From contig CAIQPR010000028.1 in the NCBI GenBank assembly GCA_903873775.1, forward strand, positions 1 through 34,995: 34,995 nucleotides of DNA. Direction: 5' to 3'. The notes below the pieces were generated by a model, which was not told where the DNA came from, did not search any database, and saw only the letters and a list, made by a program, of their open reading frames with translations. Position 1 is the first letter of the stretch, and the number at the start of each line of letters is the position of its first letter. Of the stretch, positions 1-34,995 are shown piece after piece. The position numbers were made by a program, and so were the translations under genes. Source of the DNA: an uncultured Actinomycetes bacterium. Its GTDB lineage: Bacteria > Actinomycetota > Acidimicrobiia > Acidimicrobiales > RAAP-2.

Positions 1-1248
1 GCGCGTCGGCCCGAAGTCGTCCAGCTGGTCAAGGAACTCGCCTGGGACGATGCTCTCGAACCGATTGGCGCCAGCGGAGCGTGGATCTATCTCGCGGGTC
101 ACCTCAACCCCCTCCCGAGCGGACTCCAACTCGGTGTGCCCACGGTCGACGCCGACTTACGTCAGGTGACCGGATTGTCGCGGCGCGCGCGGCGTGACCT
201 CTGGCGTGACCGACACTTCCCCCGATCTCTCGAGGTCGGCGATGACGCGACCATTGGCGAGATCGTCCGCGCCAAACTGGGCGACGAGATCGCCCTGCAA
301 TTCGTAGAGCCCATGATCGGCGGCATCCAGGCCGGCCGAATCGACAACCTGTCCGCCGCGGCCGTCTTCCCCGCGTTGCTCAGCGCCGCGCGACGCGGCG
401 GGTCGCTCCAGAAAGCCCTCGCCAGCCCCGCAGCGGCGACGCCAGGACCGACCGCCCCGCCGGCCACGGAAGGACCGGCGTTCTACACGCTCCGCGACGG
501 GGTGGGATCCCTTCCGCTCGAACTCGAGAACCGCCTGCGCGCCCGAGGCGTCATCTTCTCGCTGTCGACACCGGTCACGGCGCTGCGTCGCAGTCCCACC
601 AGTTTCTACGGATGGGAGGTGGACACCGCCACCACGACCACTCCGGCCAATGCCGTGGTCGTCGCCACGCCGCCCGCGGCGGCCGCCCGACTGACCGGTG
701 GACTTCACGCCGATCTGTCCGCGCTCGGTGGCATTTCGTCCGCCAGCGCCGCGATGGTCACGCTCTCCCTCGACGCGTCCCAGATCTCCTTGCCGCCGAC
801 CGGCACGGGCATCCTCGTTCCCCTCGGCACCCCCTTCGCCGACGAGTCGCTCATGGTGACCGCCATCACGTTGCTCGATCGCAAGTGGCCCCATCTGCGT
901 CGCGACGGACGCGCGCTGGTGCGCGTGCACGTCGGTCGCAGCGACGACACTCGCTTCTCGTCCCTGTCCGACGACGAGCTCCTCGCCCGCGTCGTGGTGG
1001 AGTTGGGCGTACTGCTGGGCGGCTGTCCGACCCCGCGAGCATCACTCGTGGTGCGGTGGCCGAACGGGCTCCCGCAGTACCACGTCGGACACCTCGACCT
1101 CGTGTCGAAGGCGCGCGCGGCAGCGGCGCCACTCCATCTGCATCTCGCGGGCAACGCCTATGACGGTGTGGGTATTCCGGCGAGTATCGGTTCGGGGCGT
1201 CGCGCGGGCCGCGATGCGCTCGGGTCGCTCGCCTCGTCCGTCTCCTAG
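1..1248 (+). CDS. hemY: Protoporphyrinogen/coproporphyrinogen oxidase, HemY type (5' truncated)
   Basis: The reading frame is open from base 1, so the N-terminal FAD-binding part lies outside the window; about 415 residues remain. The visible part carries family hallmarks: a proline-rich PLPSG stretch followed by LGVPT near the beginning, then VEPMIGGIQAG, which matches the conserved GG-I-AG segment of HemY oxidases, and a C-terminal AGNAYDGVGIP followed by a short Gly/Arg-rich tail that fits the last FAD-contacting segment. The enzyme oxidises coproporphyrinogen III or protoporphyrinogen IX with FAD and O2. Actinobacterial members usually act on coproporphyrinogen, which is inferred here and not visible. 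It is separated from the hemACDBL genes by the nuo operon. The stop shares a CTAG palindrome with the stop of the convergent HAD gene, so the two genes overlap by 4 bases. Confidence 0.88.
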   Translation, partial: ARRPEVVQLVKELAWDDALEPIGASGAWIYLAGHLNPLPSGLQLGVPTVDADLRQVTGLSRRARRDLWRDRHFPRSLEVGDDATIGEIVRAKLGDEIALQFVEPMIGGIQAGRIDNLSAAAVFPALLSAARRGGSLQKALASPAAATPGPTAPPATEGPAFYTLRDGVGSLPLELENRLRARGVIFSLSTPVTALRRSPTSFYGWEVDTATTTTPANAVVVATPPAAAARLTGGLHADLSALGGISSASAAMVTLSLDASQISLPPTGTGILVPLGTPFADESLMVTAITLLDRKWPHLRRDGRALVRVHVGRSDDTRFSSLSDDELLARVVVELGVLLGGCPTPRASLVVRWPNGLPQYHVGHLDLVSKARAAAAPLHLHLAGNAYDGVGIPASIGSGRRAGRDALGSLASSVS

Positions 1249-1739
1249 AGGTAGTACCCGGAGTGGATGTAGATGCAGGGCACGCCCTCGCCGACGTACA
1301 TCGCGTGATTCTTCGGGTCGTCGTCCAACGCGAGGCGTAGATCAAAGCCCCACGCGCGCAAGTCACTGACGACGCCACGCTTGAAATTGTCAACACCCGA
1401 ATAGTCACCGAATTCGCGCATGATCAATAGATCCCACCGGATGCCGTAACGCTCGAGCCACGCCAACGTGTGCGGTTGGACGCGCTGGGGGCGCCCCGTG
1501 ACGAGGATGATCGCGAGCGAGGGATCCAGCAATTCGAGCAGGCGCTCGATCTCTTCAATGACGGGATCATCGCCACAGGCGTCGAAAAAATTGCGCCAAT
1601 CTCCCCAGTCCAAGAAATGCTGACGGCCAGCGGCGTCGGCGAGAACGCCATCAATATCGAAGATCACGGCCTTTGACGGATCGAGCGGGCCACTGCGCCA
1701 ACGCCAGTTCTCTTGAGTATTGCCTTCGATACGCGTCAT
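1245..1739 (-). CDS. HAD-superfamily phosphatase, polynucleotide kinase 3'-phosphatase-like
   Basis: This is a 164-residue protein if the ATG at 1739 is used. HAD motif I is clear (IFDIDGVLAD, nucleophile D28 and acid D30), motif II is the Thr of LVTGRP (around residue 81), and a late acidic motif LALDDDP fits motif III/IV. A HAD core preceded by almost nothing, with GVLADAAGR after motif I, resembles the small phosphatase domain of phage/bacterial polynucleotide kinases, but the substrate cannot be read from sequence and no kinase P-loop is present. The frame stays open upstream to 1868, but the residues there look like out-of-frame translation. A GGGAG about 12 bases upstream and a TAGTCT at 1785-1780 support the ATG at 1739. 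It is divergent from the large membrane protein and convergent with hemY. Confidence 0.75.
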   Translation of the reverse strand: MTRIEGNTQENWRWRSGPLDPSKAVIFDIDGVLADAAGRQHFLDWGDWRNFFDACGDDPVIEEIERLLELLDPSLAIILVTGRPQRVQPHTLAWLERYGIRWDLLIMREFGDYSGVDNFKRGVVSDLRAWGFDLRLALDDDPKNHAMYVGEGVPCIYIHSGYYL

Positions 1740-1791
1740 GACGCGACGCACTCCCGTTCTCGACCGAGTTGGTTCTGCGAGACTATTCGAC
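1740..1791. promoter_or_regulatory. Short divergent intergenic region, candidate -10 for the HAD gene
   Basis: These 52 bases separate the two divergent genes if the rightward gene starts at GTG 1792. On the minus strand TAGTCT (1785-1780) fits an actinobacterial TAnnnT -10 box, and a GGGAG lies between it and the HAD ATG. I see no convincing -10 for the rightward gene. Confidence 0.3.
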
Positions 1792-4785
1792 GTGAGTACC
1801 ACGGAGCGATTGACCCTGCCCGTCCCGTACGGGCATCGGGTGTACGTCGTCAGTGATCTCGACTTCACCCCCGAGACGGATCCTCGCTCCTATGCCGTCA
1901 CCCAATTCCTCGAATTATTGAACGACATTGACGACGCCGCCGTCGTCATCATCGCCGGAAACCTCTTCGCCCCACCCCCCACCGCGGACCTCGCCCGGTG
2001 GGTCCGCGCGTCCCTCGCCCACCTGCCCCTCGTGAGCCAGGCACTCCAACGCTTCACGAGTGTTGAGTACCGCCAGGTCATCGTGCTCCCGGGATCGAAG
2101 GATCGCGAGCTCGCCGAGCACGACGAGGCCCGACAGATCCTCGACGACATGAAGATCACTGTGGCGAGCGACGTCATGCTCCAAGTGGCCGCGGCCCGAG
2201 GTGTGCAAGAAATCGCCGTCGTGGCGGGCACCGCCGACCTCGACGTCGAGGCGGTAGATCCGTCGGAGCGTCGCGACGCGACCCTGATCGACGACCCGAC
2301 GGCGATCGGCCGATTCGCCGCCTCGCGACTTCTCTATCGCCGCCTCTCCAAATGGGTGTGGTTTCCGGTGTGGGCGCTGGTTCTCTTTGATTTCGCGGGA
2401 ACGCTGGCCGCGATCTTCAATCACTTCACCCACGAACACCTCCACGTCACCCATACGCACGTCCACGACATCTATTCGGTCATCCTCATCAACCTCATTG
2501 CTCTGGCGGTCTTTGAGGCGCTCTTGGCCCTCGGCGCGGGCGTGGTGGTGCGTCGCCGATTCCGTCGCCGCACGCCCTTTGCGGCGGCCTCCGTTCCCGC
2601 CGAACCTCTCGCGGTGACGCGTGTCAACGAAACCGACGCCATGGAATACGCCCGACGCGTCATTGATCGTGGTGGCGTGGGCGCCATTGTGGGCGGCGCA
2701 CCCCGACCTTCACTCGCCTTCATGGACCGCGGGGTGTGCGCGAGCCCCGGACCGTCGCGCACCACCGTGGCCGAACGATCCGGTCGGCTGGGGTTGCCGC
2801 CGGTCTTCATTTCCGTCGAGCGCATGGGGGCTGTCGAAATTGAGGCGGGGACGGCGCTGCGCGTCCGCCTCCTCGGGGGCGAGGGGACGAGCATGCCCGC
2901 GACGCGCTTGGAACGTTGGTTTGGGGGCCCGTCGCGTCTCAGCGCGCCCGACTCGTTCGTCGCCACCCTCGGCGCGTGGCCCACGGGCGACCCCTGGCCG
3001 CTTGCTCCCGACCGGTTGAAGGACCAGCGTCGACGACGGACCATCCGTCGTATTGCGAGCATTCTGTTGTTGATCGCCGGCATCGCCGACGTGATCGTCG
3101 CGGTCGCCCCGGCGGCCCGGGGACGCCTGCACGATGTCATGTCCGTCTTGCCGGTCGGCGTCGTGCAGTCGGCCTCGGCCCTGACGGGCTTGGCGGGCGT
3201 TGCGATGATCATGATGGCCCGCGGCGTACGGCGCGGGCAGCGACGCGCGTGGCTGGTTGCGGTGAGCATGTTGACCGTCACCATCGTGACGCACCTGGCG
3301 CGTGGGGGCTCCGTGAGAGGGTCGCTGGTGGCGCTTGTCGTCTTGGCCGTGCTGGTGTTTGGTCGCGGAAACTTCACTGCGACGACGGATCGCTCGAGCT
3401 TGCGCACCGCACTCCCGCAGCTCGGACTGGTCGCGATTGTGGCGATCGTGGGCGCCACAATCGCCGTCGAGGCCGCGGCCTTGCCGAATCACGAGACCTT
3501 GCCGGGACTCGGCAAGGTCATCCTCGCGTGCACCGAGCGGCTCGTGGGCATCACCGCCATCAAGCTTCCCGACAGCGTCTCGGACATTCTGAATCCCACC
3601 ATGTTGGCAATCGGGATCTGCCTCATCATCACTCTGCTGTACGTCATCACGCGCCCGGTGGTGGATCGACGACTCTCCGAACACGGATCCACCACCGAAC
3701 GTCGCCTGGCCGAATTGCGCGCACGGGACATTGTTCGCCGTCACGGACGCGGGACACTCGATTACTTCGCGCTGCGGGACGACAAGCAGTTCTTCTTCTA
3801 TCGCGACTCGCTCGTCGCCTACGCCGTCTACGGCGGCGTGGCCCTGCTCTCTCCCGACCCGATCGGACCCATCGCCGAGCGCACCGAGATCTTCAGTGAG
3901 TTCCGCGCCTACGCCGAGTCACGGGGATGGACCATCGGCGTGGTCGGGGCCGGCGCGGAGTGGCTCGCCATTTACGAGGCCGCGGGCCTGCACCACCTCT
4001 ACCTCGGCGACGAGGCGGTCGTCGATTGCTCGACCTTCACTCTGCAGGGCGGAAAGATGAAGGGGCTTCGTCAGGCCTGCACCCGCATTGCGCGCCACGG
4101 GTACACGGTGGAGTTCTTGGATCCGGCCCACATTGACCCCACCGAGGTCACCAAGGTGGTCGACCTCATCTCGAAGCTGCGACGCGGCGACGGAGAGCGC
4201 GGTTTCTCGATGATGCTCGGGCGTCTGTTCAACCCGAAGGACCAGGGCTTGATCCTGACCATGGTCAAGGACCCGGACGGTAACCCGGCGGCCGTGTGCC
4301 AATTCGTGCCGAGTCCCGCCATTAACGGCTACTCGCTCGACCTCATGCGTCGTGACCCGGGCGAACACCCCAATGGTCTGCTCGACTTCGCGCTGTGCTC
4401 GACCATCGAGCACCTGCGCGACATTGGCGGCCGCGGGCTGTCCCTGAACTTCGCGGCCTTCCGGTCGGTGCTCGACGGGGAACGTGGCGACGGGACCTTC
4501 ACGCGCATTGAGCGTTGGGCCCTCAAGCGACTCTCGGGTGTCTTGCCCATCGAGACGTTGTGGAGTTTCAACGCGAAATACGATCCGGCCTGGCTCCCGC
4601 GCTACCTCTGCTACCCCGCCGCCGAAAGTTTTGTGCCCGTGGTGGCCGCAATTTTGCGCGCCGAGGCCCTCACGGAAATCCCGGTCATTGGTCGACTGCT
4701 CGCGAATGACCCGTCGAACCGACCCGGCACCGTGGTGCCCGACGAAGTTCTGGAGCAGGCCCGCGAGGCCGACCTCGCGAAGTAG
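1792..4785 (+). CDS. Membrane fusion protein: degenerate metallophosphoesterase-like region plus MprF/LysX-type lipid aminoacyltransferase domain
   Basis: A 997-residue protein if GTG 1792 is the start. Numbering from there, residues 17-180 resemble a calcineurin-like metallophosphoesterase in layout, but each metal motif is altered: SDLDF (21-25) where D-x-H is expected, IAGN (54-57) instead of GD, LPGSKD (99-104) instead of GNH[DE], and VGGAPRP (300-306) instead of GHTHRP. Two TM helices (about 189-209 and 227-253) flank a His-rich loop. About six further TM helices span 420-619. Residues 655-960 match the DUF2156/phosphatidylglycerol lysyltransferase C-terminal domain (DYFALRDDKQFFFY, LLSPDPIGP, LQGGKMKGLRQ). 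Likely role: transferring an aminoacyl group to a membrane lipid, or a related acyl-tRNA-dependent reaction; the substrate is unknown. Alternative starts are ATG 1738, which would share its CATG with the HAD start, and TTG 1720. No strong Shine-Dalgarno is seen for any of them. The stop is 3 bases from the convergent SPFH stop. Confidence 0.8.
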   Translation: MSTTERLTLPVPYGHRVYVVSDLDFTPETDPRSYAVTQFLELLNDIDDAAVVIIAGNLFAPPPTADLARWVRASLAHLPLVSQALQRFTSVEYRQVIVLPGSKDRELAEHDEARQILDDMKITVASDVMLQVAAARGVQEIAVVAGTADLDVEAVDPSERRDATLIDDPTAIGRFAASRLLYRRLSKWVWFPVWALVLFDFAGTLAAIFNHFTHEHLHVTHTHVHDIYSVILINLIALAVFEALLALGAGVVVRRRFRRRTPFAAASVPAEPLAVTRVNETDAMEYARRVIDRGGVGAIVGGAPRPSLAFMDRGVCASPGPSRTTVAERSGRLGLPPVFISVERMGAVEIEAGTALRVRLLGGEGTSMPATRLERWFGGPSRLSAPDSFVATLGAWPTGDPWPLAPDRLKDQRRRRTIRRIASILLLIAGIADVIVAVAPAARGRLHDVMSVLPVGVVQSASALTGLAGVAMIMMARGVRRGQRRAWLVAVSMLTVTIVTHLARGGSVRGSLVALVVLAVLVFGRGNFTATTDRSSLRTALPQLGLVAIVAIVGATIAVEAAALPNHETLPGLGKVILACTERLVGITAIKLPDSVSDILNPTMLAIGICLIITLLYVITRPVVDRRLSEHGSTTERRLAELRARDIVRRHGRGTLDYFALRDDKQFFFYRDSLVAYAVYGGVALLSPDPIGPIAERTEIFSEFRAYAESRGWTIGVVGAGAEWLAIYEAAGLHHLYLGDEAVVDCSTFTLQGGKMKGLRQACTRIARHGYTVEFLDPAHIDPTEVTKVVDLISKLRRGDGERGFSMMLGRLFNPKDQGLILTMVKDPDGNPAAVCQFVPSPAINGYSLDLMRRDPGEHPNGLLDFALCSTIEHLRDIGGRGLSLNFAAFRSVLDGERGDGTFTRIERWALKRLSGVLPIETLWSFNAKYDPAWLPRYLCYPAAESFVPVVAAILRAEALTEIPVIGRLLANDPSNRPGTVVPDEVLEQAREADLAK

Positions 4786-4788
4786 TCC

Positions 4789-5832
4789 CTAAGGCTGAGG
4801 AGTGCTCGCGGGCGGCGAGACCGGCGCACCCGTCTGGAACGTGTTGTCCGCTTGCGTCTCCAGGTACTCCATCTCGGACTGCGGCTGGCTGGCGCCCGCG
4901 GCGGCCCCGCCGGGAATGTGACTGGTGAGCATGCCCTGGAGTCGACGCAGCGAGTCTTCCATCGTGGCGATGTTGCCGTCCAAGAAGATCGTGTTGCCCT
5001 TGCCGTCTTTCACGACGTCGTGCAGTGTCTCGGTCCACAGAGTGAACGTGAGAATGTCGGGGCTGATGCCTCGGGTCTCCAAGATGTCGGCCGATTCCGA
5101 AATGCCCTGCGCGAGCGCCCGGCGAAAGCCCGCGAGTCCCTCACCCCGCAGTCGCGCGGCGGTGGCCTCATTCTCGGCGGCGATACGAATGGCGGCACCT
5201 TCGGCTTCGGCCTGCTTGGTGCGCGTGATCAACAGGGCCTGACCTTCGAATTCTGCGGCGCGTTGGGCGTTGGTCGCCGCCACCACCCGACTCATCGAGT
5301 CCATCACCGCGGCATCAAAGGCGATGTCGTTGATCGCGAGGTCTACGAGTCCGTACCCCCACGAGGCCAGCTGTTCGTTGAGTGAGTCCTTGGCGTGATG
5401 GGCAATATCTGTGCGCAGTCCGAGTACCTCCACCTGCTTCTTCGTCGCTACAAATTCACGAACGCTCGCTTCCACCGCGCTGGTCATCGCGGTGGTGAAG
5501 GACTTCGCGTCAATGAACTTGAAGGCCACGAGCTGGACCGTCTCCGGGGAGTGGTCGTTCACGGCGAAAATGATCGTGGCCGTGAAATGCACCGCCGCCT
5601 GGTCTCCGGTAATGGCCGAGAATCGCAACTGCGACGTCTGGTTCTGCACCGGCACGCGGGACTGCACGCGCTCGACCAAGGGAATGACGAAGTTCAAGCC
5701 CGGATTGATCACGCGCCGGTATTTTCCGAACATCGTGACCACGCCTACGTGCGCTTGGTCAATCGTCTTGACCGACAGAAACACGACCAACGCGATCACC
5801 GCCACGAGAATCAGAACAATTGCCAGCGCCAT
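4789..5832 (-). CDS. SPFH/band-7 (stomatin/prohibitin-like) membrane protein
   Basis: 347 residues. A single N-terminal hydrophobic helix (about 2-20) is followed by an SPFH domain (VKTIDQAHVGVVTMFGKYRR, then NPGLNFVIPLVERV). A Glu/Ala/Arg-rich, likely coiled-coil stretch follows (about 190-255, with EFEGQALLITRTKQAEAEG), and the C-terminal tail is low-complexity Pro/Gly/Ala. Such proteins oligomerise at the membrane, organise microdomains or modulate membrane proteases; a specific partner is not evident. No NfeD-like partner gene is adjacent, so it is not a standard NfeD/stomatin operon. The ATG start is well supported by AAGGAG a few bases upstream. The gene appears monocistronic, because the next gene upstream on this strand belongs to the end of the nuo operon and is 83 bases away. 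Confidence 0.88.
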   Translation of the reverse strand: MALAIVLILVAVIALVVFLSVKTIDQAHVGVVTMFGKYRRVINPGLNFVIPLVERVQSRVPVQNQTSQLRFSAITGDQAAVHFTATIIFAVNDHSPETVQLVAFKFIDAKSFTTAMTSAVEASVREFVATKKQVEVLGLRTDIAHHAKDSLNEQLASWGYGLVDLAINDIAFDAAVMDSMSRVVAATNAQRAAEFEGQALLITRTKQAEAEGAAIRIAAENEATAARLRGEGLAGFRRALAQGISESADILETRGISPDILTFTLWTETLHDVVKDGKGNTIFLDGNIATMEDSLRRLQGMLTSHIPGGAAAGASQPQSEMEYLETQADNTFQTGAPVSPPASTPQP

Positions 5833-5837
5833 GTCGG

Positions 5838-5866
5838 GGTCTCCTTACGTGCTCAAGGAAATCTTA
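5838..5866 (-). promoter_or_regulatory. SPFH gene -10 box and strong Shine-Dalgarno
   Basis: On the minus strand TAAGAT (5866-5861) fits TAnnnT, and TAAGGAG (5847-5841) is a near-perfect ribosome binding site 8 bases before the ATG. The spacing implies a leader of roughly 20-25 bases. No clear -35 is visible in the GC-rich sequence upstream. Confidence 0.5.
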
Positions 5867-5915
5867 CGCCGACGACGCCGTCGCCGAGCGCGAGTGTTCC
5901 TTAGGTCGCGTTGTG

Positions 5916-6785
5916 TTAGGCGAGCCCGGGTGACGACAGCGTGCCGAGGCGGGCCACGATCGCGCCCGCCAGCGTGTGTGCGATTTGGGGACGATGGGTC
6001 AAGAACAACGACGGCTCGACGAGTTCGAGCTCCATCAGAAGCCACGTGTCGCCCGAGCGCACGAGGTCGACGCGGGCGTAAAGGAGATCCGACGCGCCGG
6101 CGGCCGCCAGCACGCGGTTCGCGGCTTCCAGCAGACCCTCGCGGGGTTCGTCGGGCGTCATGGACTCAATGAGGTACAGACGCGTGCGATCCATCTCGCG
6201 CGCATTGAGCATCGCGGCCTTGTTCATGACGTGCGCGAGCTGGCCGTCAATGAAGATGACCGCGAACTCGCCCTCGTCGTCCACGCTCGCCACATAGGGC
6301 TGAATCATCGCCACGCGGCCCGCGTCGTGCAGCGACGTCATGTGGACCTCCGCGCGGTCCCGCTGGGTGAAGGTAAAGCGTTCCGCGCCCCGGGAGCCCG
6401 CACCCACGGAGGGCTTGACGACCATGTCACCGCTCGGCCACACGGGCGTCTCGTGGGGGGCAACGAACGTGGTGGGCACTACGTCGACTCCGGCGCGTGC
6501 GAGTTCCCCGAGATAGCGCTTGTCGGACGACCAGCGCATGATGGCGGGCGGATTGAGCAGACGCGGCACCCGGGTCGTCCACGCGAGAAAGTCTTCGTAG
6601 TGGTCGGTGTAATCCCACGTCGAGCGCACCACGGTGAGGTCGAAGTCGTCCCACGGCACACTCGGGTCATTCCAGACCACGAGGCTCGGCACCACACCCA
6701 GTTCCCGTAGCGCCGCGAGAACGAGGGGTGAATCGGGATCAACGTCCTCGCCGGCGCACGTCGCAATCGCGACGCGGGCACTCAC
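5916..6785 (-). CDS. ATP-grasp domain protein (DcsG/RimK-like), coupled to nuoN
   Basis: 289 residues from GTG 6785, chosen because GTGA overlaps the nuoN stop by four bases, the same coupling seen elsewhere in this operon; the frame further upstream lies inside nuoN. Motifs: VRSTWDYTDHYEDFLAW (about 53-69), found in the family containing the cycloserine enzyme DcsG; the nucleotide-binding VVKPSVGAGSRG (K124 followed by a glycine-rich loop); and a C-terminal metal-binding LMELELVEPSLFL. Such enzymes ligate a carboxylate to an amine or thiol through an acyl-phosphate. The substrate is unknown. It is the last gene of the nuo transcription unit, so it should be co-expressed with complex I, but there is no sequence evidence that it modifies the complex. 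Confidence 0.82.
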   Translation of the reverse strand: MSARVAIATCAGEDVDPDSPLVLAALRELGVVPSLVVWNDPSVPWDDFDLTVVRSTWDYTDHYEDFLAWTTRVPRLLNPPAIMRWSSDKRYLGELARAGVDVVPTTFVAPHETPVWPSGDMVVKPSVGAGSRGAERFTFTQRDRAEVHMTSLHDAGRVAMIQPYVASVDDEGEFAVIFIDGQLAHVMNKAAMLNAREMDRTRLYLIESMTPDEPREGLLEAANRVLAAAGASDLLYARVDLVRSGDTWLLMELELVEPSLFLTHRPQIAHTLAGAIVARLGTLSSPGLA

Positions 6786-8278
6786 GGCTTCTGAAGGAAG
6801 AGCAGCGTGGCGTTGTGCGCCAGCGCCGCCAGCGGGGTCACCCACACACCGAACAAGACCGCCGTGCCCGCCCCGAGGCCGATGACGGTGCCACTCGCCA
6901 GAGGCACGTCGACACGCGCGGGGGCGTCGGTCGTCTCGGCGGCGTCCGTGGCGTCATCGGCGTAGAGCGCGAGAACCAGGCGGAAATAGAAGTAGGCGGC
7001 CACCGCGGCACCGATCATCGCGAGCACGGCCAACGGGGCGCCACCGGCGTCCACGGCGGCGGCGATGACGGAGTACTTGGCGAAGAAACCCGTCGTGAAG
7101 GGGGCGCCGGCCTGGGCCAACAGGAGGACCGTCAACGCGCCACCGAGGAGCGGTTGGCGACGCGCCAGCCCCCGGTAGCGATCAAGGGAGTGACTGTCGT
7201 CTCCGAGCCCCGAGACCAGAGCCACCACCGCGAAGGACGCGATCACGACCGGCGTGTAGGTCATCACGTAGTACAAGGTGCCGGCAACGCCGCGAGCCGT
7301 GCCCGACCAGAGACCGAGCAGCATGAACCCCGCCTGGTTGATGGAGGAGTAGGCCAAGAGACGCTTGATGTTGCGCTGCACCAGAGCGATGGAGGCACCG
7401 ACGAAAATCGAGAGGACCACCAACACCCACACCACGGGACGCCAGGCCTGGACCTGCGTGCCGAATCCCGAGGCGAACACGCGCAAGAGAGCGGCGAACG
7501 CGCCCACCTTCACCACCGCCGCCATGAAGCCGGTGACCGGTGTCGGCGCGCCCTCGTAGACGTCGGGTGACCACAGGTGGAACGGCACGGCGGCAATCTT
7601 GAAGGCGAAGCCGACGAGCAGGAGGCCGAGACCGGCGAGCAGGATGCCGTTGGACGTCAGAACGTGGGTGCCGAGGAAGTACGAGATCGAGGTCAACGTC
7701 GTCGAACCGGTCGCGCCGTAGGTCAGGGCCGCTCCGTAGATGAACACGGCCGAGGCGAAGCCCCCGAGCAGCAAGTACTTGAGGGCGGCTTCGGCCGAGT
7801 TCGCCCGGCGGCGGTTGAACGCGACGAGCACGTACAGGCCGATCGACAGGATTTCGAGACCGAGGAAGATGACGATGAGGTCATTGGCCTGGGCCATGAT
7901 CATCGCGCCGGACGTGGCCGCCAGCGTCAGGATCTGGTACTCGACGCCGCCGTGACCCTCACGACCGATCCAGTCGTGGGCCACGAGGGCGCTGAGCCCG
8001 AGACCAAGGGCGATCACGCCGGTCGTGACGACGGAGAAACCATCGAGCACCACGGCGTGCGCGAGCGTCGTGCTGGCCCCGTGGACGGCCACGTTGTGCC
8101 ACTGGAAGAACGCAACGACGAGGCTGGCGATGCTCGACAGCACCACGACAACCGTTCCGACGGTGCGCTCGAGTCGCTGCGGGCTCAAGGCGGCCGCGAA
8201 CAAGAGCACCACGGCGGCGCCCAGGACGATCAGCTCCGGCAGGATGGCCAGGTAGTGGACAGAGGGAACGTGCAACAT
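6782..8278 (-). CDS. nuoN: NADH-quinone oxidoreductase subunit N
   Basis: 498 residues from ATG 8278; the preceding codon is a GTG (8281) that could also be used, giving 499. This is one of three antiporter-like proton-channel subunits of complex I. Motifs: NDLIVIFLGLEILSIGLYVL carries the conserved TM5 glutamate, and FAFKIAAVPFHLWSPDVYEG carries the channel lysine with the broken-helix PFH segment. About 14 hydrophobic helices can be counted. The start overlaps the nuoM stop (TGATG), and the TGA stop overlaps the GTG of the ATP-grasp gene. Placement after nuoM follows the standard nuo order. Confidence 0.96.
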   Translation of the reverse strand: MLHVPSVHYLAILPELIVLGAAVVLLFAAALSPQRLERTVGTVVVVLSSIASLVVAFFQWHNVAVHGASTTLAHAVVLDGFSVVTTGVIALGLGLSALVAHDWIGREGHGGVEYQILTLAATSGAMIMAQANDLIVIFLGLEILSIGLYVLVAFNRRRANSAEAALKYLLLGGFASAVFIYGAALTYGATGSTTLTSISYFLGTHVLTSNGILLAGLGLLLVGFAFKIAAVPFHLWSPDVYEGAPTPVTGFMAAVVKVGAFAALLRVFASGFGTQVQAWRPVVWVLVVLSIFVGASIALVQRNIKRLLAYSSINQAGFMLLGLWSGTARGVAGTLYYVMTYTPVVIASFAVVALVSGLGDDSHSLDRYRGLARRQPLLGGALTVLLLAQAGAPFTTGFFAKYSVIAAAVDAGGAPLAVLAMIGAAVAAYFYFRLVLALYADDATDAAETTDAPARVDVPLASGTVIGLGAGTAVLFGVWVTPLAALAHNATLLFLQKP

Positions 8279-9819
8279 CACTTCGGCTCCGTGCTCTGCT
8301 CAATCACGATGACGTGGTGGTTCACCGTGGGGGTGATCCGGTCCAGAACGGGCTTGGGGTAAACACCGAGCAGAACGATCAACACAATCAACGGCGCGAC
8401 AATCCACCGCTCGCGCGACGAGGCGTCGCTGATCTCCGCGTTCGCGCCTTCAGCCTGTCCGTGGAAGACCCGCTGGTAGGCCCACAACAAGTAGAGAGCG
8501 GCCAAGACCACGCCCAGTGTGGCCACCGTCGCCCACCACGTGTGTGTGCCGAAGGTGCCAATGAGGACGAGGTACTCACTCACAAACCCCGACAGACCGG
8601 GCAGGCCAATCGAGGCCAGCATCACGACCGTAAACAGTGCGGCCAGCACGGGGGCCGGTCGCTGGAGACCCGCCAGGTCAGAGATCTGCGCGGTGCCGCG
8701 ACGGTGCTCGATGAATCCGATGATCAAGAAGAAGGCGGCCGTGATGACACCGTGGTTGAACATCAACAACACCGCGCCGGTGATGGCGATCTTTGATCCT
8801 GAGGCCACACCCAGAATGATGAAACCGACTTGCGCGAGTGACGAGTACGCCACGAGGCGCTTCATGTCCTTCGACATGGCCGCGAGCGCCGACCCGTACA
8901 GAATGCCGATGACGGCCAGCGTCATCAGATACGGCTGGACAGTGTGGAGGGCTTCCGGCAGGAGGAAGATCCCGAATCGCAGCAGACCGTACGTACCCAA
9001 CTTGGCGAGCAGAGCCGAGAGGACCATCGAACCCGCGATGGGCGCTTCGGCGTACGCCAGCGGCGACCAGGTGTGGAAGGGGAAGATCGGGGACTTGACC
9101 GCGAAGGCAATCGCGAAGGCCACGAAGATCCACACGGCCGTGCCGTGGCTCAGCGTCGCGGACTGGAGGACGATGTAGTTGAACGTCAGGTCGCCGCCGT
9201 GTGCGTGCTGGTAGCTAAACGCCAAGTAGATGAGGCCCACCAGGAGGAATCCGGAGCCGAACAACGTGTAGACGAAGAACTTGAGCGCTGCGCGGGAACG
9301 TTCCTTGCCACCCCACTGGGCGATCAGGAAGTAGCTCGGAATCAACGTCAATTCGAAGAACAAGAAGAACTCGAGCAGGTCGAAGGACACAAAGCTGCCG
9401 ATCGTGGCCGTTGTCAGCAGCAACAGCCATCCCACAAATGCCGGCTCATTGCGACGCTCGCGGGCCCCGAGCAGCGCGAGGAGCACCACAATGGCCGTCA
9501 GCAGCACGAGGAAGAGGGACAGACCGTCCACCCCGACCTCGTAGGCGAGACCAAAGGAGCGAGCGATCACCCAGCGGTGCGCGAAGTCCAGCGTGGTGGA
9601 GATCGATCCCGGGGTGCATCCCTTCGTCGCGCACGGCAGAACGACCGTGTTGTGCCACGAGTACAGGCCGGTCACGATCGCCGCGAGCACGAGCTCGACC
9701 GACGCCGTCACCACACCCACGACAAACGCAGCCCCCGGCACCTTGCGCGACGCGACCACCGCAACTCCCCCGACGAGCGGGACGAGAAGCAGGACGTTGA
9801 TCCACCAGTAATTGTGCAT
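8278..9819 (-). CDS. nuoM: NADH-quinone oxidoreductase subunit M
   Basis: 513 residues from ATG 9819, which begins MHNYWWINVLL, a hydrophobic first helix; the open frame upstream of it is arginine-rich and lies over the small ORF. Antiporter-like proton-pumping subunit. The TM5 glutamate is E156 (FFLFFELTLIPSYFLI) and the channel lysine is K242 (AVKSPIFPFHTWSP). Two cysteines (C63, C68) lie in a predicted non-membrane segment between the first helices and could form a disulfide; this is inference. It starts 2 bases after the stop of the small nuoL-nuoM ORF. Confidence 0.96.
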   Translation of the reverse strand: MHNYWWINVLLLVPLVGGVAVVASRKVPGAAFVVGVVTASVELVLAAIVTGLYSWHNTVVLPCATKGCTPGSISTTLDFAHRWVIARSFGLAYEVGVDGLSLFLVLLTAIVVLLALLGARERRNEPAFVGWLLLLTTATIGSFVSFDLLEFFLFFELTLIPSYFLIAQWGGKERSRAALKFFVYTLFGSGFLLVGLIYLAFSYQHAHGGDLTFNYIVLQSATLSHGTAVWIFVAFAIAFAVKSPIFPFHTWSPLAYAEAPIAGSMVLSALLAKLGTYGLLRFGIFLLPEALHTVQPYLMTLAVIGILYGSALAAMSKDMKRLVAYSSLAQVGFIILGVASGSKIAITGAVLLMFNHGVITAAFFLIIGFIEHRRGTAQISDLAGLQRPAPVLAALFTVVMLASIGLPGLSGFVSEYLVLIGTFGTHTWWATVATLGVVLAALYLLWAYQRVFHGQAEGANAEISDASSRERWIVAPLIVLIVLLGVYPKPVLDRITPTVNHHVIVIEQSTEPK

Positions 9820-9821
9820 AC

Positions 9822-9980
9822 TCAGCCGACCCTCACCGCGACGTAGATGACCGCGGCAACGATGATGAGGCCGTAGAGGCCCCACTTCACCGTGCGCGCG
9901 ACCATCTTCGCGAAGAATCGCAGAACGAACAGCAGGACGATCGCAATGGCGATCGCGATCCAGATATCAGGATGATTCAT
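9822..9980 (-). CDS. Small two-helix membrane protein between nuoL and nuoM
   Basis: A 52-codon ORF, ATG 9980 to TGA 9824-9822, fills the gap between nuoL (stop at 9983) and nuoM (start at 9819) with only 2 bases on either side, exactly the spacing of a real operon gene. The protein begins MNHPDIWIAIAIAIVLLFVL, then a short basic stretch (RFFAKMVARTVKWG), then a second hydrophobic segment (LYGLIIVAAVIYVAV) ending RVG. The pattern is two TM helices joined by a positively charged, probably cytoplasmic loop. I do not recognise a family. Context suggests a complex I accessory or assembly peptide, which is inference. A GAGGT lies about 11 bases upstream of the ATG inside the end of nuoL. Confidence 0.72.
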   Translation of the reverse strand: MNHPDIWIAIAIAIVLLFVLRFFAKMVARTVKWGLYGLIIVAAVIYVAVRVG

Positions 9981-9982
9981 AC

Positions 9983-11854
9983 CTACCACGACCTCGAAGT
10001 CAAGAACACGACGAGCACCGCCAGAGCGGCCACCATCACCAATGCGTATTGACGCAGCAAGCCGGACTGCACCTTGCGCAGGCCCTCACCCGATCGTCGG
10101 GTCGCGACCGCGACGCCGGTGACCGCACCGTCAATGATCTGGGGCTCCACAACGTCGGCACCGAAGGCGGCCACCTGTTGCGCCGGGCGTCCGATCGTGG
10201 CGTCATAGAAATCGTCCCATCGCCACACGCGCTCGAGGAACGACGATTCGTACCGCGGCCAGGGCGACGTCGACTTCCACAGGGTGAATGCCGTGAGAAT
10301 GCCAATGATCGCCGCGATGACGTCCGCACTGGCGAGGCCGAATTGAGCCGCGGTTGATGCGTCCGGGGTACCGGGAGCGGCGGCCACCGAATTCGCGATG
10401 AAGTGGGCGATGGAGTCGTGGTGCACCCACGGAAGGTCGAGGATGCCACCGAGCGTCGCGGCGACCGCGAGGATCACGAGAGGCAGCGTCATGATCCACG
10501 GCGACTCGTGGGGATCGTGACCCGCGGTGATCTCACGGAATCGCTCCTCACCGCGGAATGTGAGAACGAAGAGACGACTCATGTAATAGGCGGTGAGGAT
10601 GGCGGTGATCAGTCCGAGCACCCACAACGGCTTCGAGTAGCCGTACACGTTGGTCAACACGTCACCCTTGGACCAGAAACCCGCGAACGGCGGAATGCCC
10701 GAAATGGCCAACCACCCAATGGTGAAGGTCGGGAAGGTCAGGGGCAGATACTTCTTCAGCGCACCCATCTTGCGGAGATCCTGCTCGCCGTTGAGGGAGT
10801 GGATGACCGAGCCCGAACCGAGGAAGAGCAGCGCCTTGAAGAACGCGTGGCAGACCATGAGGAAGATGGCGGCCGAATAAGCCCCGGCGCCGACCGCCAG
10901 CACCATGTAGCCAATCTGCGAGACGGTCGAGAAGGCCAGCACCTTCTTGATGTCCTTTTGGGAGGTGGCAATCGTGGCCGCCACGAAAGCGGTGATGCCA
11001 CCAATGATCGCGATCGTCCAACGTCCCGACGACGAGAGGGCGAGGACCGGCGACATGCGCACCAGCAGGTACACGCCGGCGGTCACCATGGTCGCCGCGT
11101 GGATCAGGGCGGACACGGGCGTCGGGCCCTCCATCGCGTCGGGCAACCAGTTGAACAGAGGGATCTGCGCCGACTTACCGGTCGCCGCGAGCAAAAGCGC
11201 GAGCACGGTCAAGGTCGCCGTCGTCGGCGTGAAGTCGTGCAGGCGACTGAAGATGGTTTCGTAGGTCAAAGAGTGCGTGGCGTGGAAGATCAAGAACATC
11301 GCCAACAACAGGCCCACGTCACCGACGCGGTTGTAGATGAAGGCCTTCTTCCCCGCCGAGGCGGCCGAATCCTTTTCGAAGTAGTAGCTCACCAGCCAGT
11401 ACGAGCACACACCCACGCCCTCCCAGCCGACGAAGGTCAGCAGGAGATTGTTCGAGAGCACGAGCACCAGCATCGAGAACACGAAGAGGTTCAAGTAGAT
11501 GAAGAACTTGTTGAAGTCCCGCTCACCGTGCATGTACCCAATGGAGTACAGGTGAATAAGAGCCGAGATACCGGTCACGAACAAACACATCGTGATCGAC
11601 AGCGGATCCACGAGCAGCGCGGCGTGCACGTCGAGCCCGCCCGTCGAAATCCACGTGAACAGGTTGACGGAGATCTCGCGCGACGAATCGCCGAGAAGTA
11701 GGAAGAACGCGATCACGGTGGCGACAAAAGAACCGGCCACGGCCGACGTCGCGATCCAGCCGTACGAGGGCTCCTTCAGCGAACTGCCGAATCCGAGCAT
11801 CGACAAGAAGCCGACCAACGGCAGCAGCGGAATGAGTAGTGCGACGTGTGACAT
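9983..11854 (-). CDS. nuoL: NADH-quinone oxidoreductase subunit L
   Basis: 623 residues, full length for NuoL. The distal antiporter-like subunit with the lateral helix. Seen: VDPLSITMCLFVTGISALIH near 82-101, E145 in FVGWEGVGVCSYWL, K227 in AATGKSAQIPLFNWLPDAM, and the following EGPTPVSALIHAATMVTAG. A long C-terminal amphipathic region ends in a last hydrophobic helix (ALVMVAALAVLVVFL). It follows nuoK by 1 base and precedes the small ORF by 2 bases. Confidence 0.97.
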   Translation of the reverse strand: MSHVALLIPLLPLVGFLSMLGFGSSLKEPSYGWIATSAVAGSFVATVIAFFLLLGDSSREISVNLFTWISTGGLDVHAALLVDPLSITMCLFVTGISALIHLYSIGYMHGERDFNKFFIYLNLFVFSMLVLVLSNNLLLTFVGWEGVGVCSYWLVSYYFEKDSAASAGKKAFIYNRVGDVGLLLAMFLIFHATHSLTYETIFSRLHDFTPTTATLTVLALLLAATGKSAQIPLFNWLPDAMEGPTPVSALIHAATMVTAGVYLLVRMSPVLALSSSGRWTIAIIGGITAFVAATIATSQKDIKKVLAFSTVSQIGYMVLAVGAGAYSAAIFLMVCHAFFKALLFLGSGSVIHSLNGEQDLRKMGALKKYLPLTFPTFTIGWLAISGIPPFAGFWSKGDVLTNVYGYSKPLWVLGLITAILTAYYMSRLFVLTFRGEERFREITAGHDPHESPWIMTLPLVILAVAATLGGILDLPWVHHDSIAHFIANSVAAAPGTPDASTAAQFGLASADVIAAIIGILTAFTLWKSTSPWPRYESSFLERVWRWDDFYDATIGRPAQQVAAFGADVVEPQIIDGAVTGVAVATRRSGEGLRKVQSGLLRQYALVMVAALAVLVVFLTSRSW

Positions 11855-11855
11855 G

Positions 11856-12161
11856 TCAGCCCTTCAACTCCGACAATTCATCCACCGCGGTGGACGAGCG
11901 GCGACGGAACACCGCGACAACGATGCCGAGGCCCACTGTGACTTCGGCGGCCGCGACGACCAGAACGAAGAACACCGCAGCTTGGCCGCCAATGTCCTTC
12001 AGGGAATGAGCGAACGTCACGAAGGTCAGGTTCACGGCGTTCAGCATGATCTCGATGCACATGAACATGATGAGTGCGCTGCGACGGGTCAGAAAACCGA
12101 AGGCTCCTACGCCGAAGAGCAGTGCCGCGACGATGAGGTACCACGAGGCCGGAATCGTCAT
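11856..12161 (-). CDS. nuoK: NADH-quinone oxidoreductase subunit K
   Basis: 101 residues with three TM helices, the normal size. The two membrane glutamates needed for proton translocation are present: E37 in MCIEIMLNAVNL and E73 in AAAEVTVGLGI. The start overlaps the nuoJ stop by ATGA, indicating translational coupling. Confidence 0.96.
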   Translation of the reverse strand: MTIPASWYLIVAALLFGVGAFGFLTRRSALIMFMCIEIMLNAVNLTFVTFAHSLKDIGGQAAVFFVLVVAAAEVTVGLGIVVAVFRRRSSTAVDELSELKG

Positions 12162-12727
12162 GCGTCCTCCCCGACGAGATCAAGACTGCGCTCCTTGCGC
12201 GCAAGGATGACCGCTCCGACCACCGCGATGATGAGGAGAGCGGACGTGATTTCGAACGCGTAGAGATAGGTGGTGAACACCGCGGTGCCGAGCGCCTTGA
12301 TGTTGTCATTGCCACCTTGGCTGGGAATCCCGTTGGTTGACGCGGACGACGCCCCGGTGACCCAGTGGGAGTGCGCCATCATCACCACCACGCCGGCGAC
12401 GGTGATGAGAACGCCGAGAGCCGCGAGCGGACGCTGACCGACGAGGGGTTCCCCGGTGTCAACATCGGGTCGGTCGACGCCCAAGAACATGATCACGAAG
12501 AGGAAGAGCACCACGATGGCGCCCGCGTACACGATGATTTCGACGGCGGCCAGGAAATGGGCGTCGAGTTCAATGAAGGCGATGGCGATGCCGAAGAAGG
12601 TCATGATCAAACTCAGCGCGCTGTGCACGGGGTTCTTCACGGTGATAACCAGAACCGCGCCCACCAGCATGAGGGCGGAGGCGACGACGAAGACAATGAC
12701 GTCGGGAATTGCGTAGGTGGCCAACAT
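12158..12727 (-). CDS. nuoJ: NADH-quinone oxidoreductase subunit J
   Basis: 189 residues from ATG 12727, which overlaps the nuoI TGA as TGATG; the codon just before it is a GTG (12730) that would also work. Five hydrophobic helices are seen, with the family segments NPVHSALSLIMTFFGIAIAF and EIIVYAGAIVVLFLFVIMFLG. It belongs to the membrane hinge region of complex I. The loop between the last two helices (about 105-145) is Ser/Gly/Asn-rich and longer than in many homologues. The stop overlaps the nuoK start. Confidence 0.95.
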   Translation of the reverse strand: MLATYAIPDVIVFVVASALMLVGAVLVITVKNPVHSALSLIMTFFGIAIAFIELDAHFLAAVEIIVYAGAIVVLFLFVIMFLGVDRPDVDTGEPLVGQRPLAALGVLITVAGVVVMMAHSHWVTGASSASTNGIPSQGGNDNIKALGTAVFTTYLYAFEITSALLIIAVVGAVILARKERSLDLVGEDA

Positions 12728-13500
12728 CACGACTTGTCCTTCGGTCCCCAGCGGTCCATCAGAGGTTCCGGCACCATGTCTTTGAGCTTGGCCAGTCGAT
12801 CCTTCATGGTGTTGCGGCCGAGCGGCACGTCCTCGGGCAGCAGGTGCTTGGAGAACGCGTCGCGCAACTGCTTGCTGCCCGTCGCGGCGTCGTCGCGCTC
12901 ACCGTTCTGCCCGGCCTCTCCCGCGCGGATGCCCACGCCCAGGTCGCCCGACCACTGCACGACGCCTTCGTACTCGGCGTTACCCGCCGGCGCCGTGGCG
13001 CGCATCCATCCGGAGGTCATGTCCGACTCACCTTCGCGCCAGTCCTCCCACGGCAGGCGTTGGGGTTGCCCGTTATCGTCCACCACGAGTTCGGCCTTGG
13101 TGTAGATCGCGTCCGCGCGGTTCGTGAAGGAGAACTCGAACATCTTCGACTCGGTGATGGCCTCCGTGGGGCACGCTTCGACGCACATGTCGCAGTGGAT
13201 GCAGCGGAGGTAATTGATTTCGTAGACGTAGCCGTAGCGTTCGCCGGGGCTGACCGGGTGGTCCGGCGGATTGTCGAGACCGCGCACGTAGATGCAGTCG
13301 GCCGGGCACACACCCGCGCACAACTCGCACCCGATGCACTTCTCCATGCCGTCTTCGTAACGATTCAGGACGTGGCGACCGTGCTGACGCGGCTGCTTGG
13401 GTCGCTTTTCCTTCGGGTAGGACGACGTCACGCGTGGACGCGAGAGGTGCTGGAAGGTCAGCTTGAAACCGTTGAAGAAACTGAAGGGCGAATCGGCCAT
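12727..13500 (-). CDS. nuoI: NADH-quinone oxidoreductase subunit I, long C-terminus
   Basis: 257 residues. Two classical 4Fe-4S motifs are complete: CIGCELCAGVCPADCIYV and CIHCDMCVEACPTEAI, which bind clusters N6a and N6b and carry electrons towards NuoB. The upstream basic segment (RPRVTSSYPKEKRPKQPRQHGRH region) is typical. After the second ferredoxin motif there are about 140 residues, of which roughly the last 90 (after SDMTSGWM) are hydrophilic and acidic/basic with no motif I recognise; E. coli NuoI is about 180 residues in total. The start shares one base with the nuoH stop (TAATG). Confidence 0.95.
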   Translation of the reverse strand: MADSPFSFFNGFKLTFQHLSRPRVTSSYPKEKRPKQPRQHGRHVLNRYEDGMEKCIGCELCAGVCPADCIYVRGLDNPPDHPVSPGERYGYVYEINYLRCIHCDMCVEACPTEAITESKMFEFSFTNRADAIYTKAELVVDDNGQPQRLPWEDWREGESDMTSGWMRATAPAGNAEYEGVVQWSGDLGVGIRAGEAGQNGERDDAATGSKQLRDAFSKHLLPEDVPLGRNTMKDRLAKLKDMVPEPLMDRWGPKDKS

Positions 13501-14756
13501 TAGTTTTCCTCCTCCCCGCTCTCCACGTCGCCGTCGGTCACCGCGCGCAACTTCTCGGCCGACATCGGGCGAGCGCCCACAACCGGCAGCACCGATTCCG
13601 GTCCCTGCTCGCGGGTGGCGCCAATCTCAAAAGAACGTGTCAGGGCGAGAGACGCCACGAGCACGAGCGCGGCCATCGCGAAGCCCCAGGACTTGTTGAC
13701 GAAGAATCCGGCGACCACGAGCATCCAGCCCAGGCTCAGCGGGATCAACCGCTTCCACCCGAAGGACATCAACTGGTCGTAGCGCATGCGCGGGAGGGCG
13801 GCGCGGAACCAGATGTAACAGAACGCGAACACGACCGTCTTGCCGAGGAACCAAAGAATCGGGAACACCCAGCGAATGTGCGGGATGTTGGGCACCCATC
13901 CGGCGGGACCGCCGAAGAACAAGGTCACCATGATCGCCGACATCGTGATGGTGTTCATGAACTCCGCGAGGAAGAAGAGGGCGAAGCGCAGCGACGAGTA
14001 CTCGGTGTGGAATCCACCGACCAGCTCGCTCTCAGCTTCCACCACGTCAAACGGCGGACGGTTCAATTCGGCGGTGATGGCGATCAGGAAGACGGCGAAG
14101 GGAACAAGTCCGAGGCGCAGCACATTCCAGTGCCACACGCCGTGCGCCTGCGCGGTCACGATGTCGTGCGTCGACAGGGAGCCCGTCGCGAGCACGATCG
14201 TCACAATCGTCATGCCGAGGGCGGCTTCGTAGGAAATCATCTGCGCACTCGCGCGCACCGAGGACAGCAACGGGTACTTCGATCCCGACGACCACCCGGC
14301 CAGCATCACGCCGTACACGGAGATGCCCGACATCGCGAGCAGCAACAAGATGCCGATCGGCGGGTCGGCGACCTGGAGGAGGAACGTGTGGCTCGCCACG
14401 GTCACCGTGCCACCCACGGGCACAATGGCGAAGGTCAGCAGCGCCGGGATGAGCGCCAAGTACGGCGCCAACTTGAAGACGAAACGATCAGCCTGATTGG
14501 GAATCAGGTCTTCCTTGAAGAACAACTTGATGCCGTCGGCGAGCGTCTGGAGAAGCCCGAAGGGACCCCATCGCTGAGGCCCGATGCGGCTCTGCATGTC
14601 CGAGATGAGCTTGCGCTCGAACCAAATCATCAATGTCACGGCACCCATTAGGGCGCCGAAGGCCACCAGAACCTTGATCGCGACGATCGCGAGAACCGCC
14701 CATCCCACGCCGTTGTCGTACAGCGGGTCGCCGGCGGCAAAGAGAACGAGGTGCAT
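13500..14756 (-). CDS. nuoH: NADH-quinone oxidoreductase subunit H
   Basis: 418 residues, with eight or so TM helices. It forms the quinone-entry chamber with NuoB and NuoD. Conserved loops are visible: RIGPQRWGPFGLLQTLADGIKL region near the N-terminus, ELNRPPFDVVEAESELVGGF with the acidic quinone-site loop, and FHTEYSSLRFALFFLAEF. The C-terminal 40 residues (after EIGATREQGPESV) are hydrophilic and end in a glutamate-rich tail, an extension beyond the membrane core. The start overlaps the nuoG stop as TGATG. Confidence 0.97.
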   Translation of the reverse strand: MHLVLFAAGDPLYDNGVGWAVLAIVAIKVLVAFGALMGAVTLMIWFERKLISDMQSRIGPQRWGPFGLLQTLADGIKLFFKEDLIPNQADRFVFKLAPYLALIPALLTFAIVPVGGTVTVASHTFLLQVADPPIGILLLLAMSGISVYGVMLAGWSSGSKYPLLSSVRASAQMISYEAALGMTIVTIVLATGSLSTHDIVTAQAHGVWHWNVLRLGLVPFAVFLIAITAELNRPPFDVVEAESELVGGFHTEYSSLRFALFFLAEFMNTITMSAIMVTLFFGGPAGWVPNIPHIRWVFPILWFLGKTVVFAFCYIWFRAALPRMRYDQLMSFGWKRLIPLSLGWMLVVAGFFVNKSWGFAMAALVLVASLALTRSFEIGATREQGPESVLPVVGARPMSAEKLRAVTDGDVESGEEEN

Positions 14757-17401
14757 CAGCGGGACTCCAAGCGGATCTCGGTGACGATGGCGTCCGCGTC
14801 GATCACGTAGGTGCCGACGACGTCGACCCCGTCGGTCGTGACGGTGTTGAGGTGCATCTCGGCGGTACCCCGCACGACGTCGTCGTCCACGCGGACCGTG
14901 ACGTCAAAGGAACCCCGCGGCGTCGTCGCGCGCACGACGTCGCCCGTCGTGACGCCGAGTCGGTTGAGGTCGTAGGAGTGTGCCGACACCACTGTCGCCG
15001 GAACAAGGGGACGCAGTGCGGCCGTGCCCTGCACCGCGTCGCCGCGGTCGTAGAGACGACGGGTCGCCACCACCCGGAGGGCGTAGGCGTCGGCGAGGGC
15101 GATGGACGGCACTGGCTGTTCGGGTGTGTCCGCCATTGTCACGGGCGCCAGCGCCGCGGTTGACGAGGCCACCGGCTCTTCGACAGCTCCCGCGCGCGGT
15201 GCGAGACCCACGAGGTCCGCGCTGCGGATACCGGGGAACGCGATGGGGTCGAGCGCGCGGCGCGGCGACGTAAGGTCCGCCCGTCCGACAACGCGACCTT
15301 CGACGGCACCCTCCGACACCACTGACGTCGCGGGATAGCCGGTAGTCGACTCGATGGCGACGCTGGTGGCCTCGACGGAGTCAAGACCCAACGTCTGGCC
15401 CAATTCTTCGGCGAGCTCGGACGCAATCGCGACGTCGGACCATGCGGCGCCCGGGGCGACCAACTTGGCCGCCACAGCGGTGACGCGTCCTTCGATGTTG
15501 GTCACCGTGCCGAAACGCTCGTGGGTGACCGATGCCGGCAGCACCACGTCCGCGGCGGCCGTCGTCGGACCACCGTGACCGGTCACCGCAATCACGCGGG
15601 CGGCCGCGAGTGCGGACGTCGCGAGGGCGCGATCCGGCACGTTGGCGAGCACGTCGCCGCCGAGAATCATCACGGCCGTCTGTTCGCCCGAGGTCAGTGC
15701 GCGCAATTGCTCGATCGTCGAACGTCCGCGCGCCCCGGCGGTGCGGCCGGGACGCAGTCCGGGCGCGAGCCCCATGTCGAGGGCTCCGAAAATGTTGCCG
15801 CGACGCAGGGTCGGCAGGAACCGCGCCTGCGGATATTCGGCGACGAAGGTGCGGATGGCCGACTCAATAACCGCCGCCGACTCGGCCGCGTTCGGTCGTC
15901 CGACGATGAACACCACGCCCTCGCCAGTGTCACCCAGCAGTCGGCGCGCGTCCTCAAGGTCCGCGTCAGAAAAGGCCGCGCCCTGGGGGTGCGTGCCCAA
16001 TTGTGCCAACGCGGAGGAGTCCCCGGCGATGGCGCGCGCCACGATGTGGGCTTCACCCGGACGCGTGGGAAGGGTGACGCGAGACAGCGAACGAAGGGAG
16101 TTCGCACCGGTGGCCAGTTCGATGATGTTCGTGCGCCCCTTGACGGCACTTTCGCGAAGACGCAGGAACAGAATCGGCAGTTCTTCGCGAAGGTCCCCAC
16201 TGAGTACCACCACGGTGCACGCGTGAGCGGCCTCGTCGATGGTGGCACGCGGAATCGCCGACAGCAGAACCGGGTCGAGCCCGTCGCCGTACTGAGCATC
16301 GATGTTCTCGGTCCCGACGACGCCGCGGAGCAGGCGCTCGAAGGCGAAGGCCCCCTCATTCGTCAGTGCGGCCCCACCAATGGCGCCAAAGCCGTCGGGC
16401 GACGTCGCCGTCGCCTCACGAATAATGCGAGCGGCCTCACCCAGCGCCTCTCCCCAACTCACGGGCACCAAGACGCCATCGCGGCGCACGAGCGGCTCGC
16501 GAATGCGCGAGGTCGGATCCGACACGTCGCCCGAGGTGTCCTCGGCGTCGATCGCGTCAATCACAAAACGACCTTTGTCGCACAACCAGCCGTGGTTCAC
16601 CGGGTCGGAATCGACACCGAGCACGCGCGTCAAGCGGTTACCCGAGGACTGCACCGCCACGCGACACCCGACCGCACACGTCGTGCAGGTGCTCTCGACC
16701 TGATCGAGGTCCCAGGGTCGCGCCGCGAATCGGTAGGGCTTCGCGGTCAGCGCGCCCACCGGGCAGATCTGCACGGTGTTGCCGGAGAACACCGAGTCGA
16801 AAGGTTCGGTCGGGAATGGGGCAACCTCAATCTGGTCACCACGTCCGGCGAAGTCAATGGCCGCGTCGCCCGCCACTTCGGCGGCGAATCGCGTGCAGCG
16901 CGAGCACTGGATGCAGCGCTCGCGGTCGAGCAGGACGAGCTCGCCAATGGAGATGGGCTTGGCGAAGTGACGCTTCTCCTCAATGAAACGGGTTTCGCCC
17001 GAACCGTGCGCCAGGGTCTGGTCCTGCAGAGGGCACTCTCCGCCCTTGTCGCAGACCGGACAGTCGAGCGGGTGGTTGGCGAGAAGGAATTCGAGAACGC
17101 CGTCTTGGGCCTTCTTCACTTTTTCCGAGTCCGTCGTGACGACCATGCCGTCGGTGCAGCCGACAAAACACGAGGGCTGCAACGTGGCGCCGCGAGGTCC
17201 GTCCACTTCGACAAGACACATCCGGCAGACGCCGACGGACTCCATGCGCGGGTGGTAACAGAAGCGCGGAATGTAGGTGCCGGCACGCTCGGCCACTTCA
17301 ATCAGCATTTCGCCGGGCTGAGCCTCCACGGCTCGTCCATTGACCGTCACGGTCACGGTGGTGCGGGTCTCGGTCGAATCAGCCATGGGTGCATCCATCA
17401 T
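14756..17401 (-). CDS. nuoG: NADH-quinone oxidoreductase subunit G
   Basis: 881 residues from ATG 17401; ATG 17386 (beginning MADSTETRTT) is an equally reasonable start and reduces the overlap with nuoF from 23 to 8 bases. Iron-sulfur ligands in order: N1b 2Fe-2S (CYHPRMESVGVCRMC, then PSC), the His/Cys N5 site (HPLDCPVCDKGGEC), N4 (CIQCSRC with a distal ICPVGAL), and N7 (CTTCAVGC with a distal WLCDKGRF), a cluster kept in only some bacteria. A molybdopterin-oxidoreductase-like domain follows (about 290-700), then a divergent C-terminal domain resembling the Mopterin-binding beta-barrel (AHSYDLNRLGVTTGD). It belongs to the NADH-input arm. Confidence 0.96.
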   Translation of the reverse strand: MMDAPMADSTETRTTVTVTVNGRAVEAQPGEMLIEVAERAGTYIPRFCYHPRMESVGVCRMCLVEVDGPRGATLQPSCFVGCTDGMVVTTDSEKVKKAQDGVLEFLLANHPLDCPVCDKGGECPLQDQTLAHGSGETRFIEEKRHFAKPISIGELVLLDRERCIQCSRCTRFAAEVAGDAAIDFAGRGDQIEVAPFPTEPFDSVFSGNTVQICPVGALTAKPYRFAARPWDLDQVESTCTTCAVGCRVAVQSSGNRLTRVLGVDSDPVNHGWLCDKGRFVIDAIDAEDTSGDVSDPTSRIREPLVRRDGVLVPVSWGEALGEAARIIREATATSPDGFGAIGGAALTNEGAFAFERLLRGVVGTENIDAQYGDGLDPVLLSAIPRATIDEAAHACTVVVLSGDLREELPILFLRLRESAVKGRTNIIELATGANSLRSLSRVTLPTRPGEAHIVARAIAGDSSALAQLGTHPQGAAFSDADLEDARRLLGDTGEGVVFIVGRPNAAESAAVIESAIRTFVAEYPQARFLPTLRRGNIFGALDMGLAPGLRPGRTAGARGRSTIEQLRALTSGEQTAVMILGGDVLANVPDRALATSALAAARVIAVTGHGGPTTAAADVVLPASVTHERFGTVTNIEGRVTAVAAKLVAPGAAWSDVAIASELAEELGQTLGLDSVEATSVAIESTTGYPATSVVSEGAVEGRVVGRADLTSPRRALDPIAFPGIRSADLVGLAPRAGAVEEPVASSTAALAPVTMADTPEQPVPSIALADAYALRVVATRRLYDRGDAVQGTAALRPLVPATVVSAHSYDLNRLGVTTGDVVRATTPRGSFDVTVRVDDDVVRGTAEMHLNTVTTDGVDVVGTYVIDADAIVTEIRLESR

Positions 17402-18683
17402 TCGTCACGTGCGCCAAGAACTCGTCCCGGAACATCGTTAGCGCCGAGTGAATCGACGACGGAATAGATGAACCGAGAACACAAATCGTCGTCTGCTGCG
17501 GAGGCCAGCCAAGACCCGGCGCGATGTTGTCACACAGGTCGAGCAGCAAATCGAGGTCCTCGCGGCGACCACCACCGTGCTCGAGGCGGAACATTATGCG
17601 CTCCAACCACCCGGAACCTTCACGACAGGGGGTGCACTGACCGCACGACTCGCGCGAGAAGAACTTGGTAATGCGCCAGGCCGCTCGGACCGCGCAGGTG
17701 TCCTCGTCGAACACCACGACCGAGCCCGAACCGAGCATCGAGGCTTTGGCCGCGACTTCGTCCTGGCCGAGTGCGAGGTCTAATTCATCCGGTCCGAACC
17801 AGGGTGCGGAAACGCCACCCGGGATGAACGCCTTGAGCTTGCGGTCACCCGGAATCCCACCACCGAGGGCGGGGTCGAAAATCAGATCGCGGAAGGTGTT
17901 CTTCACCATCTCGAGTTCGAACATGCCGGGGTTGTTCACGCGGCCACTGAGGGCGAACAGGCGCGTGCCGGTCGAACGACCAACGCCGAGGGCCGCAAAG
18001 GCCGCACCACCGTGCGTGACGATCCACGGGAGATTCGACATCGTCTCCACGTTGTTGACCACGGTCGGCTCGCCGTAGAGCCCGATGGCGGCGGGAAAGA
18101 AGGGAGGCTTGATGCGCGGGAAACCACGCTTGCCCTCGAGGGCTTCGATCAAAGAGGTCTCTTCACCACAGATGTAGGCACCGGCACCGGGGTGCACGAC
18201 GATGTCGAGGCTGAAGTTCGAGCCGAAAATGTTCTGTCCGAGCGCCCCGTGCTCGTACGCCTCGTTCAAGGCCTGCTGGACGCGCTCGAGTCCGAGGGCG
18301 AATTCACCTCGGAGATAAATGAACGCTTGGTTGACCTGCAACGCGTACGCGGCGATCGTCACACCTTCCACCAATTGGTGGGGGTCACGTTCGACGAGGT
18401 AGTGGTCCTTGAAGGTCGCCGGCTCCGACTCGTCACCGTTGATGACGAGGTAGCTGGTCGGCGCCTTGCGCAGCATCGACCACTTGCGACCCGCCGGGAA
18501 TCCGGCACCACCGCGCCCGAGCAGCGACGCCGCGTCGACTTCGGCCGCGACGGCCTCCGGCGTCATCGACAGCGCCTTACGCAATCCCTCGTACCCGCCG
18601 GTGGCGAGGTAGCGCGTCAGCGTGTGGGAGTCAGAAAACTCCGCGCGCAACGAGACGATCTTCGGGGCATCCAGTACCGCCAT
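17379..18683 (-). CDS. nuoF: NADH-quinone oxidoreductase subunit F (NADH and FMN binding)
   Basis: 434 residues from ATG 18683 (MAVLDAPKIV), chosen because it overlaps the nuoE stop as TAATG; the open frame upstream is arginine-rich shadow sequence inside nuoE. The NADH-binding glycine-rich loop LLGRGGAGFPAGRKW and the FMN-site AYICGEETSLIEALEG with KPPFFPA and GEPTVVNNVET are present. The N3 4Fe-4S ligands are ESCGQCTPCREG plus a distal cysteine in TTICVLG. The latter is followed by SSIPSSI where many homologues have a less polar DAAA/xPV-like segment, a small deviation. It forms the NADH dehydrogenase module with NuoE and NuoG. Confidence 0.97.
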   Translation of the reverse strand: MAVLDAPKIVSLRAEFSDSHTLTRYLATGGYEGLRKALSMTPEAVAAEVDAASLLGRGGAGFPAGRKWSMLRKAPTSYLVINGDESEPATFKDHYLVERDPHQLVEGVTIAAYALQVNQAFIYLRGEFALGLERVQQALNEAYEHGALGQNIFGSNFSLDIVVHPGAGAYICGEETSLIEALEGKRGFPRIKPPFFPAAIGLYGEPTVVNNVETMSNLPWIVTHGGAAFAALGVGRSTGTRLFALSGRVNNPGMFELEMVKNTFRDLIFDPALGGGIPGDRKLKAFIPGGVSAPWFGPDELDLALGQDEVAAKASMLGSGSVVVFDEDTCAVRAAWRITKFFSRESCGQCTPCREGSGWLERIMFRLEHGGGRREDLDLLLDLCDNIAPGLGWPPQQTTICVLGSSIPSSIHSALTMFRDEFLAHVTNDGCTHG

Positions 18684-19303
18684 TACTGACCTTCCTTGGC
18701 CGTGCGCTCTTCGCGCGCGGCGCGCTCGCGTGTGCGTTCGTCGGCGATCTGCTGGCGCGAGACGCGCAGTCCCCCACTGCGCTTCACGCGAATCAAGGTG
18801 CCGTGCGGAGGAATCTCGTCCTCCCGCTTGCCGTCGCGCAGGTCCGCGACGAGCGCGTCCAGAGCGTCTGGCGTCGTCGTGCGGACGAAGCGGTGGTTGA
18901 CCTGCACGCAGGGCGCAATATTGCAGTCGGCCAGGCATTCGGTTTCTTCGAGCGTGAACAGACCATCGGCGGAGGTGGCGCCAACGGCGCACCCCAGCGT
19001 CTCACTGGCGTGCGCGAGCAGTTCTTCGCCACCGGCGAGCAGGCACGCGATGTTCGTGCATACGCCCACGACGTATTTGCCGACAGGCTCGAGGTGGAAC
19101 ATGTCGTAGAACGCCGCGGTGCCGCGCACCTCGGCCGGCGTGGTGCCGGTGAGTTCCGCGACTTCGATCATTCCCTCGTCGGTCAGGTAGCCGTCTTGCT
19201 CCTGCGCCAAGTGCAGCAGCGGCAGCATTGCCGAGCGTCGCTCGGGGTAGAGCGCGACGGTCTCCTCAGCCCGCTGTCGCAATTCCGGACGGAAATGACT
19301 CAT
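18683..19303 (-). CDS. nuoE: NADH-quinone oxidoreductase subunit E
   Basis: 206 residues from ATG 19303 (MSHFRPELRQ), whose ATGA overlaps the nuoD stop; upstream in-frame residues are shadow sequence. The thioredoxin-like 2Fe-2S fold is evident: the N1a ligands are CTNIAC (C-x4-C) and ECLADCNIAPC (C-x3-C). A basic/acidic C-terminal tail (VSRQQIADERTRERAAREERTAKEG, about 25 residues) extends past the domain. Confidence 0.96.
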   Translation of the reverse strand: MSHFRPELRQRAEETVALYPERRSAMLPLLHLAQEQDGYLTDEGMIEVAELTGTTPAEVRGTAAFYDMFHLEPVGKYVVGVCTNIACLLAGGEELLAHASETLGCAVGATSADGLFTLEETECLADCNIAPCVQVNHRFVRTTTPDALDALVADLRDGKREDEIPPHGTLIRVKRSGGLRVSRQQIADERTRERAAREERTAKEGQ

Positions 19304-20652
19304 CGGTCGACCTCTCCCATGACGGGGTCCACGGTGGAAATCACCGTGATGGTGTCGGACATAAGGCCACCGCGCATCAAGAGCGGGACGGCCTGAAGAT
19401 TGACAAAACTGGGGGCCCGCACGTGAATGCGGTACGGCTTCGGACCGCCGTCGGACACGATGTAGCACCCGAGCTCGCCACGCGGCGATTCGATCGCGGA
19501 GTACACCTCACCGACCGGGACGTGGAAGCCCTCGGTGAACAACTTGAAGTGGTGGATAAGTGCTTCCATGGACTCGTCGATACGCGCGCGCGGCGGCGGC
19601 GTGACCTTCGGGTCCTGGGTGCGGTAGTCGCCGCGCGGCATCATCTCCACACATTGGCGGACGATCTTGATCGATTCGCGAATCTCGTTCAGACGAATCG
19701 CGAAGCGGTCGAAGTTGTCGCCGTACGTGCCGACGATGACATCGAACTCGACCTGGTCGTAGGCGAGGTACGGCATGGTGCGACGCAGGTCCCACGGCAC
19801 ACCGGTGGAGCGCAGCAGCGGACCAGTGACACTGAGGGCCAGTGCCTCTTCGGCGGTCATCGGCGCCACGCCGATCATGCGGTCGCGGAAGATCGGCTGT
19901 CCGGTGAGCAACTGGTCGTATTCGTAGGTACGCGCGTCAATCGTGTCGCAGATCACCGTGACGTCGTCCTGCCACCCGTCGGGCAAGTCCGCCGCCACAC
20001 CGCCAGGGCGCACGTAGTTCAAATTGAGACGCAGACCCGCCGTCTTTTCGAAGAAGGCGAGAATGAGTTCACGTTCGCGCAGACCGTAGATCATCATCGA
20101 CGTCGAACCAAGGTCCATCCCGTTGGTGGCCATCCACACCAAGTGACTCGAGATGCGGTTGATCTCGCTCATCATCATGCGAATCCACACGGCGCGCTCG
20201 GGCACTTCGATGCCGAGCAGCTTCTCGACGGCCATGGAGTACGCGAGCTCGTTATTGATCGGGCTCAGGTAGTCCATGCGCGTGACGTTGGTGGCACCCT
20301 GGACGTAGCTCAGTTCCTCGCCCGTCTTTTCCATGCCGGTGTGGAGGTAGCCAATGACCGGCTTGGTGCGCAGAACGACTTCGCCGTCCAGTTCCAACAT
20401 GAGTCGAAGAACGCCGTGGGTCGACGGGTGGGAGGGACCCATGTTGATGATCATCGTTTCGTCGTCGCGACGCTCGATGTCGATGGACGAAGGGTCGAGG
20501 GTCCGGCCGTCGAGACGAAGGACCGCCCCGACTTCGCGCGCCAGCTCGTCGGTGGCGGTCTGCGCGCGCGGCTTGAGTTCCTGCGGTCCCTCGGACGTCT
20601 CCGCCGTCAACAGGTCGGCACGCTCAATGGTGCGGTAGGTCGGATCGCTCAT
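19300..20652 (-). CDS. nuoD: NADH-quinone oxidoreductase subunit D
   Basis: 450 residues from ATG 20652 ([10 protein letters not shown]), whose ATGA overlaps the nuoC stop. A 49-kDa-type subunit that lines the quinone site. Seen: NMGPSHPSTHGVLRL (quinone-site histidine loop), HTGMEKTGEELSYVQ, DYLSPINNELAYSMAVEKLLG, and the C-terminal ESPRGELGCYIVSDGGPKPYR and GEVDR end, all standard. It has about 60 residues before the core that are not strongly conserved. Confidence 0.97.
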   Translation of the reverse strand: MSDPTYRTIERADLLTAETSEGPQELKPRAQTATDELAREVGAVLRLDGRTLDPSSIDIERRDDETMIINMGPSHPSTHGVLRLMLELDGEVVLRTKPVIGYLHTGMEKTGEELSYVQGATNVTRMDYLSPINNELAYSMAVEKLLGIEVPERAVWIRMMMSEINRISSHLVWMATNGMDLGSTSMMIYGLRERELILAFFEKTAGLRLNLNYVRPGGVAADLPDGWQDDVTVICDTIDARTYEYDQLLTGQPIFRDRMIGVAPMTAEEALALSVTGPLLRSTGVPWDLRRTMPYLAYDQVEFDVIVGTYGDNFDRFAIRLNEIRESIKIVRQCVEMMPRGDYRTQDPKVTPPPRARIDESMEALIHHFKLFTEGFHVPVGEVYSAIESPRGELGCYIVSDGGPKPYRIHVRAPSFVNLQAVPLLMRGGLMSDTITVISTVDPVMGEVDR

Positions 20653-21143
20653 CGGGGTCCCGGCGCTTCCTTGAATTGCACGGGCACACGACCCACGCCG
20701 TAGTCCTTGCGCAGGGGGTGGCCTTCCCACTCCTCGGGCATGAGAATCCGAGTGAGGTCCGGGTGGTGATCGAAGAGAACGCCGAACAAGTCGTACGCCT
20801 CTCGCTCCATCGCCTCCACACCGGGGTACAGATCAAAAAGAGACTCCACGCGAGGGTCGTTCTCGGGCACCTGCACGCGAATGCGAGCGCGCACCTTCTT
20901 CGACAAGCTCAGCAGGTTCACGACAACTTCGAAGCGCTCCGGCGTCACGCCGTCGGGCAGTTGACGACCGGGATGCGTGAGGTAGTCCACCGCGCAGAGG
21001 TCCGCGAGCAGTTCGAAGCCATCGTCCCGGAAGGACGCCACGAGGTCGTGGTACTGCTCTCGCGACGGGAAGCAGGACACGCCGGTGTCGAGACCTTCGG
21101 CGGTCACGACGTCTGTCGGGGCCGTCTCGGGGAGCGCGATCAC
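20649..21143 (-). CDS. nuoC: NADH-quinone oxidoreductase subunit C
   Basis: 164 residues from a GTG at 21143 whose GTGA overlaps the nuoB stop. A 30-kDa-type subunit with the signature [36 protein letters not shown] near the C-terminus (shown in part: [10 protein letters not shown] and EGHPLRKDY). It is a separate gene from nuoD here, unlike the fused NuoCD of E. coli. Confidence 0.96.
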
Positions 21144-21703
21144 TTGGGGGTTCCCAATCGAACTGCGACGGAGGACTCGGGCGTCCAGGGACTCTGCGGC
21201 GTGACCATGGCACCCGGCTTGCCTTCGGCGCGACGCTTCATGATCTCACCGGTGCGGATCTGCTCGTGCAACGTCAAGATGGCGTGCATCAGAGTCTCCG
21301 GGCTCGGGGGGCATCCCGGGGCGTAGACGTCGACGGGCACGATCTGGTCGACGCCCTGGACAATCGCGTAGTTATTGAACATGCCACCACTGGATGCGCA
21401 CACGCCCATGGATATGACCCACTTGGGCTCCATCATCTGGTCGTAGACCTGACGAAGAACCGGGGCCATCTTCTGGCTGACGCGGCCAGCCACGATCATG
21501 AGGTCGGCCTGACGCGGCGAATTACGGAACACTTCCATGCCGAAACGCGCGAGGTCGAAGTCGGCCGCACCGGCCGCCATCATCTCGATCGCGCAGCACG
21601 CGAGACCGAAACTCGCCGGCCACACGGACGCGCGACGGGCCCACCGCACCAGATCTTCGATTTGACCGGTCAGAAAGTTGTGCTGGAGATCTTCGAGCGC
21701 CAC
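21140..21703 (-). CDS. nuoB: NADH-quinone oxidoreductase subunit B (cluster N2)
   Basis: 187 residues from GTG 21703, two bases after the nuoA TAG. Upstream in-frame residues overlap nuoA and do not resemble NuoB. The N2 cluster ligands are the tandem cysteines C36-C37 ([12 protein letters not shown]), C102 (GVCASSGG) and C131 (APGCPPSPE). N2 is the last cluster before the quinone. Homologues begin with a similar short acidic lead ([12 protein letters not shown]). Confidence 0.96.
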
Positions 21704-21705
21704 GA

Positions 21706-22185
21706 CTACGCCGCCTTCTCGCGGTCGATGGTGATGCGCGCAATGGTCGAGGACGATGTGCGCGCCGGCATACCGGGCACCAGGCGCTTGACCGGACCCC
21801 ACGTGAGGGCTCCCTCACTCACCAGGTACAGCAGCGCGCCAAAGACGACGACGGAGAAAATCAGCACTTCGACGAGGCCAAAAGAGCCGAGTTGCTTGAA
21901 CACCACCGCGAAGGGGTACATGAAGACCACTTCGATGTCGAAGATTACGAAGATCATGGCCACGAGGTAGAACCGAACGGGAAAGCGTTGCGGCGGTTCG
22001 ATCTCGGGGACAATCCCGCATTCGTACGGTGCGAGCTTGGCGGCCGATGGTCGCTTGTGCGGCGCCAGCAACGCTGACGCGACGAACGACCCCGACGCAA
22101 AGAGCGCCCCGAGAATCAGGAGTCCCAGTAGGGGGAGGTACTGGTCCACGGTCATCATTTCTACCAGACGACGAGCACGCGTCAT
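21706..22185 (-). CDS. nuoA: NADH-quinone oxidoreductase subunit A
   Basis: 159 residues from ATG 22185; in-frame ATGs at 22158 and 22155 would shorten the protein by 9 or 10 residues and place the start closer to the first TM helix. Three TM helices are seen, with the family motifs YECG (54-57) in the first loop and [10 protein letters not shown] (82-91) in TM2. A GGAAAG about 9 bases before ATG 22185 is a weak ribosome site. It is the first gene of the operon. The C-terminal 25 residues are a hydrophilic extension. Confidence 0.94.
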
Positions 22186-22227
22186 GCACCCGACTTTCCG
22201 CGCTCGGTCGACCCGTAGTGTTGACGC
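22186..22227. promoter_or_regulatory. Divergent nuoA / menaquinone-reductase promoter region
   Basis: Only 42 bases separate the two divergent genes. On the plus strand TAGTGT (22216-22221) lies 6 bases before the GTG, the spacing expected of a leaderless transcript. No convincing -10 for nuoA is visible on the minus strand here; its promoter may lie further upstream inside the flavoprotein gene. Confidence 0.45.
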
Positions 22228-23559
22228 GTGACAGAACTCGACTCACCCCTCGCTTCCGGTCCCTTCGACGTCGTCATCGTGGGTGGTGGGCCGAGCGGTT
22301 CGTCGGCGGCGTACTGGCTCGCCAACGCCGGCTGGTCCGTGTGCCTGGTCGAGAAGAAGACCTACCCCCGCGAGAAGACCTGCGGGGACGGACTCACGCC
22401 CCGGTCCGTTCGTCAACTCGCCGACATGGGACTCGAGAGCGAGGTGGCGGCGCACGGCCACAAGTACCACGGGCTGCGCGCGTTCGGTTTCGGTGCGTCG
22501 ATCGCCATGCAGTGGCCGGAACACGAGAATTTTCCCAACTACGGCTACACCATTACGCGCTTCAACCTCGATGGTCTCGTGGCCGAACGAGCCCACTCCG
22601 TGGGGGCCACCGTCCTCACCGGCACCGAGGCTGTCGATCTCTACGAGCCCTTTGACGGCGCTGACGGCGATCTGCGCGGTGCTCGCGGTGTGGTCGTGAA
22701 GGACAAGGCCACCGGTACGACCCGCGTGATTGAAGGTCGGTACCTACTCGTCGGTGACGGACAGAACTCGCGCATCGGCCGCGCCCTCGGGGCGCAGCGC
22801 AACCGCGAGTGGCCGATGGGAATGGCCCTGCGCGGCTATTACACGAGCGACCGTCACGACGAGCCGTGGATTGATTCGCACCTCGACATCCGTGACCCCA
22901 AGGGTGACGTCGTGCCCGGGTACGGCTGGATCTTCCCCCTCGGCGACGGTCGCGTGAATGTCGGTGTGGGTCTGCTCTCGACCGATCGGGCGTGGAAGGG
23001 CGTCAACACCACGAAGCTGCAGGACTACTTCGTCGCCCAGGTCGGTGACGAGTGGGGTCTCAACGAGAGTACGAGTTGCGGCACACCCACCGGTGGCCGC
23101 CTCCCGATGGGTCTCGCCATCGGCCCGCGTCGTGGCGCGAATACGCTCACCATTGGTGACGCGACGGCCACCGTCAACCCCTTCAACGGTGAGGGCATTG
23201 CCTACGGGTACGAATCGGGCCGTCTCGCGGCGGCGGCCGTGGGAGCGGCGCTCGCGGAGAACGACGCTTCGCACTTGCGCCTCTACGAAGAGAACCTCGA
23301 AGCGGCGTACGGCGACTACTACAAGGTGGCCCGCGCCTTCGTGAGGATCATTTCCGAACCGGAAATCCTTGCGGTGTGCGTCGGCGCGGGACTTCGCGTC
23401 AAGCCGGTGATGAAGGAACTCCTCGCGATCATGGCGAACCTCATGCGCAACGATCGCCAAGGTCCGGCCGAGCTCGGCTACCGCGCGCTCGTGAAGCTCG
23501 CGGACGCGTTGCCAGAACGAGCGTTCTCCATGCTGACCAGCGAGAAGGTCGACGCCTAA
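22228..23559 (+). CDS. Geranylgeranyl reductase-family FAD protein, probable menaquinone reductase (MenJ-like)
   Basis: 443 residues. The N-terminal Rossmann FAD motif is VVIVGGGPSGSSAAYWL (16-31), followed by EKKTYPREKTCGDGLTPRS, whose C52-G-D-G-L-TPR segment is a family hallmark. A second FAD motif reads VGDGQNSRIG (175-184) where most homologues have an A-D-G core. The C-terminal FAD motif is GDATATVNPFNGEGI (310-324). The family reduces double bonds of isoprenoid chains. In actinobacteria the member near respiratory genes (MenJ) reduces one unit of the menaquinone tail, and its position divergent from nuoA fits that role; an archaeal-type lipid or chlorophyll function is less likely. The start is the GTG at 22228 preceded by TAGTGT. 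The stop overlaps the convergent downstream stop in CTAA. Confidence 0.85.
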   Translation: MTELDSPLASGPFDVVIVGGGPSGSSAAYWLANAGWSVCLVEKKTYPREKTCGDGLTPRSVRQLADMGLESEVAAHGHKYHGLRAFGFGASIAMQWPEHENFPNYGYTITRFNLDGLVAERAHSVGATVLTGTEAVDLYEPFDGADGDLRGARGVVVKDKATGTTRVIEGRYLLVGDGQNSRIGRALGAQRNREWPMGMALRGYYTSDRHDEPWIDSHLDIRDPKGDVVPGYGWIFPLGDGRVNVGVGLLSTDRAWKGVNTTKLQDYFVAQVGDEWGLNESTSCGTPTGGRLPMGLAIGPRRGANTLTIGDATATVNPFNGEGIAYGYESGRLAAAAVGAALAENDASHLRLYEENLEAAYGDYYKVARAFVRIISEPEILAVCVGAGLRVKPVMKELLAIMANLMRNDRQGPAELGYRALVKLADALPERAFSMLTSEKVDA

Positions 23560-24683
23560 GCCCTCGCCGGAGTAGTGGAACCCGGCGCCATGCGCGAAAG
23601 TACGGCGTTGAGTCCCGCGTCCACGGTCGCTTGGGCCTGGGTCCAATTACCGACCAGCGCGAAGTAGTTCACTTCGTAGTGACCCCGCGCGGCGAAGGCC
23701 GTGGCGAGGTAATACGGCGTCGTGCCACCCGGTAAGGCGACGGTGACCACCGACGTGCGCAGGAAGACGTCACGACGGCGTTCCACGTGCCACGACGTCA
23801 CCGGAGGCGTCGTCATGGCGTAACTGGCGTTGTTATTGAGGAAGCCGAGAAGAATCTGTGCGTTCGCGATACCCCAGCAGCGTCCGAATTGTGGCGCGCG
23901 GTATTCGCGGAGATCCCGGCGCACCATCGTGGTCGTCGCGTAGTACTGCGTGAGCGACACCTGTTCCCCACCGCCGAAAGACGTCGAACCAAACGTCTCG
24001 CCAGTCACCTGCAGCGCCGGCTGCTGACCACTCGAGCCGAACATGCGATCTTTGTGCGCGGTGGTGTGCATGCAGGACTGGAAGTTCGCGGACGCGTCGT
24101 CCCACACTTGCTTGCTCGCGCCGGTGAGCGGCGGGAACTTCGTGTGCGGCGTCACGACCTGGTTCGCACTCCCGGCGATGTAACTCAGGTAACTCTGGCC
24201 CACCGCGCTCCACCCCGACGGCAGGTCGATGGCTCGCAGATTCACCGCTCCCACCGTTGCACTGGTCACGACCGGGGTCGCCGGTGTCGACGACCCCCGG
24301 AACGCGTACGCGACAAAGGTGCCGATCGACGCGAGGATCAACGCGGCCCCGGTGACGAATGTCAGCGTCCGCAACCCTCTCCGGGGTCGACGAATATCTG
24401 CGCCGTAGCGGCGGAGGTCTTCGGTGAACTCGTCGTAACTCGCCGCATCCGCAGCCGTCCAGCGCACGGTGATGCCACCCACTTCGGCGGACATGAACCA
24501 GCGTCGCGACAACTCGACCCGCCAGTCGCCGAGAGCACCTAAGGGAATGAGACGCGTTTCCTCGCCCGCCTCACTCCACTCGTGCAGGCCCTCGTCGTCA
24601 ATGGCGAGCGACACCTCACGCACGCGCTGAGGTCCGGCCGGTGGATCGGCCGAGAAACCGTGAAACCGACGCAGCGTGGTCAT
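23556..24683 (-). CDS. Unknown one-TM protein coupled to hemL
   Basis: 375 residues, family not recognised. Residues 1-95 are a soluble beta-rich stretch reminiscent of a PH-like fold (alternating hydrophobic strands and tryptophans); this resemblance is a guess. One TM helix spans about 104-127 (LRTLTFVTGAALILASIGTF). The remaining about 245 residues are probably outside the cytoplasm: a Thr/Ser/Pro-rich linker, then a domain with two cysteines (C204, C269) that could pair, and repeated Tyr/Thr segments. The topology is therefore N-in, C-out. ATGA overlaps the hemL stop, so it is translated with hemL. A role in haem metabolism is suggested only by that coupling. Confidence 0.7.
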   Translation of the reverse strand: MTTLRRFHGFSADPPAGPQRVREVSLAIDDEGLHEWSEAGEETRLIPLGALGDWRVELSRRWFMSAEVGGITVRWTAADAASYDEFTEDLRRYGADIRRPRRGLRTLTFVTGAALILASIGTFVAYAFRGSSTPATPVVTSATVGAVNLRAIDLPSGWSAVGQSYLSYIAGSANQVVTPHTKFPPLTGASKQVWDDASANFQSCMHTTAHKDRMFGSSGQQPALQVTGETFGSTSFGGGEQVSLTQYYATTTMVRRDLREYRAPQFGRCWGIANAQILLGFLNNNASYAMTTPPVTSWHVERRRDVFLRTSVVTVALPGGTTPYYLATAFAARGHYEVNYFALVGNWTQAQATVDAGLNAVLSRMAPGSTTPARA

Positions 24684-25957
24684 CGCGCCGCCGCCACCTC
24701 CGCCGCCGCGTCCGCCACCGCCGTGAGCGTGGCGTCAATCGTCGCGTCGTCGTGAGAGAGAGACACGAAGAGAATCTCATACGCGCCGGGCGCGAGAGCC
24801 ACGCCGCGTCGCAGCAGGGCGTGAAAGAACTCACGGTAGAGGCCGTTGTCGCAGAGAACCTGGGCCTCGGCGAAGTTGGACGGCGGCGGGGTGGATGACG
24901 TCGCGAGATACAGCCCGCACAAAGGTCCCACTGTTGGCACGAGCGCGACGAGACCCGACGATGCCACGGCGTCTTCGATACCTCGAGCGACGCGCGCCAC
25001 GCGGTCGGTCAATGTGGCGTAGGCCTCGGGGTCGAGCTGTGAGAGGACCGTCAATCCCGCGGCCGTCGCGAGCGGATTACCGGACAAGGTGCCCGCTTGG
25101 TACACCGGCCCACTGGGTGCGAGGTACGTCAAGAGCTCTCGCGATCCTCCGAAGGCGCCGACCGGCAGCCCTCCCCCGATCACCTTGCCGAAACACCACA
25201 GGTCCGGAGTGACGCCGAAGTAGTCCTCCGCGCCACCACGCGCGAGGCGAAATCCCGTGATGACTTCGTCAAAGATCAACAGCGCACCGACGCGATCGCA
25301 TTCGGCGCGCAGCCCCTCGAGGAATCCCGGCTGCGGCGCGACCAGATTCATGTTCGCAGCCACCGGTTCGACGAGCACCGCCGCCACCGTGTCATCGAGC
25401 GTCGGCACGACGTTGTAGGGAGCGACCAACGTGTCGGCGACAGCCCCGGCGGTCACGCCCGCCGAGCCGGGTAGCCCGAGCTGCGCAACACCGCTGCCGC
25501 CCGCAACGAGCAGAGCGTCGGAGTGTCCGTGGTAGCACCCGTCAAACTTCACGATGCGCGAGCGACCGGTGGCGCCACGGGCGAGACGAACCGCACTCAT
25601 GACGGCTTCGGTGCCCGAGGAGACGAGGCGCACTTGTTCGAGACCCCGCACGCGATCGACCATGGCGTCGGCCAAGGTGACCTCGCCCGGCGTCGGCGCC
25701 CCGAAGGTGGTCCCGAGAGCGGCGGCGCGAGAAATGGCCTCCACGACGCGCGGATCCGCGTGTCCGAGAATGGAGGCCCCGTAGGACTGGACGTAGTCGA
25801 TGTAGGTGCGACCTTCGACGTCGGTGACCGTGGCCCCGCGACCACTCGCGACGGTGTACGGGGTGCCACCCACCGAGCGGAAGGAGCGCACCGGCGAGTC
25901 GACCCCACCGGGAATCACGCGCTGGGCGCGCTCGAACCACTCGGCGTTGGTACTCAC
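24680..25957 (-). CDS. hemL: Glutamate-1-semialdehyde 2,1-aminomutase
   Basis: 425 residues from GTG 25957, whose GTGA overlaps the hemB stop; the open frame upstream is arginine-rich and lies inside hemB. A PLP enzyme that converts glutamate-1-semialdehyde to 5-aminolevulinate. Seen: GGVDSPVRSF, SSGTEAVMSAVRLARG, the PLP-anchoring aspartate region LLIFDEVITGFR, and the Schiff-base lysine K258 in FGKVIGGGLPVGAFGG. The length is normal for the family. It supplies ALA for the hemB product encoded just upstream. Confidence 0.96.
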   Translation of the reverse strand: MSTNAEWFERAQRVIPGGVDSPVRSFRSVGGTPYTVASGRGATVTDVEGRTYIDYVQSYGASILGHADPRVVEAISRAAALGTTFGAPTPGEVTLADAMVDRVRGLEQVRLVSSGTEAVMSAVRLARGATGRSRIVKFDGCYHGHSDALLVAGGSGVAQLGLPGSAGVTAGAVADTLVAPYNVVPTLDDTVAAVLVEPVAANMNLVAPQPGFLEGLRAECDRVGALLIFDEVITGFRLARGGAEDYFGVTPDLWCFGKVIGGGLPVGAFGGSRELLTYLAPSGPVYQAGTLSGNPLATAAGLTVLSQLDPEAYATLTDRVARVARGIEDAVASSGLVALVPTVGPLCGLYLATSSTPPPSNFAEAQVLCDNGLYREFFHALLRRGVALAPGAYEILFVSLSHDDATIDATLTAVADAAAEVAAAR

Positions 25958-26934
25958 GCGGAGAGCACCTCCGCGACGTCGGTCGCGAAGTAGGTGAGAA
26001 CAAAATCCGCACCGGCGCGACGCACGGCGGTGAGTTGCTCGAGGGCGACCGCGTCCCCGTCGATCCACCCGTTCGCCGCGGCGGCCTTCACCATGGCGTA
26101 TTCGCCACTGACGTGATAGGCGCACAGCGGCACGTCGAGCTCGCGACGCAGATCACTCACGACGTCGAGGTAGGTCATCGCGGGCTTCACCATGATGATG
26201 TCCGCACCCTGTTCGACGTCCGCACGCGCCTCACGCCAACTCTCCCGGCGATTGCGATAGTCCTGCTGGTAGGCCTTGCGGTCGCCACCGCCCGCGATCT
26301 CCACGCCCACGGCGTCGCGGAAGGGTCCGTAGAGGCCGCTCGCGTACTTGGCCGCGTACGCCAGGATCACCGTGTCCGTGTAGCCCGCCGCGTCGAGACC
26401 GGCGCGAATGGCGCCGACTTGTCCGTCCATCATTCCGCTCGGGGCCACGACCGCGGCGCCAGCCTCGGCCTGTGCGACCGCCGTCGCGGCGTAGAGCTCG
26501 AGGGTGGCGTCATTGTCCACCGTGCCGTCGGGTCGCAACACGCCACAGTGACCGTGGCTCGTGTATTCATCGAGGCAGAGGTCCGCCATGATCACGAAGT
26601 CGTCCCCGAACGAATCGCGCAGAGCGCGCAGGGCGACTTGTGCGATGCCGTTGGGGTCATAGGCGCCCGACCCCGTCTCGTCCTTCGTCGACGGGACACC
26701 GAAGAGAATGAGTCCGCCCACACCGGCGCGGTGCGCGCGAGAGGCGGCATCGAGCAACGAGTCAATGGTGTGCTGGTAGTGCCCGGGCAGGGAATGAATG
26801 GGCTGGGGTTCACGAAGTCCCTCGGCGACGAAGAACGGCGCAATCAGGTCATCCGGCGCGAGCGACGTCTCGGCGACGAGACGACGGAGTGCGGCCGTGC
26901 GGCGGAGGCGGCGGGGTCGCTCGACGGGGAACAC
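25954..26934 (-). CDS. hemB: Delta-aminolevulinic acid dehydratase (porphobilinogen synthase)
   Basis: 326 residues from GTG 26934. It condenses two ALA to porphobilinogen. The catalytic lysines are K196 (AYAAKYASGLYGPFRDA) and K250 (IMVKPAMTYLDVV). The metal-site segment DLCLDEYTSHGHCG keeps two of the three zinc cysteines (C120 and C130 in E. coli numbering) with Asp at 122, a mixed site also known in other actinobacteria. The start is not coupled to hemD, being 9 bases past its stop, and a TAGGCT box sits 6 bases before the GTG. Its own stop overlaps the hemL start. Confidence 0.96.
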   Translation of the reverse strand: MFPVERPRRLRRTAALRRLVAETSLAPDDLIAPFFVAEGLREPQPIHSLPGHYQHTIDSLLDAASRAHRAGVGGLILFGVPSTKDETGSGAYDPNGIAQVALRALRDSFGDDFVIMADLCLDEYTSHGHCGVLRPDGTVDNDATLELYAATAVAQAEAGAAVVAPSGMMDGQVGAIRAGLDAAGYTDTVILAYAAKYASGLYGPFRDAVGVEIAGGGDRKAYQQDYRNRRESWREARADVEQGADIIMVKPAMTYLDVVSDLRRELDVPLCAYHVSGEYAMVKAAAANGWIDGDAVALEQLTAVRRAGADFVLTYFATDVAEVLSA

Positions 26935-26940
26935 GTCGTC

Positions 26941-26946
26941 AGCCTA
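26941..26946 (-). promoter_or_regulatory. Candidate leaderless -10 for hemB, built on the hemD stop codon
   Basis: On the minus strand TAGGCT begins with the TAG stop of hemD and is followed by 6 bases and the hemB GTG. No Shine-Dalgarno is visible. It could instead be read-through transcription from hemD with weak initiation. Confidence 0.35.
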
Positions 26947-27675
26947 TTGCGCACCATCAGACGACGAACTCGCAGCGAGGTCGTCGAGAACCTCGCGCAC
27001 GCTACGCGCGAGGTCCGTCCCGCGTGCAACGACGACCCGGTCGTGCGTCGCGCGCACCTCGTCCGCAGTGGTGTCCCCCATGGCGACAATCATCGTGTCG
27101 TGACGAATCTCCGCCGCCGCGGCACGCCAGGCGGAAGGTGCGGCGATCACCACCACATCGGCGGCGTGAAGATCTCGCCGCTGTCGACGTGAGAGAACCT
27201 GCGACACCGTGCGATAACAGGGAATCGTCAAGGACGACAGACCGCGCTCGTCCAGCACCCTCGCCAGTTCGGGCCGCGACTGCTCCGCACCCAGAATGAC
27301 CACGGGGCCCCGTTCGAGCACCCGCGCGAGCTCGGCGCCCGTCGGCTCCACCGGCGTGAGGACGCGGTGACCCACGTCGAGACGGGAGAGTCGCAGCGCG
27401 GCGGCGGTCGTGGCGCCGACCGCACCGAGATCTGCTTCGACCTGCGCGAGCGACAATGCGAGGTCCACGTAAGTCACCGACCGCGGGCTCGTCACCACCA
27501 CGGTGCCCCACTTTTCCTCGGTCACGAACCCCGCGAGTTCACGGGCGACGTCGTCGCGCGCACGCCAGCTCGTGCGGGTCAGCGGCACCTCGCGCACCTG
27601 CGCGAGATCCTCGAGCTCCTGGCGCAGAACGTCATTGCGCGGAGGCTCGCGCGTGAGAACGACGACGGGCCGCAC
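26944..27675 (-). CDS. hemD: Uroporphyrinogen-III synthase
   Basis: 243 residues from GTG 27675. Closes hydroxymethylbilane to uroporphyrinogen III with D-ring inversion. The family is poorly conserved; the support is the VVLTREPPRND-type start, TVVVTSPRSVTYVD, VVVIAAPSAWRAAA and AMGDTTADEVRA segments matching the two-lobed fold, the normal length, and its position between hemC and hemB. GGAGGT lies 5 bases before the GTG and overlaps the hemC stop, so initiation is by a strong ribosome site. Confidence 0.9.
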   Translation of the reverse strand: MRPVVVLTREPPRNDVLRQELEDLAQVREVPLTRTSWRARDDVARELAGFVTEEKWGTVVVTSPRSVTYVDLALSLAQVEADLGAVGATTAAALRLSRLDVGHRVLTPVEPTGAELARVLERGPVVILGAEQSRPELARVLDERGLSSLTIPCYRTVSQVLSRRQRRDLHAADVVVIAAPSAWRAAAAEIRHDTMIVAMGDTTADEVRATHDRVVVARGTDLARSVREVLDDLAASSSSDGAQ

Positions 27676-27678
27676 TGT

Positions 27679-28581
27679 CTACCTCCACCCGTCGAGCGTC
27701 GCTCCACCCTCGTCATCGCGCAGACGCGCAGCGAGTCGCGACCCGAGTTCTTCGGGCCCGCCATCACCTTCGGTGTCGCGTCCGCGCACCACGGAAGAGC
27801 CGTCCGCCGCGGCCATGATCGCGTCGAGACGCCACTGACCTGCGTCGCGGACGGCGTGCGCGGCGGCGGGGACGGAACACCCCGCGCCCAGCTCGCGAAG
27901 AAACGCGCGTTCGATGCGCAACGCGTGCTCGGCGTCGTCATCGCTGAGTGCCGACAACAGGGTGCGCGTGTGGTCGTCGTCGACGCGACATTCGAGCGCG
28001 AGGGCGCCTTGGCCCACCTGCGGCACGAACCACGTGGGATCCAAGTACTCCGCCACACGGTCCAGCCAGCCCAATCGGTCGAGCGCGGCCGCGGCGGCAA
28101 TGACCGCATCGATTCCCGGCGCGTCCGCGGCCGCCACCCGCGTGGCCATATTGCCCCGCAGCTCGACGACATTGAGATCCGGGCGCCGCTCTAACAACAG
28201 AGCGCGGCGACGTGGGGAACCCGTCGCCACCGTGGCACCCGGGCCGAGACCCGCCAACGCGCGTCCCACAATGACGTCCCGCGGATCGCGACGCTCGGGC
28301 ACCGCGGCAATCACGAGGCCCTCGGGTGACGTCGACGGCAGGTCTTTCGCGGAGTGCACGGCTGCGTCGGCCTCTCCCCGCAAGAGGGCACGCTGAATCT
28401 CCACCGCGAAGACACCCTGTCCACCGACGGACGAGAGCGGTGTTGTTAGATCACGGTCACCGGTCGTGGTGACTTCCACGAGCGTGCTCGACACGCCACG
28501 CTCCGCCAATCGTTCGGCGACGAAATGTGCTTGGGCTAGAGCCAGCGGCGACGTCCGCGTCGCCAAGCGCACGGTACTCAC
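27679..28581 (-). CDS. hemC: Porphobilinogen deaminase (hydroxymethylbilane synthase)
   Basis: 300 residues from GTG 28581, whose GTGA overlaps the hemA stop. Links four porphobilinogens to hydroxymethylbilane. Seen: RLATRTSPLALAQA at the N-terminus, HSAKDLP, GSPRRRALLLERRPDL with substrate-binding arginines, RGNMATR, and C235 in LGAGCSVPAAAHA, which anchors the dipyrromethane cofactor. Confidence 0.96.
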   Translation of the reverse strand: MSTVRLATRTSPLALAQAHFVAERLAERGVSSTLVEVTTTGDRDLTTPLSSVGGQGVFAVEIQRALLRGEADAAVHSAKDLPSTSPEGLVIAAVPERRDPRDVIVGRALAGLGPGATVATGSPRRRALLLERRPDLNVVELRGNMATRVAAADAPGIDAVIAAAAALDRLGWLDRVAEYLDPTWFVPQVGQGALALECRVDDDHTRTLLSALSDDDAEHALRIERAFLRELGAGCSVPAAAHAVRDAGQWRLDAIMAAADGSSVVRGRDTEGDGGPEELGSRLAARLRDDEGGATLDGWR

Positions 28582-29840
28582 AGATCGAACAAATTACGGG
28601 TGGCTTCCGTGAGGCGCTGACCCCGGTCGGATCCCGCGGCTTCCTTGAGAGCAACGGTGGGCGTGTGGGCGATCTTCGCGACCAAAGAACGCGTCAGGGA
28701 TTCCACGATCTCGCGCTGCTCGTCGGTGAAATCTGCGAAGTCCGCGCGACGGCGCGCCATCTCGCTGGCTCGCACGTGCTCGAGACGCTCGCGCAGTTCG
28801 CCGACGATCGCGGCGGCGCCACGACTACGTCGATCCTCGTGAAACTTCTCCACTTCCTCATCGACAATGGCGACGGCGGCGTCCACCGCCTCGTGACGCT
28901 CGGCGAGAGTGTGTTGCACCACGTCGCGCAGGTGGGAGATGTCGAGGCGACGGACGCCCGCGACGTCGTCCACGTCGGCGTCCACCACGCGCGGCATCCC
29001 GAGGTCGATGATCAAGAGGTCACCCTGTCGGTCGAGGAGATCGCGACCCGCCAGCACCACGTCGGGGGCCTCGATGGCGGCGACGACGAGGCGCGCGTGG
29101 CGAACCACCTCGGTGAGATCGGCGAGCGGACGGGCCACGATGCGAGCATCCGCGGCATCTGCCACGAGGGACTGCGCATTGTCCGCCGTGCGGTTGACCA
29201 CGACGAGTGCACCCACGTTTGCGTCGCAGTCCCGCAGGGACTTCACGACGCCCGACGCCAGTTGCCCCGCGCCGATGACGACCACGGTCGCACCCGTGAG
29301 TTCGTCCCCGAGTTCTCGCTCGGCCATGGCGACCGTGGCTTGGGCGAAACTCGTGGTGCCGCGCGCAATCGTGGTCTCGTGGCGCACACGACGTCCGGCG
29401 CCGAGAGAACGACGAAAGAGTTCGGCAAGTTCGGGACCGACGGCGTGCTCTTCGTCGGCGCGTTCGAGCGCGCGACGAATCTGCCCGAGCACCTCGTGTT
29501 CGCCGGGCACCGCACTGCGCAGACCCGCGGCGACACGAAAGAGGTGCCCGGCGACACCCCGGTCGAAGTGGATGGTGAGAACCGACGCCAGTTCCTCACT
29601 CGGCACGCCCGTCGCGTCGGCGAGCGTCGCCGTGATTTCATCGACCGCCCCGTGAAAGCGGTCGATGGTGGCGTAGACCTCAGTGCGCAGACAGGTGGAG
29701 ACGAAGACCGCTTCATTGATGTTGGCGTTCGCCAGGAGGGCCCCGAGGACCTTGCCCCACGCCTCTTCCGGCACGGTGGCGCGCTCGAGCAAATCGAGGG
29801 GTGCGTGTTCGTGATCAATGCCTACTGAGATGAACGCCAT
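28578..29840 (-). CDS. hemA: Glutamyl-tRNA reductase
   Basis: 420 residues from ATG 29840. First committed step of C5 tetrapyrrole synthesis: reduces glutamyl-tRNA(Glu) to glutamate-1-semialdehyde with NADPH. The catalytic nucleophile is C50 in VSTCLRTEVYA, the NADPH-binding loop is VVVIGAGQLASGVV, and AVPGEHEVLGQIRRAL is a family signature. A C-terminal dimerisation helix follows. It starts 23 bases after the rex stop with its own ribosome site and a candidate -10, so it may be transcribed both from upstream and on its own. Confidence 0.96.
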   Translation of the reverse strand: MAFISVGIDHEHAPLDLLERATVPEEAWGKVLGALLANANINEAVFVSTCLRTEVYATIDRFHGAVDEITATLADATGVPSEELASVLTIHFDRGVAGHLFRVAAGLRSAVPGEHEVLGQIRRALERADEEHAVGPELAELFRRSLGAGRRVRHETTIARGTTSFAQATVAMAERELGDELTGATVVVIGAGQLASGVVKSLRDCDANVGALVVVNRTADNAQSLVADAADARIVARPLADLTEVVRHARLVVAAIEAPDVVLAGRDLLDRQGDLLIIDLGMPRVVDADVDDVAGVRRLDISHLRDVVQHTLAERHEAVDAAVAIVDEEVEKFHEDRRSRGAAAIVGELRERLEHVRASEMARRRADFADFTDEQREIVESLTRSLVAKIAHTPTVALKEAAGSDRGQRLTEATRNLFDL

Positions 29841-29843
29841 ACT

Positions 29844-29866
29844 CTCCCCGAACTACTGAAATGCTA
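29844..29866 (-). promoter_or_regulatory. hemA -10 candidate and ribosome site
   Basis: On the minus strand TAGCAT (29866-29861), which begins with the rex TAG stop, fits TAnnnT, and GGGGAG (29849-29844) precedes the ATG by 3 bases. The spacing gives a short leader, unlike the leaderless-style starts nearby. Confidence 0.4.
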
Positions 29867-30559
29867 CGCCGAGCGGGGCGGCGTGTTACGCGAGATGCCT
29901 AGGGAGTGGATCAGACCCCCGCCGAGCGGCCCGGTGCCGTTCGTCAATTGGTAGGCGAGAATCTGCAATTCAATGGAAAAGTCCACGTAGCGCACCGCGG
30001 TGCCGATGGGCACGCTCAGCACTTGCGGGGCGAAATTCAAGATGGCGTGGATGTTGTGCTCGACCACTCGGTCGGCCGCGTCTTGGGCCACCGACGGCGG
30101 CACGCACAGCACCGCCAATGTCGCGGGGGCCAACTCCCCCATGAAGTCCTGGACGACATGTCCGGCGACGTCGGTGCCGATGACCTCGGGGTTCACGTCG
30201 TAGAGGCCGACGAGCTCGGCGCCCGAGATAAGGAAGTTGCTCGAGTTCACGAGGGCGTGGCCGAGATTACCGACGCCGATGAGAATGACGTCGTAGTGCT
30301 CGTGGTGTCCGAGCGCCTCTTCAATGCGCTCCGCCAAGACGGCCACGTCGTATCCGGCGCCGCGCGTGCCGAGTGAGCCGAGACCCGCGAGGTCGCGGCG
30401 CACTGTCGCGGGCGCCACGCCGGCTAAGCGACCGAGGGTTTCCGAATCCGCACGCTCGCGGCCGCGACGGACCATCTCCCGCGCGATGCGCTGGTAGACG
30501 GGCAGGCGGGCCACCGTCGGTTCGGGCAGCGAAGAGGGGCGAGTGAAGGGACTCGGCAT
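29864..30559 (-). CDS. rex: Redox-sensing transcriptional repressor Rex
   Basis: 231 residues. The N-terminal winged helix (about 18-80: RLPVYQRIAREMVRRG, then GVAPATVRRDLAGLGSLGTRGAGY) is typical of Rex, followed by a Rossmann NAD(H) domain (VILIGVGNLGHALV near 91-104) and a C-terminal swapped helix. Rex dimers bind operators when NAD+ is high and release them when NADH is high; known targets include nuo, cyd and hem genes. A rex-hemA arrangement is described in streptomycetes. It is 24 bases from the proC stop and has a well-formed promoter of its own. Confidence 0.95.
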   Translation of the reverse strand: MPSPFTRPSSLPEPTVARLPVYQRIAREMVRRGRERADSETLGRLAGVAPATVRRDLAGLGSLGTRGAGYDVAVLAERIEEALGHHEHYDVILIGVGNLGHALVNSSNFLISGAELVGLYDVNPEVIGTDVAGHVVQDFMGELAPATLAVLCVPPSVAQDAADRVVEHNIHAILNFAPQVLSVPIGTAVRYVDFSIELQILAYQLTNGTGPLGGGLIHSLGISRNTPPRSA

Positions 30560-30566
30560 CGGTCGA

Positions 30567-30595
30567 ACGATACTTCGCTGCGACTACCGACCCAA
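30567..30595 (-). promoter_or_regulatory. rex promoter (TTGGGT - 17 - TATCGT), leaderless spacing, with overlapping dyad
   Basis: On the minus strand TTGGGT (30595-30590) and TATCGT (30572-30567) are 17 bases apart, and TATCGT ends 7 bases before the rex ATG. A dyad CGAA-N6-TTCG (30564-30577) covers the -10. Its inner spacing of 6 differs from the 4 of the known Rex operator, so autoregulation is only a possibility. Confidence 0.45.
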
Positions 30596-31390
30596 TTGCC
30601 GGGATCGCTCGGCCGCGGACGCCACGGCCTCTAGGAACGCCGCGCGCACCGCGCGGCCCTCCAGCATGCGAATGCCCGCGGCGGTGGTGCCGCCCGGGGA
30701 CGTGACCTGACTGCGGAGTTCTTCGGGCGTCTCCCCTGACTGTGCCAGCAGCGCGCCGGCGCCCTCGAAGGTGGCAACGACCAGCTGACGCGCCATCTCG
30801 CGGGTCAGTCCCTGGTGTACACCCGCCTCGACCAGCGCCTCGACCACAAGGTAGAGGTAGGCCGGCATGGAACCAGAAAGACCCGTGACGGCGTCCAAGT
30901 GGCGCTCCCCCACACGAACAACCACACCCACGGAACCGAGAACCTCTGACGCCCAATCGAGGTCGTCCTTAGTGACATTGGACCCACCGGCGATCGCACT
31001 CGCGCCCTTGCCGACCACGACGGGCGTATTGGGCATCGCGCGCACCACGGCCACCGGGTAGGGAATGACGGCTTCGAGTCGCGCACACGACAAGCCCGCG
31101 ACCACCGAGAGCAGTCGACGCGCTCCGCACGCACCGATCAGGCGGGCCGCACCCTCCGCCTGTTCGGGCTTCACGCACAGCACGACGCCGGAGGTGTCGC
31201 TCACGTGTTCGAGTTCGAGGGTCGCCAAGATCGTCACGCCCGGCAGAAGAATCTCGAGTTCGCTGCGGCGTTCCACACCACTTTCGACGACCGCCAGTTC
31301 GTCGCTGCGGCAGAACCCGGCCCGGAGGAGTCCTTCGGCCAGGGCGCCGCCGATGCGGCCCCCTCCGACAATGATCAGGCGAAACGTCAT
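30584..31390 (-). CDS. proC: Pyrroline-5-carboxylate reductase
   Basis: 268 residues. Last step of proline synthesis: reduces 1-pyrroline-5-carboxylate with NAD(P)H. The N-terminal Rossmann loop is IIVGGGRIGGALAEGLLRAG (about 6-25), CVKPEQ marks the end of the nucleotide fold, VRAMPNTPVVVGKGAS is the conserved substrate/cofactor segment, and the C-terminal signature runs GLSGSMPAYLYLVVEALVEAG with QVTSPGGTTAAGIRML (written there as SQVTSPGGTTAAG). The gene lies immediately upstream of rex on the same strand. TAGCGT sits 6 bases before the ATG. Confidence 0.95.
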   Translation of the reverse strand: MTFRLIIVGGGRIGGALAEGLLRAGFCRSDELAVVESGVERRSELEILLPGVTILATLELEHVSDTSGVVLCVKPEQAEGAARLIGACGARRLLSVVAGLSCARLEAVIPYPVAVVRAMPNTPVVVGKGASAIAGGSNVTKDDLDWASEVLGSVGVVVRVGERHLDAVTGLSGSMPAYLYLVVEALVEAGVHQGLTREMARQLVVATFEGAGALLAQSGETPEELRSQVTSPGGTTAAGIRMLEGRAVRAAFLEAVASAAERSRQLGR

Positions 31391-31396
31391 GCGTTC

Positions 31397-31402
31397 ACGC
31401 TA
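31397..31402 (-). promoter_or_regulatory. Candidate leaderless -10 for proC
   Basis: TAGCGT on the minus strand, followed by 6 bases and the proC ATG. It lies in the 20-base gap after the YbjN-like gene. I see no good -35. Confidence 0.4.
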
Positions 31403-31410
31403 CTCAGGCC

Positions 31411-31908
31411 CTAGGCCGTCGGGCGAGTCCGACGGCGTCGGTAGAGCGAGCCGAGACCGAGAGACATTGCCGTCGGAAAGATTTCGTCGACGTAGTGCAG
31501 CGCCGCCCCACAGATTTCGTCGAGGCGATCGGCGTCCAGTTGCCCCACCGGCACGCGACCGACCAGATAGATCGCGGCCTCCGGTCCGAGCGCGAGATGT
31601 AGTTCGTGGAGATCCGCATTCTTCGCGAGTAAGAAGCGGTAGACGTCCTCGACGCGCTCTTCGGGGGCCGGCATGACCTGGGCTTCGATGTGCACGGTGC
31701 GCTGGCGCAGCGTCAGCCACAACGTCACGAAGTCCTTTTCGTCACCCGCGAGACGCAGCAACCAGCGGAACTGGCCCCGCTCGTCGGCGACACCCGTGGT
31801 CTCGAGCGCACGCAAGACACCACTGTCAAACCACGACACGGCCCAGTTCTGAAGTACCTCGTCAAGCCGCTGCGCGGCGCCCTCACCCGCGATGGGTGTG
31901 GAACTCAC
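31411..31908 (-). CDS. YbjN-domain protein downstream of mshA
   Basis: 165 residues from GTG 31908, whose GTGA overlaps the mshA stop; upstream in-frame sequence is mshA shadow. The fold is the YbjN/sensory-regulator type (chaperone-like, related to type III secretion chaperones): residues 40-125 run FRWLLRLAGDEKDFVTLWLTL, a beta strand VHIEAQVMPAP, then EDVYRFLLAKNADLHELHLAL. The function is not established. A YbjN gene follows mshA in mycobacteria too, which supports the call. The C-terminus is basic (RRRRTRPTA). Confidence 0.82.
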   Translation of the reverse strand: MSSTPIAGEGAAQRLDEVLQNWAVSWFDSGVLRALETTGVADERGQFRWLLRLAGDEKDFVTLWLTLRQRTVHIEAQVMPAPEERVEDVYRFLLAKNADLHELHLALGPEAAIYLVGRVPVGQLDADRLDEICGAALHYVDEIFPTAMSLGLGSLYRRRRTRPTA

Positions 31909-33125
31909 GGACAGCTCACCAGCTCGGCGGCCGCGAGTTGTGCGCTCAGTCCGCGCACGCGCTGGGCGGAGGCGCGCCACGTGTAGTTCTGCGCGCGCAA
32001 CACGGCGTTCGTCGACAGTGAGGTCGCTCGATCGGGATCGAGAACCCACGCGACCGCGTCCGCCCAACTCTCGGGGGAACGGTCCTCGAGCAGGAGCCCC
32101 GTCACGCCGGAGTCCACCAGCGTCGTCAGTCCGCCCACGTGCGACGCCACGACCGGCGTGCCGCACGCCGAAGACTCGAGGGCCACGAGACCGAAACTTT
32201 CCGCGCGCGACGGCACCAACGTGACGTCGGCGGCGCGGAACCACGTCGAAAGAAGTTCGTGCGGTTGCGGGGCGACGAAGGACACCAGGTCAATGACGCC
32301 CGCCTCGGCGACGCGGCGACGCAGACCTTCGAGGGTCGCTCTCCCACTGGGTCCACTCGGACCGCCCACGATGGCCAAATGCAACGGGGTGCCGCGGCGG
32401 TGCATTTCGATGGTCGTCTCGAGCGCAAGATCCACGCCCTTCAGCGACTGGAGACGACCCACGAAGACGGCGAGGGGATGCGTGGTGTCAAGGCCCAACG
32501 CGCGACGAGCTTGCGGTCGGTGTCCCGGACCGAAGAAGGCGTGTTCAACGCCGAGAGGGACGACGTGCACGCGCGCGGGGTCGGCGCCGTAGTGACGAAT
32601 GATCTGATCGACTTCGACGTCACAGCTGCCCAGCACCGCGTCGCTGCACCCAATAATTTGGCGCTCGAGATCGGCCCGCTCGGGCGATTCGGCTTCGAAG
32701 GTCTCGGCCTTGATGCGCTCGAGCGTGTGGAAGGTCGTAATGAGAGGCACGTCGAACTCGTGCTTCAGTCGGTGCCCGGCGATACCACTCAGCCAGTAGT
32801 GCGCGTGGAGCGCTTCGGGGGCGCCCACGCACCGAAACGCCGCGGCCACGCCGTCGGCGAATTCATCGACAAAAAGTGGCAGTTCGTCGCGGGTCAGGAC
32901 CCGGGGCGGACCGGCGGTGACGTGGCGGACCCGAAATCCTGGTTCGACCACGACGGTGTCGTTCACGGAGGGTGATTCACGCCGCGTGTAGACGTCCACC
33001 TCGTGGCCCAGTCGGGCCAAGGCGGTCGAGAGTTCACGCACGCAGACGTTCATGCCGCCACCGTCCCCGGTTCCCGGCTGCGCGAGAGGAGACGTGTGGT
33101 ACGAGAGCACCGCGAGACGAGCCAC
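31905..33125 (-). CDS. mshA: D-inositol-3-phosphate glycosyltransferase (mycothiol synthesis)
   Basis: 406 residues from GTG 33125. First step of mycothiol synthesis: transfers N-acetylglucosamine from UDP-GlcNAc to 1D-myo-inositol 3-phosphate. A GT-B fold of family GT4. The N-terminal SYHTSPLAQPGTGDGGGMNV segment is distinctive of MshA, and HAHYWLSGIAG and ITTFHTLERIK follow. The C-terminal nucleotide-sugar motif is SRAESFGLVALESSACGTPVV with the catalytic E-x7-E. Mycothiol restricts the organism to Actinobacteria in practice. It is followed by the YbjN-like gene with a 4-base overlap, and starts 9 bases after the stop of the XRE gene. Confidence 0.93.
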   Translation of the reverse strand: MARLAVLSYHTSPLAQPGTGDGGGMNVCVRELSTALARLGHEVDVYTRRESPSVNDTVVVEPGFRVRHVTAGPPRVLTRDELPLFVDEFADGVAAAFRCVGAPEALHAHYWLSGIAGHRLKHEFDVPLITTFHTLERIKAETFEAESPERADLERQIIGCSDAVLGSCDVEVDQIIRHYGADPARVHVVPLGVEHAFFGPGHRPQARRALGLDTTHPLAVFVGRLQSLKGVDLALETTIEMHRRGTPLHLAIVGGPSGPSGRATLEGLRRRVAEAGVIDLVSFVAPQPHELLSTWFRAADVTLVPSRAESFGLVALESSACGTPVVASHVGGLTTLVDSGVTGLLLEDRSPESWADAVAWVLDPDRATSLSTNAVLRAQNYTWRASAQRVRGLSAQLAAAELVSCP

Positions 33126-33131
33126 GCGAGG

Positions 33132-33137
33132 AGCCTA
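33132..33137 (-). promoter_or_regulatory. Candidate leaderless -10 for mshA, built on the upstream stop codon
   Basis: TAGGCT on the minus strand begins with the TAG stop of the XRE gene and is followed by 6 bases and the mshA GTG, the same hexamer and spacing as at hemB. A GAGACA 17 bases further upstream is a possible weak -35. Confidence 0.35.
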
Positions 33138-33509
33138 ATTGTCTCTCGTCGCGGTGTCTCCCGTGGCGTTGTCGGCCAGAAACGAACGCAGGATGGTCAC
33201 GAGGGCCTGGCGCTGGGCGTCGGTCAAACGTTCGTCCGCGAGAATCGCGGCCTCGGACGAGCCGTAGCGGTTTTCTTCGAGGATGCCGGCCTGCACGTAG
33301 AGCGTTTCGGCCGAAATAGAAAGGGCCTTGGCAATCTTTTGCAGGATGTCCGCGCTCGGCCTTTTCAGGCCGCCCTCGATCTGGGACAAGTAGACGTTGG
33401 AGACGCCGGCCATTTCTCCGAGGCGACGAATCGAGATCTGGGCGTTCGCGCGCTGTTCCTTGATGAACGCGCCGAGGTCTCGCACCCCCGAGGGTCGCTC
33501 GTCAGCCAT
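33135..33509 (-). CDS. XRE-family helix-turn-helix regulator
   Basis: 124 residues. Residues 11-72 form a Cro/C1-type HTH: LGAFIKEQRANAQISIRRLG then GVSNVYLSQIEGGLKRPSADIL, with the usual ending LSISAETLYVQAGIL. The C-terminal 45 residues (EAAILADERLTDAQRQALVTI) resemble a conserved tail in actinobacterial regulators of this type. Targets are unknown. It sits between mshA and sodX in a redox-defence group, suggesting local regulation. No known ligand site is visible. Confidence 0.85.
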   Translation of the reverse strand: MADERPSGVRDLGAFIKEQRANAQISIRRLGEMAGVSNVYLSQIEGGLKRPSADILQKIAKALSISAETLYVQAGILEENRYGSSEAAILADERLTDAQRQALVTILRSFLADNATGDTATRDN

Positions 33510-33515
33510 ATCAGC

Positions 33516-33521
33516 ATGGTA
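33516..33521 (-). promoter_or_regulatory. Candidate leaderless -10 for the XRE gene
   Basis: TACCAT on the minus strand, followed by 6 bases and the ATG, located in the 14-base gap after sodX. No -35 recognised. Confidence 0.35.
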
Positions 33522-33523
33522 GG

Positions 33524-33838
33524 TCAGTGTCGAAGTGAGGACGGCGGGACCACCCAGGTAATGGCGCGGCGCGACACCATTCCAAAGGCGCGAGAGTCCT
33601 CCGAGTACTTCTCGTTGTCACCCCGCACCTCAACACCCGCGCGCGATAGTGCAGCGACCCGCTTGATGAGCCACCGCTCGCGATTTCGCGGATCTCGTAA
33701 CGCCACGACGTCCCCTACCCGCAGAGGCCGCCAGCGTCGATACGCCACCACGCTCTCCCCCGGCACCAGGGTCGGCAGCATGGAGGGCCCTTCGACACGC
33801 AGCTCGCGCGCGAGAACCGTTGCTATCGCGCGAACCAT
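33524..33838 (-). CDS. sodX: Nickel superoxide dismutase maturation protease (SodX)
   Basis: 104 residues, an S26 signal-peptidase-like enzyme. The serine nucleophile is S19 in VEGPSMLPTLVPGE, the general-base lysine is K59 in WLIKRVAAL, and GDVVALRDP matches the conserved S26 box. No strong TM helix is present, as in other SodX proteins. It removes the NiSOD propeptide to expose the nickel-binding histidine. It is divergent from sodN across 96 bases, the usual pairing. Confidence 0.9.
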   Translation of the reverse strand: MVRAIATVLARELRVEGPSMLPTLVPGESVVAYRRWRPLRVGDVVALRDPRNRERWLIKRVAALSRAGVEVRGDNEKYSEDSRAFGMVSRRAITWVVPPSSLRH

Positions 33839-33845
33839 GGAGGGA

Positions 33846-33851
33846 ACGCTA
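33846..33851 (-). promoter_or_regulatory. Candidate leaderless -10 for sodX
   Basis: TAGCGT on the minus strand, followed by 7 bases and the sodX ATG. There is no ribosome site in the short gap. Confidence 0.4.
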
Positions 33852-33866
33852 CCGAGGAAGACTCGC

Positions 33867-33930
33867 TAACCTGCGTGCGGAGCCATCCCGTCCAGGCATG
33901 TGTCGTGGACGTACCCGTGTCGAAAGGTGA
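33867..33930 (+). promoter_or_regulatory. sodN -10 candidate and Shine-Dalgarno
   Basis: TAACCT (33867-33872) fits TAnnnT, and AAAGGTGA (33923-33930) ends 4 bases before the sodN ATG. This gives a leader of roughly 50 bases, in contrast to the divergent leaderless-style sodX. The -35 is not clear. Confidence 0.4.
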
Positions 33931-33934
33931 AACC

Positions 33935-34351
33935 ATGAGTTTCCGTACCCGAATCGCGACGCTGCTGGCGTCGCACGCCCCGACCCTCACCGTTCACGCG
34001 CACTGCGACCTTCCCTGCGGCGTCTACGACCCGGCGCAGGCCAAGATCGAAGCGCAGTCCGTGAAGGCGTGCATCGAGAAGTACAACGGCTCGAGCGACC
34101 CCGACTTCAAGGTTCGCGCGACCATCATCAAGGAAGAGCGCGCCGACCTGGTCAAGCACCACCTCTGGGTCCTGTGGACGGACTACTTCAAGCCCGAGCA
34201 CCTCGCCGCCCACCCGGACCTCCACGACTTGTTCTGGAAGGCCACGAAGTCGGCTGGAGAAGCGAAGAAAACCAACGATGTCGCCGTCGCTGACCGCCTC
34301 CTGAGCGAGATTGACGCCATCGCCGAGATCTTCTGGGCGACCAAGAAGTAA
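33935..34351 (+). CDS. sodN: Nickel superoxide dismutase
   Basis: 138 residues from ATG 33935, supported by the ribosome site; an upstream in-frame GTG at 33875 is not needed. The 22-residue propeptide ends TLTVHA, followed by the nickel hook HCDLPCGVY. After cleavage His1, Cys2 and Cys6 ligate Ni and Tyr9 gates the site. The mature length of about 116 residues is close to the known NiSOD size. The rest is the expected four-helix bundle (KIEAQSVKACIEKYN, HHLWVLWTDYFKPEHL, DAIAEIFWATKK). Disproportionates superoxide. It ends just before a strong hairpin. Confidence 0.96.
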   Translation: MSFRTRIATLLASHAPTLTVHAHCDLPCGVYDPAQAKIEAQSVKACIEKYNGSSDPDFKVRATIIKEERADLVKHHLWVLWTDYFKPEHLAAHPDLHDLFWKATKSAGEAKKTNDVAVADRLLSEIDAIAEIFWATKK

Positions 34352-34366
34352 CACAACGTCTCTTAC

Positions 34367-34408
34367 AACAACACAGCCCCGGTGCGCTCGCACCGGGGCT
34401 GTGTTGTT
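34367..34408. terminator. Strong hairpin terminator, probably bidirectional
   Basis: A perfect 19-bp inverted repeat (left arm 34367-34385, right arm 34390-34408) rich in GC at the loop side and ending in AAC/GTT at the base, with a 4-base loop. It lies 15 bases after sodN and 15 bases past the end of the convergent zinc-finger gene. T-rich sequence follows on the plus strand (TTGTTTGTTG) and TGTTGTTG on the minus strand, so both genes could terminate here. Confidence 0.85.
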
Positions 34409-34423
34409 TGTTGCGCGAAATAA

Positions 34424-34627
34424 CTACTGGGCGTCGACCTCACTCAGCTTCGGGTGCGCCACGCACGTCGTCAGCAAGGGGTCCTGGGCGAGGGCGACAG
34501 TATCGATGTCTTCGCCACACGTCTCGCAGGCGCGGTAGCTCCCGCTGCGAAGGCGATCGAGAGCGAGGTCGACGTCGGCCAAGACCCGTCCAATCTTGGC
34601 CACGGTTTCGTTGGAGATTTCAGCCAC
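34424..34627 (-). CDS. Mini DksA/TraR-type zinc-finger protein
   Basis: 67 residues from GTG 34627. An N-terminal helix (ETVAKIGRVLADVDLALDRL) leads into a zinc finger in the DksA/TraR arrangement: C34-x2-C37 (ACETCGEDI) and C55-x2-H58 (TTCVAHP), with the ALAQDP link that is conserved between the two halves. The last ligand is His rather than the usual Cys. It lacks the long coiled coil of DksA, so any action on RNA polymerase would be TraR-like; the function is unproven. TAGTGT lies 6 bases upstream of the GTG. It converges with sodN. Confidence 0.85.
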   Translation of the reverse strand: MAEISNETVAKIGRVLADVDLALDRLRSGSYRACETCGEDIDTVALAQDPLLTTCVAHPKLSEVDAQ

Positions 34628-34633
34628 GCGCGC

Positions 34634-34639
34634 ACACTA
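34634..34639 (-). promoter_or_regulatory. Candidate leaderless -10 for the zinc-finger gene
   Basis: TAGTGT on the minus strand, followed by 6 bases and the GTG; the same hexamer and spacing as at the menaquinone-reductase gene. The remaining 34640-34700 shows no other gene. Confidence 0.4.
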
Positions 34640-34700
34640 CTTGAGCGTCCACGATTCACGGCTTGGCCTTGGCCGAAGCAAGCCTGAGTCTCATCCATCG

Positions 34701-34729
34701 TCGGACCAGATCGGCAATTCTCGTAGGAT
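34701..34729 (+). promoter_or_regulatory. tRNA-Lys promoter
   Basis: TCGGAC (34701-34706) and TAGGAT (34724-34729) are separated by 17 bases, and the -10 ends 7 bases before the first tRNA base, so transcription would start at or near the mature 5' end. Confidence 0.5.
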
Positions 34730-34736
34730 GGCACCC

Positions 34737-34809
34737 GGGCCGCTAGCTCATCCGGAAGAGCAGGGGACTTTTAATCCCAAGGTGCCGGGATCGAGACCCG
34801 GGCGGCCCA
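34737..34809 (+). tRNA. tRNA-Lys (anticodon UUU)
   Basis: A 73-base cloverleaf: acceptor GGGCCGC/GCGGCCC (34737-34743 with 34802-34808), D-stem GCTC/GAGC, anticodon loop CTTTTAA with TTT at 34770-34772, T-stem CCGGG/CCCGG and discriminator A34809. CCA is not encoded. The outermost anticodon-stem pair (G27, A43) is mismatched and the T-loop begins ATCGA rather than TTCGA, both mildly unusual. Confidence 0.9.
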
Positions 34810-34813
34810 CAAG

Positions 34814-34837
34814 ACCCCTGGTCACAGGCTTAGGGGT
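34814..34837 (+). terminator. Weak hairpin after tRNA-Lys
   Basis: ACCCCT (34814-34819) pairs with AGGGGT (34832-34837) across a 12-base loop, followed by TAT. A competing CCTG/CAGG hairpin (34817-34828) overlaps it. It is a plausible tRNA terminator but has no T run. Confidence 0.35.
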
Positions 34838-34855
34838 TATGCAATCGGCGTCAAA

Positions 34856-34876
34856 TGTAGCCAATTGTGTAGCCAA
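34856..34876. repeat. 9-bp direct repeat TGTAGCCAA next to tRNA-Lys
   Basis: TGTAGCCAA occurs at 34856-34864 and again at 34868-34876, a 12-base period, in AT-richer DNA just past the tRNA. Closely spaced short repeats beside a tRNA are typical of tyrosine-integrase arm sites, which is inference because no integrase lies in the window. Confidence 0.6.
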
Positions 34877-34883
34877 ACGATTT

Positions 34884-34995
34884 CTATTCGGTGGACTTTG
34901 GGTGACCGGTCATAGCTCCCGTCAGCCACACCGTCCTCTTTGCGTCATCAATGCAGTACCAGAGCCGCCCACCGCTTGTCACTTCATATTGCCAC
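34884..34995 (-). CDS. 3' end of a possible RelE/ParE-like toxin gene (truncated by window edge)
   Basis: The minus-strand frame is open from the window edge to TAG (34886-34884), giving the last 36 residues. They read as a plausible protein end: WQYEVTSGGRLWYCIDD, then RTVWLTGAMTGHPKSTE. Two-strand Arg/Tyr/Trp patterns followed by a conserved GHPK-type ending resemble small RelE/ParE-superfamily toxins and related accessory-element proteins, but with so little sequence this is tentative. The lower GC content and tRNA-adjacent position fit an acquired element. Confidence 0.45.
   Translation of the reverse strand, partial: WQYEVTSGGRLWYCIDDAKRTVWLTGAMTGHPKSTE

Follow-up and report, generated by a model that had tools for sequence, protein, structure and literature searches.

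The 34,995-nucleotide stretch of DNA analysed here (the window) carries a complete nuoA-N cluster on its minus strand, and at the junction between nuoL and nuoM lies an additional gene for a 52-residue membrane protein (Table 1). Read on the minus strand, it runs from an ATG start to a TGA stop and translates as MNHPDIWIAIAIAIVLLFVLRFFAKMVARTVKWGLYGLIIVAAVIYVAVRVG; the plus strand over the same positions gives a different reading. Two nucleotides (9981-9982) separate it from the nuoL stop codon (9983-9985), and two more (9820-9821) from the nuoM ATG (9817-9819). A preliminary description of this DNA, made from its letters, had noticed a 52-residue frame with ATG and stop that filled the nuoL-nuoM gap with two bases to spare on each side, and both the translation and the coordinates confirm this. 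The window's genome holds a single copy. Within the cluster, nuoN and nuoM were told apart by gene order and similarity.

Table 1. Features of the nuo cluster around the 52-residue gene (positions in the window)
Feature	Coordinates	Strand	Basis
52-residue membrane-protein gene, two hydrophobic segments	9822..9980	minus	Translation, orthologues in G063 and G363, protein-level constraint
nuoL, upstream neighbour	9983..11854	minus	Pfam PF00361, PF00662, PF01010
nuoM, downstream neighbour	8278..9819	minus	Pfam PF00361; full-length match to relatives' NuoM
GAGG, Shine-Dalgarno-like site for the 52-residue gene, inside the nuoL 3' end	9992..9995	minus	Read from sequence
GAGG, Shine-Dalgarno-like site for nuoM, inside the 3' end of the 52-residue gene	9831..9834	minus	Read from sequence
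Complete nuoA-N cluster holding the gene	6782..22185	minus	Pfam matches for all 14 genes
nuoA	21706-22185	minus	Pfam
nuoN	6782-8281	minus	Pfam

Upstream of the nuo cluster, the minus strand carries a haem-synthesis run (24680-29840), whose genes we take to be a class-III aminotransferase (hemL-like), ALAD, HemD, porphobilinogen deaminase and glutamyl-tRNA reductase. It is followed by what is presumably a Rex-like gene (29864-30559), which has both a CoA-binding and an N-terminal DNA-binding domain. A 375-codon frame on the minus strand (23556-24683), lying between the haem run and a flavoprotein gene, matches no Pfam family at E 0.001.

The protein and its distribution

The preliminary description had also read two membrane helices around a basic loop from the translation. 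The profile shows two hydrophobic segments: 15-residue Kyte-Doolittle averages peak at 3.31 (from residue 6) and at 2.69 (from residue 35), and between the segments lies a stretch holding R21, K25, R29 and K32, four basic residues that fall within a helical arc of 80 degrees. By the positive-inside rule, such a basic middle would be cytoplasmic, with both ends outside. The window has 90 open frames of 45-70 codons, and this one is the most hydrophobic of them, in a ranking that used an upstream GTG start for it (55 codons). From a three-row alignment with the orthologues introduced below, AlphaFold2 predicts one continuous helix over residues 4-51 (pLDDT 85, pTM 0.41), a model to which we give little weight but which does not favour a hairpin.

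Family searches gave the protein no name. Pfam has no family for it at cut-off (the window's copy reaches E 0.15 at best, and the lowest E among the three copies known is 0.081), and the best sub-threshold matches are all to unrelated domains; in particular, it matches none of the Pfam families of the complex I core subunits NuoA-N, whose 14 genes are present elsewhere in the window. The window's copy has no NCBIfam match up to E 1, while one orthologue weakly matches SepX/GlpR (E 0.011). A three-row profile found no match among PDB chains up to E 10, in a search where short chains are easily missed. A small gene can go unlabelled even in a well-studied operon when no Pfam or NCBIfam family at cut-off and no PDB chain corresponds to it.

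Two orthologues were recovered. A search of the class with the single protein (296 genomes) returned one real relative, in G063 (E 2e-15), all other matches being at E 0.009 or weaker. The other came from a scan of another genome collection for nuoL relatives, in which 80 of 201 loci were kept: contig JANXTQ010000132.1 (L031), taken as the same record as contig 240 of G363, has a 160-nt nuoL-nuoM gap with a clear orthologue. The copies in G063 and G363 are 65% and 52% identical to that of the window, respectively, 20 of the 53 columns of the three-protein alignment are invariant, and the two hydrophobic segments are retained in all three. In every carrier found (3/3), the gene is encoded together with the nuo genes and at the same junction. 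In G063, two-base spacers lie on both sides, as in the window; in G363, the frame starts at a GTG that overlaps the nuoL stop and ends 2 nt before nuoM.

The distribution of the gene is narrow. The three-row profile matched 3 of 99 genomes of the genus at E < 1e-26, with nothing else better than 0.011; 3 of 172 genomes of the family at E 0.01; and 2 of 397 in an even draw of the order, also at E 0.01, with G363 not among the matches. In a draw of the phylum (396 genomes), the best match outside the genus, which comes next after the window and G063, has E 8e-4 and lies within a 286-codon frame of G009; matches at E 0.1 or better come from 27 of these genomes, the two known carriers included. 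Plasmids and phages, searched as a source of transfer, gave no match at E 1. Five of the 99 genus genomes have no nuoM match, and absence of the small gene there therefore means little. The preliminary description had made its proposal depend on whether the frame and its hydrophobic pattern persist, unbroken, in close relatives. They do in both sister species, but 96 of the 99 genus genomes show no convincing match, so that the outcome is mixed, though on balance in favour of the proposal.

The junction itself could be read in most of these genomes. Among 96 nuoM places in 94 genomes of the genus, 90 were read (in 89 genomes), the other six being partial or near contig ends. In 81 of the 90 junctions, nuoL and nuoM lie 0-3 nt apart, and exactly 2 nt apart in 75 of these, in agreement with the earlier remark that the usual nuo order has no gene here. 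The carriers account for three junctions (gap 160-163 nt); in three more, the nuoM start overlaps the nuoL stop, as judged by eye (L127, L210, L222); and the last three are unreadable, owing to a contig end (L178), the lack of a recognisable nuoL end (L182) or a partial nuoM match (L226). For the class and the phylum, we took the best 57 loci among the matches listed, from two draws of 60 genomes each; seven have no readable nuoL upstream and one is the window, leaving 49, of which 47 leave at most 83 nt between the genes, too little for a membrane ORF of this kind. Gaps were estimated from the first in-frame start, which can run small (97 nt for the window against the true 163), or from a start extrapolated from the NuoM alignment, and the bound of 83 nt holds by either.

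Other irregularities were seen at this junction. In the remaining two of these 49 loci, L267 and L286 (genomes G026 and G001, from another family of the class), it is widened by about 110-235 nt of repeat-like sequence, such as the repeated CTCCAGT in L286, with no membrane or hydrophobic ORF in it; thus, the nuoL-nuoM junction tolerates different inserts. L092 (PLXU01000201.1, around 3075-3133) has a nuoL match that breaks off at query residue 578, leaving about 57 nt to nuoM, and the usual nuoL end is unreadable; the 3' end of this nuoL may be shortened, frame-broken or affected by an assembly error.

The carriers form one clade, both in a tree of NuoL and NuoM (77 rows, support 0.953) and in a tree of NuoL (82 rows, support 0.932), while the place of this clade among the other congeners is poorly supported in the former (0.031). 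L101 and L103, whose sequences end before nuoM and which could have been hidden carriers, do not group with the carriers in the NuoL tree. The simplest history is probably a single gain in the ancestor of the three species.

Constraint on the protein and signals for its translation

The substitutions that separate the three copies argue for selection on the protein. The three species pairs share 33, 27 and 22 identical residues, against 23.9, 15.1 and 16.2 expected from random substitution, and the observed identity was reached in 0, 0 and 1.15% of 2000 random-substitution trials; pN/pS for the three pairs is 0.43, 0.48 and 0.69. Differences by codon position show a clear third-position excess between the window and G363 (21, 12 and 32; p 0.01), an excess that is not significant between the window and G063 (11, 12 and 21; p 0.13), and none between G063 and G363 (24, 17 and 22; p 0.54), the pair in which protein-level constraint on the open frame is weakest. 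The frame is very probably a protein-coding gene whose substitutions preserve the protein, weakly so in one pair.

The gene evolves faster than the surrounding nuo genes. Its pN/pS is 0.46 between the window and G363, against 0.10-0.31 for nuoI-N, and 0.45 between the window and G063, against 0.08-0.19 for nuoH-N, although individual 51-codon stretches of nuoI, nuoM and nuoN reach 0.40-0.57. We would expect such fast evolution of a peripheral part rather than of a pump subunit.

Recognisable translation signals accompany the insert. Of the 65 insert-free relatives whose nuoM start is known, 59 have an AGG within the last nuoL codons, at most 16 nt upstream of nuoM, against a background of 0.11 inside nuoL. 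Seven loci (nuoL 3' ends, L031-L110) have CGG at the usual AGG codon, and six of the seven have an AGG two codons later. This AGG is best read as the Shine-Dalgarno site of nuoM, and the last nuoL codons seem to double as a ribosome-binding site. In the carriers, the start, the stop and the GAGG sites are retained, with GAGG placed as in the relatives. Since the insert brings its own GAGG ahead of nuoM, it appears to have taken over the role that the tail of nuoL plays for nuoM.

The 52-residue frame is a real gene of narrow, lineage-specific distribution that sits in a core operon and belongs to no known family. On this point the preliminary description, which had seen an unannotated membrane ORF, stands: the gene is foreign to the usual nuo order, lies exactly at the nuoL-nuoM junction and evolves under selection on its protein.

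Origin of the gene and role of its product

Because the spacers on the two sides are equal, a tandem duplication across the nuoL-nuoM junction suggested itself as the origin, and it was tested for that reason. The gene would then be a chimera of the first helix of NuoM and the last helix of NuoL, a history compatible with either of the functions discussed below, and one that would account for the two 2-nt spacers. Profiles were made from 65 distinct NuoL ends and 64 NuoM starts, omitting the carriers (L001, L002, L031), two loci with unclear ends (L047, L092) and reverse-oriented loci. In anchored 16-residue windows, the score was reached by 2 of 686 null windows for the NuoM start, with a one-residue shift, and by 1 of 668 for the NuoL end, and column permutations reached the end scores in 0.26% and 0.52% of cases, respectively. 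However, the C-terminal match becomes ordinary once the last three residues, in whose codons the GAGG signal lies, are removed (15/280, 47/174 and 49/84 null windows reach it, at three lengths), permuted columns score as well as the hydrophobic cores (0.15 and 0.54), and the N-terminal match to the NuoM start is strong only in the window's copy. Moreover, the NuoL C-terminus resembles the first helix more than the second (0.001 and 0.0002 by permutation, in one of several comparisons made), which a chimera does not predict. The signal thus comes from terminal polar and GAGG-coded residues; a junction duplication is not supported, and we consider it improbable.

As for function, we favour, with a probability of roughly 0.58, a lineage-specific accessory or assembly protein that would serve the membrane arm of complex I as a clamp or aid where NuoL and NuoM lie, by analogy with the cyanobacterial NdhP and NdhQ, to which no sequence relationship was found. 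A role as subunit or assembly factor, as suggested in the preliminary description, is plausible from the position in the operon, the shared translation signals and the hydrophobic pattern, and it is from the position that we infer an association with complex I. The insert would have been fitted into the junction without breaking translational coupling: ribosomes finishing nuoL would re-initiate on the small gene 2 nt further on, and those finishing the small gene would re-initiate on nuoM. The product, which would be made together with NuoL and NuoM, is predicted to have a first transmembrane segment at about residues 6-20, a basic amphipathic stretch at the cytoplasmic surface (R21, K25, R29 and K32 on one face) and a second transmembrane segment at about 34-49, and it would attach peripherally to the distal membrane arm, as a clamp or assembly aid for the L/M antiporter pair. 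We infer each of these steps, that is, translation, topology, binding to complex I and a stabilising role.

In the main rival reading, a genuine small membrane protein is made from the nuo transcript but acts elsewhere, for example on another respiratory complex, as a regulator or under membrane stress, the operon serving merely for its expression. What links the gene to complex I is its position; congeners with a NuoL as much as 76% identical manage without it; and the carrier-specific residues of NuoL and NuoM, read as a map of an interface, amount to six positions in which no cluster was seen. Against this, the gene sits precisely at the junction of the two distal antiporter genes; with 2 nt on each side and translation signals in common, the dose of its product would be tied to that of NuoL and NuoM. 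We think it rather unlikely that the protein works elsewhere. Far less credible is a non-coding or decaying insert that is open by chance and encodes no protein. The fast evolution and small size of the gene would fit such an insert, as would the repeat-like sequences without a membrane ORF in L267 and L286, but the frame is open, hydrophobic and alignable in three species, with constraint at the protein level, and its start, stop and GAGG sites have been kept.

Comparison with known small subunits

Proteins of comparable kind have been described in related enzymes. NdhP, NdhQ and NdhL of the cyanobacterial NDH-1L are, like the product studied here, tiny and hydrophobic, and lie outside the conserved core of a complex I-type enzyme. 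In the descriptions available, NdhD is sandwiched between NdhP and NdhQ, which touch both NdhD and NdhF and add to stability (PMC6992706, PMC7021789), and NDH-1L is undetectable without NdhP (PMC4131877). These two subunits sit at the distal NdhD/NdhF part, which is NuoM/NuoL-like (PMC6992706, PMC4131877) and where gene position would also place our protein, but they have one predicted helix each (PMC7021789, PMC6992706); our protein has two hydrophobic segments, which AlphaFold2 modelled as a single long helix. NdhL does have two predicted helices (PMC7021789), although it is placed at NdhA, away from the distal end (PMC7021789, PMC6992706). Unlike the genes of all three, the present gene lies between nuoL and nuoM, and no homology to NdhP or NdhQ was found among PDB chains up to E 10 (NDH-1L chains assumed to be included), in Pfam or in NCBIfam.

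Bacterial complex I is described as having 14 core subunits, with accessory ones in a few bacteria (PMC12361115). The supernumerary subunits reported from these few respiratory complexes include Nqo15/Nqo16 in Thermus, NDUFS4/S6/A12 and PIMT in Paracoccus and MSMEG_2064 in M. smegmatis (PMC11522691, PMC12361115). Like the present protein, they are lineage-specific additions to the core enzyme; none is presented in those accounts as a small two-helix protein of the distal arm (PMC11522691, PMC12361115), and the comparison with their sequences was that of the PDB search, which gave no match. NuoK and NuoJ are likewise small membrane proteins from the same cluster, but they are separately present in the window and 76-92% identical between carriers, and our protein matches neither family. 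PMC9696053 contains nothing on extra reading frames in nuo operons, and no gene at this junction appears in the open-licence titles and abstracts listed on small or supernumerary complex I proteins, nuoL/nuoM or mycobacterial complex I. Complex I-type enzymes are already known to have small, hydrophobic subunits confined to particular lineages, though this gene belongs to no known family.

It is tempting to speculate that an orphan protein of recent birth, for which no convincing relative was found beyond three species, became fixed as a subunit of the complex I membrane arm in one actinobacterial clade, appearing in step with translation between two distal proton-pump genes; we hold this fuller scenario to be possible but doubtful. 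If it were true, a recent small membrane subunit at a known junction would make visible how a core respiratory enzyme acquires a supernumerary subunit, and the related species with an uninterrupted junction would offer a direct before-and-after comparison.
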